Below the pieces are notes generated by a model. That model was not told the DNA's origin and made no database searches. It saw only the letters and a list, made by a program, of their open reading frames with translations. From positions 1,052,785 through 1,116,784 of the forward strand of contig NZ_JH947125.1 in the NCBI RefSeq assembly GCF_000302595.1: DNA of 64,000 bases. Direction: 5' to 3'. Positions 1 through 64,000 of the stretch are shown here, in pieces. The position numbers and the translations under genes were made by a program. This stretch comes from Pedobacter arcticus A12. GTDB taxonomy: Bacteria; Bacteroidota; Bacteroidia; Sphingobacteriales; Sphingobacteriaceae. How positions within the stretch are numbered: position 1 is the first letter of the stretch; each line of letters starts with the position of its first letter.

Positions 1-380
1 TACCTATTTTAAGGGGAGCAGTATCGCAGGTAAACTGCGGGATATAGACGGCTGGTTGCGTAACCGCCTGCGCTACTGCATCTGGACGGACTGGAAGAAA
101 CCCGAACGTAAACGGAAAAACCTGATACGATTAGGGGTAGATGCCGACCACGCCTATGCATGGAGCAGGACAAGAAAAGGAGGCTGGCGCATAGCGCAGA
201 GCCCGATTCTTAACACTACCATAACTATCAAAAGGCTAAAGCAGAAAGGCTACATTCCAATGCTTGAAATCTACACAAAACTCAACCCATCAGTTTACGA
301 ACCGCCGTATACGAGACCCGTACGTACGGTGGTGTGAGAGGCGCACTCTGTCAGGTTTCTGGCAGAGCCGTCTACTCGAT
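1..380 (+). mobile_element. Group II intron, 3' portion (5' end outside window)
   Basis: This is the 3' part of a bacterial group II intron. It holds the end of the intron-encoded protein followed by folded RNA domains. A domain V-like hairpin lies at 301-333: the arms ACCGCCGTA (301-309) and TACGGTGGT (325-333) pair over 9 bp, and CG at 323-324 matches the usual two-nucleotide bulge. A second hairpin at 346-367 (9-bp stem, GTTT loop) fits domain VI. The 3' boundary near 380 is an estimate from the CTACTCGAT end. The intron ends about 15 nt from the stop codon of the opposite-strand ankyrin gene. Confidence 0.8.
2..337 (+). CDS. ltrA: Group II intron reverse transcriptase/maturase, C-terminal fragment
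   Basis: This is the C-terminal ~111 residues of a group II intron-encoded protein; the reverse transcriptase domain lies left of the window. The visible part matches the maturase (GIIM, domain X) region: the segment GWLRNRLRYCIWTDWKKP, then LIRLGV and a C-terminal part containing LKQKGYIPM. The frame is open from base 2, so the ATG at 56 is internal. The protein would assist intron splicing and retrohoming. The stop codon (335-337) comes just after domain V, so the last residues are encoded by the catalytic RNA hairpin itself. Confidence 0.85.
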   Translation, partial: TYFKGSSIAGKLRDIDGWLRNRLRYCIWTDWKKPERKRKNLIRLGVDADHAYAWSRTRKGGWRIAQSPILNTTITIKRLKQKGYIPMLEIYTKLNPSVYEPPYTRPVRTVV

Positions 381-394
381 TGTGTGAAGCTTTT

Positions 395-1402
395 TCACCA
401 GACTTTCCACCATTTTTTTTTCTCGTCTGTTTCGTCGTTATTATTTTTGTTGTAAAAAATACAAATTTGGTCTGTCAAATAATCATAAACATCGTCTTCT
501 AAATAAGGCTTTTTCGGGTTCATCATCTTTTTAATTTCATTTGTTATTTTTTTAACATCATCGCTACTTGTCTTGTTAAATGTAGTCAGCGTTTTCAAAA
601 TGAATTCTGCAAAGTCTTTGTGTGCTTTTGCATAATTCACGTTCCCGTTTCTATACGCTTCGTCTTGTAAAATGTCCAATCCACGTAGCATTTCTCCTTC
701 TAATGTTTCAGCTTCGCCTCTTGCTGGAATTAAGTTTGTACGAATATGTTTAACAAGTTCGGGATATTTATAGTTTGTTGGAAATTCGGGTTGATTTGTA
801 TTGACTGGCTTATAAATTGGGTTTAATTTTTCACATTTTTCAGCAAGTTGTTGAACGTCCTCGCTTGTACGTTCTAACCATTTTCTTGGTGTTACTCCAA
901 ACTTGTTTGCATAGTCAATATTTGCTCCCAACATAAATATTTTTTCAAGAACGTTTAAATGAATTTGCCTTTGTTCTCCCTCACTTCTCCACGGAAAGCT
1001 TTGAATTGCCCAATAGGCAATCGTTGCCCCATTTTTGTCTGTGGAATTTACATCTCCTCCAAAGTCTAAAAAAAGGTCTAATGCTTTAATTAACTTTTCT
1101 TGCTGTACTGCAATGTGTAAAGAGTTGTATCCTGATTTGCAATTTAAGTTTGGGTCAGCCCCATTCTCCAAAAAGTAACGAAGTAATTTCAATCGTTCGT
1201 TTTCGTCCTTTATTCCAAAAGAAGTGAGAACTTCCATTAAAATCGGCGAATAGGAATAATCGTCATAAACGTTTAGGTCCATTTTATTTTGTTCAATAAT
1301 AATTTTAATATTGTCAAAATCTCCTTTTGCAATTGCAGATAATAATGGTCGTTTATATTGGTCTGGGATTATTTTAATCATACTCATTCGGTCTTGATAC
1401 AC
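395..1402 (-). CDS. Ankyrin-repeat protein
   Basis: A 335-residue protein with two or three ankyrin repeats in its N-terminal half. The clearest pieces are LLRYFLENGADPNLN, GYNSLHIAVQQ and GGDVNSTDKNGATIAYWAI; the C-terminal half is not recognised and ends in a Lys/Trp-rich tail. There is no signal peptide, so it is probably cytoplasmic, with a role in protein-protein contacts. Nearby methionines at residues 6 and 8 are alternative starts. It lies downstream of the nadB-carbonic anhydrase pair on the same strand but after a 188-bp gap. It is AT-rich and abuts a group II intron, which suggests an accessory gene. Function is unknown. Confidence 0.75.
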   Translation of the reverse strand: MYQDRMSMIKIIPDQYKRPLLSAIAKGDFDNIKIIIEQNKMDLNVYDDYSYSPILMEVLTSFGIKDENERLKLLRYFLENGADPNLNCKSGYNSLHIAVQQEKLIKALDLFLDFGGDVNSTDKNGATIAYWAIQSFPWRSEGEQRQIHLNVLEKIFMLGANIDYANKFGVTPRKWLERTSEDVQQLAEKCEKLNPIYKPVNTNQPEFPTNYKYPELVKHIRTNLIPARGEAETLEGEMLRGLDILQDEAYRNGNVNYAKAHKDFAEFILKTLTTFNKTSSDDVKKITNEIKKMMNPKKPYLEDDVYDYLTDQICIFYNKNNNDETDEKKKWWKVW

Positions 1403-1410
1403 GGTTGGTT

Positions 1411-1488
1411 AAAGTTGCACACAACTTACATATATGTGCAACCCAATTGCACAAACACGACAAACGGATGCTGTATATGTGCAACTTT
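1411..1488. promoter_or_regulatory. Cluster of four TTGCACA/TGTGCAA heptamers
   Basis: Upstream of the ankyrin gene the heptamer TTGCACA occurs at 1415-1421 and 1447-1453, and its complement TGTGCAA at 1435-1441 and 1478-1484. The outer pair extends to an 11-bp perfect inverted repeat (1411-1421 with 1478-1488). The position suits an operator or a recombination boundary, but no protein can be assigned to it. Confidence 0.4.
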
Positions 1489-1590
1489 TATATGCATATG
1501 TTTTTCTAAAAATAGCTAAAATTTTGAATGAATACAGCTATCGAATCAATCCTATAACTTAATTAAATAACCCTACCTCAATCAAATATC

Positions 1591-2100
1591 CTACTCAAAC
1601 CACCCAGCATACATCACATAATTGTGAGGTAATTTCTTTAACATCTCTCTTTGCTCATCAGTAAGTGGCTTTATCTTTTTAGCAGGTACGCCGGCATACA
1701 AATAGCCGCTTTCGCAGATTGTATTTTCTAAAATTACAGCTCCCGCAGCAATAATTACAAACTCTTCCACAACTGCGTGATCCATTACAATAGCGCCCAT
1801 CCCAATCAAAATATGATTCTGTAAAGTACAGCCATGCACCAAAGCATTGTGTCCAACAGAAACGTAACTGCCAATTGTGGTTGCCGCCTTTAGGTAGGTG
1901 GCGTGGATCACCGTTCCGTCTTGTATGTTGGTATAATCACCAATAGTAATGCTGTTTACGTCGCCTCTAATCACGGTATTAAACCAAACCGAACAATGAT
2001 GCCCCATAACCACATCGCCAACGATAGTAGCATTATCTGCAATAAAACAATCGTTGCCCCAAATGGGTAATTTATCTTTAACTGGAAGTATTAATGGCAT
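1591..2100 (-). CDS. Gamma-carbonic-anhydrase-like hexapeptide-repeat protein
   Basis: A 169-residue left-handed beta-helix protein of the gamma-carbonic anhydrase family (YrdA/PaaY type). Hexapeptide repeats run through most of the chain. The metal-binding histidine regions are visible as DGTVIHATY and GHNALVHGC, followed by the family-typical IGMGAIVMDHAVVE. Family members form trimers with Zn or Fe at subunit interfaces; many have weak or unproven carbonic anhydrase activity, so the substrate is uncertain. Its ATG is 1 bp beyond the nadB stop, so the two are very probably co-transcribed, although no metabolic link is obvious. Confidence 0.88.
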   Translation of the reverse strand: MPLILPVKDKLPIWGNDCFIADNATIVGDVVMGHHCSVWFNTVIRGDVNSITIGDYTNIQDGTVIHATYLKAATTIGSYVSVGHNALVHGCTLQNHILIGMGAIVMDHAVVEEFVIIAAGAVILENTICESGYLYAGVPAKKIKPLTDEQREMLKKLPHNYVMYAGWFE

Positions 2101-2101
2101 A

Positions 2102-3691
2102 TTAAAGTATGGTATCTTTTAATTCGGGTAAATGATCTGGATAATCGGTTGTATAATGCAGTCCACGACTTTCTTTTCTTTCGCTAGCCGACTTAATAAC
2201 CACGTAAGAGACCTCAATCAAGTTCCTCAATTCGCAAAGCTTAACAGATAACTTGGTTTTTCTATAAAAATCTTCCGTTTCCTCATACAACAACCGTAAT
2301 CTACGCATCGCTCGTTCCAACCTAAAATCAGAACGCACAATACCAACATAATCACTCATCATTTTCTGCATTTCACGAATGTTATGCGTAACCAAGATAT
2401 CTTCGTTGGAAAGCTGGGTATCTTTATCGTTCCAGTCTGGAATTCCTTCTGGAATGTGTAAATCTTTCAATTTTTCTTTCGATGATAAATAGCTACGGTG
2501 AGCAAAAACCGCCGCTTCCAATAATGAGTTAGATGCCAAACGGTTAGCGCCATGTAAACCAGTTGATGAAACTTCGCCACAAGCATACAAACCTTCTAAC
2601 GATGATTGTCCGTTTTCATCAACCATTACGCCACCGCACATATAATGACAAGCGGGTGTAACCGGGATCATATCCTTTGTCATATCCAAACCGATAGACA
2701 AACATTTAGCGTATATATTAGGAAAATGGTTTAAGATATCTGCTTTTTTACGATGCCTAATATCGAGGTAAACATAATCGACTCCCGATTTCTTCATTTC
2801 ATTATCAATTGCCCTGGCTACAATATCACGCGGTGCTAAAGAACCTCTTTCATCATACTCGTACATAAACTCCTCGCCGGTAATTCTTTTTAATACACCG
2901 CCAAAACCCCGTACCGCTTCAGAAATTAAAAATGATGGATACTCTCCAGGATTGTACAACGCTGTTGGGTGGAACTGCATAAATTCCATATTTCTAATTC
3001 TGGCTTTAGCCCGATAAGCCATTGCAACACCATCACCAGTTGCAATAACCGGGTTTGTAGTAGAACTATAAATATGACCTGCACCACCAGCCGCCAATAA
3101 GGTAATCTTTGCTAAAAACTTCTCAACCTTATGTGTTTTGGTATCAAAAGCATAAGCTCCAAAACACTTGATATTCTCCGAATGACGCGTAACATACTCT
3201 CCTAAATGATGTTGCGTAATCAAATCAACAACAAAATAATGCGTTAAAATTTCAATGTTCGGGTTTTCATGAATCTCATGCAACAAAGCCCGTTCAATTT
3301 CAAAACCGGTTACATCTTTATAATGTAATACCCTATTTTCAGAATGCCCACCTTCCCTACCTAAATCATAAACACCGCCTTCATCTTTGTCAAATTTGGT
3401 TCCGTACTGGATAATTTCATTAATTCTATCCGGTCCTTCTTTAACAACAATCTCCACAATATCTTTATGGCACAGGCCGTCGCCAGCAATTAACGTATCA
3501 GAAATGTGTTTTTCAAAAGAATCTCCAACTTTATCAACAACTACGGCAACACCACCTTGGGCATACTTAGTGTTAGATTCATCTTCGTTAGACTTGGTAA
3601 CTATCAGAACTTTACCATGTTTGGCTGCCTTAAGTGCAAAACTTAGTCCTGCAATACCAGATCCTATTACTAAGTAATCAACATTTTTCAT
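2102..3691 (-). CDS. nadB: L-aspartate oxidase
   Basis: NadB oxidises L-aspartate to iminoaspartate with FAD, the first step of de novo NAD synthesis; NadA (divergent neighbour) then makes quinolinate. The FAD-binding motif GSGIAG is at residues 10-15. The succinate dehydrogenase/NadB flavoprotein signatures are present: MEFMQFHPTALYNPG, LAPRDIVARAID, CHYMCGG and GLYACGEVSSTGLHGANR. I chose the ATG at 3691, giving MKNVDYLVIGSG and 529 residues; the open frame starts at an upstream TTG (3703) that would add four residues. Length is normal for the family. Confidence 0.96.
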   Translation of the reverse strand: MKNVDYLVIGSGIAGLSFALKAAKHGKVLIVTKSNEDESNTKYAQGGVAVVVDKVGDSFEKHISDTLIAGDGLCHKDIVEIVVKEGPDRINEIIQYGTKFDKDEGGVYDLGREGGHSENRVLHYKDVTGFEIERALLHEIHENPNIEILTHYFVVDLITQHHLGEYVTRHSENIKCFGAYAFDTKTHKVEKFLAKITLLAAGGAGHIYSSTTNPVIATGDGVAMAYRAKARIRNMEFMQFHPTALYNPGEYPSFLISEAVRGFGGVLKRITGEEFMYEYDERGSLAPRDIVARAIDNEMKKSGVDYVYLDIRHRKKADILNHFPNIYAKCLSIGLDMTKDMIPVTPACHYMCGGVMVDENGQSSLEGLYACGEVSSTGLHGANRLASNSLLEAAVFAHRSYLSSKEKLKDLHIPEGIPDWNDKDTQLSNEDILVTHNIREMQKMMSDYVGIVRSDFRLERAMRRLRLLYEETEDFYRKTKLSVKLCELRNLIEVSYVVIKSASERKESRGLHYTTDYPDHLPELKDTIL

Positions 3692-4137
3692 CGGTGAAAA
3701 CAATATATAATGAGTAATTAATATTAAATGTGAATAAACTATATAAAGGTGTTAATTTTGTGTAAACAAATAGTGAAAAGTTTTAATTAATGTGGATAAC
3801 CTCCATCTTTATTAAAAATCAATAAATATTTATCCTTTTACTCTACACAAAACATCCAAATAACTAACGTTTTTATTTTATAAACGATTAACGGTAAAAA
3901 ATTAAAAAATATAAATAGGTAAATTTAAAATAGCTATAAATCAACTCAATACAAGTACTTAAATGTTAACAAACTGTTAACATGTTTTTATTAATCATAT
4001 ATCAAAAAAAAACTGCTTCAACTTATACACCAAACTAACACACTAATAAGTAATAGCTTTCTCTTATATATAAAAATTGTTTGTTATTAGGAAAGTGGAA
4101 AAAGGCAAATTTTGATTTTATACATTTGAACATCGAA
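3692..4137. other. nadB-nadA divergent intergenic region
   Basis: About 446 bp of very AT-rich DNA between the divergent start codons of nadB and nadA. It must hold both promoters. I could not point to a convincing TAnnTTTG -7 element or a clear palindromic operator for either gene. No ORF is credible here; the upstream in-frame TTG at 4081 is an artefact of the open frame. Confidence 0.5.
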
Positions 4138-5130
4138 ATGAATATTGCAGAGGAAATAAATTTAAAAGGTTTTATTGACGAACCTATTGACCCAAGCTTG
4201 GATCTGTTTGCCGAGATTGAAAGGTTAAAGAAAGAAAAGAACGCGGTTATATTAGCGCATTATTATCAAGAACCTGATATACAGGATGTTGCAGATTATA
4301 TTGGTGATAGTTTAGGCTTATCACAAGAAGCTGCTAAAACGGATGCTAGTGTAATTGTTTTTGCTGGTGTACATTTTATGGCAGAAACTGCTAAGATATT
4401 GTCTCCAAATAAAAAGGTTTTATTGCCTGATGCCAAAGCTGGTTGTTCATTATCTGATAGCTGTCCGCCACATTTATTTAAAAAGTTTAAAGAGAAATAT
4501 CCAGATCATTTGGTAATTACTTATGTAAACTGTACGGCAGAGTTAAAAGCATTGAGCGATATTGTTTGTACATCAAGTAATGCAGTGCAAATTGTAAACA
4601 GCTTACCGGCAGATCAAAAAATAATATTCGGCCCGGATAAAAATTTGGGTGCTTATGTTATCAAAAAAACTGGCCGTGATATGGTTTTGTGGAATGGCGC
4701 TTGTATGGTGCATGAGATTTTTGCGAGGGAGAAAATTACCAAATTAAAGCAACGCCATCCCGAAGCAAAATTTATAGCTCACCCAGAGTGTGAGGAAGCT
4801 GTTTTAGAAATGGCAGATTATGTAGGTTCTACCACAGGTTTGTTGAATTATACTATCAATAACCCAGCAACAACGTTTATAGTGGCTACAGAAGCAGGAA
4901 TTATCCATCAGATGGAGAAATCTAATCCTGATAAAACTTTCATTCCTGCGCCACCAAATAACGCTTGTGCCTGTAATGATTGTCCGCATATGAAACGGAA
5001 TACTTTGGAAAAATTATATTTATGTTTAAAAAACGAGCAACCAGAAATAGATGTTCCACGTGAAATTATAGAAAGAGCAAGATTACCTATAGAGCGAATG
5101 TTGAAGATTTCTGCGGAATTGGGTTTGTAG
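4138..5130 (+). CDS. nadA: Quinolinate synthase A
   Basis: NadA condenses iminoaspartate with dihydroxyacetone phosphate to quinolinate, using a [4Fe-4S] cluster. The three expected cysteine regions are present: [18 protein letters not shown] and the C-terminal [29 protein letters not shown] near the N-terminus is also typical. I start at the ATG at 4138 ([12 protein letters not shown], 330 residues), since the first start of the open frame is a TTG 19 codons upstream with no family resemblance. It diverges from nadB; nadC is not in the window. A terminator hairpin follows directly. Confidence 0.96.
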
Positions 5131-5140
5131 AAAATTGATG

Positions 5141-5175
5141 GCCGAACCCCGAAAAAAAATCGCGGTTCGGCTTTA
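5141..5175 (+). terminator. Rho-independent-like terminator after nadA
   Basis: Perfect 8-bp stem GCCGAACC (5141-5148) with GGTTCGGC (5164-5171), A-rich loop, followed by TTTA. It lies 10 bp after the nadA stop. Confidence 0.7.
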
Positions 5176-5269
5176 CACTACAATCTTTTATTTTTAATGT
5201 GATTTATAGGCTAGAAACAAAAATGATTTCCATTTAAATCCCTGATAAAGTCATTTTTATACAGTTAAA

Positions 5270-5295
5270 ACTCATCGTATATACTAACGATGGGT
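5270..5295 (-). terminator. Hairpin downstream of the YeiH-like gene
   Basis: Stem ACTCATCGT (5270-5278) with ACGATGGGT (5287-5295), containing one G-T pair. On the minus strand it is followed by TTTT, so it probably terminates the transporter transcript. Confidence 0.5.
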
Positions 5296-5339
5296 TGTTT
5301 TATAGTAATTTGAAATAGTTAGGAAAGCTATAAACCTAG

Positions 5340-6290
5340 TTAAGAAAAATTGTAAATCACATACAGTGCAGCTCCAGAAACTAAAACCCAAAGTACCAAA
5401 CCTTGCAATAAAGGCTTAAACCCCACAGATTTTAATACCGCTTTAGATAAACCTGTTCCGATTAAAAATAGGGTTAAAGTAAGTGCCAGTTTAGAGATAG
5501 CTACAATGTAAGGAGCAATCATTTTAACAGGTTCAAAAAAAGTACTGGCTAACATTGCCAATAGAAACAATCCAATAAAATAAGGAATTTTAATTTTTTT
5601 AGATGGATTTTTAAAGATGAAAGCACTAGCCAAAGCGATTGGAATGATCCATAAAGCCCGCATTAATTTTACGGTTGTGGCAACCTGTAATGCTTCTGCA
5701 CCGTACTTATTCGCCGCTCCAACTACAGAACTGGTATCATGAATGGCAATGGCACACCACAAGCCAAACTGACTTTGTGATAAATTAAAGTAATGACCCA
5801 CCACAGGGAAAACAAAGAGTGCCACCGCGTTTAAAATGAAAATAATTCCTAAAGCTATAGAAGTTTCTTTTTCTTTGGTTCGTAAAACTGGGGCTAATGC
5901 AGCAATGGCGCTTCCTCCACAAATAGCGGTTCCAGCTGAGATTAAAAAAGAGGTTTTCTTTTCTGTTTTCAATATTTTTCCAAATAGCAATCCTAAGAAT
6001 ATGGTTCCGAAAATAGATGCCACGGTATAAATAAAACCACTTTTTCCGCTTTGTATTGCCATGGTCAAGTTCATCCCGAAACCTAAACCAACAACAGCAA
6101 ACTGCAACAAAAAAGCAACCGTCGTATGACTTTGTTTTTTAAAAGGATGATCAAAAAACTGAACCAGGATAATCCCTCCTAATAAAGCTACTAGCGGGCT
6201 AACCCATGGCGTTAAGCAAAGTAAGGCACAAATAATATAAATTATTTTTTCTTTGGAAAAGTAAGCTGATATGCTGTGTGTATGTTCCAT
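5340..6290 (-). CDS. YeiH/UPF0324-family putative sulfate exporter
   Basis: A 316-residue integral membrane protein with about ten hydrophobic segments, of the YeiH/UPF0324 family (often annotated as putative sulfate exporter). Family signatures are GTAICGGSAIAALAP in the middle and AIHDTSSVVGAANKYGAEAL further on. The true substrate is not settled experimentally for most members. The gene follows a LysR regulator on the same strand after an 83-bp gap, matching the recurrent pairing of yeiH with the LysR gene yeiE. It is probably controlled by that regulator. Confidence 0.88.
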   Translation of the reverse strand: MEHTHSISAYFSKEKIIYIICALLCLTPWVSPLVALLGGIILVQFFDHPFKKQSHTTVAFLLQFAVVGLGFGMNLTMAIQSGKSGFIYTVASIFGTIFLGLLFGKILKTEKKTSFLISAGTAICGGSAIAALAPVLRTKEKETSIALGIIFILNAVALFVFPVVGHYFNLSQSQFGLWCAIAIHDTSSVVGAANKYGAEALQVATTVKLMRALWIIPIALASAFIFKNPSKKIKIPYFIGLFLLAMLASTFFEPVKMIAPYIVAISKLALTLTLFLIGTGLSKAVLKSVGFKPLLQGLVLWVLVSGAALYVIYNFS

Positions 6291-6373
6291 CTTTCTGAAT
6301 GTTTTGTGTTAAACAACAGTACAAAGATGGGGAGGATTACAGGCGTTTTTATATCGTATAAAATGATGCGCTA

Positions 6374-7264
6374 TTACTTTAAGTTATACTTAGATGCAAA
6401 CTTGATAAAAACTTCTGGGAGTTTTGCCACATCACCCTGTTTTTGGACAAAGAAAAGCGGACGTTCAATACTGAAGTTATTTACATCTACAATCCTTAAT
6501 TTATGGTGTTTTAGCTCTTTTAAAACCGCATGAATAGAGATAAAAGCTAAGCAATCGCTATTTTGCAAATAAGCTTTAATGCTTTCTATATTGCCCAATT
6601 GCATTTCAATTTGTAAATCGCTTATTTTTATACCTGCTTCTTTTAAAGCATGGGCAACTACTTCTAAAGATCCAGAACCGGGTTCGCGTAGCAAAAACTG
6701 ATAGGTCTTTAAGGCCTCAATACTGGTATTTCCCTTCACTTTCTGGTTTTCGTTATTGCAAACCAACACCAGTTCATCATCTAAAAAATGGGTATAGCTG
6801 ATTTGCGGACTTTTTGACCGGCCTTCTATCAAACCTAAATCAATTTCTCTATTCAATAAAGCTTGTTCAATATGTTCTGTATTGCCACTAATCAGCTGAA
6901 TTTTAACATCCGTAAACTGCTGATGAAATTTTGCCAGAATCTCCGGTAAAACGTATTGTGCAATGGTTGAGCTTGCGCCGATTTTTAAAACTCCTTTATG
7001 TTCGTCATTCAAGGTGTTCATATCAAATTCCAAGTCTTTGTAAAAGGCAATCAGCTTTTCAGTGTGTTTTAAAAGTAATTTTCCGGCATCTGTTAAGGCT
7101 ATTTTACTCCCGTTACGGTCAAACAGTTTCAGTTTAAAATGGTTTTCTAATTCGTGGATATGCTTAGTTACCGCGGGTTGCGTGATGAAAAGCTCTGCCG
7201 CAGCTTTGGTAAAATTCAATCGCTTGGCAGTGGTATAAAAAACCTGAAGACGGAAATTGAGCAT
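6374..7264 (-). CDS. LysR-family transcriptional regulator
   Basis: A 296-residue LysR regulator. The winged helix-turn-helix is residues 1-60, with the signature FTKAAAELFITQPAVTKHIHELE, and the effector-binding domain follows (GVLKIGASSTIAQYVLPEIL, then DLGLIEG). Of known LysR types it most resembles CbbR/YeiE proteins. It is upstream of, and co-directional with, the YeiH-like transporter and divergent from a short-chain dehydrogenase, so it likely controls one or both from the shared 71-bp spacer. An imperfect palindrome there is a candidate binding site. Confidence 0.93.
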   Translation of the reverse strand: MLNFRLQVFYTTAKRLNFTKAAAELFITQPAVTKHIHELENHFKLKLFDRNGSKIALTDAGKLLLKHTEKLIAFYKDLEFDMNTLNDEHKGVLKIGASSTIAQYVLPEILAKFHQQFTDVKIQLISGNTEHIEQALLNREIDLGLIEGRSKSPQISYTHFLDDELVLVCNNENQKVKGNTSIEALKTYQFLLREPGSGSLEVVAHALKEAGIKISDLQIEMQLGNIESIKAYLQNSDCLAFISIHAVLKELKHHKLRIVDVNNFSIERPLFFVQKQGDVAKLPEVFIKFASKYNLK

Positions 7265-7267
7265 TCG

Positions 7268-7295
7268 CTAATTTATAAATGTTTTTACATATTAG
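7268..7295. promoter_or_regulatory. Candidate LysR operator (imperfect palindrome)
   Basis: In the spacer between the divergent LysR and SDR genes, CTAAT at 7268-7272 faces ATTAG at 7291-7295, and inner bases TATAAA/TTTA also pair, giving about 10 of 13 matched half-site positions around 7281.5. Position and symmetry suit an autoregulatory LysR site. This is inference from symmetry only. Confidence 0.45.
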
Positions 7296-7335
7296 TTGGC
7301 AGAGAATTTGGGCTAACTCATAAAATTTAAAAATT

Positions 7336-8043
7336 ATGCAAAATTTAAAAGATAAAGTAGCGCTGATTACTGGCGCCACAAAAGGAATTGGTTACGGTGT
7401 TGCCGAAGCATTGTTAAAACTAGGCGTAAAGGTGGTTGTCACCAGCAGAAGTCAGGAAAGTGCAGATGAAGCTGCTAAGAAATTGGGAGCTGGTGCTTTA
7501 GGAATTGCTGCGGATGTAAAAGATTTTACATCGCAGCAAGCGGCGGTGGCTAAAACGATCGACAAATTCGGGAGTTTAGATTTTCTGATTGCCAACGCAG
7601 GTGTCGGTCATTTTGCTAATATTGAAGATTTAACTATTGAAGATTGGCAAGAAACCATCGACACCAATTTAACAGGCGTTTTTTACAGCGTAAAAGCTTC
7701 GCTTGATGCGATAAAGAAAGCGAAAGGTTATATCATCACCATATCCAGCTTGGCGGGTACAAACTTTTTTGAAAACGGCTCTGCTTATAATGCTAGTAAA
7801 TTTGGTTTAACAGGTTTTACACAATCTATGATGTTGGATTTACGCAATCAAGACGTAAAAGTAAGTACCATTATGCCGGGTTCGGTGGCTACACACTTTG
7901 CAGAGCATACCCCAGATCAGGAGAAAGACGCATGGAAAATACAGCCGGAAGACATTGGTCAGTTAGTGGTGGATTTATTGAATATGCACCCAAGAACTTT
8001 GCCGAGTAAAATTGAGGTAAGGCCAACTAAGACGGCTAATTAA
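7336..8043 (+). CDS. Short-chain dehydrogenase/reductase (SDR)
   Basis: A 235-residue classical SDR. The nucleotide-binding motif TGATKGIG lies near residues 14-21, NAGVGH follows, and the catalytic set is ISSLAG with YNASK (Tyr and Lys three apart). It resembles 3-oxoacyl-ACP reductase-like SDRs, but the substrate cannot be read from sequence. It is transcribed away from the LysR gene with 71 bp between the start codons, so it may be a LysR target. It is single-gene, ending in a strong hairpin. Confidence 0.9.
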   Translation: MQNLKDKVALITGATKGIGYGVAEALLKLGVKVVVTSRSQESADEAAKKLGAGALGIAADVKDFTSQQAAVAKTIDKFGSLDFLIANAGVGHFANIEDLTIEDWQETIDTNLTGVFYSVKASLDAIKKAKGYIITISSLAGTNFFENGSAYNASKFGLTGFTQSMMLDLRNQDVKVSTIMPGSVATHFAEHTPDQEKDAWKIQPEDIGQLVVDLLNMHPRTLPSKIEVRPTKTAN

Positions 8044-8051
8044 ATTTCAAT

Positions 8052-8112
8052 AAAAAAGATTGGTGCGTTTCCCGCCAGCTGGCGGGTCGGGCTATTCGTT
8101 CCAATCTTTTTT
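8052..8112. terminator. Two-level hairpin terminator with a 16-bp palindrome
   Basis: The outer arms AAAAAAGATTGG and CCAATCTTTTTT enclose a perfect 16-bp palindrome CCCGCCAGCTGGCGGG (8071-8086). It is a good terminator for the SDR gene on the plus strand. The GC-rich core looks like an inserted repeat unit inside an older terminator. Confidence 0.7.
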
Positions 8113-8311
8113 ATGAAGAAGAAAAAAGGATTTCCACTACTATCCCTAACGCAGAAAAGGCATTCCTATGTTAATGTAGCTCCTCCCCGTTGAATGTTTC
8201 TAAAAGCTTTCAATTCATAATAACACGAATGTTGATCAACTGATGAAACCTTTGTGATATCAATTTTAACTAAATTTTGTACCTTTCGCTCTAATTTTAG
8301 AGGAGAATAAA

Positions 8312-9535
8312 ATGAGTTTAAAGCAGACAGTAAGTATAGATGAATTTGACGGAAAAAGCTATCAAATCAGACTTATTGAAGGCGTGGAGGATAAAGCCGT
8401 TTTAACCCATTACTTACATAATTACAGTAATAGCATAAAAAAGCATTACGAAAAAGATGCAATCTCAACTTTAAAAAACTTTGTAGAGTACAGACAAATA
8501 GAGACTCAATTGCCTATTGTTGCTGAAGATGCTTTGCAACAACTTCTTTATGAAGTTGAAAACGTACCCTTTCCAACTCCGAAAAACCATACTTTTAAAT
8601 TTATAGATCTTTTTGCTGGAATTGGTGGTTTCAGGCTGGCAATGCAAAATGTAGGAGGGAAATGTGTTTTTACAAGCGAATGGGAAACAAGTGCACAAAA
8701 AACTTATAGACAAAATTTTGGAGAAGTTCCATTTGGTGATATTACAAAACAAAGTATTAAAAACTATATTCCACAGGAATTTGAGGTTTTGTGCGCCGGC
8801 TTTCCTTGTCAAGCGTTTTCAATTGCAGGAAATAGAAAAGGTTTTGCTGACACGAGAGGTACATTGTTTTTTGATATCGAGCAGATTATAGTAAAGCACA
8901 AACCAAAAGTTGTCTTTTTAGAAAATGTAAAAAATTTAGTTTCTCATGATAGTGGAAACACCTTTAAAACAATCATTTCAGTTTTAGAAAACAAGTTAGG
9001 ATACAGAGTTTTTACTAAAGTTTTGAATTCTATGACACATGCAAATATTCCACAAAATCGGGAAAGAATTTTTATAGTTGCATTTGACCCAAATCAAGTA
9101 GAAAGATACGATGAGTTTAAGTTTCCGTTGGAGATTAAATTAACGAAAACAATTCATGATATTTTAGAACAAGGTAAACAGGAAGAAAATTTTTATTATA
9201 AAAAGACCCATCAATATTATCCGGAATTGGAAAAGGCGATGACTTCAAAAAACACAGTTTACCAATGGCGTAGAGTTTACGCAAGAGAAAATAAAAGTAA
9301 TGTTTGCCCAACTTTAACGGCAAATATGGGAACAGGCGGACACAATGTGCCACTTATTAAAGACGATTTTGGAATTAGAAAGTTAACTCCAAAAGAATGT
9401 TTCCTATTTCAAGGTTATCCAGAAAATTATATTTTGCCCAAATTAGCGAATAGTAAATTATATATGCAAGCGGGTAATTCTGTAACCACAACTTTAATAG
9501 AACGGATTAGTAATGAGATAATTAAAATTTTGTAA
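8312..9535 (+). CDS. DNA (cytosine-5) methyltransferase, type II R-M
   Basis: A 407-residue C5-cytosine methyltransferase. Motifs in order: I FIDLFAGIGGFRLA (about 97-110), IV with the catalytic Cys in AGFPCQAFS (Cys166), VI FLENVKNL (about 203-210), VIII IPQNRERIF, IX RKLTPKECFLFQGYP and X QAGNSV. The first ~93 residues are an extra N-terminal region not needed for catalysis. The recognition sequence cannot be read off. A strong Shine-Dalgarno AGAGGAG sits at 8299-8305. It is followed by a broken small ORF and a probable endonuclease, so it is likely the modification half of a type II system. Base composition is AT-rich, suggesting transfer. Confidence 0.95.
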   Translation: MSLKQTVSIDEFDGKSYQIRLIEGVEDKAVLTHYLHNYSNSIKKHYEKDAISTLKNFVEYRQIETQLPIVAEDALQQLLYEVENVPFPTPKNHTFKFIDLFAGIGGFRLAMQNVGGKCVFTSEWETSAQKTYRQNFGEVPFGDITKQSIKNYIPQEFEVLCAGFPCQAFSIAGNRKGFADTRGTLFFDIEQIIVKHKPKVVFLENVKNLVSHDSGNTFKTIISVLENKLGYRVFTKVLNSMTHANIPQNRERIFIVAFDPNQVERYDEFKFPLEIKLTKTIHDILEQGKQEENFYYKKTHQYYPELEKAMTSKNTVYQWRRVYARENKSNVCPTLTANMGTGGHNVPLIKDDFGIRKLTPKECFLFQGYPENYILPKLANSKLYMQAGNSVTTTLIERISNEIIKIL

Positions 9536-9538
9536 ATT

Positions 9539-9759
9539 ATGGAAACAGCACAAATTTTATCTTTAAATTTTTCATTAGAAAAAATCAAAAAAACTTGCCT
9601 GCAAACCTCTATGCTTTAAGGTTGTTAAATATAAAAACAAATGAAGTAATAGATATTGCAATTGAACACAACGGGTTTTGCCCTGCAATTTCTTCTGAAA
9701 GAGAACAGTCAAATTATAATGATTATTTATCAAATTTGGAGTACGGGCGTTATAAATGA
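9539..9759 (+). pseudogene. Frameshifted small ORF between methyltransferase and endonuclease
   Basis: An ATG at 9539, 3 bp after the methyltransferase stop, opens METAQILSLNFSLEKIKK and stops at 9617-9619. If one A is restored in the A-run 9587-9593, the frame continues as NLPANLYALRLLNIKTNEV and so on, about 73 residues in all, to the TGA at 9757-9759. An ATG overlapping that stop (9756) starts a further 19-codon ORF. It may be a decayed small R-M partner or a sequencing indel; no family is recognised. The remainder up to 9855 has only short broken frames. Confidence 0.5.
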
Positions 9760-9855
9760 ATTTCGTAAGGCAAGAAAATCCACAGATGAGTTTTCTTGCA
9801 TCAGAGAAGTTATGACAAATGAAAATCTATATCACTACTCAAAATCCACCATTTA

Positions 9856-10995
9856 ATGAAGTCTTTCGCAGAGATTGACATAGAACAAAAAGGAACTTAT
9901 CTAAAACTGCTTTCAGCTGTTTCAAAACTTTCCGGTCTTTTTAGTGATAAAGCAGTCCCTTTTATAAATTATCGCGTTGCTGAAAATATATTTTGTAGAA
10001 GTTTTGAGGCAGGAAATCTTTCTCGTTCAGACACAGCTTTTGACGCAAATTATAATTCAGTTGGTATAGGCTTAAAGACTTTTGTTTGTAACGGAAATTC
10101 AAGCTATGAAAAAGTAGCAGAATTCAATTCTTTAGCTAGAATTTTAAAAGATTTTAAAGGTAAGGAACTTGCTTTAAAACTTGGGGAATTTAGAAATGAT
10201 AGAATAAATTTAGCAAATCGTATTTATGATATTGAAAATTCTCTTTATCATATAGTTGCTCGTAGGGAAAAAGAATTATTGCTTTATGAAACAGATTATA
10301 ACATTATTGATGTTGCAAATATCCATTCAGTTAAAGAGAATAAAGCCGGTTTGCAATTTGAAGACGGAAATAACTTATATTCATTCAATTATTCAAAAAG
10401 TACACTTTTTAGAAAATTTATCATCCCTCAAAGTGCTTTTCACCTACCCATTGACATAATTGAGGATCCTTACTCTTTACTTCTTGAATTGTTTGAGGAG
10501 AATAAGGATTTAAAAAAGGCAAAGGATAAACTTATAAAAGGAGAAAATTATGTGGTTTTACCACTTTACAGCATTCGCAAAAAAGAGAAGTTTATTTTTG
10601 AACGTAGCGGTTTAAATCAATGGTATGCAAACGGAAGAAAAAGAGATTTTGGAGAAATTTACATTCCAATCCCTGCGGAATTGCATAGAAAATATCCGGA
10701 TTTCTTTCCAAAGCGAGACCAAGATTTTAACTTACAAATTCCTACGGGAGAAATATTTAGTGCAAAAGTTTGCCAAGAGAACTCAAAAGCATTAATGACA
10801 AACCCGAATAAAGCTTTATCTGATTGGTTGTTACGTAGAGTTTTACAGCTCAAAGAAGGCGAGCTGGCAACAATAGAGAAACTTGATAAGTTAGGTTTTG
10901 ATAGTGTGATAATTTTGAGAGACGGAAACGGCAACTTCAAAATTGACATCATGAAAACAGATAGTTACGCAGAATTCAATAACGAACTTGGGTAA
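9856..10995 (+). CDS. Probable type II restriction endonuclease
   Basis: A 379-residue protein immediately downstream of the C5 methyltransferase, so by context the cognate endonuclease. Near the N-terminus, FDANYNSVGIGLKTF (Asp63, Lys74) looks like a degenerate PD-(D/E)xK core. The C-terminal ~110 residues (from IYIPIPAELHRKYPDFF through AKVCQENSKALMTNPNKALSDW) resemble, from memory, the B3-like DNA-binding domain of NgoFVII-type enzymes. No HxKxxxxD phospholipase-D nuclease motif is seen. Recognition site unknown. It is AT-rich like the methyltransferase. Confidence that it is an endonuclease rests on synteny and these partial motifs. Confidence 0.6.
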   Translation: MKSFAEIDIEQKGTYLKLLSAVSKLSGLFSDKAVPFINYRVAENIFCRSFEAGNLSRSDTAFDANYNSVGIGLKTFVCNGNSSYEKVAEFNSLARILKDFKGKELALKLGEFRNDRINLANRIYDIENSLYHIVARREKELLLYETDYNIIDVANIHSVKENKAGLQFEDGNNLYSFNYSKSTLFRKFIIPQSAFHLPIDIIEDPYSLLLELFEENKDLKKAKDKLIKGENYVVLPLYSIRKKEKFIFERSGLNQWYANGRKRDFGEIYIPIPAELHRKYPDFFPKRDQDFNLQIPTGEIFSAKVCQENSKALMTNPNKALSDWLLRRVLQLKEGELATIEKLDKLGFDSVIILRDGNGNFKIDIMKTDSYAEFNNELG

Positions 10996-11107
10996 AAGCA
11001 ATAAACCCCGTTGACTAAAATGAGCTTACAATTTTAAAAAAAGCACCTATCAAAATAATAAATCAACACTAATTCTTATTTTAGTTTTTTAATCTAAACT
11101 AAAAAAC

Positions 11108-13576
11108 ATGTTAAAAAAATCACAAGCCACTAAATACCTGGCTTTGTTTGTTTTATCAGTCGCAATTTCTGGCTGTGTCGCAAAAAAACCAAATAAAAAA
11201 AGTGCGGTATCCTCCACAGTAAAACCCGCTGCGCCAGCAAAAAAAGATGGAATAAAACCATATAAAGAAGTTATTACAGGCAAGGCGAAATCCGACGAAG
11301 GCTTATTTACGGTTCATAAAGTGGACGATAAGTATTATTACGAAATCCCTGATTCTTTATTTGGCAGAGAGATGCTTGCAGTAACCCGATATGTAAGAAC
11401 CCCCGCAGTTGATGGCACTTACGGTGGCGAAGAAATTAACGAGCAGGTTTGGAAATGGGAGAAACGCGATAAGCAGGTGATGATTCGCGTTCCGTCTTAT
11501 ATAAATATTGCGGCAGATAGTTCAGATATGCATGAATCTGTACGCAACTCTAACCTAGCTCCTATCCTTGCAACCTTTGATATCAAAGCTCTGAGTAAAG
11601 ACTCTAGCGGTGTGGTGATTGATGTTACAGATTTGTTTAGCAAAGATGTTTCGGCTTTAGGTTTATCATCAGAAACCAAAACGAAGTATAAAGTTACCCG
11701 TTTGGATGAGAGCAGATCGTACATAGATACCATCAAATCTTTCCCGACGAATATTGAGGTGCGGACGATGAAGACATACATCGCCAATGCGCCACCGGTT
11801 GATAATTCATTGGGGTCTATTACTGCCGAGCTGGGTACCTCCATGGTGTTGTTGCCGAAGGTTCCAATGAAGCCGAGGTTATACGACCAAAGGGTTGGTT
11901 TCTTTTCTAAAAGACAAACAGATTATGGTTTAGATGCCCAGAAAGCAACCGTTACGCGTTATGTTGCCCGTTGGCGATTAGAACCCAAAGACAGCGCAGC
12001 TTATGCCCGTGGCGAATTGGTTGAGCCTAAAAAGCAGATTGTTTATTATATAGATCCGGCAACGCCAAAAAAATGGAGACCTTATTTAATTGAAGGGGTA
12101 AAAGATTGGAACGTAGCTTTTGAAGCAGCGGGTTTTAAAAATGCAATTACTTGTTTAGAAGCACCAACAGACGATCCGGATTGGTCGCCAGAGGATGCCC
12201 GTTACTCGGTAATCCGTTATTTTGCATCTAATATTGCAAATGCCTACGGTCCGCATATTTCTGACCCACGTTCGGGCGAGATTATGGAATCTGACATTGG
12301 TTGGTACCATAACGTGATGAACTTAGTACGTAACTGGTTCTTTGTTCAAACCGCGGCGGTAAACCCGGCTGTTAGAACGCCTAAGTTTAGCGACGATGTA
12401 ATGGGTCAGTTGATCCGTTTTGTTTCCTCACACGAGGTTGGGCATACCTTAGGTTTGGCGCATAACTTCGGTTCTAGTGTTGCTTACCCGGTAGATTCGT
12501 TGCGTTCGGCTTCTTTTACCCAAAAAATGGGTGGCACTGCACCGTCTATTATGGATTACGCTCGTTTTAATTATGTTGCGCAACCGCAGGATAAAGGTGT
12601 TTTACTGTATCCCGGAATTGGACCCTACGATAAGTGGGCGCTTAAATGGGGTTATACCTATTTTAACGATAAGTCGGTAGATGAGGAATCGGATATTTTG
12701 AACAATTGGACCGTAGAAAGGGCAGGTGATCCAATTTACTTTTACGGCAGGCAAACTGGAAATCCGGTTGATCCGAGGTCACAATCTGAAGATTTAGGTG
12801 ACGACGCGATGAAAGCTTCAGCCTACGGGATAGAAAACCTTAAAAAGATAGTCCCAAATATTGAAAAGTGGACTTACGAAAAAGGCAAACCTTATGAGGA
12901 TTTACAGGAGCTTTACGGAGAAGTGCTTAGTCAGTTTAGCCGTTATATGGGGCATGTGAAATCTAATATTGGCGGTATTTACGAAAACTTTAAAACCTAT
13001 GACCAAACGGGTGCAGTTTATACACATGTTGAGAAAGCAAAACAGCAAGAAGCTTTAAAGTTTATTGTTGATCAGGCTTTTAAAACGCCAAAATGGCTAT
13101 TAACGAGCCAATCAATAGCGAAGTTCGACAATGCTTTAATGATTGCCAGAATCGGCAGAATGCAAACCGGAGCCTTAAATAGTATTTTGGAATTCTCGCG
13201 TTTGGCGAGGGTAATTGACAATAGCGCAAAGAACGGCAACAATGCTTATGCAATTGATGCGCTTTTCAGCGATTTGCAAAATGGTATTTTTACCGAGTTA
13301 GCAAGCGGAGCAAATATTGACGTGTACCGTAGAAATTTGCAAAGGGCCTATATTGAAAGACTACAATATTTATTAACCCAAGAACAAACAGGCTCTAATG
13401 AGCCAACAAAGGTTGATGTATCGCAGTCAGATATTCGCCCACTAGCTCGGATGGCTTTGTTAGATCTTCAATCGGAAATCAGAAGAGCCTTGCCACGTTA
13501 TGGAAACGTAATTTTGAAAGCCCATTTAACAGATGCTTTAGCAAGAATAGAGCTGATTTTAAAACCAAAAGGTTAG
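11108..13576 (+). CDS. Zinc-dependent metalloprotease lipoprotein (DUF5117/DUF4953 type)
   Basis: An 822-residue exported metalloprotease typical of Bacteroidota. The N-terminus is a lipoprotein signal with lipobox AISGC (Cys about 23), followed by a Lys/Pro/Ala-rich linker. The central zinc site is HEVGHTLGLAHN, a metzincin-like HExxHxxGxxH, followed by the Met-containing SIMDYARF. The upstream half matches the DUF5117-type domain and the rest DUF4953. It probably acts in the periplasm or at the outer membrane; substrate unknown. It is monocistronic, with a good terminator downstream. Confidence 0.92.
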   Translation: MLKKSQATKYLALFVLSVAISGCVAKKPNKKSAVSSTVKPAAPAKKDGIKPYKEVITGKAKSDEGLFTVHKVDDKYYYEIPDSLFGREMLAVTRYVRTPAVDGTYGGEEINEQVWKWEKRDKQVMIRVPSYINIAADSSDMHESVRNSNLAPILATFDIKALSKDSSGVVIDVTDLFSKDVSALGLSSETKTKYKVTRLDESRSYIDTIKSFPTNIEVRTMKTYIANAPPVDNSLGSITAELGTSMVLLPKVPMKPRLYDQRVGFFSKRQTDYGLDAQKATVTRYVARWRLEPKDSAAYARGELVEPKKQIVYYIDPATPKKWRPYLIEGVKDWNVAFEAAGFKNAITCLEAPTDDPDWSPEDARYSVIRYFASNIANAYGPHISDPRSGEIMESDIGWYHNVMNLVRNWFFVQTAAVNPAVRTPKFSDDVMGQLIRFVSSHEVGHTLGLAHNFGSSVAYPVDSLRSASFTQKMGGTAPSIMDYARFNYVAQPQDKGVLLYPGIGPYDKWALKWGYTYFNDKSVDEESDILNNWTVERAGDPIYFYGRQTGNPVDPRSQSEDLGDDAMKASAYGIENLKKIVPNIEKWTYEKGKPYEDLQELYGEVLSQFSRYMGHVKSNIGGIYENFKTYDQTGAVYTHVEKAKQQEALKFIVDQAFKTPKWLLTSQSIAKFDNALMIARIGRMQTGALNSILEFSRLARVIDNSAKNGNNAYAIDALFSDLQNGIFTELASGANIDVYRRNLQRAYIERLQYLLTQEQTGSNEPTKVDVSQSDIRPLARMALLDLQSEIRRALPRYGNVILKAHLTDALARIELILKPKG

Positions 13577-13593
13577 ATTCAATAACTTAGATA

Positions 13594-13631
13594 ATCAGTA
13601 TCAGATTAATTGCTGGTACTGATTTTTTTTT
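13594..13631 (+). terminator. Rho-independent terminator after metalloprotease
   Basis: Stem ATCAGTATCAG (13594-13604) with CTGGTACTGAT (13613-13623), one G-T pair, followed by at least eight T. A strong intrinsic terminator. Confidence 0.85.
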
Positions 13632-13799
13632 GTTTCAAGTTTTTCGGGATTTCTTAATAGCCGTCATCTCGACTTTAGGAGAGATCTCTAAGTTTTTTAG
13701 CACTAACTCAGTTCTGAACAGGTTATTCTTTTCCCCTATTCATCTAAAATAGCTTTCCTGTGTTAGCTTTTAGCTTTATGCCTTCCGCTTTAAGCATTT

Positions 13800-14288
13800 T
13801 TACGCAAAACACAATTCCTCAAACAAACCTGCATAAGCTGGATACTGAATTACCAAATCTGCTTTCTTTGCCATTTCAAAATCGGTAAAATCAAATCCAG
13901 GGGCAACGGTACAACTTACCAAAACAAAACCTTTTTTGTTTTTTACCTCAGAGGCAAACCAACAATTAGCAGGGATGATAGCTTGTAACACTTCCCCTTT
14001 TTCTAAATCTTTGCCCAAGTGGATTACCTCAATTTTGCCATCAACAATAACAGTAATGGCTAAAGTTTCTCCATCATGGTGAAACCAAAGTTCATCAGAT
14101 TTGATACGGTGGAAATGTGATTTTTGGGTATCGCTCAATAAAAAATAAATGGCAGTGCTAATGTTCCGCTGGTTACCATCGCTGTTTTGGATTATATTTT
14201 TACTGCGATAAGTTTCGGCATAAAAGCCTCCCTCTGGGTGAGCGATTAAACTAAGCTTATTTACATAGTATTGAGCGTCCTTTTGCAT
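13800..14288 (-). CDS. Cupin_5 (DUF985) family protein
   Basis: A 162-residue small beta-barrel protein of the cupin_5/DUF985 family. The N-terminus LSLIAHPEGGFYAETYRS and the cupin segments SHFHRIKSDELWFHHDGE and PANCWFASE are characteristic, the histidines being likely metal ligands. Function in the family is poorly defined; sugar-phosphate or small-molecule binding has been proposed. It lies 16 bp upstream of the mlaD stop region on the opposite side of the operon end, convergent with the metalloprotease. No signal peptide, so cytoplasmic. Confidence 0.85.
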   Translation of the reverse strand: MQKDAQYYVNKLSLIAHPEGGFYAETYRSKNIIQNSDGNQRNISTAIYFLLSDTQKSHFHRIKSDELWFHHDGETLAITVIVDGKIEVIHLGKDLEKGEVLQAIIPANCWFASEVKNKKGFVLVSCTVAPGFDFTDFEMAKKADLVIQYPAYAGLFEELCFA

Positions 14289-14304
14289 CCGTAAAATTAA
14301 GCGT

Positions 14305-15282
14305 TTACTGTTTTGCCTCTTCTTTAGCTTTCTTTTTAAAGAAACCTCTCAACAAAAAGTTGTGCTGTAGCGCCTCCATATTGTCATCGAGTTTTTTACT
14401 ACTGGTTTCCAGGTTATTCATCAAAGTTTTAACCTGTTCGGCTGTTTTTGGGTCATTTAATAAAATCCCAACCGCATTGTCGCTTTTTGTAAGCTGACCA
14501 GAGGCATGGTCAAGATTCGCGGTCATTTTTGCAGTAGAAGCAGCGGTTTTTTGTAACTCATCTACAGATGATCTTAACCTCGCAAAAACTACGGTATCTG
14601 TTAATAACTCATCAGCCAAGCCACCTTTGGTATTTAATTTAGTGCTAAAACTGTTTAATTGCATGGCCATACGATTGGTAGATGCCGTGGTAGTTTCTAA
14701 GTTTTTAACAATAGCCTTAAAATTATCTGCAACTTGTTGATCGGTTAACAAAGCACCCAATGTGCCTTTTCCTTCCACCAAATTACTGGCTAAAAGTTTG
14801 AAATCTCTCGTAATGTCGTTCAGGTTTTTGTTGTTCACCTGTAAGGTTTTCATAATATCATCCGTAGATAAAGTGGTGTTAACCGCTAGTTTATCGCCAT
14901 CTTCCACAAAAGGGAACTTTGGCGAGCCACCATCTATAACTACAATTTTATTACCGATTAAACCGTCAGAGCTGATGCTTGCTTTAGCATCCTTATGGAT
15001 GTATTTATGCGCTTCTTCTTCTACATTTAAAGTTACTTTTACCTGTGAAGTACCGTAAAATTCTATCTTTTTAATCAGCCCTACTTTAACGCCCGAAAAC
15101 CAAACATTGTTTCCTACTTTCAACCCTTGGATATCGTCAAAAACTACGTTTAATTGAAAACTTTTCACAAAGGTTTTTCTTTGGCCACCTAGGGTAAAAA
15201 CCCCGAGTAAAAAAATAGCTATTCCTATAAATAAGAATATGCCTACCGTTATTGCCTTTTTATTTTCTTTATTTGGGCTCAT
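14305..15282 (-). CDS. mlaD: MlaD-family MCE lipid-transport protein
   Basis: A 325-residue MCE protein: one N-terminal membrane anchor (IGIFLFIGIAIFLLGVF, about 13-29), then an MCE domain with GLKVGNNVWFSGVKVG, and a long helical C-terminal region with many Asn/Thr/Leu. It is the periplasmic substrate-binding ring of an inner-membrane lipid ABC transporter, here with MlaF and MlaE encoded just upstream (3-bp gap). The longer C-terminus than E. coli MlaD is usual in Bacteroidota and may span the periplasm. Symbol assigned by family and operon. Confidence 0.9.
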   Translation of the reverse strand: MSPNKENKKAITVGIFLFIGIAIFLLGVFTLGGQRKTFVKSFQLNVVFDDIQGLKVGNNVWFSGVKVGLIKKIEFYGTSQVKVTLNVEEEAHKYIHKDAKASISSDGLIGNKIVVIDGGSPKFPFVEDGDKLAVNTTLSTDDIMKTLQVNNKNLNDITRDFKLLASNLVEGKGTLGALLTDQQVADNFKAIVKNLETTTASTNRMAMQLNSFSTKLNTKGGLADELLTDTVVFARLRSSVDELQKTAASTAKMTANLDHASGQLTKSDNAVGILLNDPKTAEQVKTLMNNLETSSKKLDDNMEALQHNFLLRGFFKKKAKEEAKQ

Positions 15283-15285
15283 TTT

Positions 15286-16056
15286 TTATTGAATAAAATT
15301 GTAATCGTAAAAGGGTGTAACTCGCTCATCATCTGTAGCAAACACCTCATCAAAAGTTCCCACACGTTGAAAATGTCCGTCAAGCAACATGGCAATTCTA
15401 TTGCCAACCGCTTTTGCACAGGTTAAGTCGTGGGTAATAATAATAGAACTTGTTTTAAAGCGCTGTTGCACTTCGTTAATCAAGTTGTTAATCTCTATAC
15501 AGGTTATTGGATCTAATCCGGCCGTAGGTTCATCGTATAACATCACCTCTGGACGCAGAATAAGTGTACGGGCAATTCCAATCCTTTTTCTTTGTCCGCC
15601 AGATAATTCCGATGGCATTTGGTTAATCGTTTGTGATAAGCCTACCGCATCTAACACCGTTTCAACCGACTTGGTTATTTCGCCTTTGGTCAGTTTTTTC
15701 TTGTTTCTCACTAAAGGGAACTCCAAATTCTCCCTTACTGTCATACTGTCGTACAAAGCACTGTTTTGGAAAGAAAAACCGATTCTCAAGCGTAGCGCCA
15801 TCAGCTCTTTAGAACTAAGGGTAGCAACTTTGCTCCCCAAAACTTCAACAGTGCCACTATCTTGTTGCAATAAGCCACAGATAATCTTTATTAATACAGA
15901 TTTACCCGTTCCAGACCTTCCTAAAACCACCAAATTTTCCCCTTCATAAAGGTCTAAATCTGCACTTTTAAGTACCTGATAATCTCCAAAAGACTTTTCG
16001 ATGCCTCTGATGGTAATTACCGCTTTTTTATTTTCTGTTTTCGCTTTCTGTAACAT
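15286..16056 (-). CDS. mlaF: MlaF-type ABC transporter ATPase
   Basis: A 256-residue ABC ATPase. Walker A is GRSGTGKSVLIK, the signature is ELSGGQRKRIGIAR, Walker B is VMLYDEPTAGLDP, and the H-loop is ITHDLTCA. The phrase SVLIKIICGLLQQDSG is typical of MCE-type lipid transporters. It overlaps the last base of the permease stop and precedes mlaD, forming mlaE-mlaF-mlaD. It would energise phospholipid movement between inner and outer membrane. Confidence 0.93.
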   Translation of the reverse strand: MLQKAKTENKKAVITIRGIEKSFGDYQVLKSADLDLYEGENLVVLGRSGTGKSVLIKIICGLLQQDSGTVEVLGSKVATLSSKELMALRLRIGFSFQNSALYDSMTVRENLEFPLVRNKKKLTKGEITKSVETVLDAVGLSQTINQMPSELSGGQRKRIGIARTLILRPEVMLYDEPTAGLDPITCIEINNLINEVQQRFKTSSIIITHDLTCAKAVGNRIAMLLDGHFQRVGTFDEVFATDDERVTPFYDYNFIQ

Positions 16057-16838
16057 TAGGTTCTAAATAAGAAAGTGATTTGGGTAGCAATTACCTCTTC
16101 AATAAACACCAAAAACATGCCCACAACTACCGCCGAGTTTGCTGCTTTACCTACGCCCTCTGTCCCTTTTGACGAATTATAGCCTTGGTAGCAGCCAACC
16201 ATCCCAATGGTGAAACCAAAAACAAGTGCTTTTATAGTGGATGCGATGATATCTAAGAAAGTGATAGATTCTAAAAAAGCCTGTACAAAAGCACTAAAAC
16301 TAGTGCTTTCTGACATGGAAACGTTTACGTAAGCGCCTAATAGTGCAACCAGTGCCGTATAAAAAGTTAAAATTGGAATGGTTATGCTGGTGGCTAAAAC
16401 GCGGGTAACTACCAAATAACTGAAAGGGTTGGTTGCGGAAACCTCCATTGCATCGATCTGTTCCGTTACTTTCATAGAGCCTAATTCGGCACCAATGCTT
16501 GAACCTACTTTTCCCGCAGAAATTAAAGATGTTAATAAGGGGGCAAGTGTGCGGAGCATGGCGATACCTACTAAAGACGGTAGCCAAGAAGTTGCGCCAA
16601 ATTCGGCTAATGATGGTCTTGACTGCTTGGTAAACACAATTCCGGTGATGAAACCGGTTAAAGAAATTAAAGCGAGAGATTTATAGCCAACTTGATAGCA
16701 CTGCTTTAAAATTTCTTTGCCTTCGTAAGGAGGTGAAACCGCCTCTCGAAAAAATTTCATTATAAATAAATGAACCCGGTATAATTCCAGGAACATATTA
16801 TTAAACTTTAAGGATATACTCGAAACAACTTTCTTCAA
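16056..16838 (-). CDS. mlaE: MlaE-type ABC transporter permease
   Basis: A 260-residue MlaE-family permease and first gene of the lipid-transport operon. Five hydrophobic segments are visible, with the family motifs ITGIVFTKQSRPSL, SAGKVGSSIGAELGSMKVTEQIDAMEV and IGMVGCYQGYNSSKGTEGVGKAAN. It forms the membrane channel with MlaF and MlaD. The order E-F-D with 1-bp overlap and a 3-bp gap argues for one transcript. No mlaA, mlaB or mlaC lies next to it, which is common in this phylum. Confidence 0.93.
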   Translation of the reverse strand: MKKVVSSISLKFNNMFLELYRVHLFIMKFFREAVSPPYEGKEILKQCYQVGYKSLALISLTGFITGIVFTKQSRPSLAEFGATSWLPSLVGIAMLRTLAPLLTSLISAGKVGSSIGAELGSMKVTEQIDAMEVSATNPFSYLVVTRVLATSITIPILTFYTALVALLGAYVNVSMSESTSFSAFVQAFLESITFLDIIASTIKALVFGFTIGMVGCYQGYNSSKGTEGVGKAANSAVVVGMFLVFIEEVIATQITFLFRT

Positions 16839-16966
16839 AATTTTATCATTTTGTGCCGTCGGGATAGCAACAATTATTCCATTACAAATTATTTTGTAAA
16901 AATACCAAAATTTAATACCCAGAAGCGTTATCTAATTAAATAATACGTTTGTTTTAAGTCAAAAAA

Positions 16967-18241
16967 TCAACGCAGGTCAAATCCAGCAAAATCAACATTT
17001 ACGTTATAAGGACTAATAGACGTGTCTAATAAACATGCTAATTCGCGTTTATTCACTAATTTATCTTTGTTATAAGCTGCTTTAAAATTATAAAAAGCTT
17101 TCCACCTGGTTTCTACTTCTTGCTGTATGGAAACAGGGTCTCGTCCGCTTACAAAGCTTAATAAAGAGATTACGTTTTCAACAGAAAGTTCATTTATATT
17201 TTTGTTTTCAATAAACCAAATTCTAGAGCGTGGGTAAAGTTGGGCCATTACATCTTTGATATCTTTAGTCAAAACTTCATCATCTGGGTTAAATTTCCCC
17301 GTCTTAAAATCAAAACTTAAAACACCGCTTGCAATTATTTTTTGAATCGGATACCAAGCTAAATCATCTCCTTTAACATCTAAAACAGGAAATAAAAAGC
17401 TTTTATAATCAATCATTTCGTTTTGCGTAATACGGATGCTTGCTTTTTTAGGACTAACGTTAAAGAAAGGTCCGTAAGCGGCTAAGGCACCTGCCGCTTG
17501 GCCCATATTTGTCCAAAGGGCAATGTTTCTTAAATCTTCCGTTTCTAAATCTTTAAAACAGGACATGGAGACAACCAAAAGGTTATCCACTTCTTTTGGA
17601 ATAAAAACACCTAACGGAATAAAATGTAACGAACTATCTTTTCCAAAACCAGCTGCGGCACTTGTTTTGTAAAGTTTTTGAACCTGCTGGTAAGGCTGTT
17701 CCCTTTGTTGTTTTGAGTAGTTTACCAAGGCTTCAAATTTCCCTAAGCTATCCAACTTTAGAATATTGTTTTTTACCAAGAGCGAGTTTTTACTGTTTGT
17801 AGTGGCGTCTACTAACACCTTACATTTAATTTTCTCTAACTTTCCATCAATAAAAACTTTCACAATCCATCCGCCATTTTTCTGTTCTATTTCTTGAATG
17901 GGCGTTCCTTTTAAAAACTGCAGTTTCTTTGTGTTTTTAACGATATGCTCTAACGCCAACTGCGGACTGGTATTTGTACTGTCTTTCGCTTTTTTATAGG
18001 CATCTCGCCAAGTTTTCCAAATGCCATGGTCAAAACTTGGGATGTTCATATCCGGTTCAGCATCTCCAATTAAATTATCACTAGGCTCAATAAGTAACGC
18101 TTTTACACCACTGGTTGCTGCTTGTATCGCCACAGCAGTTCCGGCGGCGCTTCCGCCAATAACGATAATATCTGGTTTGTACTGTGCAAAAGTTGTTAAG
18201 CTCAGCAACAGAAAAAATAAAGAGGTAATATGCTTGATCAT
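16967..18241 (-). CDS. Exported FAD-dependent oxidoreductase
   Basis: A 424-residue FAD-dependent oxidoreductase with an N-terminal signal peptide (hydrophobic SLFFLLLSLTTFAQ, about 6-19). Dinucleotide-binding motif IIVIGGSAAGTAVAIQAA follows at about 24-41, and VLVDATTNS and NIALWTNMGQAAGALAAYG later are typical of the FAD_oxidored group. It probably acts in the periplasm; substrate unknown. It stands alone, divergent from the DinB-like gene with 142 bp between. Confidence 0.82.
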   Translation of the reverse strand: MIKHITSLFFLLLSLTTFAQYKPDIIVIGGSAAGTAVAIQAATSGVKALLIEPSDNLIGDAEPDMNIPSFDHGIWKTWRDAYKKAKDSTNTSPQLALEHIVKNTKKLQFLKGTPIQEIEQKNGGWIVKVFIDGKLEKIKCKVLVDATTNSKNSLLVKNNILKLDSLGKFEALVNYSKQQREQPYQQVQKLYKTSAAAGFGKDSSLHFIPLGVFIPKEVDNLLVVSMSCFKDLETEDLRNIALWTNMGQAAGALAAYGPFFNVSPKKASIRITQNEMIDYKSFLFPVLDVKGDDLAWYPIQKIIASGVLSFDFKTGKFNPDDEVLTKDIKDVMAQLYPRSRIWFIENKNINELSVENVISLLSFVSGRDPVSIQQEVETRWKAFYNFKAAYNKDKLVNKRELACLLDTSISPYNVNVDFAGFDLR

Positions 18242-18383
18242 AATTGTAAATTAACGATTTAATAAGGAGTTTAATTTTTAAGATTTTAAAATTTAACTTT
18301 TCTTAACTCAAGTATTTAAAAACTGCGACCAATAACTCATAATTGTACTAAGCAATTAACTTTGTATCGCTTAACTTTTTTAG

Positions 18384-19082
18384 ATGATAAACGTTCAATA
18401 TCCGTTCTTGGATTTAACACAGGCTTTACTTGCATTACTAAAAACCCTAAAACCAACAGATTGGGCTAAAACCACACTTTTTAAAAATTACAAAATTAAC
18501 GGACTTGCAAAAGACCTTGTTCAAATCCATGTAAATATATTAACAAAACAACTTAATGCTTTTACGTTGAATATAGGGGAGATTGATACAGTTGCAGATT
18601 CAGCATCGATAAAAGAAAGCTGTGAGTCGCTAGCTCATCTATTAGAAAACAACAATATTGTTTTTGAACTTGATGAAAAGGAATATGCTTATTGTTGGCT
18701 TTTACAACAATATATCCGGCAGGCGCTAAATAATCAAGACCTTCTGGTAAAAGCATTTTACTTCCCTTTTTTAAATACAGTTATGCAAAATTTTGCAGGT
18801 CATTATCAGCGGGTTGAGGCTAATGAGGATGTAATAGTTAAAGTAGAAATTGTGGGAGAGGCTGGCGGAATTTGGTCGATTGAAAAAAGCGCCGCTGGTT
18901 GGACAAGTGTTACCGAGCATAAGCCGGCAACTGTAACCATTTATCTTGATCAGCAGATTGCTTGGTTATTATTTACTAACGCACTCCATGTAAGCGAAAT
19001 AGGTCAGTTTTACCAGCTTATTGGAAATAAACAATTAGGCAGTTATTTTTTAAACATGCGGACTAATATTGCTGTTTCATAA
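18384..19082 (+). CDS. DinB/MDMPI-like protein
   Basis: A 232-residue protein whose start LLALLKTLKPTDWAKTT is typical of the DinB_2/mycothiol maleylpyruvate isomerase (MDMPI) superfamily, a four-helix metal-binding fold. The C-terminal ~90 residues look like the SCP2-like partner domain of that family. The usual three metal-ligand histidines are not all obvious; His49 (VQIHVN) is one candidate. Bacteroidota do not make mycothiol, so the true thiol or substrate is unknown. Monocistronic. Confidence 0.55.
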   Translation: MINVQYPFLDLTQALLALLKTLKPTDWAKTTLFKNYKINGLAKDLVQIHVNILTKQLNAFTLNIGEIDTVADSASIKESCESLAHLLENNNIVFELDEKEYAYCWLLQQYIRQALNNQDLLVKAFYFPFLNTVMQNFAGHYQRVEANEDVIVKVEIVGEAGGIWSIEKSAAGWTSVTEHKPATVTIYLDQQIAWLLFTNALHVSEIGQFYQLIGNKQLGSYFLNMRTNIAVS

Positions 19083-19235
19083 TACGTGTTATCGATAAAT
19101 ACTTTTCATCATCACAAGGGTTTAAAAGGTTGATGAGCAGATTTTTATTGTAAGATTTTGAATTTTAGAAGTATCAATAATTTGTTTGGCAAGGTATTGG
19201 TATTGCTTAAATCGAACAATTAAAATTTAAAAATC

Positions 19236-19556
19236 ATGGAAAGTAAAACAAAATCAAAAGTAGCATTAGGCCTAATTTTAGGAGTTGCAGCAGGAGCCGC
19301 AGTTTACTATTTTATGACCAACGAAGACGGAAAGCAACAGTTAAGCAATGTAATTGATGCAGTAAAAGACTTTAGCGATAAAGCAAAAACCGCAGCGGTA
19401 GAACAATCAAGTAAATTAGCAGATAAAGCCTCAGATCTAGCCTCAACTTATGCAAGTAAAGCCTCAGATTTAGCTTCAGAATATATATCAAAAGCATCAG
19501 ATGCAACTTCTAAATTAGCAGAAGATGCTCAAAAACAAGCACAGCGAGTAGGTTAA
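19236..19556 (+). CDS. YtxH-domain protein with LEA-like repeats
   Basis: A 106-residue protein with an N-terminal hydrophobic segment (LGLILGVAAGAAVYYFM, about 11-27) and a long amphipathic helix built of short Ala/Ser/Lys repeats such as LADKASDLASTYASKASD. The YtxH family is associated with stress in Firmicutes and Bacteroidota, and the helix resembles late-embryogenesis-abundant 11-mers. It is probably membrane-anchored. Ala-rich composition and the AAAATC start context are ordinary. Confidence 0.85.
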   Translation: MESKTKSKVALGLILGVAAGAAVYYFMTNEDGKQQLSNVIDAVKDFSDKAKTAAVEQSSKLADKASDLASTYASKASDLASEYISKASDATSKLAEDAQKQAQRVG

Positions 19557-19570
19557 TCCCTACTTGCTTT

Positions 19571-20485
19571 TTACTTTGTGCCAATAAGGTTCAAAACAAC
19601 AACAGAACTATGTGTATAACCTAGCGTATTGCCGGGTTTTGTTGTTACCAGCTTGCCGAAATAAATGTCTAAAATACCTTGCAAAACTTTACGGCGGTTT
19701 TCCCTGTAATCATCAGTTGCGTTAAAGCGGTAAACATGTAGTTTTCCATTTTGATCAACAATTGCCGAGATGGTATAGGCGAAATCTTTGTATGCGGGCT
19801 TTATTTTAGCTGTATATTCGGGGTACAAATAATCGTAAGAAGCACTTTTGCCCTCTAACTTATTAACCGAAGATAGTTTTTCGATTTTAATAATATTGCT
19901 TTTTGTGGTGAACTCCACTGGATTTCGAGCTGCAAAAAATAAACTGCTATCTGCTAACGATTGGTTTGCTAAATCCGCTCGATGTTTTACAAATACCGAA
20001 TCTTGTTTGCGTGGCTTTCTTAAATCTTCAACTTTTTGGTTTATCTTTTTAAGGTAAGCTTCGGAGTAGAATGTCATATAAACTTCTGATCTCACGTCTT
20101 TTGCAATCTGCTTGGCATTAACCTCCAATCGCTGCAAAAGCAAGCTGTCTTTACTCACATTTTTAACCCTAAACCATTCCCGAGCAAAATTATATACGCC
20201 ATCATGACTAAAAATCAGATCGAAATCTAGCATTTTATCTTTGGTTGGGCTATATGCTTGTACTGTGGTGTCAGATAAAAAGCGGATTGCCCATTCTGGC
20301 GTTTGCTGAAAACCGAGTTCATTAAAAACCAATCCATTTGCAAAAGTCCGCCTAACCTCATAGTATTTTATCCCTTTAATAGGTTCAAACTTAAACTCAC
20401 GTTGCGATGGATCATTTTTAGGCGATGACCGCTGGCAGGAACTCGTTAATATAAAAAGAAGAAATACTAAAAACAGGTAACGCAT
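19571..20485 (-). CDS. Lipoprotein of unknown function, TonB_C-like tail
   Basis: A 304-residue lipoprotein (signal MRYLFLVFLLFILTSSC, lipobox LTSSC). No family is recognised with certainty. The last ~90 residues (AYTISAIVDQNGKLHVYRF, then VVLNLIG) resemble a TonB C-terminal-type fold, in which an input protein domain ends in a beta hairpin. This is a weak inference. It converges on the YtxH gene with 14 bp between the stops and diverges from rsgA by 112 bp. Confidence 0.6.
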   Translation of the reverse strand: MRYLFLVFLLFILTSSCQRSSPKNDPSQREFKFEPIKGIKYYEVRRTFANGLVFNELGFQQTPEWAIRFLSDTTVQAYSPTKDKMLDFDLIFSHDGVYNFAREWFRVKNVSKDSLLLQRLEVNAKQIAKDVRSEVYMTFYSEAYLKKINQKVEDLRKPRKQDSVFVKHRADLANQSLADSSLFFAARNPVEFTTKSNIIKIEKLSSVNKLEGKSASYDYLYPEYTAKIKPAYKDFAYTISAIVDQNGKLHVYRFNATDDYRENRRKVLQGILDIYFGKLVTTKPGNTLGYTHSSVVVLNLIGTK

Positions 20486-20597
20486 AGTTATAATGAATGC
20501 GAAAATAGCAGAAATGTTGTACCTGTTTTGAATTTAATAAAAAAACACGCAATTAATTTTAACCCTAAATAAGGTTTATCCTTATCTTTAAGCCCGA

Positions 20598-21518
20598 ATG
20601 CAAGGATTAGTAATAAAGTCTACAGGAAGCTGGTACACCGTTGAACACGAACAAGGGAAAAGGTACGAGTGTAGAATAAAAGGTAGGTTAAGGATGAAGG
20701 GTTTGGTGAGCACAAACCCAGTTGCAGTTGGCGATATCGTAGATTTTGAGCCAGAACCAGATTTAGAAACAGCCGTGATTTCCAAAGTTCACGACCGTAA
20801 AAACTACATCATCCGTAAATCCATCAATCTTTCTAAACAGGTTCAGGTTATTGCAGCAAACTTAGATTTGGCTTGTTTGGTGGTTACTTTGGCCGCCCCA
20901 CGTACCTCGCTTGGCTTTATCGATCGTTTTTTGGTTACTGCCGAAGCCTATGGCGTACCCGCTTTGCTTATTTTCAACAAACTGGATTTATTTAGTGCCG
21001 AAGGTTTAGAGATATTAGAAAATTACATCGACTTATACCAAGGAATCGGCTACGCTTGCTATTCCGTTTCTGCCACAAAAGGCTTAAACATTGGCGAACT
21101 AGAAAGTGTTTTAAAAGATAAGATTTCGTTATTCTCAGGTCATTCGGGCGTAGGGAAATCTAGTTTGATCAATCGTTTAATTCCCGGTAAAGAACTTAGA
21201 ACAGGTGAAATATCAGATTGGAGCGAGATGGGAAAACATACCACCACCTTTGCCGAGCTTTTTGATTTGCCTTTCGGCGGAAAGCTGATTGACACACCCG
21301 GAATTAGAGAATTAGGAATTGCCGATATTGAAAAACACGAATTAGGGCACTTTTTTCCTGAAATGAGAGCGCTGATGCATAGCTGTAAGTTTAACAATTG
21401 TGTACATATTAACGAACCTGGTTGTGCCGTTTTAAAAGCATTGGAAGCAGGAGATATAGAACCTACCCGTTACGATAGCTACCAGAGTATTTATTTCGGA
21501 AACGATACGAGACATTGA
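20598..21518 (+). CDS. rsgA: Ribosome small-subunit GTPase A
   Basis: A 306-residue circularly permuted GTPase that checks 30S subunit maturation. An N-terminal OB-fold (about 1-65) is followed by the permuted G motifs: G4 FNKLDL, then G1 GHSGVGKSSLI, then G3 DTPGIREL. A C-terminal zinc finger follows: CKFNNCVHINEPGC, ligands Cys-x4-5-Cys-x-His-x5-Cys. Length and order are normal. The start at 20598 gives MQGLVIKSTGSWY, the usual N-terminus. Confidence 0.96.
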   Translation: MQGLVIKSTGSWYTVEHEQGKRYECRIKGRLRMKGLVSTNPVAVGDIVDFEPEPDLETAVISKVHDRKNYIIRKSINLSKQVQVIAANLDLACLVVTLAAPRTSLGFIDRFLVTAEAYGVPALLIFNKLDLFSAEGLEILENYIDLYQGIGYACYSVSATKGLNIGELESVLKDKISLFSGHSGVGKSSLINRLIPGKELRTGEISDWSEMGKHTTTFAELFDLPFGGKLIDTPGIRELGIADIEKHELGHFFPEMRALMHSCKFNNCVHINEPGCAVLKALEAGDIEPTRYDSYQSIYFGNDTRH

Positions 21519-22004
21519 TTTTTTATGATGGCTTATAAGATATTTAACCACATAGAAACATAGGGGTGTATTATTCAAAGAGAGATTCTGGGCATTTTAA
21601 CACGCTTTGCACTCATACGCCACAGGCATTATTCACAGGCCGGTATCCGCTTCAATCGTTAATGCGCTTGAAACGTGGAAATAATGTTTTTAAAAAGATT
21701 CTTGTCAACCATCAATTACCCCACACCTGTCCGGCGTGTTCAGTGTAAGCGCCACTCCGGATTGTTTAATGGAAAAGAGTTTTCAAACTCGATAACTGGA
21801 ACCAAGATTAAATTTGGTTTTCAATAAAACATTTAAGTGATCTTTCAGAACAATAAACAAGGGTGGCCAATTTACCGTTGGAACGGATTTATGAAATAAA
21901 ATATCTCTCCTAAGGATAATTTAAACACTATACGAATAAGATATTTTTGAAAGAGTAATCTCAATTCTAAAATGCTCATAATTTCGAATCCCTAAACCTG
22001 TGAT
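21519..22004. other. Gene-free stretch with a repeat copy
   Basis: A 486-bp spacer between rsgA and the ligase-like gene. It contains a copy of a palindromic repeat (21725-21794, listed separately) and a segment of the type TAACCACATAGAAACATAG found in Bacteroidota spacers. No credible gene was seen; a 60-codon ORF at 21566-21748 looks like a chance frame across the repeat. Confidence 0.5.
21725..21794 (+). repeat. Palindromic intergenic repeat, copy 1
   Basis: First of three ~70-bp related copies (others 30211-30280 and 33880-33951). It has a CCGGCGTG...CACTCCGG stem with one mismatch, then ATTGTTTAATGGAAAAG, then a second hairpin GAGTTT-TC-AAACTC (21777-21790). It is a REP-like element. 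Confidence 0.7.
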
Positions 22005-23885
22005 TTGAAACCAATTCTTAGCTGCATTGTACTACTTGCCCTTGTGGGCAGCTTGTTAGTCAGCGATTATTTTTATTATCCCCTACAAACCTCATTTTTC
22101 TTCTATCTCTCTTTTGCAGCGATTATTTTTTTTATAACGGCGCTGGTTTTTGTAACAACAAAAAACCTGATAAATAGTGGCTTATCACTGCCAATTCTTG
22201 TGTTGTTAATCTGGTTTGTCTATATCATATTACAACAGCTAGCTGCCGCTGGCCTTGGATTTAACGGTTATCACGCTATTGCAAATCTCCTGCTACTAGG
22301 GTCACTTCTATTTCTATTTCGTACCGAAAAAATATCGTTTCAGTTTATCAGTGCAGGTGTTTTTATTATAGCCTTTATCCAATCATCAATATGTGTTTTA
22401 CAGTGGATTGGCTTATTAAAATCTCCTAGTGATTATTTTCAAGTAACAGGAAGCTTAACCAATCCCAATGTTACTGCAATGTTTTTAGCAATGGTGTGTC
22501 CGTTAACACTCTATTTGTGGCGCTTCCCTAAGTATCGTAGTTACATTGCATTCGCATCCAGTATTATGCTTTTAAGCTTAATATTACTGAACTGCCGTAC
22601 CGCTTACATTGGGCTCGGTTCTATTTTTTTATTGGCCATTCATTTCAAATTCAAGGTGTTTAGTCATCTTGGGCTTAACAAAAGAACTGGATTAATTTTT
22701 TTATTATTCAGTTTCTCTTTGGGCTTGGTTATCCCGGTTGTTTCAAAAATTTATCATGCAAAAAAAGATTCTGCAGATGGGCGCATATTGATCTACAAGC
22801 TCAGTGCTTCCATGGCAAAAAATGCTCCTTTTTTTGGAATTGGCTACGGAAATTTTGAACGAGACTACAATATTTATCAAGCAGATTATTTAAGTAAAAA
22901 TCCAAAAGCCGAAGGCTTTGCCCAGGCAGGACATGTAAAGATGGCTTATAATGACTATCTCCAGAATACCATTGAAGGAGGCTTGGTTGGTCTGGTATTG
23001 TTTGCCGGCAGCATTATTTTGCTCTTAAATTCCAAGAAAAAGGAAGTTAAATCATCCGATAAAGAGTCGACTTTCGATGCTTTTGCCATCGGTAAATTAG
23101 GTGTGCTTGCTTTTGCAATAATGGCAATGGTAAATTTTACTATAGAAGCCGTACCTGTAATGTTCCTGTTCATTGTTTATGCGGCGCTTATCGTTAAACA
23201 AACCAAAAGCTTTTGCACTTTAAAAAACATCTCCGCAAATTACTTTCAAGTTTCTGCCACAATTGTAGCCATATACATTTGTTACCTCACCTTTAATTTT
23301 ATTAGTGCAAACCGAAAAAATGCAATTGCAAAAGCACTCGCCCGCTCCAATCAGACTGAAAAAGCAATTGTACTGTTAAATTCTTTGAAAGAACCGCTAA
23401 GAAACCTGGAGAGCTATCACAGTAATTTCGCCTATGTTTTGTACCTCAATAACAATTCTGAGAATACCCTAAAGGAAATATTACTTACAAAAAAACACAC
23501 TTCAGATCCAAAGCTTTTTCGCTTGGCGGGGCAGTGTTACCTAAAACTGGGTCAGTTGGAGTTGGCAGCTAAAGAATTTGAGACAGAAAGCAAGCTTACC
23601 CCAACTGTTTTTGCTCCCCGTTATTACCTTATGCAGACTGCATTAAAAGCACACAATATGCCTTTAGCTATAAATACGGCCCAGGGTATTGTGGATTTAA
23701 AACCGAAAATAAAATCCAACAAAGTATTCTTCTACAAAAATCAAGCTTCGATTTTGCTTAAAAACACTGGCCTCAAGCGTTCGGTAAATCTCACCAAAAA
23801 GAAATTAACAAATCCGCTTAAAAACTGGCAATCGGCAGATTTTTCCAAGACAAATGAAACCTCACAACCGCAACAGAAATGGTAA
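22005..23885 (+). CDS. O-antigen-ligase-like membrane protein with TPR region
   Basis: A 626-residue protein with about twelve membrane segments in residues 1-430 and a soluble tetratricopeptide-like C-terminus (AKALARSNQTEKAIVLLNSL, LFRLAGQCYLKLGQLELAAKEF). The Wzy_C/O-antigen ligase features are present: LNCRTAYIGL, then FFGIGYGNFERDYNIYQ and a His in AGHVKMAYNDYLQNTIEGGL. It would move polysaccharide at the periplasmic face of the inner membrane. The only available start is a TTG at 22005, because an in-frame TAA lies at 21993-21995. It overlaps the next ORF by 7 bp. Confidence 0.78.
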   Translation: MKPILSCIVLLALVGSLLVSDYFYYPLQTSFFFYLSFAAIIFFITALVFVTTKNLINSGLSLPILVLLIWFVYIILQQLAAAGLGFNGYHAIANLLLLGSLLFLFRTEKISFQFISAGVFIIAFIQSSICVLQWIGLLKSPSDYFQVTGSLTNPNVTAMFLAMVCPLTLYLWRFPKYRSYIAFASSIMLLSLILLNCRTAYIGLGSIFLLAIHFKFKVFSHLGLNKRTGLIFLLFSFSLGLVIPVVSKIYHAKKDSADGRILIYKLSASMAKNAPFFGIGYGNFERDYNIYQADYLSKNPKAEGFAQAGHVKMAYNDYLQNTIEGGLVGLVLFAGSIILLLNSKKKEVKSSDKESTFDAFAIGKLGVLAFAIMAMVNFTIEAVPVMFLFIVYAALIVKQTKSFCTLKNISANYFQVSATIVAIYICYLTFNFISANRKNAIAKALARSNQTEKAIVLLNSLKEPLRNLESYHSNFAYVLYLNNNSENTLKEILLTKKHTSDPKLFRLAGQCYLKLGQLELAAKEFETESKLTPTVFAPRYYLMQTALKAHNMPLAINTAQGIVDLKPKIKSNKVFFYKNQASILLKNTGLKRSVNLTKKKLTNPLKNWQSADFSKTNETSQPQQKW

Positions 23886-25444
23886 ACAAGCTAACTATCC
23901 TGAATATAAAATACGTGATGATGTTTCTTTTTGGTCTTCACGCTTCCACAAATGCAGTAGCACAGGTAAAATACCCTTTAGCCGTTGAAAAGGTTTTAAA
24001 GCTTACGCCCAAGAACAGACATCAGCTGGAAAAAGTAATCGCACATTATCAAAAAACGGGAGAAACACTTAAGCTGAAAGCCACTTATTTCCTCATCAGT
24101 AATATGGATATCCATAGCTCTTACGATATCATTTGGGTAGATGCCAATCAGCAAAAAGTACCGTTTAACGAACTCGATTATCCCAATATGGAAGCGGCAA
24201 CAGCCACTTTTGAAAAACTGAAGAAACAATTTAAAGGTGTGCACCCAAAGCAGATCATTTACCGCGACATTGATAGAATCACAGCTAATTATTTGATTGA
24301 TAATATTGATAAAGCATTTATCGCTTGGAAAAGTCCGTACGCTAAAAATTTGAATTTCAGTGATTTCTGTGAATACCTTTTGCCTTACCGCATCAGTGTT
24401 GAACCCTTACAAAATTGGCGTGGCAGATACCAAAACGAGTTCAAAGATTTTTTAAATGGCGAAAAGGGTAAACCCTTAGAAAGCTTATTGACGGATCTGG
24501 CTATAAAAAGACCAGAGTTATTTTACAACAGCTTTGGCGATGAACAAGTGCGGCGGAAAGAGCCTCTACCTCGGTTAGGTGCGCTCAATTTATTGCTCCG
24601 TAAAAATGGTTCATGTGAAGATATGGCGGGTTTAGCCGTGTTCTCCTTAAGGGCGATGGGCGTTGCTTCCAGTATAGATTATGTTCCGTATTGGGCAACT
24701 TCTGCATACAGTCATTTTTTCAATGTGGCTTTTAAACCAAACAAAACCGTGGTGCCCTTTGAAATGGGTAACGCAAATAATCCCTTACAGGTAATCCCTT
24801 TACGTCGAGAGCCTTCAAAAGTGATCCGCACCACTTATAGTAAGCAAGCGGGTACACTAGCTTCTTTCACAGCTTTGGAAGAAATCCCTTCGGGTTTTTT
24901 GCGCTCACAAAATTATTTAGACGTAACCAGCGACTATTGGGAAACGGCCGATTTACCTGTAAGGCTACAGTCTGGAATTCCAAATGGTAAAATTGTTTAT
25001 GCCTGCGTATTTAACAATGGGCAGTTTAAGGCTACTTGGTGGGCTAAAGCAAGCGCAGGCATAGCAAATTTTGAAAAAATGCCCAAAGGGGTAGTTTATT
25101 TACCTATGGTTTACCAAAACAAAAAAACTGTTGTTTGTGGTAACCCTGTGGCTTTGGGCTACCATAACAAACTAGAGCTAAATGCAGACTTAAGCAAGCC
25201 CCGAAGCATTGTTGTAAAGCAACAGGACAATTACCTGCTATTTAAGTCCGGCAAAAAGTATCGTCTTTATTATTGGAAAAATGGCTGGAAATTGAGCTCC
25301 GCCCAAACTGCAATGACCAATGAAGGGCAATTGATTTTTACCAATGTTCCAAATAATGCCCTCCTCATTTTAATACCAGAGTACTCGAAACACAAAGAAC
25401 GACCATTCATCATCACCGATAAAGGAGAGCGAGTTTGGTTTTAA
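23879..25444 (+). CDS. Exported transglutaminase-like protein
   Basis: A 521-residue protein with an N-terminal signal (MMFLFGLHASTNAVAQ within residues 14-29) and a central transglutaminase-like core: Cys247 in NGSCEDMAGLAVFSLRAMG and His about 282 in SAYSHFFNVAF. The rest is unassigned. Such domains can be cysteine proteases or amide-forming enzymes acting on cell-surface protein. It overlaps the O-antigen-ligase-like gene by 7 bp, so they are translationally coupled and probably act together at the envelope. The 3' end is 56 bp from the next start. Confidence 0.75.
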   Translation: MVNKLTILNIKYVMMFLFGLHASTNAVAQVKYPLAVEKVLKLTPKNRHQLEKVIAHYQKTGETLKLKATYFLISNMDIHSSYDIIWVDANQQKVPFNELDYPNMEAATATFEKLKKQFKGVHPKQIIYRDIDRITANYLIDNIDKAFIAWKSPYAKNLNFSDFCEYLLPYRISVEPLQNWRGRYQNEFKDFLNGEKGKPLESLLTDLAIKRPELFYNSFGDEQVRRKEPLPRLGALNLLLRKNGSCEDMAGLAVFSLRAMGVASSIDYVPYWATSAYSHFFNVAFKPNKTVVPFEMGNANNPLQVIPLRREPSKVIRTTYSKQAGTLASFTALEEIPSGFLRSQNYLDVTSDYWETADLPVRLQSGIPNGKIVYACVFNNGQFKATWWAKASAGIANFEKMPKGVVYLPMVYQNKKTVVCGNPVALGYHNKLELNADLSKPRSIVVKQQDNYLLFKSGKKYRLYYWKNGWKLSSAQTAMTNEGQLIFTNVPNNALLILIPEYSKHKERPFIITDKGERVWF

Positions 25445-25500
25445 AGAGCTGATTTGAAATTTAAACCACATAAACTATTTAAACAAAAACCATAATAACC

Positions 25501-26778
25501 ATGAAAAAAACAAAGACAATGATGATCACGCTTACTGTGGCACTGTTAGCTGGGTCGGTATTTGCACAGCAGAATGCCAGCCATGCGCTTAGCCCGGGCA
25601 CCTCCAACAATTATCCTGCTCCTGTGATTAAGGAGTTGAAACAAGTCTTAGAAAAAATCCCTTTAAACACGCAGAAGCAAGAGGCAATGGCTAATTATCT
25701 CTTGAAGAAAGGAAACCGTTTAAAAGAAATAGCCAATCAGTCCCCAGAACAGCAAACTGCATTAAAAGACAGTTTGCAAAGGGTTTTTGTGAGCATGCTG
25801 AGTAACGAGGATCTGAAAAACTACTATACAGCGGTAGTGAATGCTAAAAATAAGACTAAAAAAGAAGCTGAAAAAATATTACTAAAATCAACAGATCAAG
25901 ACACCTTAAATGCAATTGCTTTAGAGAGGGATGTACAGATAGCGATGTTGAAGGACGCTGAAAACGATGTTGAAAAGTTTAAAAAGCTAAAAAGTGGCAT
26001 TGCCAGTAGTTACAAAAAAGATATTGATAAATTCCTCTTGGATAAAGGCTATAAAAAGAATGGCTACGAAGAATTTGCCGAGGGCGTTCTGCAAACCTAT
26101 GTTACCAAATACCAACTCAACAATAAAGAGAAGGACGCTTTACGGCCTTTAATTGTTAAAAAATATCGGGAACTATCCACGGTAAAGTCAAAAGATATTC
26201 CTCAAAATGCCAAAGACAGCGTAGTAAACACCATCGAGGAACAGGCCAGTAAAAATTTGGATAAGTTTATCGCTTTTTATCACAAGGCTCCTAAGAGCGC
26301 TAAATTATTGCAGATCATCTCCAAAAAATCGTATTTCCAACTCACTGAACCCCAAATAGAAAGTTTTATTGATTTTTTAGCGATAACCAGAAAAAACGGA
26401 GCAGTAAAAGAGAACAATAAAGAGGGTGTTGTTGGTCCAGACGTTTTCATAGCTAAAACCTTAAATAAAGAGCAATACCTTAAGTATTTAGCTTTAGAGA
26501 ACAAGGACAAAGCCTCCGAAAAAGCCAAAAGCGATTGGCAAGATGCTCAAAAACTGGGTTTAGCCAGTGGTTTGGACAGTGCCAGCACCCTAAAAGTTTT
26601 AACAAATTACTATACCAGTAAAATGGTTGCTCAGCAAAGGAAGGACCTTAAACCTGAAGAGCAGGAAGGCGAAGCCATACAGTTAAAAGGCGCAGTACCT
26701 TTATTGATTACCAAGCTAAAAACCGCCCGCAAAAAGCCCAATACCGAAATGGCATTAAAAAAAGGCTTTACATGGTAA
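25501..26778 (+). CDS. Exported helical protein of unknown function
   Basis: A 425-residue protein with a signal peptide (MMITLTVALLAGSVFAQ, about 7-23). The mature part is Lys/Glu/Leu-rich and predicted mostly helical, with runs such as NNKEKDALRPLIVKKYREL. No conserved enzymatic motif was recognised. It sits between the transglutaminase-like gene and the Sel1/T9SS gene, all co-directional, so it may belong to the same transcript. Function not assigned. Confidence 0.6.
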   Translation: MKKTKTMMITLTVALLAGSVFAQQNASHALSPGTSNNYPAPVIKELKQVLEKIPLNTQKQEAMANYLLKKGNRLKEIANQSPEQQTALKDSLQRVFVSMLSNEDLKNYYTAVVNAKNKTKKEAEKILLKSTDQDTLNAIALERDVQIAMLKDAENDVEKFKKLKSGIASSYKKDIDKFLLDKGYKKNGYEEFAEGVLQTYVTKYQLNNKEKDALRPLIVKKYRELSTVKSKDIPQNAKDSVVNTIEEQASKNLDKFIAFYHKAPKSAKLLQIISKKSYFQLTEPQIESFIDFLAITRKNGAVKENNKEGVVGPDVFIAKTLNKEQYLKYLALENKDKASEKAKSDWQDAQKLGLASGLDSASTLKVLTNYYTSKMVAQQRKDLKPEEQEGEAIQLKGAVPLLITKLKTARKKPNTEMALKKGFTW

Positions 26779-26830
26779 GTGAATGATAGAAACAAAGGTT
26801 CAATTCAAATTTATTCAAACTGAAAAGAAG

Positions 26831-28294
26831 ATGAAAAAAATAATGTTATCGTTTTGTATCCTGCTGTTTTACTGCGGGTATAGCAAAGCACAAACAAGTG
26901 TACCCATTAGCCCAGGCCGTATGGTCATGTTTAAAGCTTACCGTATGCTAATGAAAAATACCGCCCAATACGCACCAGATGAAGCTTTAAAAATTTACAT
27001 GGGTATTGCCGCAAAGGGAGATGGTAAAGCCATGAATGCCATAGCTAATATATATGCCATGGGTATTGGCCGTAAGATAGACAATGCAGAAGCCTTAAAA
27101 TGGTACCAACAAGCCTGCAAAGCAGGCTATGCTCCAAGCTGGTATAATTTGGCCGTAATGCATAAATATGGCTATGGCACCCCACAAGATTTTGACGCCA
27201 CCTATAAAGCTTTTAAAAACGGCGCTGTTTTAAAACAAAAACAATGTTTATACGGACAAGGCTACATGCTTTATAAAGGTTATGGCGTAGCACAAGACTA
27301 TGCGGCTGCGGTAGATAATTTTAAACAGGCGGTTAACTATAAAAGTTTAGGCAGCATGTACATGTTGGGTTTATGTTACAGAAATGGCTATGGCATTGCT
27401 CAAAACACAGACAGTGCCCGTTACTGGATAGGCCGGGCAGCAGATGCCGGCTATAAGTTTGCAAAAGATGAGATGCAGAATGCGCAGGCAGAACTTACAG
27501 CCACCTCTGAGACCATAAGCAATGATGCCGACACTTCCCAAAAAGCTCCAAAAGCTTATAAGAACATAAAGCAGAACGTAAAAGACAAAGCCCTTAAAGG
27601 AACTTACACCGGTTTTGCCATTAAGTATGATTGGAGCGGGAAACATATTTTGCAAAAAAGCAAAATTACCTTGACCCTTTATGGCAATAAAAAACAGCTC
27701 AGTGGTAATTGGGTAGAAGACGACAGCCTAAGTGTAAATCTATCGGCTAACATAACGGATAGCAGTATTGTTTTCAACCATATTAAATACCAGAAGAGCG
27801 ACCATTATAGCCAAGGTAAAAAAATAGAACTCGAGTTTAAAGAAGCCACTTTACAGCTAAACCAAAGTAACGGGAAAACCTTTATTACGGGCAATATCCA
27901 AATGTGGAACAATACCCGGCAAGAACCCGATAAGAAACTGTACATCTCCTTGAGTGAAGTTGATGAAGAGAACGCACCAGCAGTTTTGGCCAGCAACTCC
28001 AATAAAGAGGGTATAATGTCAAATACTTTGCAAAAAGCCGAAGATTTTAAACTGATGGCCTATCCCAACCCATTTGACACCCAAATCAACCTCAGTTTTT
28101 ACATGGAAAATGCCGGGCAGGTAAGCCTGACGGTAGCAGATATGCAAGGCAGGGTAGTTTACAAAAAAAGCAATCTAAGCTTTGCGAAAGGTGCACAAAA
28201 CTACAGTTTTAGCAACAGTTTGGCCTCGGGCACTTATATATTGAAGTTACAGCATGGACAAATAACAGAAACCACGGTATTGATTAGAAAGTAG
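26831..28294 (+). CDS. Sel1-repeat protein with T9SS sorting tail
   Basis: A 487-residue exported protein. The start chosen is the ATG at 26831 (MKKIMLSFCILLFYCGYSKA); the longer frame begins at 26783. Sel1-like repeats run about residues 55-200 (YGYGTPQDFDATYKAFKNGA, YKGYGVAQDYAAAVDNFKQA, YRNGYGIAQNTDSARYWIGR). A linker follows, then a T9SS type A tail (YPNPFDTQINLSFY, GTYILKLQHG, ending VLIRK). It would cross the outer membrane by T9SS and stay attached to the surface. The stop is 5 bp before the leader protein at 28300. A truncated copy of its C-terminus lies at 31.0-31.5 kb. Confidence 0.82.
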   Translation: MKKIMLSFCILLFYCGYSKAQTSVPISPGRMVMFKAYRMLMKNTAQYAPDEALKIYMGIAAKGDGKAMNAIANIYAMGIGRKIDNAEALKWYQQACKAGYAPSWYNLAVMHKYGYGTPQDFDATYKAFKNGAVLKQKQCLYGQGYMLYKGYGVAQDYAAAVDNFKQAVNYKSLGSMYMLGLCYRNGYGIAQNTDSARYWIGRAADAGYKFAKDEMQNAQAELTATSETISNDADTSQKAPKAYKNIKQNVKDKALKGTYTGFAIKYDWSGKHILQKSKITLTLYGNKKQLSGNWVEDDSLSVNLSANITDSSIVFNHIKYQKSDHYSQGKKIELEFKEATLQLNQSNGKTFITGNIQMWNNTRQEPDKKLYISLSEVDEENAPAVLASNSNKEGIMSNTLQKAEDFKLMAYPNPFDTQINLSFYMENAGQVSLTVADMQGRVVYKKSNLSFAKGAQNYSFSNSLASGTYILKLQHGQITETTVLIRK

Positions 28295-28299
28295 AAAAG

Positions 28300-29091
28300 A
28301 TGAAAAAATTAATATTTATCATTATCCTTTTCTTTAACTTAATACCAGTGTTAAAAAAGGGAGAAATAAGATTTAGCGGACCGCAGGCTGCTTTGGCAGA
28401 CAGTTTTGGGGAAGATGATGAGGATTGGGTTGACGATTGGGACTGGTTAGCTGATTATGAGGACGAAGAAACAGGTTCCAATGGTTGGGACCTTCTGTCT
28501 GATATATTAGGGTTTGAAATAACAGGTTTTTTTACTGACGCTAACGGTAACTCTGCTTTTGAATTGGCAGGGGGAGGCTATCTTTCATTTGAGGATTTAG
28601 GCATAACCGAATATGTGAACACCAATGAGCCCGAGCCCGAGCCCGAGCCCGAGCCTGAACCTGAACCCGAGCCTGAACCTGAACCTGAACCTGAACCCGA
28701 GCCCGAGCCTGAACCCGAACAATACTTAACCAATTGTTTAAACACACAGACAGACAGATGGGTAAAAGATTTAGAAAATTTAAATACTTTAAGAGATTCA
28801 CGTGAATTAGATTGTTATGCTAATGCCTTAGGTTTACCATTTTTAGACCTATTAACACTTGTACCATCACTTACAGAGGCCATTTTAACCGCAAGGCAAA
28901 CAGGAGGTGGGTCTCTTGCAGATATTGATTGGACAGGTGTTGAGAGTTTTGTTGTAGATTTGTCGGGTGCATTAGCTTCAGCACAGGGATGTACACAAGA
29001 CGAGGAAGTTCTATTTGCGCAGTCATTTTGGGCGAAGTATGCTAGTTTTCAAGCCTCGATAGAGTTCTGTTATTCTCAATATCCTAATTAA
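28300..29091 (+). CDS. Leader-type variable protein with Glu-Pro repeats
   Basis: A 263-residue protein. Residues 1-38 are shared with the product at 31541 (30 of 38 identical: MKKL-I--IL, FFNLIPVLKKG, GPQ-ALADS). A hydrophobic stretch is followed by ALADS, a plausible signal-peptide end. An acidic segment follows, then (Glu-Pro)15Glu at residues 110-140, then a ~120-residue C-terminal region with Cys and Trp but no recognised family. The pattern of conserved leader, linker and variable C-terminus suggests a toxin or surface protein, which is inference. Confidence 0.55.
   Translation: MKKLIFIIILFFNLIPVLKKGEIRFSGPQAALADSFGEDDEDWVDDWDWLADYEDEETGSNGWDLLSDILGFEITGFFTDANGNSAFELAGGGYLSFEDLGITEYVNTNEPEPEPEPEPEPEPEPEPEPEPEPEPEPEPEQYLTNCLNTQTDRWVKDLENLNTLRDSRELDCYANALGLPFLDLLTLVPSLTEAILTARQTGGGSLADIDWTGVESFVVDLSGALASAQGCTQDEEVLFAQSFWAKYASFQASIEFCYSQYPN
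28627..28719 (+). repeat. Tandem 6-bp repeat encoding Glu-Pro tract
   Basis: About 15 tandem copies of GAGCCC/GAACCT-type hexamers inside the gene at 28300. It changes length in units of two residues and is therefore a likely slippage site. It acts as a rigid linker. Confidence 0.9.
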
Positions 29092-29104
29092 GGAAAATAA
29101 TTTC

Positions 29105-29659
29105 ATGAAAGATAAAATGAAAAAAGTTTATTTTATAACGATGTGTGTTGTGACACTATTATCCTACTCATGTGCTAAAAAAACTGTTCACTCACTTCAT
29201 ATACAAGACTATAAACGACTCTCCGAAAAACAAAAAATAAATAAGAGGGAAGAGTTAATTAAAAGATTAGAAAAGGATTCGGTTTTTATGCTTTACAATG
29301 AGATTTCAAACATACAATTGGAATCTTTAATGAAAATAAATCCATCGCGAATTCCAAAAAACAAGGGTTTTGGCCAAACTATTTCTCCGACCGCAAGTGA
29401 AAAGGAAATTTATTATCGAAGTCGGGGTGTAGAAAATCCAAAAGAATTCATAAAACTTGATGTTTTGAAAACATTAACTTTAGGATTGTTGGCTAGTAAG
29501 TATCCTGATTTATTAAATATGGATATGGAAAGTCGAATAATGGTATTAAAACAGGCTAAAAAACCTTTGTCAAGTGTTGATATTTTGAGAAGAAAGAAAA
29601 TACAAGCTTGGATTATCGAAAACAATAGTCATCAAATAATTAATAGTAATAAAAAATAA
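29105..29659 (+). CDS. Small lipoprotein, unknown; possible immunity partner
   Basis: A 184-residue lipoprotein: VYFITMCVVTLLSYSC is the signal with lipobox LSYSC. The mature part is basic, helical and without a known domain. It starts 13 bp after the gene at 28300. By context it could neutralise that protein or be a surface component; no sequence evidence decides. AT-rich. An internal ATG at residue 5 is an alternative start. Confidence 0.6.
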   Translation: MKDKMKKVYFITMCVVTLLSYSCAKKTVHSLHIQDYKRLSEKQKINKREELIKRLEKDSVFMLYNEISNIQLESLMKINPSRIPKNKGFGQTISPTASEKEIYYRSRGVENPKEFIKLDVLKTLTLGLLASKYPDLLNMDMESRIMVLKQAKKPLSSVDILRRKKIQAWIIENNSHQIINSNKK

Positions 29660-29673
29660 CGTAATTTTTTCTT

Positions 29674-30204
29674 ATGAAAAGAAACCATAAATTAATACTT
29701 TTTTTCCATTGGTACTCTTTATTATTAATGCCGATATTTTACTTCCTGGTGTTTGCAATACTCTCAGCTTTTAATTATTCTTTGACAGAAAAAGATTTGA
29801 TATCGCATGCCGGCAGAATAGTCTTCGTAAATACTGTTGATGCGACTTCTAAAAAAATGGAGTTGAAATATGGTAAAGGGCATTCAGTAATTATTGGAAT
29901 TAATAATAAGCCTAATCTAGTTTTTATAAGAAGTACCAAATCAGGTTCGCCCTATGAACGGTTAATTTTATCCAGAATAAAACCAATGGATTCGGTAACC
30001 ATATTCACGAACCCTGTTATTTTTAAAACAAGATTGTATGTGGAAAAGCTTGTAAAAAATAAGCAAGAAGTTATACCTTATTTAGGAGAAATACAAAAAA
30101 AAACAAGTCTCAACTTGCTAATTATTTCATCATTGTTTTTCGCAGGATTATCTATGGTTTATTTTCTATTATTAAAAAGAAGGTATTTAAAACTGCAGCA
30201 CTGA
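29674..30204 (+). CDS. Two-TM membrane protein, unknown
   Basis: A 176-residue protein with a membrane segment near the start (LLLMPIFYFLVFAILSAF, about 17-34) and another near the end (LLIISSLFFAGLSMVYFLLL, about 148-167), with a soluble middle of ~110 residues. The topology is compatible with a membrane-bound immunity or sensor protein. No family recognised. It follows the lipoprotein by 14 bp and is followed by repeat copy 2. Confidence 0.6.
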   Translation: MKRNHKLILFFHWYSLLLMPIFYFLVFAILSAFNYSLTEKDLISHAGRIVFVNTVDATSKKMELKYGKGHSVIIGINNKPNLVFIRSTKSGSPYERLILSRIKPMDSVTIFTNPVIFKTRLYVEKLVKNKQEVIPYLGEIQKKTSLNLLIISSLFFAGLSMVYFLLLKRRYLKLQH

Positions 30205-30210
30205 TTCCCC

Positions 30211-30280
30211 ACCAGTCCGGAGTGTTCAGCGCAAGCGTCACTCCGGATTGTTTAATGGAATTGAGTTTCCAAACCCCAAG
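30211..30280 (+). repeat. Palindromic intergenic repeat, copy 2
   Basis: It has a perfect 8-bp stem CCGGAGTG (30217-30224) with CACTCCGG (30239-30246), extendable outward. The tail ATTGTTTAATGGAA is shared with copy 1. The second hairpin is degenerate here. Confidence 0.7.
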
Positions 30281-30283
30281 CTG

Positions 30284-30409
30284 GTGCGAGCTTATAGTTC
30301 GTTACCAATAAATAAGTTATTATAACAATTGATAAGTTGAAGCTAAGAGCCCGTACCGGCCGTGTTTTAGAAATGAGAAATATAAAAGGAGCGAGCTATA
30401 AGCTCGCAC
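30284..30409. repeat. 18-bp inverted repeat pair
   Basis: 30284-30301 (GTGCGAGCTTATAGTTCG) is inverted at 30392-30409 with one mismatch. The right copy also forms its own hairpin, GCGAGCT-ATA-AGCTCGC (30391-30407). It is probably a REP-type unit next to the palindromic repeat. Confidence 0.6.
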
Positions 30410-30435
30410 TAGCGGGGATTGTAATTAATGAAAAT

Positions 30436-30957
30436 ATGAAACAGCTTTTAATAATAGGATTAATATATTTATTCGTAACTTCTTGTGTAAGTAAAAAAAC
30501 AGGGACAAATAACACGATAATAAAAGATAAACAGATAGAAAAAGAAATTTCAAATAACCCAAAGTATATCCCTCTATCCCATTTCAATGGCGACACATTA
30601 AAATATCTAACGACTAATTTTACAAGTCATAAAGAGTTTTATCAAGGAAAAGGTTTAAATGTATTATTACAGGACTTAGAGTTGCCCGTCAAAGAATTTA
30701 AAACAGGGGTGAATGCAAGAGATATAAATATTAGTCCAGGTTTAAGTCTTAAATTTTATAATCGAGATATTGAAGAAAAGAAAATTAAGGAAAGAAAAAA
30801 TCCTTTAGTTCTATATGTAATTTGGCAAATACCTCTGCCAGAAGACGATGTCACTTCAATTATCAGAACCACACATGGATACTGGAATAATCAGGCGAAT
30901 AACTACTTTCGACAGTTTAAAATAAAAGAGATAGGGATGGTTGCACCCAATTATTGA
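30436..30957 (+). CDS. Small lipoprotein, unknown
   Basis: A 173-residue lipoprotein. The start used is the ATG at 30436, which gives the signal MKQLLIIGLIYLFVTSC (lipobox VTSC); the open frame extends back to 30337 through repeat DNA and looks non-coding. The mature protein has WQIPLPEDDVTSIIRTTHGYW near the end and no recognised domain. It lies between the repeat and the truncated T9SS remnant. It could be an immunity lipoprotein. Confidence 0.6.
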   Translation: MKQLLIIGLIYLFVTSCVSKKTGTNNTIIKDKQIEKEISNNPKYIPLSHFNGDTLKYLTTNFTSHKEFYQGKGLNVLLQDLELPVKEFKTGVNARDINISPGLSLKFYNRDIEEKKIKERKNPLVLYVIWQIPLPEDDVTSIIRTTHGYWNNQANNYFRQFKIKEIGMVAPNY

Positions 30958-30986
30958 TTTTTAAGATCTTTAGTCTTTAACCAGCT

Positions 30987-31016
30987 GTTCGACATGTTCC
31001 GCAGGGCATGTCGAAC
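30987..31016. repeat. Palindrome at the breakpoint of the duplicated T9SS tail
   Basis: The arms GTTCGACATG (30987-30996) and CATGTCGAAC (31007-31016) form a perfect 10-bp stem, extendable with G-T pairs to 13 bp. It lies immediately before the first bases homologous to the Sel1/T9SS gene. Confidence 0.7.
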
Positions 31017-31540
31017 TACAAAATAGGCTTGGGTGGATTGCAAATCCAAAGAGATCATTACACCCATGGCGACAATATAGAATTTGAATTTAAGGAAGCT
31101 ACTTTACAGCTCAATAAAAATGGTGGGCATATCTTTATTACTGGGAATATTGAGATATGGAACGATACAAGACAAGAGCCAGAGAAAAAATTATACGTTT
31201 CATTGAGTGAAGTTGAAGAAGAACCAGCAATTGCAAGTATAGTAGCCACCAAAAAAGAATCAAAAGTTAATACTTCGCTAAAAGTTGAGTCTTTTAAATT
31301 ATTGGTTTACCCCAACTCTTTTGATACCCAAATTAATGTCAATTTTTATTTAGAAAAAGCGGTAAGCATTAGCGTAACCGATATGCAAGGCAGAATAACT
31401 TACAAAAAAAATAATTTGAGTTTTAACAAAGGGACACAAACCTATAGTTTTAACAATAATTTTCATCTGGCACTTATATTCTAAAGTTGCAGTATGCTCA
31501 AAAACAAGAAACCACGGTACTAATTAAAAAACTAGAAAAG
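31008..31540 (+). pseudogene. Truncated, frameshifted T9SS-tail remnant
   Basis: From about 31040 this matches the C-terminal third of the Sel1/T9SS protein: EFKEATLQLN, FITGNI, DTRQEPEKKLYVSLSEVEEE, then the sorting tail with YPNSFDTQINVNFYLE and DMQGRITYKKNNLSF. It lacks a start, signal and Sel1 repeats. A missing base near 31461-31463 shifts the frame. In the shifted frame SSGTYILKLQ and QETTVLIKKLEK continue without a stop straight into the next gene, because the ancestral stop is out of frame. It is a decayed segmental duplicate. Confidence 0.8.
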
Positions 31541-32575
31541 ATGAAAAAACTGATATTAATAGGCATCCTTTTCTTTAACTTGATTCCGGTGTTAAAGAAA
31601 GGAACGATTGGGTTGGCAGGTCCCCAAACTGCTTTAGCAGATAGCTACGGAGAGGGCTGGGATAACTATGATGGACTATATGGTTCATTATCAGATCTGT
31701 ACGATTTGGATATTGTTGGGTCACATTATAATAGTAATGGTGAATTTGTTTTTGACCTTAGTGGAGGAGATTTATATTACCCGAACTCGAGTACCCTAGA
31801 TGAGGTGATAGTAACTGCTATAATAGAACCATTTCCAGATTATCAACCACCAGAGCCCATTACTGATGAAAATGCAAATGAAATATTTGATGATTTTTTA
31901 GATTGGATAAATGATAATCCACCACCAGAAACGACTCCAGATCCCTGCAATCAAGCTAATTCACTTGGCAAGAATGAGAGTTTCAAGGACAAGATGGATG
32001 ACTTGAAAGGAAAGACAGGTCTAGACTATGAAGTAGGATATTTATTCAAAAATGGTGGCAGTTCATCGGCAGATTATACATCCCTAGGTGGAGTGGCTGG
32101 GCAAACTCAAATATCGATACCAATAAGCTCAATTGCAGGGACGATTGACGGCTATATACATACTCATTATGGGAGTGGAACAATCCCTGTATTCTCAATC
32201 GGTGATATTTTATCAATATATACTTTAAATAATGCTGGAAAAATAACAGATTTAAGCACTTTTACAATTGGTGTGGTAACAGACTATGGAACACAATATA
32301 TTCTAAAAATTGATGATATTGCTAATTTCAATTCTTTTTATGATGTACACTTTACCACAAATGCAAATATGGATGCGCTAACTACCACTTATCTTGATAA
32401 TGTTGCAAACTATATGAATGCTTCAGCTATGGATTTCAAAGCAGCAAGTGAATTAGCATTTTTAAAAATGCTTGAAGGTTCGGGGATGAAAACTTTTAAA
32501 GGAAACTCGAATTTTGATAAATGGAATCCTATAAAAAACGTAAATGATGAAGTTAAACCTAATAAATGTAATTAA
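31541..32575 (+). CDS. Leader-type variable protein with JAMM-like C-terminal domain
   Basis: A 344-residue protein from the ATG at 31541, in the same context as the start of the 28300 protein. Residues 1-38 are the shared leader. Low-complexity acidic sequence follows to about 135. From about 145 the domain contains Glu164 (YEVGYLF) and His207-x-His209, then nine residues, then Ser219-x-x-Asp222 (IHTHY...VFSIGD), the order of a JAMM/MPN+ metal site. From memory, Pfam has a JAB-like toxin family (Toxin-JAB1). Role as toxin is inference; the active site is a reading of motifs only. Confidence 0.62.
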   Translation: MKKLILIGILFFNLIPVLKKGTIGLAGPQTALADSYGEGWDNYDGLYGSLSDLYDLDIVGSHYNSNGEFVFDLSGGDLYYPNSSTLDEVIVTAIIEPFPDYQPPEPITDENANEIFDDFLDWINDNPPPETTPDPCNQANSLGKNESFKDKMDDLKGKTGLDYEVGYLFKNGGSSSADYTSLGGVAGQTQISIPISSIAGTIDGYIHTHYGSGTIPVFSIGDILSIYTLNNAGKITDLSTFTIGVVTDYGTQYILKIDDIANFNSFYDVHFTTNANMDALTTTYLDNVANYMNASAMDFKAASELAFLKMLEGSGMKTFKGNSNFDKWNPIKNVNDEVKPNKCN

Positions 32576-32576
32576 T

Positions 32577-33070
32577 ATGAAAAAAATAGCGGTTATAATT
32601 TTTGTTCTTATAAATATTATTGGATGTAAGGTTAATAAATGAATAAGCAAGCTGAGCAATATTTTGAACCTGCGGAATTAAAAAAATATGAAGGAGAATG
32701 GATATATGCAGATAGCATTCAGACATTTAAAATCAACTTAAAAAAACAGGTCAGAAAAACAGCACAAGGAGCTTACTTAACAGAGTTGTATGGAAATTAT
32801 TGTTATTCCAAAAACGAGAATAAAGAATCTTGTTTTATTAATGAGAAAGACACCACGATTTCTAATGCTACAACGCTGTTTTTTAATAAAAAAGACTTGT
32901 TTTTTCTTAAAGATCGCATAAAAGAAAAAAGAGGTGAAGGCTTCCTGAAATTACTGCCCAATAGTACAGAGGAGGTTGAATGGTACCTCCGTAATCCGGA
33001 AGGTATGATCGGAGACTTTGACCAATCCTTTTCTGTACCCACAAAATTAATTCTAAAAAAAGTTAAATAA
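32577..33070 (+). pseudogene. Lipoprotein interrupted by a short insertion (candidate immunity gene)
   Basis: An ATG at 32577 gives MKKIAVIIFVLINIIGC, a clear lipoprotein signal, then stops after five residues (TGA 32640-32642). The body follows in another frame from the overlapping ATG at 32639 (143 residues, with YEGEWIYADSIQTFKINLKK). The DNA GTT-AATAAATG-AATAAGCAAG looks like an 8-nt insertion that duplicates AATAA; removing it joins signal and body. It starts 1 bp after the JAMM-like gene. Either it is broken, or the body is made by ATGA coupling without the lipid anchor. Confidence 0.6.
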
Positions 33071-33424
33071 ACTTGGTAATTTATTCTATCTAGCGCAAGT
33101 CTTCCGAGTTTTTGTAAAGAGCTGTGGGAGACTTGTGTTTTATGAATTATAAAAATCAGATAGCCAATTTAAACTAAATGAGTAATTCTACCAAAAGCAG
33201 ATAAATTATATAACCGCCTAATTTTTTTATTCGTCTTACTAATTTAGAAATATTTCAAAAAAAAATGTGCTCGAACACGCTTTTCTAATAAATAATTATT
33301 AAACTTGAATAGTATATTTTAAACTTCAATTAAATATCAACATTCTTATACGTGAATTTATATTATTTAGTATGCAATAAATTATTTTCAAAAAATTTTA
33401 TCATCCATTATTTCAACTAAACCT
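33071..33424. other. AT-rich spacer with a repeat
   Basis: A 354-bp spacer. It holds the 15-mer TCTAGCGCAAGTCTT at 33089-33103 and a longer repeat unit at 33102-33141 (TTCCGAG ... GGGAGACTTGTG) that recurs at 34006-34046. The rest is AT-rich and presumably carries the XRE-gene promoter. No gene seen. Confidence 0.5.
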
Positions 33425-33877
33425 ATGGTTAATCCTGGAGACAAATTACGCCAATTGAGGCAAAAAGGAAATATTAAGCAAACTACAATCGCCCATCTTT
33501 TGGAAGTTAGCCAAGGTAAAATATCGAGCATAGAGAAAAACTCAAGCCCTCTAAACACGAAACAGCTTCTTGTTTTAGCAGAATTTTTTAAAATTTCGCC
33601 GACTTATTTTTTTGAGACCGATGATTCCCCTAAGGTTTCTGAGAATGAAGAATGCCTTAAGAGAATTCAAGCTATTCTTACTGATTTTAAACAAACTTCA
33701 GAAAATTTTAAACAGCAATTAGTGGATAAGAATACAATTATCACCCTGCAATCCCTTCATGTTGGTAAAAGTGATGAAATGGTAAAAAGTTTGGAACTGA
33801 AAGTAGGGAGGATAAAAAGTGAGATGAAAACATTGAAAGAGGAAGTCACGCTGTTAAGAAGTATAGTAAATGTCTAA
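33425..33877 (+). CDS. XRE-family regulator with coiled-coil tail
   Basis: A 150-residue protein with an N-terminal HTH_3 domain (about 6-62): KLRQLRQKGNIKQTTIAHLL, SQGKISSIEK and LLVLAEFFKISPTYFF. The second half is charged and helical with heptad-like spacing (LQSLHVGKSDEMVKSLELK, LKEEVTLLRSIV), likely an oligomerising coiled coil. It may regulate the neighbouring variable-protein locus, but this is not shown. It sits between inverted repeats. Confidence 0.85.
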   Translation: MVNPGDKLRQLRQKGNIKQTTIAHLLEVSQGKISSIEKNSSPLNTKQLLVLAEFFKISPTYFFETDDSPKVSENEECLKRIQAILTDFKQTSENFKQQLVDKNTIITLQSLHVGKSDEMVKSLELKVGRIKSEMKTLKEEVTLLRSIVNV

Positions 33878-34405
33878 CCCACCATGTCCCGGTTGTTCAG
33901 CGTACGCGTTGCTCCCGATCGTTATAATGGAAAAGAGTTTTAAAACTCAATAAATAAAAATAACGCAACATCAGGAGTTGCTCCTTTAAGTTATGGGCCT
34001 TGTAATTCCGAGCTTTGGCAAACAGAGGTGGGAGACTTGTGCTTTTGATTAAATTAAAAGCGCAAGTCAGGCGCTTTCACAGGCAATCACGCTAAGACTT
34101 GCGCTAGATGGCGTAACCGATAATTTTCGCCCTTGGCGATTGCGGTAGTGATGAAGAAATAAAAGTACTGCCATTGTAGCAAGCGGCGTAGCCCGAGAGT
34201 TTTTTTTACTTTTTTGCGGAAAAAAAGTAAATGCCACTGCCCGGCATGAGGGCAAGTAAGCCTGTGTGTGAACGCAATTGGCCACTCAACTAAGAGCACC
34301 GATAAAAAAACCGGAAAACTTGATTAAAAACTCGTCTAAAAAATCTCCCATAAATTTGATAAATTGCAAGCCCAAATTAAATGGCAAATAACAGGATTTT
34401 AAAAC
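33878..34405. other. Gene-free stretch rich in repeats
   Basis: A 528-bp spacer between the XRE gene and ffh. It contains repeat copy 3, a copy of the GGGAGACTTGTG unit (34006-34046), a 10-bp inverted pair AGCGCAAGTC (34059-34068) and GACTTGCGCT (34096-34105), and the inverse 15-mer AAGACTTGCGCTAGA (34094-34108). Open frames on the minus strand (34067-34299) cross these repeats and are judged non-coding. Confidence 0.55.
33880..33951 (+). repeat. Palindromic intergenic repeat, copy 3
   Basis: A diverged copy of the repeat at 21725 and 30211: TGTTCAGCG, CTCC, ATAATGGAAAAG shared in order. The second hairpin is a perfect 14-bp palindrome GAGTTTTAAAACTC (33934-33947). Confidence 0.65.
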
Positions 34406-35755
34406 ATGTTTGATAATCTTCAGGATAAGCTCGAAGGAGCATTTAAAGTATTAAAAGGACAAGGTAGCATTACCGAAATTAACGTGGCCGAAACCATGAA
34501 AGAGATACGTAAAGCTCTTTTAGATGCCGATGTTAACTATAAAACAGCAAAAACTTTTACCGATGAGGTAAAACAGAAAGCACTGGGTCAAAACGTATTG
34601 ACCGCCATTTCTCCAGGTCAATTGTTGACCAAAATCATGAACGACGAGCTTACCGAATTAATGGGTGGCAGCGTTGATGAGCTAAATATCAAAACAAATC
34701 CAACGGTTATATTGATAGCCGGTTTAAACGGAGCGGGTAAAACTACTTTTACCGGTAAACTGGCTTTATATTTAAAATCACAAAAAGGAAAAAAGCCATT
34801 ATTGGTAGCTGGTGATGTTTACCGCCCAGCGGCTATTGACCAATTAGAGGTTTTAGCTGGACAGGTTGGCTCCGAAGTTTATACCAACCGAGAATCTACC
34901 GATCCAGTAGCTATTGCTTTAGAAGGTATTGCACACGGTAAAAAGAACGGTAATAACGTAATTATTATTGATACCGCCGGTCGTTTAAGTTTAGACGAGG
35001 CGCTGATGACAGAGATTGCTGAAGTTAAAAAAGCAACACAGCCTCAGGAAATTTTGTTTGTGGTAGATGCCATGACCGGGCAAGATGCCGTAAATACTGC
35101 AAAAGCATTTAACGATCGATTAGATTTTACGGGAGTTGTATTAACCAAATTAGACGGTGATACCCGTGGAGGTGCGGCTTTATCTATTAAATCGGTAGTT
35201 AACAAACCTATTAAATTTGTAGGTACCGGCGAAAAAATGGATGCGCTGGATGTGTTTTATCCAGACAGAATGGCTTCCCGTATTTTGGGAATGGGTGATG
35301 TGATTTCTTTGGTTGAAAGAGCACAGCTACAGTTTGATGAGAAAGAAGCGGCGGCTTTACAAAAGAAAATCCGTAAGAATAAATTCGATTTCAACGATTT
35401 CATCGGGCAAATCCAACAGATCAAAAAAATGGGTAACATTAAAGATCTAATGGGCATGATTCCAGGTGTTGGTAAAATGATGAAAAACGTAGATATCGAT
35501 GACGATGCTTTCAAAGGAATTGAATCCATTATCCAATCTATGACGCCTTTTGAGCGTGAAAACCCAGAAACAATTAACCAGAGCCGTAGAGGAAGAATTG
35601 CAAAAGGTAGCGGAAACGATATTGCGGAAGTCAATAAATTGATGAAACAGTTTGAGGATATGCGCAAAATGATGAAGCAGTTTTCCGATCCATCAGCCAT
35701 GGCAAAAATGCAAAAAATGATGAAGGGAATGCCAAACGGTGGTATGCCGAGATAG
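34406..35755 (+). CDS. ffh: Signal recognition particle protein Ffh
   Basis: A 449-residue SRP54-type GTPase that targets nascent membrane proteins to FtsY with 4.5S RNA. N domain about 1-90, G domain with GLNGAGKTTFTGKL, DVYRPAAIDQL, DTAGRL and TKLDGDTRGG, then the methionine-rich M domain ending in MKQFEDMRKMMKQF and MAKMQKMMKGMPNG. Full length and typical. It has its own terminator; 4.5S RNA is not visible here. Confidence 0.97.
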   Translation: MFDNLQDKLEGAFKVLKGQGSITEINVAETMKEIRKALLDADVNYKTAKTFTDEVKQKALGQNVLTAISPGQLLTKIMNDELTELMGGSVDELNIKTNPTVILIAGLNGAGKTTFTGKLALYLKSQKGKKPLLVAGDVYRPAAIDQLEVLAGQVGSEVYTNRESTDPVAIALEGIAHGKKNGNNVIIIDTAGRLSLDEALMTEIAEVKKATQPQEILFVVDAMTGQDAVNTAKAFNDRLDFTGVVLTKLDGDTRGGAALSIKSVVNKPIKFVGTGEKMDALDVFYPDRMASRILGMGDVISLVERAQLQFDEKEAAALQKKIRKNKFDFNDFIGQIQQIKKMGNIKDLMGMIPGVGKMMKNVDIDDDAFKGIESIIQSMTPFERENPETINQSRRGRIAKGSGNDIAEVNKLMKQFEDMRKMMKQFSDPSAMAKMQKMMKGMPNGGMPR

Positions 35756-35779
35756 AAATTGCTATAGAATAAGATTTGA

Positions 35780-35815
35780 AAGGATTTTTTGACTTAGTCA
35801 GAAAATCCTTTTTTT
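35780..35815 (+). terminator. Terminator after ffh
   Basis: Stem AAGGATTTT (35780-35788) with AAAATCCTT (35802-35810), followed by a T run; an inner TGAC/GTCA pair strengthens it. Confidence 0.8.
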
Positions 35816-35911
35816 ATATAAAAGCATATCGGCAACTGAAAAAGGCACAGACTTTGTAAATATTTGGTTAAAATCAGACGAAAGTCTATTGTAAAACTAA
35901 ATCAAAATATC

Positions 35912-36061
35912 ATGGGAGGCATTCTTTACATTATTGCAGTTGTTTTAATCATCGGTTGGATATTCGGTTTTTTCGTATATTCTGTAGGTTCGTTGATACA
36001 CATTTTGTTAGTGATAGCTGTTGTTGCAGTATTGCTAGCGGTTATAAGGGGTTCGGCTTAA
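35912..36061 (+). CDS. Lmo0937-type small membrane protein
   Basis: A 49-residue, two-helix membrane protein: MGGILYIIAVVLIIGWIFGF and SLIHILLVIAVVAVLLAVIRG. This matches the widespread lmo0937/DUF5670 small membrane protein family. The ATG at 35912 is chosen because the family starts MG(G)ILY and the longer frame adds a charged non-family N-terminus. Function unknown, often stress-linked. Confidence 0.82.
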   Translation: MGGILYIIAVVLIIGWIFGFFVYSVGSLIHILLVIAVVAVLLAVIRGSA

Positions 36062-36212
36062 GCCTGGTTTATTAAATGTTTTTTGGGCAGATTAAAATAT
36101 ATCGATTGTTTAAAATCCAATAGTCAAAGATCTTCGTAAATGCTTTTATTGAAGTATTAACATACCAAAATAAATTTTTTATATTTGCGTTCTCTTTAAC
36201 AAACACATTATC

Positions 36213-36518
36213 ATGCAAATCGGTAATTTATTATTTCTGAACTTAGGTACTCAAGAGGTCGTATTGATCATGTTTGCAGTGCTATTATTGTTCGGAGGAG
36301 AAAAACTTCCGGAGTTGGCAAGAGGTTTGGGGAAAGGAATTAGAGAATTTAAAGATGCTTCTGATGGTGTAAAAAGAGAAATACACCGCAATATAAATGA
36401 GCTTACTGCTACTGAAGAGTTAAAACGCGAAGAAGAGTTGGAGCGTTTGAACGAAAACAAAGTGGAGGAAAAGCCAGCAGAAACAATAGAAGAAAACAAA
36501 GATTTTAACACAAATTAA
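36213..36518 (+). CDS. tatA: TatA/TatB-family twin-arginine translocase subunit
   Basis: A 101-residue Tat subunit: an N-terminal membrane helix (TQEVVLIMFAVLLLFGGEKL), the hinge PELARGLGKGIREFKDA, then a long charged amphipathic helix and a Glu-rich tail. It would form part of the Tat pore for folded, twin-arginine proteins. The length is between TatA and TatB. A second, shorter TatA-like gene follows by 12 bp. No tatC is nearby. Confidence 0.88.
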   Translation: MQIGNLLFLNLGTQEVVLIMFAVLLLFGGEKLPELARGLGKGIREFKDASDGVKREIHRNINELTATEELKREEELERLNENKVEEKPAETIEENKDFNTN

Positions 36519-36530
36519 ATAAACAAAACG

Positions 36531-36707
36531 ATGGGTTTAGGTGCTCCAGAAATTATCTTAATTGTATTGGCTTTATTGCTTTTATTTGGTGGAAAAAAGA
36601 TTCCAGAATTGATGAGAGGAATGGGAAAAGGTGTAAAGGAATTTAAAGATGCTCAAAGTGGCATTGATAAACCAGAGAAACCAGAAGAAAATCAACAACA
36701 AAATTAA
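36531..36707 (+). CDS. tatA: Second TatA-like small protein
   Basis: A 58-residue TatA paralogue below many ORF-calling cut-offs: MGLGAPEIILIVLALLLLFG, then KKIPELMRGMGKGVKEFKDAQ and a short acidic/Gln tail. The FGGKKIPEL hinge and amphipathic helix match TatA/E. Together with the preceding gene it makes a TatA pair. Start ATG at 36531, stop TAA at 36705-36707. Confidence 0.88.
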   Translation: MGLGAPEIILIVLALLLLFGGKKIPELMRGMGKGVKEFKDAQSGIDKPEKPEENQQQN

Positions 36708-36738
36708 AATTTCCTAAATTTATTTAGGAATCTATTAA

Positions 36739-36784
36739 CCTTGAACGGTCGAAATTTGTAATTTCGAAAGTTCAAGGTTTTCTT
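36739..36784 (+). terminator. Terminator between tatA pair and gatA
   Basis: A strong hairpin: CCTTGAAC (36739-36746) with GTTCAAGG (36770-36777), inner CGAAATT/AATTTCG stem, then TTTT. A smaller hairpin TTCCTAAATttATTTAGGAA precedes it (about 36712-36731). Confidence 0.8.
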
Positions 36785-36791
36785 TTATAAA

Positions 36792-38231
36792 ATGATAACA
36801 GAAAAAATCAAATCCTATTCTAATTTTTCGCAACTTCAACAAGATCTTAAAGCGGGTTTAATTTCCGTAAAAGACCTGGTTAACTATTATATCGGAAGAA
36901 TTAAAGCGCATCAGCATCTTAATGCTTTTCTAGAAACGTTTGAAGCAGAAGCGTTAGCAAGAGCCGAAGAAATTCAGGCAAAGATTGATAATGGTACCGG
37001 TGGAAAAATGGCCGGGATGATTATCGGCTTAAAAGACAACATTTCTTTTAAAGGGCACCAAATGACCGCATCCTCTAAAATTTTAGAAGGTTACGAAGCG
37101 GTTTATTCTGCAACGGTAGTTGAGCGTATTCTAAAGGAAGATGCAATCATCATCGGCCGTTTAAATTGCGATGAATTTGCGATGGGTGCTTCCAATGAGA
37201 CCAGTTATTATGGCCCTGTAAAAAATTACGTAGACGAAACTAGGGTTTCTGGTGGTTCTTCTGGCGGTTCGGCAGTGGCTGTACAAGCAGGTTTATGTTT
37301 TGCATCTTTGGCGTCTGATACTGGTGGCTCTATTCGTCAGCCGGCAGCATTTTGTGGTGTTTTTGGTTTAAAACCAACTTATTCTAGGGTTTCCAGATAC
37401 GGTGTAGTTGCGTATGCATCTTCATTTGACCAAGTTGGACCTATTGCAAAATCTGTGGAAGATATTGCTTTAATTTTAGAGGTTATTGCCGGTAAAGATT
37501 CGCATGATGCAACTTCGTCTGATGTTCCTGTGCCTAATTACTCGCAATTAATTGCTGGTGAAGTTCCAAAAAAGAAAATAGCGTATATAGAAGAAACTTT
37601 GCATGCAGAGGGTTTAGACCCAGAAATAAAAGCAAATGTTTTAGCTCAGATTGAGAAGTTAAAAGAACAGGGCCATACCGTTGAACCTGTTTCTTTCGAA
37701 TATTTGGAGTATGTGGTTGCTACTTATTATATCTTAACAACCGCAGAAGCTTCGTCAAATTTGGCCAGATATGACGGCGTACATTATGGTTATAGAAGTC
37801 CCGAATCGAAAGACTTAATAAGTACTTATAAAAAGTCCAGGTCTGAAGGTTTTGGCGATGAAGTGAAGCGTAGGATTATGTTGGGTACATTTGTGTTAAG
37901 TGCCGGTTACTACGATGCTTATTATTCTAAAGCACAAAAAGCCAGAAGGTTGATCAAAGAAAAAATGGACCACATTTTAGAGGATTATAACTTTATCATT
38001 ACGCCTACAACCCCTACACCAGCTTTCCCTATCGGCGAGGAAATTACCGATCCAATGGTGATGTACTTAGCAGATATTTTTACAGTAGGTGCTTCCTTGG
38101 CAGGCTTACCGGCTATTTCTTTACCATCAGGCGAGAATAAGCAAGGTTTACCTTTAGGAATCCAAATTATCGGAAGACGATTCAAAGAAGAAAATTTATT
38201 GGCTTTTTCTAAATGTATCCATAAGCTTTAG
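36792..38231 (+). CDS. gatA: Asp-tRNA(Asn)/Glu-tRNA(Gln) amidotransferase subunit A
   Basis: A 479-residue amidase-signature protein, the glutaminase half of GatCAB, which converts misacylated Glu-tRNA(Gln) or Asp-tRNA(Asn). The catalytic Lys is in GLKDNISFKG, the Ser-cisSer pair in RVSGGSSGGSAVAVQAG and SDTGGSIRQPAAFCGVFGLK. Length fits GatA. gatB and gatC are not in the window. It stands downstream of the tat terminator, with 37 bp before the lytic transglycosylase. Confidence 0.95.
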   Translation: MITEKIKSYSNFSQLQQDLKAGLISVKDLVNYYIGRIKAHQHLNAFLETFEAEALARAEEIQAKIDNGTGGKMAGMIIGLKDNISFKGHQMTASSKILEGYEAVYSATVVERILKEDAIIIGRLNCDEFAMGASNETSYYGPVKNYVDETRVSGGSSGGSAVAVQAGLCFASLASDTGGSIRQPAAFCGVFGLKPTYSRVSRYGVVAYASSFDQVGPIAKSVEDIALILEVIAGKDSHDATSSDVPVPNYSQLIAGEVPKKKIAYIEETLHAEGLDPEIKANVLAQIEKLKEQGHTVEPVSFEYLEYVVATYYILTTAEASSNLARYDGVHYGYRSPESKDLISTYKKSRSEGFGDEVKRRIMLGTFVLSAGYYDAYYSKAQKARRLIKEKMDHILEDYNFIITPTTPTPAFPIGEEITDPMVMYLADIFTVGASLAGLPAISLPSGENKQGLPLGIQIIGRRFKEENLLAFSKCIHKL

Positions 38232-38268
38232 CCAGCACTAGCGTTGTAGCTAAAGAAAAAATTCAAGA

Positions 38269-39681
38269 ATGATTAGATTATCAAAGTTTATTGCCCTTTC
38301 CTTCATATTCATCGGTTTAACAACCAGTAGCGAGGCGAGCGTAAATAGAGACAGTTTAACTTACGCATCTTTAAGTTTAAAAGAGTTTAAAGCAATAAAG
38401 AAACTGGTAAATGCAGATACCAGCTTGGTGCCTGCACAAACCAACCTACAACTTGAGGTATTAAAATATAAACCAAATTTAATTTACAAATACCGTTTAG
38501 ACTCTATTAGAACAGAATTTCCTCTAGATTATAACCCTTTCGTACAAACCTACATCGATATTTTTTTAGATAAACGAAGTAATGAGATGGGGCAAATGCT
38601 GGCTTTAGGCAGGTATTACTTTCCGGTATTCGAAAAAGCTTTACAAGCTTACAATATCCCTTCAGAATTTAAATATTTGCCAATAATTGAATCGTCAATG
38701 AATCCAATGGCGATATCACGTGTGGGCGCAACGGGTATGTGGCAGTTTATGTACACCACAGCAAGAATGTACGATTTAACCATCGATAACTACGTTGACG
38801 AACGCAGAGATCCTACTGAAGCGAGTTATGCCGCCGCTAGGTACTTACGTGATGCATATAATAATTTAGGAGATTGGATGCTGGCATTGGCATCTTACAA
38901 TTGTGGAGTAGGCTGTGTAAACCGGGCAATTGCGAAAGCAGGAGGCTCCAGGAATTTTTGGGATATCCAAGCTTATTTACCAAGTGAAACCCGCAATTAT
39001 GTTCCAGCTTTTATTGCCACGGCTTATGTAATGAATTATTATCCCAAGCATCCGCAGGTTAAAGTGCCTGATGAGAAAACTTTGAGAACGGATTCTATAT
39101 CGGTAAACAAATTTATGTCTTTTGATAAAATTGCCAAAGCTTTAAATATAGATGCTGAGGATTTAAGAGGTTTGAACCCCGTTTATAAAAAAAACATCAT
39201 TAACGGAACCATAGCTGAGCCTAAAAGATTAATTATTCCCAAGTTAAGTTTTAAGGATTATGCTGGTTTTTTTGAAGCATTTAATGCAGAAGAAGATGGT
39301 AGTTTAAAAATGTTGTCTGCTAGTGAGTTAGTTAAACCCAATTTAAAAATAGCAAACACGCACATTGTTAAAAAAGGAGAAACCCTTACAGCAATAGCTG
39401 ATAAATACCGAGTGGAGGTGCAAGACATTAAGGTTTGGAACAGCTTAAGCAACTATACCATTGCAGTGGGCCAACAATTGGTCATCAGAAAAGAAGCGGA
39501 ACAGCTTAAGCCTAAAAAAGAAACACCAACTTATATTACCTACAAAGTTAAGGCAGGCGATAATTTAGTTAAGATTGCAGAGCGCTTTGAAAACGTAAGT
39601 GTGAGTACGCTAAAGGTTTTAAATAACTTAGAGTCCAGCGTTTTAACGATTGGTATGGTTTTAAAAATCGCTACTCATTAG
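38269..39681 (+). CDS. LysM lytic transglycosylase (MltD-like)
   Basis: A 470-residue exported murein hydrolase. Signal peptide (about 1-24), then an SLT domain with the catalytic Glu in IIESSMNPMAISRVGATGMWQFM, followed by DERRDPTEASYAAARYLRD and LALASYNCG. Two C-terminal LysM modules follow (HIVKKGETLTAIADKYRVEV and YKVKAGDNLVKIAERFENVS). It cleaves peptidoglycan in the periplasm. The 3' end overlaps the convergent mscS-like gene by 11 bp. Confidence 0.92.
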   Translation: MIRLSKFIALSFIFIGLTTSSEASVNRDSLTYASLSLKEFKAIKKLVNADTSLVPAQTNLQLEVLKYKPNLIYKYRLDSIRTEFPLDYNPFVQTYIDIFLDKRSNEMGQMLALGRYYFPVFEKALQAYNIPSEFKYLPIIESSMNPMAISRVGATGMWQFMYTTARMYDLTIDNYVDERRDPTEASYAAARYLRDAYNNLGDWMLALASYNCGVGCVNRAIAKAGGSRNFWDIQAYLPSETRNYVPAFIATAYVMNYYPKHPQVKVPDEKTLRTDSISVNKFMSFDKIAKALNIDAEDLRGLNPVYKKNIINGTIAEPKRLIIPKLSFKDYAGFFEAFNAEEDGSLKMLSASELVKPNLKIANTHIVKKGETLTAIADKYRVEVQDIKVWNSLSNYTIAVGQQLVIRKEAEQLKPKKETPTYITYKVKAGDNLVKIAERFENVSVSTLKVLNNLESSVLTIGMVLKIATH

Positions 39682-40567
39682 GTTTTTCTGGCTTTATAAC
39701 GTCCAATAAATTTTCATTGGATTTATTGCCAAAATCCAAGGTACGTACCGGGAATGGAATTATAATATTAGCCTCATCAAAAGCTTTTTTAATCGACATA
39801 ATGGCGTTGTTTCTTGCGCTTAGGTATTTTTTCTGTTCTGGATCCTGCATCCAAATTCGCAGGTCGAAAGTAATGGAGCTTTCTGCAAATTCATCATAAA
39901 AAAACTCAACTTCTTTTTTAGTGTCGCGTTCGCTGAGTGTTTCCACAGCGTTCAAGGTCATCGTTCTAACCTTTTCTAAATCTTCTGTAAGGGAAACACG
40001 TCCTTTTAAATCCAAGCGTCTAATACCCGTTGAACTGTAGTTCTCTATCGGGTTTTGGAATACCTCTTTGTTTGGGATAATTATTTTTTGTCCTTCTAAA
40101 CTAATCAATGCTGTGTCCCTAAGGTTTATAGCTTCAATTCTGCCTTTGTAGTTCCCCAGCTTCACTAAGTCGCCAACGTTAAACGGATGCCGGAAAGACA
40201 TAAAAATCCCCGACATAAAGTTTGCCGCGATATCCTGAAAAGCAAATGCTAAAGCCAAACCTAAAATTCCTGCTCCCGCCAATGCCGTGGTTACGGCTTT
40301 GTCTAAGTTTAAAATATCTAATGCGGTAAATAGCGTAACGCCGATTACCAAAATATACATAAACGATGCAAAAAGCCTGTTGATTGTTTCTAAGTGCGAA
40401 ACCTTCCTAACCATCTTTAAAGCAAAATTTCTCACAAACTTGGCAATAAATACACCGATAACCATGACCAAAGCGGCCATTGCCAAATTAGGTAATAGTC
40501 GTATAAAACTCTCGAACCAATTGGTGAGCTTACTGGAAATTAACGCATAAGCTTTTTCTAAATCCAT
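39671..40567 (-). CDS. Small-conductance mechanosensitive channel (MscS family)
   Basis: A 298-residue MscS-type channel. Three N-terminal membrane helices (about 23-110), the pore helix region ALAGAGILGLALAFAFQDIAANFMSG, then the cytoplasmic beta domain (FRHPFNVGDLVKLGNYKGRIEAI and IPNKEVFQNPIENYS). It releases solutes on hypo-osmotic shock. It is monocistronic, converging with the transglycosylase gene, and followed upstream by a bidirectional terminator. Confidence 0.92.
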   Translation of the reverse strand: MDLEKAYALISSKLTNWFESFIRLLPNLAMAALVMVIGVFIAKFVRNFALKMVRKVSHLETINRLFASFMYILVIGVTLFTALDILNLDKAVTTALAGAGILGLALAFAFQDIAANFMSGIFMSFRHPFNVGDLVKLGNYKGRIEAINLRDTALISLEGQKIIIPNKEVFQNPIENYSSTGIRRLDLKGRVSLTEDLEKVRTMTLNAVETLSERDTKKEVEFFYDEFAESSITFDLRIWMQDPEQKKYLSARNNAIMSIKKAFDEANIIIPFPVRTLDFGNKSNENLLDVIKPEKPNE

Positions 40568-40638
40568 ATTTAATAAATTCCTTATTTAGACTTTATATTA
40601 CACTATTCAATAATATTGCCAATCGGAATTTATAAAAC

Positions 40639-40677
40639 AAAAAGCCCTTCGCTTGTTTTACAAACGAAGGGCTTTTT
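40639..40677. terminator. Bidirectional terminator
   Basis: AAAAAGCCCTTCG (40639-40651) pairs with CGAAGGGCTTTTT (40665-40677). It has T runs on both strands and would end the minus-strand TonB-receptor transcript. Confidence 0.85.
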
Positions 40678-40692
40678 AAGAAAGCGAACGAC

Positions 40693-43065
40693 TTAAAACT
40701 TTAGGTTAAGTGCTAAAAGGAAGTTTGTTTCTGCCTGCGGAAAGTAATAGTTTTCTGTACTTAAAGAGCCATCATAAATACCGCTAAAAGTGTAACCGTT
40801 ACTCTCATAAAGCTCGTTAAATATATTATTGGCCAATAAGCCCACCTCAACAGCTTTTACACCTTTAAGTTTGAAACTGTAATTAAGCCTAAGGTTATTC
40901 ACAAAAAACGCTTCTAACTTTCTAGCTTCGTTAGCCGTATTGTCCAAATACTGCTTGCTAACATATTTGCTTAAAAGGGCAATCTCAAAATTCTGTAGTG
41001 CTTTGTACGCAATGGTGCTTGAGCCCACATAATTTGGAGAAAAAGCGATATCAGTTTTACTGTAATTGTTTATTTGTTGCCCTACATAATCGTCGCCTGC
41101 ATATTCATCAATATATTCCACAAAGTTTTTTACTTTATTTTGGCTGAATGCGCTGGTTAAAGTCCAGCTTAGTTTTTGCCAAATGCCAACTGTTGCATCT
41201 ACTTCAATTCCGTTCCTATAGCTTTTATCTACGTTTGATCTGATGTAACCACCCACGTCATTAATTTGACCGGTTAAAACCAATTGGTCTTTGTAATTCA
41301 TCAGATAAATATTGGCACCCGCATTTAACCATTGATTTTTTACACGGTAACCTGCTTCAATATCGTATAAGCGCTCTGCTTTTGGTCTACTCTGCGGTGT
41401 AGATTCGGTATAGTCTTTTCGGTTTGGCTCTTTATTACCAATAGCGTAAGAAGCGTAGAAATTACTTTGTGCATCAATATTGTAAGTAAACCCAAGTTTT
41501 GGATTAAAGAAATTGAGCGTGGCGTTTTGGGTAACGTTGTTTTTATTATAATCGAACCCAAAGAACTTATAGTAAATGCTTCTGTACTGTAAATCTGCAA
41601 ATAAAGAAAGCTTATTTAGCTGATAGCTTGCTTTTCCGTAAATATTAAAGTCAGATTTAAACGCATCATCCTCATAATAGCGATCATGTATCTTTCGCTG
41701 CGAAGAGAATTTTGCCCAGATAATTTCGCCATAATGGTCACCAGAATACTCATTATAAGCACCGCCTAAGGTAAAATCTAGCTCGGTACTTGGTTGGTAA
41801 CGCAGAGAATAAGTTGCGCCGTAAAATTGGTTATCTAACCAACGTCTTCTCACTAAATCTGTTTTAGCAATAGTATCTGTTCCTATAAAAAGAGAGTCTA
41901 AGCCATAAGCTGCAAACTTCTGATTTTTTTTAAATTCTTCGTAATATCCTCTTCCTTTGGTATAATGTAGGGCCGCGTTTGCAGATAATTTATCCGAAAA
42001 GCTTTTTGAATAAAGTAATTGATAATGATCCTGCTGGTAATTGTCGGTTTGGTCGTCATAGGTAAACTCATTAAAACGCCTGTCTGTTGTTAATTTACTT
42101 TCTGGAATGCCATTCCAAGCTTGGTAAGTTTTCTCTTTACCAGAGAACACGTTTAGCCTTAATAAGCTGTTTTTCCCGTAGTAAGCACCAGAAACAAAGT
42201 AAGATTTTAAATCGGAGGATGCCCTGTCAATATACCCGTCTGATACAATCCGCGATAAGCGCCCGTCAAAAGCAAACTTTCCGTTAATTAATCCAGTGCC
42301 CATGTTTAAGGAGTTTTTTAGCGTGTTGTAAGAGCCCGCCGAATTGTTGAGCTCGAAATAAGAAGAGTCTCTTAGCTTTGCGGTCTGTATGTTTAAACTA
42401 CCACCAAAAGCGCCCGCACCATTTGTTGATGTTCCCACGCCTCTTTGAATCTGGATATTATCTGCAGATGTTGCAAAATCAGGTAAATTAACCCAAAAGG
42501 AACCCTGACTTTCGGAGTCGTTATAGGGAATTCCGTTGATTGTAACATTTACTCTAGCGGCATCAGAACCTCTAATCCGCATACTAGTATAACCAACTCC
42601 TGCTCCAGCATCAGAGAAAGTAACTACGCCAGGCGTTTGATCTAATAAATAGGGTAAATCTTGACCGAAGTTGTTTTTAGCAATATCTTCTTTTGATAGA
42701 TTTTTAAAGGTGGTAGCCGAATTTTCTGAAGCTCGGGTTGCATTTACAATAACCTCATCTGCCAATAATAAAGCTTTTGCTAAATCAATGTTTAAAGTTG
42801 TACTCTCCGTTAGCTTTACCGCTATTGTTTTACTTTGATAGCCTATAAAACTTACTTTTAATTGGTAGTTGCCTGGTTTTAGGTTGTTAAAACTGTAATT
42901 CCCGTTTCCGATAGATTGTACGGTTAAATTACCCAATAAAATTGATGCGCCGTTAAGCACTTTGGTGGTTTCTTGGTCGGCTATCTTTCCTTTTAAAGAT
43001 AATTGTGCCAACAACATTCCCGGCAGTAGAACCGCAGCAGTAAATGCAAAGATGAATTTTTTCAA
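40693..43065 (-). CDS. TonB-dependent receptor, probably for thiamine
   Basis: A 790-residue outer-membrane receptor. Signal peptide, then a carboxypeptidase-regulatory-like domain (about 22-105: LKGKIADQETTKVLNGASI), plug domain (DLPYLLDQTPGVVTFSDAG, then MRIRGSDAARVNVTINGIPY) and a ~22-strand barrel ending in a terminal Phe. No SusD partner is adjacent, so it is a BtuB/FecA-like importer rather than a SusCD pair. The upstream TPP riboswitch makes thiamine or a derivative the likely ligand, and predicts repression when TPP is plentiful. Confidence 0.9.
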   Translation of the reverse strand: MKKFIFAFTAAVLLPGMLLAQLSLKGKIADQETTKVLNGASILLGNLTVQSIGNGNYSFNNLKPGNYQLKVSFIGYQSKTIAVKLTESTTLNIDLAKALLLADEVIVNATRASENSATTFKNLSKEDIAKNNFGQDLPYLLDQTPGVVTFSDAGAGVGYTSMRIRGSDAARVNVTINGIPYNDSESQGSFWVNLPDFATSADNIQIQRGVGTSTNGAGAFGGSLNIQTAKLRDSSYFELNNSAGSYNTLKNSLNMGTGLINGKFAFDGRLSRIVSDGYIDRASSDLKSYFVSGAYYGKNSLLRLNVFSGKEKTYQAWNGIPESKLTTDRRFNEFTYDDQTDNYQQDHYQLLYSKSFSDKLSANAALHYTKGRGYYEEFKKNQKFAAYGLDSLFIGTDTIAKTDLVRRRWLDNQFYGATYSLRYQPSTELDFTLGGAYNEYSGDHYGEIIWAKFSSQRKIHDRYYEDDAFKSDFNIYGKASYQLNKLSLFADLQYRSIYYKFFGFDYNKNNVTQNATLNFFNPKLGFTYNIDAQSNFYASYAIGNKEPNRKDYTESTPQSRPKAERLYDIEAGYRVKNQWLNAGANIYLMNYKDQLVLTGQINDVGGYIRSNVDKSYRNGIEVDATVGIWQKLSWTLTSAFSQNKVKNFVEYIDEYAGDDYVGQQINNYSKTDIAFSPNYVGSSTIAYKALQNFEIALLSKYVSKQYLDNTANEARKLEAFFVNNLRLNYSFKLKGVKAVEVGLLANNIFNELYESNGYTFSGIYDGSLSTENYYFPQAETNFLLALNLKF

Positions 43066-43138
43066 TGTTTTAAACTTTAATTTAACGAAACGGTATAGGG
43101 GTTATACCATCTACTAAATAAATTAAATTATACCTTTT

Positions 43139-43322
43139 GTCCCTACGTCGGCATTATCCGAATCAGGTGCTTTTCAAAGTTTAAAGTTGAGGGTTTAAAG
43201 TTGAAACACGCGTTTTTCAGCTTTTGACTTTTCACTTTTGACTTCAAAAATGGGTATGTTCTCAGCCTGGTTTTGCATTTGTGCAGCTTTTAAACTGTTT
43301 ACACAAACAAGGCACCCCTTAT
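43139..43322 (-). promoter_or_regulatory. TPP (THI-element) riboswitch
   Basis: On the minus strand, upstream of the TonB receptor, the TPP riboswitch core is readable: GGGGTGCC (about 43310-43318), GGCTGAGAACATACCC (43252-43267), then ACCTGATTCGGATAATGCCG (43149-43168) and CGTAGGGA to 43140. P3 is long, with TTTGTG pairing CACAAA. An unusual ~75-nt insertion lies between TACCC and ACCTGAT and folds into its own hairpin. It should sense TPP and lower receptor expression. Confidence 0.93.
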
Positions 43323-43613
43323 TGATTGGCGCAAATATATAGATTAATATCAATTTTGCTAATTCATTGAATTATTATTCCAAATATTTGACAAAGGAAG
43401 GTCTTGTGGAGTTTTAAGATGATTTTTAATAGACAAAAAACAGGTGAAATCGAGCCATTTAATGCATAGAGGTTCATAAGAAATTATTATTTTGGGGCAA
43501 ACATTAGGTGATTGGATTAAAAACAGAGGGGGATTTGCCCTATTTTGTACAAAGCTTTTGAGGTTTAAATAATTACATGCTGATATATTTAGGAAGTTGA
43601 CTCCCAGAAAAAA

Positions 43614-45083
43614 ATGAATTTAACGATAGAGAATATTTTACTTTTTGGGTCTTTATTGCTTTTTGTAAGTGTTTTTGCAGGTAAAACATCTTACAAGTTT
43701 GGTGTGCCAACCTTACTCCTATTTTTAGGTATTGGTATGTTGGCAGGGTCAGATGGTATTGGCGGTATCCATTTCGACAATCCTGCGCTCTCTCAGTTTA
43801 TAGGAATTGTTTCTCTTAATTTTATACTTTTTTCTGGAGGGTTGAGCACTAACTGGAAAAGTGTAAAACCTATTATCAAACAAGGAATCGCCTTGTCTAC
43901 AATTGGTGTTTTATTGACGGCCGTTTCTTTAGGTACTTTTGTTTGGCTGATTACAGATTTAACTATTTACGAAAGCTTGTTGCTCGGTTCAATTGTTTCC
44001 TCAACGGATGCAGCTGCGGTTTTCTCTATTCTGCGATCAAAAAGCTTAGCATTAAAATCTAACTTGAGACCAACACTAGAGTTAGAAAGTGGAAGTAACG
44101 ATCCGATGGCTTATGTATTGACAATTGCATTTTTAACTTTGGTAGTCAATCAAGATCAAAGCTTCGTCTCTATAATTCCTTTGTTTTTAAAGCAGATGAT
44201 TTTTGGAGGAATAGCGGGGTTTCTATTTGCATGGATCAGTAAGTTTATCATAAACAGGATAAAACTTGATTTTGAGGGTTTGTATCCGGTATTGGTAATT
44301 GCTTTAATGTTTATTACGTTTTCTGCAACCGATTTTGTTGGAGGAAACGGGTTTCTCGCTATTTATATCTGCGCAGTTTATTTAGGGAGCCAAGATTTTA
44401 TACATAAGAAAACCATTTTGAAGATTTTCGATGGTTTAGGATGGCTGATGCAAATTGTGCTGTTTTTAACCTTGGGCTTATTGGTTTTTCCAACCGAGAT
44501 TTTCCCATTCATGGGAATTGGACTATTAATTTCTTTGTTTTTGATTCTGGTAGCCAGGCCCATTGGCGTTCTTATTAGCTTATTACCATTTAATCTAACG
44601 CTTAGAAGCCGGTTTTACATATCATGGGTTGGACTAAGGGGTGCAGTTCCCATTGTATTTGCAACATACCCGCTTTTGGCTGGTATTAGCAAAGCTGATA
44701 TGATTTTTAATATCGTGTTTTTCGTTTCAGTTACCTCTGTATTGATCCAGGGAACCACGCTTTCTGTTGTGGCAAAATGGTTGAAGGTAGGGTTGCCTGA
44801 AAAAGCAAAGGAGCTAAGCGCCACTGATTTACTATTAACTGAGAACCCGAAAGCGGAGATGAAAGAGATTTACATCGACTCAGATTTTATTGTTGTAGAT
44901 AAGAAAATTGTAGAAATTGGCTTTCCTAAAAATGCAATAATAGCTATGATCAAGCGAGGCGATAGCTACATAACGCCAAATGGATCGACTAAGATAGAGG
45001 CATCGGACGTGTTAATTGTACTTGCAGATAGACCAGAGATTTTTGAGGAAGTATATAAAACACTCGATACCGCTAAAACGTAA
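43614..45083 (+). CDS. CPA1-type cation/proton antiporter with TrkA_C domain
   Basis: A 489-residue antiporter: about 12 membrane segments with LLLGSIVSSTDAAAVFSILR and ELESGSNDPMAYVLT, the ion-site regions, then a C-terminal TrkA_C/RCK-C domain (KEIYIDSDFIVVDKKIVEIG, KRGDSYITPNGSTKIEASD). This fits potassium/proton or Na/H antiporters of the NhaP2/CvrA type. It is likely regulated by the C-domain ligand. Monocistronic. Confidence 0.9.
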   Translation: MNLTIENILLFGSLLLFVSVFAGKTSYKFGVPTLLLFLGIGMLAGSDGIGGIHFDNPALSQFIGIVSLNFILFSGGLSTNWKSVKPIIKQGIALSTIGVLLTAVSLGTFVWLITDLTIYESLLLGSIVSSTDAAAVFSILRSKSLALKSNLRPTLELESGSNDPMAYVLTIAFLTLVVNQDQSFVSIIPLFLKQMIFGGIAGFLFAWISKFIINRIKLDFEGLYPVLVIALMFITFSATDFVGGNGFLAIYICAVYLGSQDFIHKKTILKIFDGLGWLMQIVLFLTLGLLVFPTEIFPFMGIGLLISLFLILVARPIGVLISLLPFNLTLRSRFYISWVGLRGAVPIVFATYPLLAGISKADMIFNIVFFVSVTSVLIQGTTLSVVAKWLKVGLPEKAKELSATDLLLTENPKAEMKEIYIDSDFIVVDKKIVEIGFPKNAIIAMIKRGDSYITPNGSTKIEASDVLIVLADRPEIFEEVYKTLDTAKT

Positions 45084-45094
45084 TGTTAAAATGC

Positions 45095-45670
45095 CTATTC
45101 AAACGAGTGAATTTTCTGTGGAGTAACACAGCATGTTAATTTAATATCTTGCTGATGGGTGTCTAGTATTTGTGCTGTGGGTTCAAATAAAGAAACGCCA
45201 ATTTTTAAAACATCTGGTCTGCATTTTTTTAAAAACCTATCGTAAAAACCACCGCCATAACCAACCCGATGTCCTTGTTTGTCAAATGCCAATAAGGGAA
45301 TAACTACCGCATCAATCAGTTTTGGGTCAACGGTTTCTCCGTATAAAGGTTCGGGAATTTGCTGTTTATTTTTAACCAATACAGTTGCTTGTGGATCAAA
45401 AAGAATGGCTTCCATTTCTTTTGTTTTAAAATCGCAACGCGGAACCAACATTTTTATATGTGGATATTTGGTTTTAAAAAAATGAATGAACTCAAAGGTG
45501 TCAATCTCTTTTTTCTCAACAATAGGAAGAAAAAGGTGGACGGTGTTTATTTTAGACCAATCAAGCTTGCTAAAAAGAACCAGTAAAGAATCGTTTAAGA
45601 GCCAGAATTGGTTTTTCGAGAGTTTCTCTCGTTCTAAAGTTACTTGTTTTCTAAGGTCTTGTTTTTCCAA
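45095..45670 (-). CDS. 5-formyltetrahydrofolate cyclo-ligase
   Basis: A 191-residue MTHFS (YgfA) enzyme that uses ATP to convert 5-formyl-THF to 5,10-methenyl-THF. The signature GYGGGFYDRFL is present, and LVPRCDFKTKEM and VIPLLAFDKQGHRVG fit the family. Length is normal. It converges with the antiporter gene with 11 bp between stops. Confidence 0.93.
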   Translation of the reverse strand: MEKQDLRKQVTLEREKLSKNQFWLLNDSLLVLFSKLDWSKINTVHLFLPIVEKKEIDTFEFIHFFKTKYPHIKMLVPRCDFKTKEMEAILFDPQATVLVKNKQQIPEPLYGETVDPKLIDAVVIPLLAFDKQGHRVGYGGGFYDRFLKKCRPDVLKIGVSLFEPTAQILDTHQQDIKLTCCVTPQKIHSFE

Positions 45671-45721
45671 TTTTCAATAAATAGAGCAATGTAAAGATAT
45701 AAATAAGCGGTAAAACAAAAA

Positions 45722-45741
45722 CGGTCTCAAAAATGAGACCG
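45722..45741. terminator. Hairpin in the cyclo-ligase/ABC spacer
   Basis: CGGTCTCA-AAAA-TGAGACCG, a perfect 8-bp stem. The 230-bp spacer otherwise contains no credible gene; a 35-codon ORF at 45762-45869 is not supported. Confidence 0.55.
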
Positions 45742-45900
45742 CTTTATCAACCTAAACCTATATGAAAAAAATCTTAATTTCTTCAATAAACTGGAATGTA
45801 AACCCGCGTTATACATTCTCTAATTGTTATACAAAAGTAGGGTTTAATTCTATTGAAATACGGTTGTAACTACAATGTTATAATAATGTGTTTGAACACG

Positions 45901-46518
45901 TTATTTGTAGTCTGCTATTAATAGCTTGTGCTGACAGAAATCGTATTCGTGAATTTGGTTTGAACACACAATGACCAATCGGTTTGCAGTAAATTTTTTG
46001 ATTAAGGAATGATACCAACTAATCCCTTGTTCATCAAGGTTAGATGTGGGTTCGTCAAGCAGTAATATGGAAGTTTCAGAACAAAAAGCCAGAATCAATT
46101 TAACCCGCTGTTTCATACCCGAAGAAAAATATTTAAGCTGTTTGTTTTTACTGCTTTCCATATTTAGTAGCTTAATAAGCTCGTTATTGGATAGGTTATT
46201 TAGCCTTTTCTTAAATTCAAAATGAAAATCTAAAACCTCGGTTAGGGTAAATTCTTCAATCAGTTCCAAATAAGGGCTAGCCAACGCTAAGTGTTGAAAA
46301 ACCTGATCAATTTCTACTTCCTTTTCGTTGATGGTGTAGGAAAGTGTTCCTTCAGATGGGGTTAAAGCACCGGAAATAACCTGCAATAGCGTTGATTTTC
46401 CAGATCCATTTATACCTAAAATGGCATAAGATTGTCCCGTTTGAAAAGCGTAATCGATATTTCTAAAAATCCACTCTCGGTTAAATCTTCTGCCAATTTT
46501 TGATAAAATGATTTTCAT
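45901..46518 (-). CDS. ABC transporter ATP-binding protein
   Basis: A 205-residue ABC ATPase: Walker A GINGSGKSTLLQ, signature FSSGMKQRVKLILA, Walker B ILLLDEPTSNLD. It resembles CcmA-like single-domain ATPases. No permease is next to it. It is the last gene of the lipid A cluster (9 bp after lpxA), so it could belong to an envelope-related export system; the substrate is unknown. Confidence 0.87.
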   Translation of the reverse strand: MKIILSKIGRRFNREWIFRNIDYAFQTGQSYAILGINGSGKSTLLQVISGALTPSEGTLSYTINEKEVEIDQVFQHLALASPYLELIEEFTLTEVLDFHFEFKKRLNNLSNNELIKLLNMESSKNKQLKYFSSGMKQRVKLILAFCSETSILLLDEPTSNLDEQGISWYHSLIKKFTANRLVIVCSNQIHEYDFCQHKLLIADYK

Positions 46519-46526
46519 TTCGAAAA

Positions 46527-47309
46527 TCAGGAGTTTCCAAAGCTCTTCATTACCCCTCTGTTAGAGTTTCTAATAAAGTTGATAATCTCGTCTCTTTCTT
46601 CGGTTGGTTCAAAGTCTGCCTCAATAATATCCAAAGCTTTGGTTACGTTGTTGTTTTTAACAAAAAGTACCCGGTAAATCTCCTGTATTTCGTTGATTTT
46701 TTCTGGTGAAAACCCTTTTCTACGTAAGCCTACAGAGTTAATGCCTGTATAAGACAAAGGCTCTCTGGCCACTTTTACATAAGGCGGAATGTCTTTACGC
46801 ACCAACGAGCCCCCAGTTACAAACGAATAAGAACCCACTTTACAGAACTGATGAATAGCAACCATACCAGCAAGTACCACATTGTCGCCAATGGTGATGT
46901 GACCGGCTAAAGTAGTGTTGTTAGAAAAAATACAATTATCACCTATCACACAATCATGTGCAACGTGGCAATAAGCCATTAGCAAGCAGTTGTTTCCAAC
47001 TCTTGTTTCCCAACGGTCATTTGTACCACGGTTAATGGTTACGTATTCTCTAATGGTGGTATTATCGCCAATAACAGCGGTTGTTTGCTCACCAGCATAT
47101 TTTAAATCCTGCGGAATAGCAGAAATTACAGCCCCAGGGAAAATTTTACAATTTTTACCGATTCTTGCGCCATCCATAATGGTAACGTTAGAGCCAATCC
47201 AAGTTCCTTCTCCAATTTCTACATCTTTGTGTATAACGGCAAACGGATCTATAACTACACTATTAGCAATTTTTGCTTGTGGGTGTATATATGCTAAAGG
47301 TTGTATCAT
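46527..47309 (-). CDS. lpxA: UDP-N-acetylglucosamine acyltransferase
   Basis: A 260-residue LpxA, the first lipid A enzyme: transfers an acyl chain from acyl-ACP to UDP-GlcNAc. It is a left-handed beta-helix with repeats such as IGEGTWIGSNVTIMDGARIG. The catalytic His is in CLLMAYCHVAHDCVIGDN, and the C-terminal helical domain has INSVGLRRKGFS. It overlaps the lpxC/fabZ stop by 1 bp, in the usual operon. Confidence 0.95.
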   Translation of the reverse strand: MIQPLAYIHPQAKIANSVVIDPFAVIHKDVEIGEGTWIGSNVTIMDGARIGKNCKIFPGAVISAIPQDLKYAGEQTTAVIGDNTTIREYVTINRGTNDRWETRVGNNCLLMAYCHVAHDCVIGDNCIFSNNTTLAGHITIGDNVVLAGMVAIHQFCKVGSYSFVTGGSLVRKDIPPYVKVAREPLSYTGINSVGLRRKGFSPEKINEIQEIYRVLFVKNNNVTKALDIIEADFEPTEERDEIINFIRNSNRGVMKSFGNS

Positions 47310-48718
47310 TATTGGTTTTCGGTTTTTTCGTGTCTTGCAATTTGCGCCATCATTTCGGCTTCTACAACTATTTTTTCGCCTACCATACCAACGCCTTTCA
47401 TTTGCGCAATACCTCTACGGATAGGTTCCATTAAATCGCATCTAAAGATAATGGTATCGCCCGGTAAAACCTGAGCTCTAAACCTAACATTATCTATTTT
47501 CAAGAAATAGGTAAGGTAGTTTTCAGGATCTGGCACTGTACTTAATACTAAAATACCACCGGTTTGCGCCATGGCCTCAAGCTGGATAACACCAGGAAAA
47601 ACGGGTGCACCAGGGAAATGCCCTTTAAAAAATTCTTCGTTTATGGTTATATTTTTCACACCAACCACGTAAGTCTTCGTTAGCTCCAATATTTTGTCGA
47701 TAAACAAAAAAGGCGGTCTGTGAGGCAAAATATTCATCACCTGTACCGTATCATAAAGTGGCTTTACGGTAGGGTCATAAATGTGCTGTACCTTTTTCTT
47801 TCTATCTTTTTTTATGGCTGCTTTTATTTTTTTAGCGAAAGCAACGTTCGCAGCATGCCCTGGTCTGGCAGCCATAACATGTCCTTTTATAGGCGTACCT
47901 ATTAAGGCTAAATCGCCAATAATGTCTAATAGTTTATGACGAGCTGGTTCGTTTTGGAAACGTAGCTCAACATTGTTCAAAATACCTTCTCGGGCTACTT
48001 TAATATCGTCGCGGTTGAAAGCTTTTGACAATTCGGCCATTTCTGCATCGCTAATATCGTGGTCAACAATTACAATTGCATTGTTGATGTCACCACCTTT
48101 AATTAGGTTGTTTTTCAAAAGCATTTCAAGCTCATGTAAAAAAACGAAGGTTCTGCATGAGGCAATTTCGGCTTTAAAATCACCGATGGAGGTAATTGTT
48201 GCGTGTTGGCTACCTAAAACCGGCGAGTTATAATCTACCATACAGGTAAAACGATAATCGTCTAAAGGCATTACAACCATTTCTACTTTTCTATCGTCTT
48301 CTGAATAATGGATGTTATGCGGAATGTGATAATATTCTCTTTCGGCATTCTGCTCTTTAAAGCCAACACTTTCTAAAGCATCCACAAACTCTATTGCGCT
48401 TCCGTCTAAGATGGGTACTTCTATACCATCCAGCTCAATCATCACGTTGTCAACCTCGCAACCAACTAAAGCAGCCAAAACGTGTTCTGTAGTGCTTACA
48501 CTCGCTCCATTTGCTGTTAAAGTGGTACTTCTTGAAGTGTCAGAAACGTTGTCTACATCGGCGTCAATTACTGGTTCGCCGGGTAAATCAACCCTTTTAA
48601 ATTTATAACCATGATTTTCTGGTGCGGGCTTAAAAGTTAAAGTTACATGAGCACCGGTATGTAAACCAACACCTGTAACACTAATTTCTTGCTTTATTGT
48701 TCTTTGCCTAAGATTCAT
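47309..48718 (-). CDS. lpxC/fabZ: Bifunctional LpxC deacetylase / FabZ dehydratase
   Basis: A 469-residue fusion typical of Bacteroidota. Residues ~1-310 are LpxC (zinc deacetylase that commits to lipid A): VSTTEHVLAALVG and ARHKLLDIIGDLALIG give the metal histidines. Residues ~320-460 are FabZ, dehydrating 3-hydroxyacyl-ACP: LPHRPPFLFIDKI and GHFPGAPVFPGVIQLEAMAQ with the catalytic His and Glu. Both halves look intact. Fusing the two links acyl supply with lipid A synthesis. Confidence 0.96.
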   Translation of the reverse strand: MNLRQRTIKQEISVTGVGLHTGAHVTLTFKPAPENHGYKFKRVDLPGEPVIDADVDNVSDTSRSTTLTANGASVSTTEHVLAALVGCEVDNVMIELDGIEVPILDGSAIEFVDALESVGFKEQNAEREYYHIPHNIHYSEDDRKVEMVVMPLDDYRFTCMVDYNSPVLGSQHATITSIGDFKAEIASCRTFVFLHELEMLLKNNLIKGGDINNAIVIVDHDISDAEMAELSKAFNRDDIKVAREGILNNVELRFQNEPARHKLLDIIGDLALIGTPIKGHVMAARPGHAANVAFAKKIKAAIKKDRKKKVQHIYDPTVKPLYDTVQVMNILPHRPPFLFIDKILELTKTYVVGVKNITINEEFFKGHFPGAPVFPGVIQLEAMAQTGGILVLSTVPDPENYLTYFLKIDNVRFRAQVLPGDTIIFRCDLMEPIRRGIAQMKGVGMVGEKIVVEAEMMAQIARHEKTENQ

Positions 48719-48732
48719 TTTTTAAAATAATA

Positions 48733-49776
48733 TTAAGAAGATGGGTTTTGCAGTTTAGTCAATGCTTTCTGCAACTCTTCTATTTTCTTTTCCATTTCCG
48801 GTAGTCTTTGTAAAACTACGCGTGACCTCATAAAATTCTGGTAGCTTGTTGCGGGAGCTCCACCCCATTTTTTACCTTCTTCTTCGATAGATCTGTTAAT
48901 TCCAGATTTTGCCTGCACTTGATTGCCTTTTGCAATGGTAATATGCCCAACAATACCTACCTGTCCACCAATTATACAGTTTTCACCTACTTTAGCACTT
49001 CCAGAAACGCCCGTTTGAGAAGCAATTACCGTATTATTTCCAATTTCTGCATTATGGGCAATTTGTATCAAGTTATCCAGCTTAACTCCTTTTTTGATAA
49101 CAGTTGAACCCATTGTAGCTCGGTCTATACAGGTATTTGCACCAACCTCAACTTCATCTTCAATAATTACGTTTCCAATCTGGCTTACTTTTTTGTAAGA
49201 GCCATCTGCTTGTGGCGCAAAACCAAAACCATCGCTTCCAATCACGGCACATGAATGTATAGTGACATTATTGCCAACCACACAATCATGGTAAATTTTT
49301 ACACCAGCATACAAGGTAGATTGTTCGCCAATCTGCACACCGTCACCAATATAAGACTGAGGATATATTTTTGTATTGTCTCCCACAACTGCATTTACAC
49401 CTATATAAGCAAAAGCGCCAATGTAAACGTCTTTACCAATTTTTGCGCTGGGATCAATAAAGCTAGGTTGCTCTATCCCTACTTTGTGTAATTTAATACT
49501 GTTATACTTTTCTAATAGAACAGAAAAACTACTATAAGCGTTTGTTACACGAATTAACGTGGCGTTTACAGGTTTTTCTAATACGAAGTCTTCATTTACA
49601 ATTACCACAGATGCGCTGGTAGTATAAAGAAAGGGTGCATACTTTGGATTTGCCAGAAAAGATAATGCTCCTTCTTGTGCTTCCTCTATTTTTGCTAACT
49701 GAAAAACTTTTACGTCTCCGTTCCCCTCAAGGCTACCGTTTAGTAATAAGCAAATCTCTTTTGCGGTAAATTGCAT
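48733..49776 (-). CDS. lpxD: UDP-3-O-acylglucosamine N-acyltransferase
   Basis: A 347-residue LpxD, adding the second acyl chain to UDP-3-O-acyl-GlcN. N-terminal uridine-binding domain (about 1-95), then the hexapeptide beta-helix (IGKDVYIGAFAYIGVNAVVG, IAHNAEIGNNTVIASQTGVS; His in IQIAHN), then a short C-terminal helix. It is the first lipid A gene after an HD-domain gene and precedes lpxC/fabZ by 14 bp. Confidence 0.95.
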   Translation of the reverse strand: MQFTAKEICLLLNGSLEGNGDVKVFQLAKIEEAQEGALSFLANPKYAPFLYTTSASVVIVNEDFVLEKPVNATLIRVTNAYSSFSVLLEKYNSIKLHKVGIEQPSFIDPSAKIGKDVYIGAFAYIGVNAVVGDNTKIYPQSYIGDGVQIGEQSTLYAGVKIYHDCVVGNNVTIHSCAVIGSDGFGFAPQADGSYKKVSQIGNVIIEDEVEVGANTCIDRATMGSTVIKKGVKLDNLIQIAHNAEIGNNTVIASQTGVSGSAKVGENCIIGGQVGIVGHITIAKGNQVQAKSGINRSIEEEGKKWGGAPATSYQNFMRSRVVLQRLPEMEKKIEELQKALTKLQNPSS

Positions 49777-49835
49777 GTTCCAAAATTAACTGATATTATT
49801 AAATGAACAAATTGTTATTTAAATAACAACCTATC

Positions 49836-51059
49836 TTACCCAAATTTAGTGTAACACAAAATGTTTTTAGTTACCGTTTTTGATAGTGCTTCTAAGTTTG
49901 CATTGTCAGAGGCGGTGGCAATATCTTGTAAGGTTCCATCTTTCATTAAGATGTTTATACTGCCACTACCCGTTTTGTAGGCCATATTATTAATGCTTCC
50001 CTTAAAAACGAAGTAGTTGATATGTTTTTTATTGATGTTTAAACTTTCTAGCGCTTTTTCTTTTAACTGGTTAAATTTATCTTGATCTATTTTAGCACTT
50101 GTTATCTCTACTTTGTACAAGTTTCTGCTAATTAGATTAGCGCACAAGGTCTTTAAGATAAAATCATGATGCTGTTGCCATACTTTTACAGACGACATAA
50201 CATCATGGTCATCTAATAATGCGAAGAAACGAAGATTTTCCTTATCGTTTAAAAAGGTTTTTTCATTAATCTCGTTATAAAGAAAATGTTTTAAAGCCGG
50301 AGTTGCAAATAGAATTTCTCCATTTTTTGCCAGCTCCCTTGCTCTTTCTAATATTTTAACCAATAATTGCTCGGCGGATACCACCGTTTTATGTAGGTAA
50401 ACCTGCCAGTACATCAATCTGCGGGCAATCAGAAACTTTTCTATGGAGTAAATCCCTTTTTCTTCTATAACAAGATTTCCATCCTTAATATTTAATAATT
50501 TGATGATACGATCGGAGCTTACCATGCCTTCTGTTACGCCACTAAAGAAGCTATCGCGATTTAGATAGTCAAGCCGGTCTAAATCTAGCTGTCCCGAAAT
50601 TAACTGATGTAGAAATGGTTTATCGTATTGATTGTTAAATATTTTTAAAGCCAAATCAAGCTGACCATTAAATTCCTCGTTCAACTTGGTCATCAGCAAT
50701 TTACTGATGGTTTCATGAGAAATTCCTTTGACCAAAGTATGCTCTAACGCATGAGAAAACGGACCATGTCCAATATCATGCAATAAAATAGCGATACAGC
50801 TGGCTTCCTGTTCTGCTGGGCTAACCTCGTGTCCCTTACTTTGCAAATGCTCGATGGCCAATTGCATAAGGTGCATGGCGCCGAGTGCGTGATGAAAACG
50901 GGTATGTAATGCGCCAGGATACACCAAATGGGCCATCCCCAGTTGTTTGATGTATCTTAATCTTTGAAAATAAGGGTGTTGTATTAAATCAAAAATTAAT
51001 GGGCTCTTAATACTGATGAAACCATAAACAGGATCGTTAATTATTTTGTTCTTATTCAA
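49836..51059 (-). CDS. HD-domain phosphohydrolase
   Basis: A 407-residue HD-superfamily protein of the dGTPase-like/YdhJ type. Metal ligands: the His in RFHHALGAMHL and HD in ILLHDIGHGPFSHALEH. LISGQLDLDRLDYLNRDSFFSG is the family core. It may hydrolyse (d)NTPs, but the substrate is not shown. It lies 59 bp upstream of lpxD on the same strand and could be the first gene of that operon. It diverges from porX. Confidence 0.9.
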   Translation of the reverse strand: MNKNKIINDPVYGFISIKSPLIFDLIQHPYFQRLRYIKQLGMAHLVYPGALHTRFHHALGAMHLMQLAIEHLQSKGHEVSPAEQEASCIAILLHDIGHGPFSHALEHTLVKGISHETISKLLMTKLNEEFNGQLDLALKIFNNQYDKPFLHQLISGQLDLDRLDYLNRDSFFSGVTEGMVSSDRIIKLLNIKDGNLVIEEKGIYSIEKFLIARRLMYWQVYLHKTVVSAEQLLVKILERARELAKNGEILFATPALKHFLYNEINEKTFLNDKENLRFFALLDDHDVMSSVKVWQQHHDFILKTLCANLISRNLYKVEITSAKIDQDKFNQLKEKALESLNINKKHINYFVFKGSINNMAYKTGSGSINILMKDGTLQDIATASDNANLEALSKTVTKNILCYTKFG

Positions 51060-51167
51060 GCGAAATCAATTATAAGGCACAAAAATTGTTAATTTTAGAG
51101 GCCGGAGTAAATTCTCTGCAAATATTGAGATTTTCTCAAGATAATCATTTAAATAGATTTAAAATAT

Positions 51168-52724
51168 ATGCAATTAGCAAATATATTGTGGGCCGATGAT
51201 GAGATTGACCTTTTGAAACCTCATATTCTTTTCTTAAACGAAAAAGGTTACCAGATAGATACCGCAACCAACGGTCGCGATGCCTTAGATATTTTTAAAA
51301 CAAAAGATTTCGATATTGTTTTTTTAGATGAAAATATGCCCGGTTTAACAGGGTTAGAAACTTTAACAGAAATTAAAACGATAAACCCGGATGTGCCGGT
51401 GGTCATGATCACCAAAAGTGAGGAAGAACACCTGATGGAAGATGCTATCGGTTTTAAAATCGATGATTATTTGATTAAGCCGGTAAACCCGAAGCAGATT
51501 TTGTTAACCATAAAAAAGCTAACGGATAATAAGCGTTTGGTGAGTGAAAAGACTTCTACTGCTTACCAACAGGATTTTAGAAACTTAGGGATGTTGCTTA
51601 ATGATAATTTAAGCTACCAAGAATGGGTAGACGTTTATAAGAAACTGGTTTTTTGGGAACTTGAGTTAGAAAAATTGGATGATGCCGGAATGCATGAGAT
51701 TTTAACCATGCAAAAAGCAGAAGCAAATGCGCAGTTTTCTAAGTTTATCGAGAAGAATTACATAGACTGGATTAAAAACCAAGATAAGGCGCCTATGTTT
51801 TCGCATCAGCTTTTAAAGAAAAAAGTGTTCCCGAATTTGAGTGAACAAGTGCCTACTTTTTTCATTCTGATTGATAATTTACGTTACGATCAGTGGAAAA
51901 TTATTAATCCGATTATCACTGAATATTTTAGGTTAGAGGAAGAGGATACTTATTACAGTATTTTACCAACTGCCACTCAGTACGCTCGAAACGCTATTTT
52001 TTCTGGCTTAATGCCTTCGGATATGGAAAAACGTTTTCCGGATTTATGGCAGAATGATGAGGATGAAGGAGGTAAAAACCTTTCTGAAGACAAATTTTTG
52101 TTTGATAATGTTAAGCGCTCGGTACGTAAAGATGCTAAAGTTTCATACCATAAAATCTTGAACCAAGATCAAGGAAAAGATTTAAACGAGAGCTTACATA
52201 GTTTAATGGGAAATGATTTGAATGCCATCGTCTACAATTTTGTGGATATGCTTTCGCATGCTCGTACAGATATGCAGATGATCAAAGAACTGGCAAATGA
52301 TGATGCGGCTTACCGTTCCATCACTTTAGCTTGGTTTGAGCATTCTCCGCTTTTAGAATTGATCAAGCGTTTATCGCAAAAGAAATGTAGGTTAATCATT
52401 ACTACTGACCACGGAACCATTAGGGTTAAACGCCCGAGTAAAGTTATTGGCGATAGAAACACAAATTCAAACCTTCGTTACAAACAAGGGAAAAATTTAG
52501 ATTACAATCCTAAAGAAGTTTTTTTGGTTAAAAACCCAGCCGATGTAATGTTGCCTAAACTGCATGTGAGTTCTTGCTATATTTTTGCAAAAGAGGATAG
52601 CTACTTTGTTTACCAAAACAATTACAACCAGTTTGTTAATTATTTCAACGAAACTTTCCAGCATGGAGGCATTTCTATGGAAGAGATTATAATTCCATTT
52701 GTAACCTACAAAAACAAATTTTAG
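51168..52724 (+). CDS. porX: T9SS regulator PorX (receiver plus alkaline-phosphatase-like domain)
   Basis: A 518-residue protein with an N-terminal response-regulator receiver (ILWADDE, phospho-acceptor Asp54 in FLDENMPGL, Lys in YLIKPVNP) and a C-terminal alkaline phosphatase/PglZ-like domain (FFILIDNLRYDQW, TATQYARNAIFSG, IITTDHGTI). PorX controls type IX secretion, with the partner sensor PorY and sigma factor elsewhere. It fits the T9SS cargo at 26.8 kb. It precedes tsaE by 9 bp. Confidence 0.95.
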   Translation: MQLANILWADDEIDLLKPHILFLNEKGYQIDTATNGRDALDIFKTKDFDIVFLDENMPGLTGLETLTEIKTINPDVPVVMITKSEEEHLMEDAIGFKIDDYLIKPVNPKQILLTIKKLTDNKRLVSEKTSTAYQQDFRNLGMLLNDNLSYQEWVDVYKKLVFWELELEKLDDAGMHEILTMQKAEANAQFSKFIEKNYIDWIKNQDKAPMFSHQLLKKKVFPNLSEQVPTFFILIDNLRYDQWKIINPIITEYFRLEEEDTYYSILPTATQYARNAIFSGLMPSDMEKRFPDLWQNDEDEGGKNLSEDKFLFDNVKRSVRKDAKVSYHKILNQDQGKDLNESLHSLMGNDLNAIVYNFVDMLSHARTDMQMIKELANDDAAYRSITLAWFEHSPLLELIKRLSQKKCRLIITTDHGTIRVKRPSKVIGDRNTNSNLRYKQGKNLDYNPKEVFLVKNPADVMLPKLHVSSCYIFAKEDSYFVYQNNYNQFVNYFNETFQHGGISMEEIIIPFVTYKNKF

Positions 52725-52733
52725 CTTTAAGCA

Positions 52734-53153
52734 ATGAAAATTGAAGTTAAGGGTGTTGACGAGTTAGCGCATGTTAGTCAACAGATTTTGGATTTTGCCA
52801 CGGATGAAAAGATATTTATGTTTTACGGACAAATGGGAGCTGGTAAAACAACGCTAATCAATAGTCTTTGTGCTGTTTTAGGAACCGAGGATAAAACATC
52901 GAGCCCTACATTTTCAATTGTTAATGAATATAGTTTAGCTAAAGGAAGTATATTCCATTTTGATTTTTACCGATTAAAAAACCAAACAGAAGCGCTAGAT
53001 TTTGGCTATGAGGATTATTTTTACTCGGGTAATTACTGTTTTATAGAATGGCCAGAAAAAATCCCTGACTTATGGCCAGATAGTTTTATAGAGATTAAAA
53101 TTGAGGTTTTGGAGGATGATAAACGGGTGATTGAAGTGGCGAGGATTGCTTAG
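52734..53153 (+). CDS. tsaE: tRNA t6A synthesis ATPase
   Basis: A 139-residue TsaE (YjeE) P-loop ATPase needed for N6-threonylcarbamoyl-adenosine (t6A) in tRNA, acting with TsaB, TsaC and TsaD. Walker A is GQMGAGKTTLINSLC; SSPTFSIVNEY, HFDFYRLKNQTEALDFGYEDYF and FIEWPEKIPDLWP are typical. It follows porX by 9 bp, so co-transcribed. Confidence 0.95.
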   Translation: MKIEVKGVDELAHVSQQILDFATDEKIFMFYGQMGAGKTTLINSLCAVLGTEDKTSSPTFSIVNEYSLAKGSIFHFDFYRLKNQTEALDFGYEDYFYSGNYCFIEWPEKIPDLWPDSFIEIKIEVLEDDKRVIEVARIA

Positions 53154-53189
53154 TGGTTTAAACATGGAGTATGCGCATATTTTTTCATT

Positions 53190-53218
53190 TGTCATGTTGA
53201 GCGATAGCGAAACATCTC
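53190..53218. repeat. Short palindromic intergenic repeat
   Basis: GTCATGTTGAGCGATAGCG followed by AAACATCTC. ATGTT (53194-53198) pairs with AACAT (53211-53215). Units of this type recur between Bacteroidota genes; a relative (CATCTCGAC...GAGAGATCTC) lies near 13672-13688. Confidence 0.45.
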
Positions 53219-53392
53219 ACATTTAGGTAACAGGTTTAGTGTGTTTTTAACCGCAGATAACACAAAGCTAGATGTTGAAAAATGCAATTAAAGTTTAGAC
53301 AATGACATTGGGAAAGCAACCCGCAACTAACGTCTTGCGCAGTATGAGAGGAAAGCCTGCTCGAACGCCCAAAAAAGAAAAACGATGGTACA

Positions 53393-54622
53393 ATGAAAAA
53401 AACGATGGCTAGTTGTTTATCTGAAGTTGCACAACAAGCAATGATGCAACCTCAGGAATCTTTAGAAGGAGTAAAACAGAAGAGAAATAACCTATATATA
53501 GGTATTCCTAAAGAAACTTCGTACCAAGAAAACCGCATTGCTTTAACACCACTTTCTGTTGCACTTTTGGTCAATAATGGTCACGAGGTGGTTATTGAGG
53601 CTGGTGCAGGTTTGGCATCCAATTTTGCCGATATTAAGTATAGCGAACAGGGCGCCAAAATAGTCCACGATACAAAGGAGGTTTACCAAGCAGATATTAT
53701 CATCAAAATTGCGCCGCCCAGTGTGGAAGAAATTGGCATGATGAAGCATAACCAGATTGTGTTTTCTGCTTTACAAACGGGTACGCTGAAAAAAGAACAT
53801 CTAACCGCACTGATGAATAAAAAAATCACCGCTTTAGCTTTTGAGTATTTACGCGACGAAGGGAATATTTTAAGCGTGGTGCGGGCAATGAGTGAAATTG
53901 TGGGCTCAACATCGGTTTTAATTGCCGCTGAATATGTGAGTAACGCTTTTGGCGGAAAAGGCCTAATGTTGGGCGGTGTAACTGGGGTACCGCCAACAGA
54001 AATTGTGATTTTGGGTGCTGGTACCGTGGGAGAATATGCAGCCCGTACGGCCATAGCTTTAGGTGCGGAAGTGAAAGTTTTTGACTCCTCATTATATCGG
54101 TTGCGCCGTTTACAGAATAACATTGGTTCAAGGGTTTTTACTTCGGTAATGCAACCCTTAGTTTTAGAAAAAGCAGTTACTACCTGCGATGTTGTTATTG
54201 GTGCAATAAGAGCACAACACGGACGTAGTCCATGTGTGGTTAGCGAAGAAACAGTGGCCAACATGAAGCCCGATTCGGTGGTTATTGATGTAAGTATTGA
54301 TCAAGGTGGCTGTTTTGAAACTTCGGAAGTTACCAATCACAAAAACCCTGTTTTTAGAAAACACGGCGTAATCCATTATTGTGTACCCAATATTGCATCT
54401 CGCGTAAGCAGAACAGCAACCTATGCACTTACCAATATTTTTACGCCAATTTTGATAGATATTGGCGAAATGGGAGGAATCATGAATCTGATTTGGGACA
54501 AAGCTGGCATAAGAAATGCAGTTTACATTTACCAAGGCGCTATGACCAACAAAGATTTAGCGCAACGTTTTGGTTTTCCGCACAAAGACTTAAACCTGTT
54601 GGTAGTTAGTAAACATCAGTAA
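53393..54622 (+). CDS. ald: Alanine dehydrogenase
   Basis: A 409-residue alanine dehydrogenase (L-alanine plus NAD to pyruvate plus ammonia). The dinucleotide fold has VILGAGTVGEYAARTA, substrate-site regions are IGIPKETSYQENRIALTP and VVIDVSIDQGGCFETS, and VPNIASRVSRTATYALTN is typical. The extra ~40 N-terminal residues are common in Bacteroidota forms. It is followed by the BrkB-like gene with 3 bp between. Confidence 0.9.
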   Translation: MKKTMASCLSEVAQQAMMQPQESLEGVKQKRNNLYIGIPKETSYQENRIALTPLSVALLVNNGHEVVIEAGAGLASNFADIKYSEQGAKIVHDTKEVYQADIIIKIAPPSVEEIGMMKHNQIVFSALQTGTLKKEHLTALMNKKITALAFEYLRDEGNILSVVRAMSEIVGSTSVLIAAEYVSNAFGGKGLMLGGVTGVPPTEIVILGAGTVGEYAARTAIALGAEVKVFDSSLYRLRRLQNNIGSRVFTSVMQPLVLEKAVTTCDVVIGAIRAQHGRSPCVVSEETVANMKPDSVVIDVSIDQGGCFETSEVTNHKNPVFRKHGVIHYCVPNIASRVSRTATYALTNIFTPILIDIGEMGGIMNLIWDKAGIRNAVYIYQGAMTNKDLAQRFGFPHKDLNLLVVSKHQ

Positions 54623-54625
54623 ATT

Positions 54626-55555
54626 ATGGCAAAAGTTACCTTCAAAGATTATCCCAGTATTTTAAAAGAAACCTTTAATGCCTTTATGGATGATAAAGGC
54701 TTAAAATTAAGTGCCTCCTTAGCGTATTATACCATTTTTTCTTTAGCTCCTATGCTTATTGTGCTGCTTTCTATAGGCGGTATTTTTTACGGTCAGGATG
54801 CTTTGCAAGGAAAGGTTTTTGCGCAATTGAATGATTTTATTGGGGTTGATGCTGCGGCTCAAATCCAAACCACTTTACAAAAACTACAGCTTTCTGGAAA
54901 AAGTACGGTTGCGGCAGTTACAGGTGTAATTACCTTAATTATTGGCGCATCGGGGATATTTATAGAAATCCAGGATTCGATAAATCAAATTTGGCGGGTT
55001 AAAGCGGTGCCTAAAAAAGGCTGGCTCAAACTAATTATCAATAGGGTTCTGTCGCTATCTATGATTGCCAGTTTGGGTTTTATTTTAATTGTTTCTTTGC
55101 TTATCAACAGTTTGGTACTGGTTTTTAGTGACGTGTTAACACGTTTTTTGCCAGAATTTACGCTAGTTTTTATTGATGTGCTAAATCTGGGAATTACGTT
55201 TGTAGTGCTCATGAGTTTATTTGCAATTATTTACAAGGTATTACCCGATGTAAATATCAGTTGGAAACAGGTTAAAGCAGGGGCTTTTTTTACAGCGGTA
55301 CTTTTTATGTTGGGTAAATATTTAATTGGCTTGTACATTCAGTTTGCGGCAGTTGGCGATATTTACGGCGCAGCAGGAACGCTGGTTGTTGTAGCGGTTT
55401 GGGTTTATTATTCAGCGGCTATCCTGTTTTTTGGAGCCGAATTCACTTTTGCATACGCCAAAGTGAGGTGCGATATCATAAGACCTTCTAAACATGCTGT
55501 AGCGATAAAACAGGTAGAGGTTGAGCAACATGAAAACAAAGTAGATTTAACTTAA
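54626..55555 (+). CDS. YihY/BrkB-family membrane protein
   Basis: A 309-residue protein of the YihY (virulence factor BrkB) family, once misnamed RNase BN. About six membrane helices; signatures LSASLAYYTIFSLAPMLIVLLS and YGAAGTLVVVAVWVYYSAAILFFGAEFTFAYA. Function uncertain, perhaps transport. It starts 3 bp after ald. Confidence 0.9.
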   Translation: MAKVTFKDYPSILKETFNAFMDDKGLKLSASLAYYTIFSLAPMLIVLLSIGGIFYGQDALQGKVFAQLNDFIGVDAAAQIQTTLQKLQLSGKSTVAAVTGVITLIIGASGIFIEIQDSINQIWRVKAVPKKGWLKLIINRVLSLSMIASLGFILIVSLLINSLVLVFSDVLTRFLPEFTLVFIDVLNLGITFVVLMSLFAIIYKVLPDVNISWKQVKAGAFFTAVLFMLGKYLIGLYIQFAAVGDIYGAAGTLVVVAVWVYYSAAILFFGAEFTFAYAKVRCDIIRPSKHAVAIKQVEVEQHENKVDLT

Positions 55556-55590
55556 TTTTAGTAATTTTGACCTTTCTTAAAAAAGGTAAA

Positions 55591-56523
55591 ATGCGTAATT
55601 ATTTCCTCCTCCTAATTCTTTTATTCTCGGTTTCCAGCGCTTTCAGTCAAAATATCCCAAGGTTTAATCCAGATACGTTATTAACCTTTAAAATGGATAA
55701 AGACGCAGTGGTAAAAGTAGGAAAAGCCGGTTTGGATATCGAGGATTTCATCAACGAAATTATTAGTGATACCAGCTTTTACGAAGCATTTAGAAAAATG
55801 TCTAACTATCATTTCAGTGCGCAAAACAACCTCTATACCTATAGTAAAAAAGACAAAATTACCGGTAGCATTTTTAGAAAATTAATCCATTCGCCAACTG
55901 GCAATCATCTTAAAATAGTGGAAGAAAAAACCGATGGCGATTTGTACAAACGTAACGGTAAATATAAAACCACAACGGTTGAGATGTTCGATTACTTGTT
56001 TATGAATACCTACAAATCGGGATATTCTGATTTAGACAAAGAGAGCGCAGACGGGAGTAAAAATAGTTGGTATAAAGAAAAGTTAAAGACTCTGGTTTTT
56101 TCTCCCGGCAGGCCAGTAAAAGGCGTTCCGTTAATCTCTAGCAAAACAGAAATATTTACACCCAATATGCGACAGTATTATAACTACGCGTTTGCCAAAG
56201 GAATGTATTTAGATTCTATTCCGGTTTATAGGTTTAAAGTTACGGTTAAACCAGATTTAGGCAGCTGGACAGAAGACGGTATTATGATTAAAGAACTTAC
56301 TACTATTTTCGACCAGCGTAATTTTCAAATTTTAGGGCGTTACATAGATATGAAGTTGGATAATTTGGCTTTCGACTTTAATGTTCAAATGAATATTGAG
56401 ATGAGCTACTTTGAAGATGTTTTATTGCCAACAAAAGTCAGTTATCAGGGAAATTGGAATATCCCTTTTAAAAAGGATGAACGAGCTAGTTTTTTGGTAT
56501 TGCATAAAGGCTATAAATTATAG
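55591..56523 (+). CDS. Exported protein of unknown function
   Basis: A 310-residue exported protein, signal MRNYFLLLILLFSVSSAFSQ (start at the ATG 55591; the open frame begins 24 bp earlier). The mature part has alternating strands and charged turns (IKELTTIFDQRNFQILGRYI) reminiscent of outer-membrane lipoprotein-sorting (LolA-like) folds, but this is a weak impression. It is 35 bp after the BrkB-like gene and ends before a terminator. Confidence 0.55.
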   Translation: MRNYFLLLILLFSVSSAFSQNIPRFNPDTLLTFKMDKDAVVKVGKAGLDIEDFINEIISDTSFYEAFRKMSNYHFSAQNNLYTYSKKDKITGSIFRKLIHSPTGNHLKIVEEKTDGDLYKRNGKYKTTTVEMFDYLFMNTYKSGYSDLDKESADGSKNSWYKEKLKTLVFSPGRPVKGVPLISSKTEIFTPNMRQYYNYAFAKGMYLDSIPVYRFKVTVKPDLGSWTEDGIMIKELTTIFDQRNFQILGRYIDMKLDNLAFDFNVQMNIEMSYFEDVLLPTKVSYQGNWNIPFKKDERASFLVLHKGYKL

Positions 56524-56687
56524 CGGTTTTATATTACAGCGTTCAAATTAACCTCATAAAAATTTAGTTGAGAATATTTTGTAACTTTTTTGAGTTGGCG
56601 TCGTCTTAATTATAAGTCTTTGAAAAAAGATGATCAACCTATCAATCTGCTGCGATTGGATAAAGTTTTTTAGTGTGTTAATGCAGT

Positions 56688-56717
56688 AAAACGCCCCAGA
56701 AATGGGGCGTTTTTTTA
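56688..56717 (+). terminator. Strong terminator
   Basis: AAAACGCCCC with GGGGCGTTT and a run of T; closes the ald transcript. Confidence 0.9.
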
Positions 56718-56791
56718 TGAAAAGCTTTTAATCTGTAATTGAATAGTTGGGATTAAAATTTAACTCTTATTTTTACTTCAAATTTTTGAAC

Positions 56792-57166
56792 ATGAACTTT
56801 CCTGCAGAATTAAAGTACACTAAAGATCACGAATGGATTAAGGTGGAAGGCTATGAAGCCTACGTTGGTATTACCGCTTTTGCACAACGCGAGCTAGGCG
56901 ATATCGTGTATATCGATATTAATACCGTTGGCACAGAAGTAAATGAAGGCGACGTATTTGGAACAGTGGAGGCCGTAAAAACAGTATCTGACTTGTTTAT
57001 GCCTTTGACTGGTACAGTACTAGCGATAAATGATAAACTGGATGCCAATCCTGAGCTTGTAAACCAAGATCCTTACGGTGATGGCTGGATGGTTAAAGTA
57101 AAGTTTAATGGCGCTATTGATGCGCTATTATCTGCCGATGACTATAAGACACTAATAGGAGAATAA
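56792..57166 (+). CDS. gcvH: Glycine cleavage system H protein
   Basis: A 124-residue GcvH, the lipoyl carrier of glycine cleavage. The start [16 protein letters not shown] (ATG 56792) is chosen over the longer frame at 56747 because it fits the family. The lipoylated Lys lies in [17 protein letters not shown]. GcvT and GcvP are not in the window. The VanZ gene follows by 3 bp. Confidence 0.95.
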
Positions 57167-57169
57167 GAA

Positions 57170-57571
57170 ATGTTAAGAACATTAAAGTTTCAGTGGCCGG
57201 CAATTGCATGGGCATTGTTGGTACTGATTCTTTGTGATATTCCTATGAGCGATGTTCCCGGGAACTCACATTTTTTCGAAGGTTTTGATAAAATGGTGCA
57301 CTTAGGTTTTTTCTTTGTGCTAACCGTTTTTCTTTTTTACGGAAAAATTAAACAACAAAACAGTTTCGAGTATCGTTTTTTAACCATCGTAAAGATTGTA
57401 ACTATCAATGTTTTGTTGGGCGGCGGTATTGAATTGTTGCAGTGGAAAGTTTTCACCTATCGCTCTGCCGAGTGGTGGGATTTCTTTGCAGACATGTTAG
57501 GACTAGGAATGGGTGTATTTAGTTACTTGTTGTTACACAGAAAAGCCCGTCGGTTAAAAGTTAAAGTATGA
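57170..57571 (+). CDS. VanZ-family membrane protein
   Basis: A 133-residue protein with about four hydrophobic segments and the VanZ signatures SDVPGNSHFFEGFDKMVHLG and GGGIELLQWKVF...EWWDFFADMLG. VanZ proteins give low-level teicoplanin resistance in some hosts; the native role here is unclear. It follows gcvH by 3 bp and overlaps a tiny lipoprotein gene by 4 bp. Confidence 0.87.
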   Translation: MLRTLKFQWPAIAWALLVLILCDIPMSDVPGNSHFFEGFDKMVHLGFFFVLTVFLFYGKIKQQNSFEYRFLTIVKIVTINVLLGGGIELLQWKVFTYRSAEWWDFFADMLGLGMGVFSYLLLHRKARRLKVKV

Positions 57572-57678
57572 CACGTTTTAGAATTGGCTTTTTAGCCGTA
57601 GTTTTTATTTTCTGTTTAAGTTCTTGCAGTGTTTTTAAACGAGGCTGTCACTGCCCTAAGTTTTCTAAAAACAGGTAA
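57568..57678 (+). CDS. Very small lipoprotein
   Basis: A 36-residue ORF whose ATG overlaps the VanZ stop (ATGA): hydrophobic GFLAVVFIFCLSSCSVF with lipobox LSSC, then Lys/Cys/His-rich RGCHCPKFSK. The overlap and intact lipoprotein signal argue for a real gene, translationally coupled to VanZ. Confidence 0.6.
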   Translation: MTRFRIGFLAVVFIFCLSSCSVFKRGCHCPKFSKNR

Positions 57679-57864
57679 ATCACAAAGATTTGTCCAGATT
57701 TACAGATGCTTTCGCTAAATTAGGTAACCCTCTCAATTAAATTCAGCGCTTTGTTTTGGTAGAGGGAACTGTATTTGTAAAATGACTGTTTTAGAGTTCT
57801 CATTATAAAAAGTCAGTAGATTTTCTTTTTCTAGAAAGTTAAATGAAGCGCTTAACCTCAGGTT

Positions 57865-58998
57865 TTAAATATCCAGTTCCTTCGCATCAATCAGCTCAAC
57901 CATCGTTTTCATTTTCTTTTGGATTACGTTAAAATGATGTTGGTCATCTGGTATAACCAAAGCAATAGCTTCTCCAGGGTTTTCTGAACGCCCAGTTCTG
58001 CCGATCCGATGGATGTAATCTTTGGGTGATCGTGGTAGCTCATAGTTAATAACGTAGGGCAAAAACTTAATGTCAATCCCTCTGGAAAGAATATCAGTAG
58101 AAACCAGCACTCGTAATTTACCATCTTTGAAATTATCTAGTGCCGTTGTTCTGGCAAACTGGCTTTTTTTACTGTGGATGGCTCTCGCTTGAATATTATT
58201 GTGATTAAGCTTGGTGGCAACAGCGTCTGCCTGAAAAGCGGAAGATGTAAATATGAGCACCTGTTGCATGTTTTTCGAAACGATGAGATGTCTTAACAAT
58301 GGACCTTTTTTTTCCGGAGAAACCGCATAGGCTGTTTGGTTAATAAGTTCAACGCTGTTTTCATCGGATGCAATATGAATAATTAACGGATTATTTAAGG
58401 CTATCCTTTGTATACTTTCGATATTGGGATTTAGCGTGGCTGAAAAAAGTAGGGTTTGTTTCTTAGTCGGCAACAGCGCTATGATTTCGTCCAACTCCTT
58501 TTTAAATCCAAGATTAAGCATCTTGTCTGCTTCATCAATCACAAATGTTTTCACTTCGTCAAGATGCACTGCATTTGATGAGATTAGGTCTAACAATCTA
58601 CCTGGAGTAGCAATGAGGACGCTAACGTTGCTCATCGTTTTCATCTGCACATTTACAGATGTACCACCGTAAACTGCCATGGTTTTGCAAGTAAAGGGGA
58701 GGTTTTTGCTAAAAACATCAACCACATCATTCACCTGTAAAGCCAGCTCTCTGGTTGGAACCAATATCAGCACAGCAATATGCCGGTCTTTCAATTTTGG
58801 TTGGTTTTCCAGATTGGCAAGAATGGGCAACACAAAACTCGCCGTTTTTCCCGAACCAGTTTTGGCAATCCCTAATACATCTTTTTTATTCAGTATCGCT
58901 GGAATAGCCTGCTCTTGGATAGGGTATGGGTTGTTTAGATTATTTTTATCAAGAGCTTGTACAAGATACTTTGGTAAACCGAGAGCAGAGAATGACAT
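57865..58998 (-). CDS. DEAD-box RNA helicase
   Basis: A 377-residue RhlE-like DEAD-box helicase core: Q motif (FSALGLPKYLVQAL then YPIQEQAIPAIL), I AKTGSGKTASF, Ia PTRELALQ, II DEADKM, III FSATL, V STDILSRGID, VI HRIGRTGR. There is almost no C-terminal extension. Acts in RNA unwinding, in ribosome biogenesis or cold growth in other bacteria. Its 3' end faces the small lipoprotein. Confidence 0.93.
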   Translation of the reverse strand: MSFSALGLPKYLVQALDKNNLNNPYPIQEQAIPAILNKKDVLGIAKTGSGKTASFVLPILANLENQPKLKDRHIAVLILVPTRELALQVNDVVDVFSKNLPFTCKTMAVYGGTSVNVQMKTMSNVSVLIATPGRLLDLISSNAVHLDEVKTFVIDEADKMLNLGFKKELDEIIALLPTKKQTLLFSATLNPNIESIQRIALNNPLIIHIASDENSVELINQTAYAVSPEKKGPLLRHLIVSKNMQQVLIFTSSAFQADAVATKLNHNNIQARAIHSKKSQFARTTALDNFKDGKLRVLVSTDILSRGIDIKFLPYVINYELPRSPKDYIHRIGRTGRSENPGEAIALVIPDDQHHFNVIQKKMKTMVELIDAKELDI

Positions 58999-59093
58999 AT
59001 GTTTTTTATTGAATGGTAAATTTAAGCTTTGTTTTTGGGTTGTTTTGTGCTATTATTTTTTTTGGATGGGTATTTTGGGTTTTACGCTTAATA

Positions 59094-59128
59094 AACAAAA
59101 AGACCCTTCTGCTTAACAGAAAGGTCTT
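59094..59128 (-). terminator. Terminator of the S9 peptidase gene
   Basis: On the minus strand AAGACCTTTCTG pairs with CAGAAGGGTCTT (one mismatch), then TTTT. Confidence 0.8.
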
Positions 59129-59152
59129 CTTATTGTTTATTAATCTTTTACC

Positions 59153-61312
59153 TTATTTAACATACTTCACGCCCATATTCTGGAACATAAAAGCCCATTT
59201 ATCAGCCTGTTCTTCGATTACTTTAGCAGTTGATTTGCCCTGTCCGTGGCCAGCGTTGGTTTCAATACGGATTAAAACCGGCGCATTACCTTTATGGTAT
59301 TCCTGCAAACGGGCAGCAAACTTAAAAGAATGGGCTGGCACCACACGGTCGTCATGATCTGCGGTAGTAACCATCGTTGCTGGGTAGTTTGTGCCTTCTG
59401 TTAAAGCACTGTACGGAGAATAATTATATAAATATTCAAACATCTCTTTTGAATCTTCGGCTGTACCGTAGTCATAAGACCAGCCAGCGCCAGCAGTGAA
59501 TTTATTATAGCGCAACATGTCTAAAACACCAACTGCTGGGAAAGCAACTTTAAACAGTTCTGGGCGTTGAGTCATCACAGCGCCAACCAGTAAACCACCG
59601 TTTGATCCTCCAGAAATTGCCAGATAGTCTTTAGAAGTATATTTTTCTTTAATCAAAAACTCACCCGCAGCAATAAAATCATCAAATACATTCTGCTTCT
59701 GCATTTTTGTACCTGCATCATGCCATTTATCGCCATACTCGCCACCACCACGTAAATTAGCTACTGCATAAACGCCACCTTGTTCTAACAATAAAATATT
59801 TGAAGTGCTAAAAGCCGGTGTCAAGCTGATGTTAAATCCGCCGTAAGCGTATAAAAGCGTTGGATTATTGCCATCAAGGCTAATTCCTTTTTTATAGGTA
59901 ATGATCATTGGGATTTTAGTCCCATCTTTTGAAGGATAAAAAACCTGCTTCGATTCGTATTTTGTAGGATCAAAGTTAACACCCGATTTTTTATAAATCT
60001 CTGACTGGCCACTTCCAATGTTGTATTTGAACACGGTAGCCGGAAATACGTAGGAAGTAAATGTGAAATACAATTCTTTATCGGTCTTTTTACCAGAAAA
60101 CCCAGATGCAGTTCCAATTCCAGGCAATGCAATTTCTCTTTCTTTTTTGCCATCCATATCAAACTGTAGCACCAAAGAAGTCGCATCTTTTAAATAACTG
60201 GCAAATAGTTTATCGCCAGCAGTAGAAATCTGCATTACATTTTCCGTTTCCGGAATTACATTTTTCCAATTTGCTTTCGCCGGATTTTTAGCGTCCACAG
60301 CTACCAAACGGTAATTTGGTGCCTGATCATTGGTGTAAATGTAAAGTTTGCTCCCTTTGCAGGCAATTACGTTTTGCTCGGTATCAAAACCGCCCACTAA
60401 TTTTACAATTGCGCTATTGGGTTGGGTTAAATCTTTGATATAAAGTTCGTTTCCCGTTGTTGCGTTTGCTGCAGTTATTACCAAGTAATGCTGGTCTTCG
60501 GTAACGGTAGCGCCAATGTAACGACGCTTAGTTTGGTTGCCTCCAAAAACTAATTTATCTTTTTCTTGTGGAGTGCCCAATTGGTGATAATACAGTTTAT
60601 GGTATTGGGTTAAACCCGATAGTTGCGAGCCTTCCGTAGGTTTATCATAACTGCTATAGTAGAAACCATCGTTGCCATGCCACGCTAAGCCAGAGAATTT
60701 AACATCTTTCAAGGTATCACCCACAGAGCTAATACTTTGTGATTTAATCACCATTACTTTACGCCAATCTGAACCACCTTCTGAAAGCTGGTATGCCGCT
60801 AAACTTCCATCTTTTGAAAATTCAATTTCGGCTAAAAAGGTAGTTCCATCTTTTGAAAATTCATTGGGATTCAAGAACACTTCTGCTTCTGACTCTCCTT
60901 TTTGGCGATACAGTACAGATTGATTTTGCAATCCATCATTTTTATAGAAATAGGTGTAAGCGCCTTCTTTGAAGGGTGCAGAGAACTTCTCGTAGTTCCA
61001 GAGCTCAGAAAGCCGGTCTTTCATCGCTTGACGATAAGGAATTTGCTCTAAATAGTTTTGCGTTACTTTATTCTCTGCAATTACCCAAGCTTTGGTTTCT
61101 GCGGAAGTATCGTTTTCTAACCATCGGTAGGGGTCTTCCACTTTAGTTCCGAAATAATCGTCGCTAACTGTCCCTTTGGTAGATTTTGGGTAAACTAAAT
61201 TCTTGATAGAGTCAGCCGGAGCTATAATATTATCTGACATTTTTTGTATGTTATTGCAACCCATAAGCGTTGCAAGGATTAAAGGCAGGCATAAAACGTT
61301 CTTCATATCCAT
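59153..61312 (-). CDS. Prolyl oligopeptidase-family serine peptidase (S9A) lipoprotein
   Basis: A 719-residue S9 peptidase with a lipobox (LATLMGC, Cys about 19). The N-terminal half is a beta-propeller; the catalytic domain has Ser in AISGGSNGGLLVGAVMTQRPELF, Asp in TTADHDDRVVPAHSF and His in NAGHGQGKS. It should cleave Pro-containing peptides in the periplasm or at the surface. DPYRWLENDTSAETKAWV near the N-terminus is characteristic. Confidence 0.95.
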   Translation of the reverse strand: MDMKNVLCLPLILATLMGCNNIQKMSDNIIAPADSIKNLVYPKSTKGTVSDDYFGTKVEDPYRWLENDTSAETKAWVIAENKVTQNYLEQIPYRQAMKDRLSELWNYEKFSAPFKEGAYTYFYKNDGLQNQSVLYRQKGESEAEVFLNPNEFSKDGTTFLAEIEFSKDGSLAAYQLSEGGSDWRKVMVIKSQSISSVGDTLKDVKFSGLAWHGNDGFYYSSYDKPTEGSQLSGLTQYHKLYYHQLGTPQEKDKLVFGGNQTKRRYIGATVTEDQHYLVITAANATTGNELYIKDLTQPNSAIVKLVGGFDTEQNVIACKGSKLYIYTNDQAPNYRLVAVDAKNPAKANWKNVIPETENVMQISTAGDKLFASYLKDATSLVLQFDMDGKKEREIALPGIGTASGFSGKKTDKELYFTFTSYVFPATVFKYNIGSGQSEIYKKSGVNFDPTKYESKQVFYPSKDGTKIPMIITYKKGISLDGNNPTLLYAYGGFNISLTPAFSTSNILLLEQGGVYAVANLRGGGEYGDKWHDAGTKMQKQNVFDDFIAAGEFLIKEKYTSKDYLAISGGSNGGLLVGAVMTQRPELFKVAFPAVGVLDMLRYNKFTAGAGWSYDYGTAEDSKEMFEYLYNYSPYSALTEGTNYPATMVTTADHDDRVVPAHSFKFAARLQEYHKGNAPVLIRIETNAGHGQGKSTAKVIEEQADKWAFMFQNMGVKYVK

Positions 61313-61927
61313 GAGGTTTTTCTTTTGAGGGTTCGTTTTTTTGATAACGACTTTAAATTTAACAAACCAAGTTCAATTTGTGTGTGTATTTATGTAATAA
61401 TTATATTTAGTGGCCTGAGTTTCGGCCTCGAAATTGTGATGAGCAGCAACGCAGGGTCCTCGAAAAGAGAGACCCTACTTGGACAGGATGCTATTATTTA
61501 AGAGATTTTTCTCTGTTTTCCGTCCATTCCGAACGAGGTACGAGGAGGAATCTACAGGCGATAAAAAACGGAGCTCTTTTTAAAGCATTGCCAGTAAAAA
61601 GTCTTTTCTAAAAGTTCAGACAGTGCAAAGGAACTCAGAGACCTCTCCTTTCCTCGAGGTGATCAGGGTCTGTAGCAGACGACCCTGATTTCTTTAATTT
61701 ATTTTCTGTTTTCATTGCGGGGTACGAGAAACGAAGTTCATCGAAAATAAATCTCACAAGCAAAGTCTTCATATTAAAATGTAACACCTATTTGTAAGCT
61801 ATTTCAAATCGTTCAACACGAACGTTTAACTTAATAGCATTGGAGAGACCCCGCTTGTACTGGATTACGAATCAACAAAAAAGCCCTACAAAACAAATTG
61901 CAGGGCTTAAATATGATTGACTGAGTT
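61313..61927. other. Gene-free 615-bp region with hairpins and a short repeat
   Basis: There are hairpins at 61453-61476 (AGGGTC/GACCCT) and at 61662-61689 (ATCAGGGTC with GACCCTGAT). GAGAGACCC-nn-CTTG-n-AC-n-GGAT recurs at 61467-61489 and 61843-61865. It presumably also contains the S9 gene promoter. No ORF has support. Confidence 0.6.
61875..61908 (-). terminator. Terminator of secG
   Basis: AAGCCCT (61881-61887) with AGGGCTT (61902-61908); on the minus strand it reads into six T. It lies just past the secG stop. Confidence 0.85.
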
Positions 61928-62266
61928 TTACTTTTTTGTAGTATCAGTACTGTTCTGTTGAGGCATTGTAGGCAAAGAAGATGGGGCTGCTGTTTTATCT
62001 ATCTGCTCTTGGATTTTAGAATCGGTTTTAATTGCACCGCCTGTTTTTGGGCTAGTTACATTTACCATGATAGAAATTACCATAATTGCAATTGCTAATC
62101 CCCAAGTTCCGTTTTCCAGAAAATCTCCTGTACGTTTTACACCTATAATATTGTTTGATGATGAAAAACCAGAGCTTAAACCACCGCCTTTTGGATTTTG
62201 GATAAGGATGATTAAAACCAATAGGATACATAACGAAATACCCAATATTACTAAAAACGTTATCAT
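61928..62266 (-). CDS. secG: SecG preprotein translocase subunit
   Basis: A 112-residue SecG: two hydrophobic segments (FLVILGISLCILLVLIILIQ and WGLAIAIMVISIMVNV) with the signature NPKGGGLSSGFSSSNNIIGVKRTGDFLE between. The Gln/Thr/Pro-rich tail is variable. It assists SecYE. It is 10 bp downstream of the acidic repeat gene. Confidence 0.93.
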   Translation of the reverse strand: MITFLVILGISLCILLVLIILIQNPKGGGLSSGFSSSNNIIGVKRTGDFLENGTWGLAIAIMVISIMVNVTSPKTGGAIKTDSKIQEQIDKTAAPSSLPTMPQQNSTDTTKK

Positions 62267-62276
62267 AATATATTTT

Positions 62277-64000
62277 CTAATTAACTTTTAATTCCAAATA
62301 TTTTATTTGGCTGGCAAAGTAAGTGCTTTTTTCTGGATATTTCAAACTTAATTTTTTGTAAACATCTAAGGCTTTGTGGTAAAGCATTTGTTCTACGTAA
62401 ATTTTAGCTAAAGTTTCCGAAACTACTTGATTAGCATCCTCCGAGCTTTTCTTTGCTTTATTTTCTGTATCAATTTTGTTTGCGGCCGGGGGTTTAATCT
62501 GTGGCTCTTCTTTGATGAACTTCTCTACAATGTAAAACTCCTTTTTTCTAAAATCAAAAGGAACCGTTTGGTTTTGTGCGTTGTTGGTACTTATTTCATC
62601 AACTCCGCGTAAATGAAAAATATTTTCCGCAATCTGATGGTTTAAGCTTGGTTCTGATTGTCCTGCGATTTTCGTTTGAGGCTGAGTAGCTACTTTTACA
62701 TAAGGTTGGTTGTTGTTTGCATGTTCTTTTCTGGTTTTATTTAACCACCATAAAAAAGTATAAGGCAAACGTTCATCGTTATACTGCGCAATGTCTTCTT
62801 TTGGTTTTTCCTGTGCTATAACTTTTTGTGGCTCTGCGATTGGTTGTGCAGGCGAAGCTGGTTTTTCTGCTTTTGCAAAGGCGAAAAAATCGCTTGCTAC
62901 GGGGCTGTCGAAGATTAATTCATCTTTTTCAGTAAGTTTTGTTGCACTTGGTTCTGGTATAGACTCTTCTTCCTTGTTGTAATCTGCGATCGCTATTTCT
63001 TCACCGTTCTCGTTCTCTTCTGAAACAGTCTCTTCAACGCTTTCAGTTTCTTTAATTGGTTCTTCTGTAGGAGTTTCTTCTTCTGCGACCGCTATTTCTT
63101 CAGTGTTCTCTTCCGAAACAACTTCTTCAACGCTTTCAGTTTCTTGAATTGATTCTTCTGTAGGAGTTTCTTCCTGTTCAACGGCTATTTCTTCAGCGTT
63201 CTCTTCTGAAACAATCTCTTCAATGCTTTCAGTTTCTATAACTGGTTCTTCTGTAGCAATTTCTTCTTCTGCGGCCGCTATTTCTTCAGTGTTCTCTTCC
63301 GAAACAACTTCTTCAACGCTTTCAGTTTCTTGAATTGATTCTTCTGTAGGAGTTTCTTCCTGTTCAACGGCTATTTCTTCAGCGTTCTCTTCTGAAACAA
63401 TCTCTTCAATGCTTTCAGTTTCTAGAACTGGTTCTTCTGTAGCAATTTCTTCTTCTGCGACCGCTATTTCTTCAGTGTTCTCTTCTGAAACAGTCTCTTC
63501 AACGCTTTCAGTTTCTAGAACTGGTTCTTCTGTAGGAGTTTCCTCTTCTGCGACCGCTATTTCTTCACCGTTCTCGTTCTCTTCTGAAACAACTTCTTCA
63601 ACGCTTTCAGTTTCTTGAATTGATTCTTCTGTAGGAGTTTCTTCTTCTGCGACCGCTATTTCTTCAGTGTTCTCTTCCGAAACAATCTCTTCAACGCTTT
63701 CAGTTTCTTGAATTGGTTCTTCTGTGGGAGTTTCTTCCTGTTCAACGGCTATTTCTTCAGCGTTCTCTTCTGAAACAGTTTCTTCAACACTTTCAGTTTC
63801 TAGAACTGATTCTTCTGTAGGAGTTTCTTGTTCCGTAGTTACAGGAGAATTGCTTTCATTAACTTTATAATAGTTTAAATCACTACCAAACGCTTGCCCC
63901 ATATCGTTACGGGGTTCCACAGTTTCTAAAACTTCGTTCTGGTTATTTAAATTTTCATCTAAAACTACAGGATCACTGTTAAAAGTTTCAACATGGTTAA
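62277..64000 (-). CDS. Acidic repeat protein with TPR-like C-terminus (5' end outside window)
   Basis: A protein of at least ~573 residues; the frame is open from the window edge (63998), so the GTG at 63920 is not the start. Nine ~31-residue Glu-rich repeats (ETPTEE...ESVEE...SEEN...EEIAV) make the middle very acidic. The C-terminal ~170 residues have FLWWLNKTRKEHA and a TPR-like end (LAKIYVEQMLYHKALDVYKKLSLKYPEKS). It is followed by secG 10 bp on. No signal is visible. Role unknown. Confidence 0.8.
   Translation of the reverse strand, partial: NHVETFNSDPVVLDENLNNQNEVLETVEPRNDMGQAFGSDLNYYKVNESNSPVTTEQETPTEESVLETESVEETVSEENAEEIAVEQEETPTEEPIQETESVEEIVSEENTEEIAVAEEETPTEESIQETESVEEVVSEENENGEEIAVAEEETPTEEPVLETESVEETVSEENTEEIAVAEEEIATEEPVLETESIEEIVSEENAEEIAVEQEETPTEESIQETESVEEVVSEENTEEIAAAEEEIATEEPVIETESIEEIVSEENAEEIAVEQEETPTEESIQETESVEEVVSEENTEEIAVAEEETPTEEPIKETESVEETVSEENENGEEIAIADYNKEEESIPEPSATKLTEKDELIFDSPVASDFFAFAKAEKPASPAQPIAEPQKVIAQEKPKEDIAQYNDERLPYTFLWWLNKTRKEHANNNQPYVKVATQPQTKIAGQSEPSLNHQIAENIFHLRGVDEISTNNAQNQTVPFDFRKKEFYIVEKFIKEEPQIKPPAANKIDTENKAKKSSEDANQVVSETLAKIYVEQMLYHKALDVYKKLSLKYPEKSTYFASQIKYLELKVN
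62979..63827 (-). repeat. Nine 93-bp tandem coding repeats
   Basis: Nine near-identical units encode the ~31-residue Glu-rich repeats (two units carry a two-residue insertion, NG). Blocks alternate between TPTEES/IQ and IATEEP/V types, suggesting unit-wise duplication by recombination. Confidence 0.9.

Follow-up and report, generated by a model that had tools for sequence, protein, structure and literature searches.

The T9SS is the main secretion route of Bacteroidota, and its part in warfare between bacteria is an open question. The available text of the paper on TANFOR toxins states that a model system for an antibacterial role of the T9SS is still needed (PMC7073777), and the words 'antibacterial' and 'competition' are absent from the available part of a 2023 review of T9SS effectors (PMC10202324). 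A locus of Pedobacter arcticus A12 bears on this question: are the variable secreted proteins encoded behind one of its T9SS substrates toxins, and if so, how would they be exchanged, exported and brought into other cells? We analysed the locus in a stretch of 64,000 nucleotides (the window, W) and compared it with loci of public Bacteroidota genomes, designated by L numbers, using one genome per species. It combines a conserved core, variable tips and repeated arms, and known toxin and immunity domains are present in some loci. Judged from these features, it is probably (at a rough probability of 0.8) a polymorphic antibacterial toxin/immunity system joined to a conserved unit of four genes, the last of which encodes a Sel1-repeat T9SS substrate. 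A search of the literature found no description of this gene set.

The conserved four-gene unit

In public Bacteroidota genomes the order of genes is Wzy-TPR, transglutaminase-like, ~425-residue and Sel1/T9SS, followed by the gene of a secreted protein whose C-terminus varies. In the window the unit begins at 22005, upstream of the interval 26783..33070 to which the preliminary description had been confined:

22005..23885, + strand: core gene 1, O-antigen-ligase-type (Wzy_C) membrane protein with C-terminal TPRs (Pfam PF04932, E=7.7e-16)
23879..25444, + strand: core gene 2, secreted transglutaminase-like protein (PF01841 below cut-off, E=0.0043)
25501..26778, + strand: core gene 3, exported protein of ~425 residues, function unassigned, recognised by its position before Sel1
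26783..28294, + strand: core gene 4, Sel1-repeat solenoid, beta-barrel and T9SS type A C-terminal domain (Sel1 PF08238, 3.3e-17; Por_Secre_tail PF18962, 3.5e-10; TIGR04183); its start is likely the ATG at 26834

The Wzy gene lies at most six genes from Sel1 in 19 loci, the window counted, and its products are homologous in 171/171 pairs. The transglutaminase-like proteins are homologous in 152 of 153 pairs over 18 loci, Cys246 and His279 are invariant in 4/4 sequences, and the homologue from L085 matches PF01841 below the cut-off (E=1.3e-4). Core gene 3 is found immediately upstream of Sel1 in 17 loci (107/136 pairs homologous), and the Pfam scan returned no over-cut-off family for it. The Sel1 proteins are homologous in all 325 of 325 locus pairs. 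The structure model of the window's Sel1 protein (pLDDT 79.6) matches, in fold only, the Sel1-repeat immunity proteins PA5086-PA5088 of Pseudomonas aeruginosa, which have a partner toxin. Unlike these, the Sel1 protein of the present system is constant, bears a T9SS domain and is encoded upstream of different toxins, and therefore we regard it as a partner and not as a specific immunity protein.

The core is kept across families; it is rearranged in L105 and L119, yet even there Sel1, the effector and the next gene remain together. The system is rare, found in 4/392 Bacteroidota genomes at E<=1e-60 and, in a family-level search, in 4/251 at 1e-20 (the window's genome counted in both). It is present in Flavobacterium johnsoniae CI04 (L085), a strain of a species with genetic tools, whose effector has no recognised domain, unlike those loci of the system that have known toxin and immunity domains. 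It is a compact, conserved system with a constant T9SS partner that can be deleted and a possible entry motif that can be tested. The locus also suggests roles for the Wzy-TPR, transglutaminase-like and 425-residue genes, whose family names alone suggest no link to toxins. The three upstream genes, like the longer common N-terminal region of the effectors, had been overlooked in the preliminary description.

Variable effectors and candidate immunity genes

Open reading frames are located at all positions given in the preliminary description, and the region downstream of the core holds the following features:

27797..28403, + strand: repeat arm copy 1, 3' part of the Sel1/T9SS gene plus effector leader (71.9% identity to copy 2)
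28300..29091, + strand: effector 1, with signal peptide, shared pre-toxin region, (EP)n linker and small Cys-containing C-terminus, activity unassigned (from sequence)
29105..29659, + strand: lipoprotein, candidate immunity to effector 1 (lipobox-like LSYSC, by reading)
29674..30204, + strand: membrane protein that may be a second immunity protein (by reading, hydrophobic segments lie close to both ends)
30436..30957, + strand: lipoprotein, probable orphan immunity gene (phmmer, 70 bits to the L036 family; ORF 30337-30957)
31008..31530, + strand: frameshifted remnant of the 3' end of the Sel1/T9SS gene (63% identity, E=3.5e-51)
31050..31644, + strand: repeat arm copy 2 (71.9% identity to copy 1)
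31541..32575, + strand: effector 2, same leader as effector 1, JAMM-type metallopeptidase-like C-terminus (from sequence and alignment)
31796..31813, + strand: LDEVIV, TonB-box-like motif in effector 2 (motif scan)
31940..32572, + strand: JAMM-type domain of effector 2 (invariant motif residues; candidate JAMM fold)
32577..33070, + strand: DUF6705 candidate immunity lipoprotein, apparently broken (PF20448, E=1.9e-9)

The two effectors had been described as sharing 30 of 38 N-terminal residues and as unrelated thereafter. Counting by eye gave the same 30/38, but BLASTP aligns 152 columns, 59 of them with identical residues (E=4e-22), and the similarity runs to about residue 105, before the proline-rich linkers, so that 'unrelated' is appropriate only for the C-terminal domains. 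By reading, most of the leader is a signal peptide, and a search of its own genome gives two matches, namely these two products. The findings that would have refuted the preliminary description were not made: related leaders bear different C-termini, and the cassette pattern is present in spite of the signal-peptide character of the leader. In effector 2 the JAMM motif comprises E, HxH, S and D, all five residues being invariant in six aligned effector C-termini, and the spacing from HxH to S in the window exceeds the usual one; the protein matches no Pfam family at E<=1, toxin-JAB families included. Since this cassette is flanked by a broken Sel1 tail on the upstream side and a broken DUF6705 gene on the downstream side, it may be silent.

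In 29/30 loci the effector start overlaps the Sel1 stop or lies at most 21 nt away; in L096 and L099 the distance to the next ORF is 190 and 236 nt, respectively, and in L108 the gene after Sel1 is no effector. The last 150 residues of the effectors are homologous in 9/300 pairs (10/435 after five loci were added, giving 30) and the N-terminal 90 residues in 39/300, to be compared with 325/325 for Sel1, and therefore the constant part of the system is mostly the partner gene. Indeed, Sel1 proteins that are 60-67% identical precede unrelated effectors, e.g. in L117/L120 and L092/L104.

Among the effectors directly behind Sel1, the Pfam cut-off is exceeded by AHH (nuclease; L106, L118), Tox-MPTase2 (L119, L120), Tae4 (L105), Muramidase (L094) and GH19 (L082, L095), and matches below it are Lipase_3 (L093), DUF7689 (L084) and Prok-JAB (L036). 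The L035 effector is a leader ORF severed from its M23 domain, and the array in that locus also holds M23 and GH19 in leaderless ORFs. No recognised domain was found in 14 of 30 effectors (window 28300, L034, L081, L085, L087, L088, truncated by a contig end, L089, L090, L091, L100, L103, L104, L107 and L121). Variable C-termini, about half of them with a recognisable toxin or hydrolase domain, and immunity-type neighbours such as Imm11 and lipoproteins lend good support to the polymorphic-toxin interpretation proposed previously. The toxins likely kill related bacteria, often through attack on the wall or envelope in the periplasm.

Imm11 is found behind the AHH effector, over the cut-off in L106 and marginally in L118 (19.4 bits, cut-off 22.1); the other putative immunity genes are assigned by position, co-variation and compartment. 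The lipoprotein at 29105 is weakly similar (12/48 identical, E=9e-5) to the lipoprotein encoded behind the small, Cys-rich effector in L034/L080, and the membrane protein at 29674 matches no over-cut-off Pfam family. Members of the family of the lipoprotein at 30436 lie behind JAMM effectors in L092 and, as seven tandem copies, in L036, and DUF6705 genes are also located 3' of JAMM genes in L072, L073, L077, L078 and L079; the DUF6705 gene of the window looks broken, because its signal peptide (32577-32642) and body (32639-33070) differ in frame. Four of the five locus pairs with a common next gene also have a common effector C-terminus (hypergeometric p=4e-7), but these pairs are not independent, as three of the four form one trio; only 4/8 effector-sharing pairs have a detectable common next gene, and L094/L117 have the next gene in common but not the effector. 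An N-terminal hydrophobic segment is found in the next gene behind 0/2 AHH effectors and 8/8 wall-, lipid- or JAMM-type effectors (Fisher 0.02; base rate 21/28).

The frequency of wall or peptide hydrolases among the domains, together with the occurrence of the transglutaminase-like gene and its neighbour without Sel1 or effector in L068 and L069, would also fit self-acting envelope enzymes, engaged in wall remodelling or proteolysis in the service of the Wzy/transglutaminase unit and varying by drift or as an insertion hotspot. We consider this very improbable, given the presence of AHH with Imm11, Tox-MPTase2 and Tae4, the tandem arrays of candidate immunity genes (the seven copies in L036) and the partial co-variation of toxin and next gene; besides, nucleases would be senseless for self-remodelling.

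Repeated arms and probable cassette exchange

At the DNA level, 27797-28403 and 31050-31644 form a repeat (71.9% over 608 columns, E=3.6e-85) that covers the end of the Sel1/T9SS gene and continues into the leader. The second Sel1/T9SS tail, correctly recognised earlier as a remnant, is 63% identical to Sel1 residues 320-463 and has a frameshift between 31460 and 31463, deduced from two tblastn pieces that fall in different frames. The tail-plus-leader junction is repeated in 4/28 loci, with an arm identity of 72% in the window, 92% and 80% in L034, 98% in L035 and 97% in L093. These repeated junctions, up to 98% identical, support the cassette exchange suggested in the preliminary description, and an exchange by recombination is likely.

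According to the model that we propose, the gene directly behind Sel1/T9SS would encode a Sec-exported toxin made of a signal peptide, a short pre-toxin region, a low-complexity linker and an exchangeable C-terminal domain, with immunity genes adjoining it. More cassettes lie downstream, some beginning with a copied Sel1 3' end and leader, and through homologous recombination between the arms the intact Sel1 gene would come to be followed by a new toxin-immunity pair.

Possible routes of export and entry, and related systems

The claimed link to the T9SS stands as gene linkage: TIGR04183 is found at E<=1e-3 in 22/24 Sel1 proteins, and the window's genome encodes SprA (TIGR04189, 2640 bits, G000:C1:1129120-1136010). 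The secretion route itself we only infer, because it is the Sel1 protein, and not the effectors, that bears the T9SS domain (TIGR04183 at E<=1e-3 in 0/28 in the NCBIfam scan). The Sel1 solenoid may bind the effector N-terminal region and the T9SS domain may carry the toxin across the outer membrane, a scheme to which we would give even chances. On the other hand, the absence of the T9SS domain from the effectors, as well as JAMM proteins encoded away from the core (some as lipoproteins, two near Rhs-like genes), would agree with real toxins that leave by outer-membrane vesicles, lysis or another secretion system, the Sel1/T9SS protein being a surface protein that is co-transcribed with them but serves a function of its own. 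This we find rather doubtful in view of the spacing of at most 21 nt in 29/30 loci, the core kept across families and the cohesion of Sel1, effector and next gene in L105 and L119.

An LDEVVV-like (LxEVVV-like) motif is present in 8/29 effectors and 0/359 control ORFs, the pattern having been chosen post hoc, and in 12/601 ORFs scanned. Ten of these twelve are effectors, one is a SusC-like receptor in which, by reading, the match is the receptor's TonB box, and one is another ORF. The motif is present in none of the five later-added effectors, one of which has a near-match. A tested SusC TonB box reads VDEVVV (PMC7782687), and this resemblance makes it conceivable, with the odds leaning somewhat against it, that the motif is a TonB box drawing the toxin into target cells. 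We hold it slightly more probable than even that the motif is no more than a beta-strand within the pre-toxin fold, or a strand by which the effector docks on the Sel1 protein: by eye, it occupies the same place of the shared pre-toxin region in the 31541 product and L093 (a variant in L082), it is missing from 21/29 effectors besides all five later ones, and its pattern was picked after the sequences were seen. What speaks against such a strand is the position of the motif close behind the signal peptide in L090, L092, L085 and L099, in unrelated, low-complexity surroundings, and its concentration in effectors and a receptor's TonB box among the 601 ORFs. An unlikely extension of the TonB-box reading is that these proteins form a family of protein bacteriocins: the producer would export exchangeable toxins carried by a T9SS substrate of Sel1 type, and by a Bacteroidota-type TonB box the toxins would be pulled into targets through TonB-dependent receptors. 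If true, the system would be a weapon that goes out by the T9SS and in by TonB, its diversity arising from recombination arms straddling two genes.

Group B colicins are released from the producer by lysis. As described in the available text on these TonB-dependent colicins (PMC11658791), they likewise combine a secreted toxin, a short TonB-receptor-like motif, a C-terminal toxin domain and an immunity protein; here, however, there is motif resemblance only, in 8/29 effectors, no receptor-binding domain was identified and the producer route is T9SS-linked.

The TANFOR toxins of Bacteroidetes (Jana, Salomon & Bosis 2020), for which T9SS export was proposed but untested in the available text, share with the present system a signal peptide, a variable C-terminal toxin, a downstream immunity gene and, often, a neighbouring T9SS C-terminal-domain gene (PMC7073777). 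With the same phylum and an overlapping toxin repertoire, our locus could be a TANFOR sub-class, but we regard this as extremely improbable: the partner in the window is a Sel1-repeat/beta-barrel protein with a T9SS domain instead of SprB/Fn3/PKD repeats, three more conserved genes lie upstream, the cassette arms take in the 3' end of the partner gene, and the shared N-terminal region is ~100 residues, whereas TANFOR proteins are called large in the same text. The NCBIfam matches of 28 effectors include no TANFOR family, in a library that may contain no TANFOR model.

Classical polymorphic toxins, as far as the available text of Zhang et al. 2012 goes (PMC3482391), resemble the system in cassette arrays, Tox-AHH and Tox-JAB-type domains, Imm11 and tandem immunity genes, and Tox-JAB-1 of Bacteroidetes is listed there with Imm65, an immunity protein having a signal peptide and lipobox. 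They differ in that the 8 JAMM-type proteins scanned here have no Pfam toxin-JAB match, and in that most of the constant part of our system is in a separate upstream gene, and therefore the homology arm crosses a gene boundary.

Constant core and variable effector

The locus in the window comprises a core of four genes, followed by secreted proteins with variable C-termini encoded behind the Sel1/T9SS gene (effectors) and by candidate immunity genes, and the positions of the open reading frames were confirmed as they stood in the preliminary description, which had proposed a polymorphic-toxin or cassette locus tied to the T9SS.

Features of the locus (window coordinates)
22005-28294: core (Wzy-TPR, transglutaminase-like, ~425-residue and Sel1/T9SS proteins)
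27797-28403 and 31050-31644: DNA repeat (arms)
28300: first effector
30436: lipoprotein
31541: second effector, with a JAMM-type C-terminus
32639: DUF6705 protein
30215-30252, 33886-33923, 30280-30413: repeated and inverted-repeat elements, REP-like, between cassettes
33425-33877: helix-turn-helix regulator gene (XRE-like, by reading) directly behind the last cassette
34406-38231: ffh, tatA and gatA (names by reading), downstream of the locus

In 251 genomes of the family, a search with the Sel1/T9SS protein revealed three matching genomes besides the window's own (G040, G113 and G184), all with the same gene order, namely Wzy-TPR, transglutaminase-like gene, a gene for a protein of 289-430 residues, Sel1/T9SS and effector; the latter is a signal-peptide protein with a differing C-terminus, followed by small lipoproteins or secreted proteins. 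When one genome per species was scanned with an alignment of four sequences as the query, 30 loci emerged, including those of Pedobacter segetis, P. mendelii, Flavobacterium johnsoniae CI04, F. cellulosilyticum, Pinibacter soli, Bacteroides nordii and Chitinophagaceae MAGs. The Wzy-TPR gene lies near Sel1 in 19 of the 26 Sel1 loci and the transglutaminase-like gene in 18, some contigs being short. Two loci (L105, L119) have a rearranged core, yet Sel1, effector and the gene after the effector (the next gene) stay together, and in four (L084, L106, L107, L121) the sequence stretch examined contains no core gene but Sel1. The system is rare in a sample of the phylum, with matches at E<=1e-60 in 4/392 genomes (the window's own included; two of these with two matches each), and its prevalence may be underestimated, because at most four candidates per genome were scored.

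The constancy of the core and the variability of the effector were compared by counting pairs of loci with homologous proteins (BLASTP at E<=1e-3). All pairs are homologous for Wzy (171/171) and Sel1 (325/325), 152/153 for the transglutaminase-like protein and 107/136 for the 425-residue protein, against 39/300 for the N-terminal 90 residues of the effector and 9/300 for its last 150 residues (10/435 with five loci added, i.e. for 30 loci). L080 and L083, duplicates of L034 and L036, were omitted throughout, L108 from the effector counts, and L096, L097, L099, L101, L102 and L109, where the Sel1 ORF is missing, cut or <=440 residues long, from the pair counts. Sel1 proteins that are 60-67% identical precede unrelated effectors. 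In 29/30 loci the effector ORF overlaps the stop codon of Sel1 or begins no more than 21 nt from it (exception: L084, 46 nt); misfits outside the 30-locus set are L096 (190 nt), L099 (236 nt) and L108 (121 nt). No recognised domain was found in 14/30 effectors, and the small Cys-containing C-termini of effector 28300 and of L034/L080 exhibit no likeness in BLASTP. L076:429-1935 encodes, in tandem, three small secreted proteins with Cys residues that resemble, by reading, the small C-terminus of 28300; a TPR-type membrane protein and a transglutaminase-like gene are nearby, and the first of the three proteins has no Pfam match.

Both polymorphic toxins and, close to T9SS substrates, TANFOR toxins are already known, as described in passages of PMC3482391 and PMC7073777. 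That the system is a sub-class of the TANFOR toxins was considered as a rival classification and judged very unlikely. Among the matches listed for the open-access literature there was no description of the four-gene core with a Sel1/T9SS partner and a two-gene arm, and a word search of the text covered in PMC12618676 and PMC8754138 gave nothing on a Sel1/T9SS-linked toxin set. We file the system among the polymorphic toxin systems, as a variant that combines the core, the Sel1/T9SS partner and the two-gene recombination arm.

The transglutaminase-like gene and its neighbour also occur without Sel1 (L068, L069). At L068:8206-16412 the transglutaminase-like/334-residue pair adjoins genes for a small Cys-rich peptide, for lipoproteins and for a Wzy-TPR-like protein (the last by reading), again without Sel1. 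In L070:7146-11650 and L071:90-6844, which lack a Sel1/T9SS gene, a JAMM-type lipoprotein is encoded between or beside a transglutaminase-like gene of 660 residues and a Wzy-TPR-like gene (by reading); this arrangement may represent an ancestor or a parallel version of the system. The transglutaminase-like profile gave only weak matches to the PDB, the best being 4fgo (LapG, annotated 'Periplasmic protein', E=0.068), and they were not counted as evidence. At L077:4395-8861, tatA and gatA are immediately followed by a JAMM/DUF6705 pair, and this spot is possibly an insertion site common to the window and L077. A plasmid origin was rejected, as none of the 38 plasmid records that match part of the Sel1 protein does so over 80% of its length (the best 10 of 38 are partial Sel1/TPR-type matches, one annotated as a CHAT protein); a phage origin was likewise discarded, as the search with the JAMM-type domain matched nothing in phages.

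Repeated arms and probable cassette exchange

Effectors 28300 and 31541 were originally reported to share 30 of their first 38 residues and to be unrelated beyond them; the count stands, the likeness runs on to about residue 105 (59/152 identical columns, E=4e-22, BLASTP), and the C-terminal domains are unrelated. At the DNA level the repeat (71.9% over 608 columns, E=3.6e-85) spans the 3' part of the Sel1/T9SS gene, the gap and the shared N-terminal stretch (leader), and the second Sel1 tail is indeed a remnant, 63% identical and frameshifted. The leader matches only these two places in the whole genome. The shared leader and the repeat are genuine and lie well outside what chance would produce. 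The leader comprises, by reading, a Sec-type signal peptide (a hydrophobic segment, then A-x-A) followed by an acidic-aromatic stretch. Searching the 251 family genomes with it alone, as had been suggested, gave a single convincing match in another genome (G184, E=1.7e-5), with weak matches in eight others, and missed G040 and G113, though their loci have related leaders. The leader is too short and too variable as a query, and therefore the Sel1 protein was used for the searches. The alternative that it is a common signal peptide without a cassette pattern is rejected in view of the repeated arms and of the effector C-termini, which vary across loci.

A Sel1 tail running into the leader and copied before further effectors was found in 4/28 loci checked.

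Identity of the repeated arms
Locus; identity; remarks
Window; 72%
L034; 92% and 80%; two more copies, tail only or barely reaching the leader
L035; 98%
L093; 97% over 882 bp; plus leader-only copies

The high identity points to recent duplication or conversion in L034, L035 and L093. Since the arm lies mostly within the gene upstream of the toxin, recombination between arms would exchange the toxin together with its immunity gene and leave the preceding Sel1 gene intact. Cassette exchange is likely, as judged from the arms in a survey of one genome per species. L120 has a repeat (98.5%) within the N-terminal part of the effector. The F. cellulosilyticum array (L093:11563-21553) has four near-identical leaders, and the two of its effectors that were scanned are lipase-like, below the cut-off.

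Proposed export and a possible entry motif

In its structural model (pLDDT 79.6) the Sel1 protein combines a Sel1 solenoid with an eight-stranded barrel and a T9SS domain; TIGR04183 is matched by 22/24 Sel1 proteins, and SprA is encoded in the window's genome. Effectors have an N-terminal hydrophobic segment (30/30), no lipobox by a simple pattern (0/30) and no T9SS domain (0/28). Most simply, these features would make the Sel1 protein a putative T9SS carrier, which would bind the N-terminal region of the effector in the periplasm and would carry it out through the T9SS.

The motif L[DENQGHS][ED][VI][VICTL][VIL], chosen post hoc, occurs within residues 21-150 of 8/29 effectors and of 0/359 other ORFs of the same loci (shuffle mean 0.06), where the 29 are 34 entries minus three extra L093 cassettes, L089 (a near-copy of L085) and L099_6862 (no effector). 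A broader pattern matches 11/29 effectors and 30/359 other ORFs. Within residues 21-220 the strict motif is present in 12/601 distinct ORFs. Ten of these are effectors, three of which belong to a single L093 array; the other two are a SusC-like receptor (by reading) and a further ORF. Of five effectors found later none has it, with one near-match. According to passages of the respective papers, VDEVVV is the TonB box tested by experiment in B. thetaiotaomicron SusC Bt1763 (PMC7782687), and a TonB box is also present in group B colicins (PMC11658791). The motif may be a TonB-type entry signal, which we regard as a lead because the pattern is post hoc, is missing from most effectors and in some falls within a shared region.

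Candidate immunity genes

An Imm11 gene lies behind the AHH effector of L106 (34.5 bits, cut-off 22.1), and the gene behind that of L118 matches Imm11 marginally (19.4 bits, below that cut-off). Five pairs of loci have a common next gene, and in four of them (three being one trio) the effector C-terminus is also common, the remaining pair being L094/L117; conversely, 4/8 effector-sharing pairs have a common next gene. An N-terminal hydrophobic segment is absent from the next gene behind 2/2 AHH effectors and present behind 8/8 effectors of wall, lipid or JAMM type (L036, L082, L092, L093, L094, L098, L105 and L117, the last JAMM by reading), at a base rate of 21/28. This pattern would fit what cytoplasmic (AHH) and periplasmic (wall, lipid, JAMM) toxins would need. 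Omitted from this comparison, which like that of co-variation was devised after the sequences were seen, were L119, L120 (Tox-MPTase2) and L084, with a hydrophobic N-terminus in the next gene, and L035, L090, L100, L103 and L121, without one.

JAMM and DUF6705 genes are paired in the window (31541/32639) and, outside the core, in L072, L073, L077, L078 and L079. JAMM matches were found in 13 genomes; in eight loci from six of these, DUF6705 is next in six (five by Pfam, L074 by reading). The pairing as a rule outside the core was rejected, as L070 and L071 have no DUF6705 next. A second lipoprotein family follows the JAMM effectors of L036 and L092, and lipoprotein 30436 is probably an orphan member of it. 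In L036:4003-7713 a single JAMM effector is followed by an array of the polyimmunity type, made up of seven paralogous candidate immunity genes in tandem. Genome G249 encodes three JAMM lipoproteins, each directly before a DUF6705-like gene (L072:8230-10160, L073:6947-8885 and L074:6522-8452; DUF6705 is confirmed by Pfam in L072 and L073), and two of the three copies are located near Rhs-like genes (by reading).
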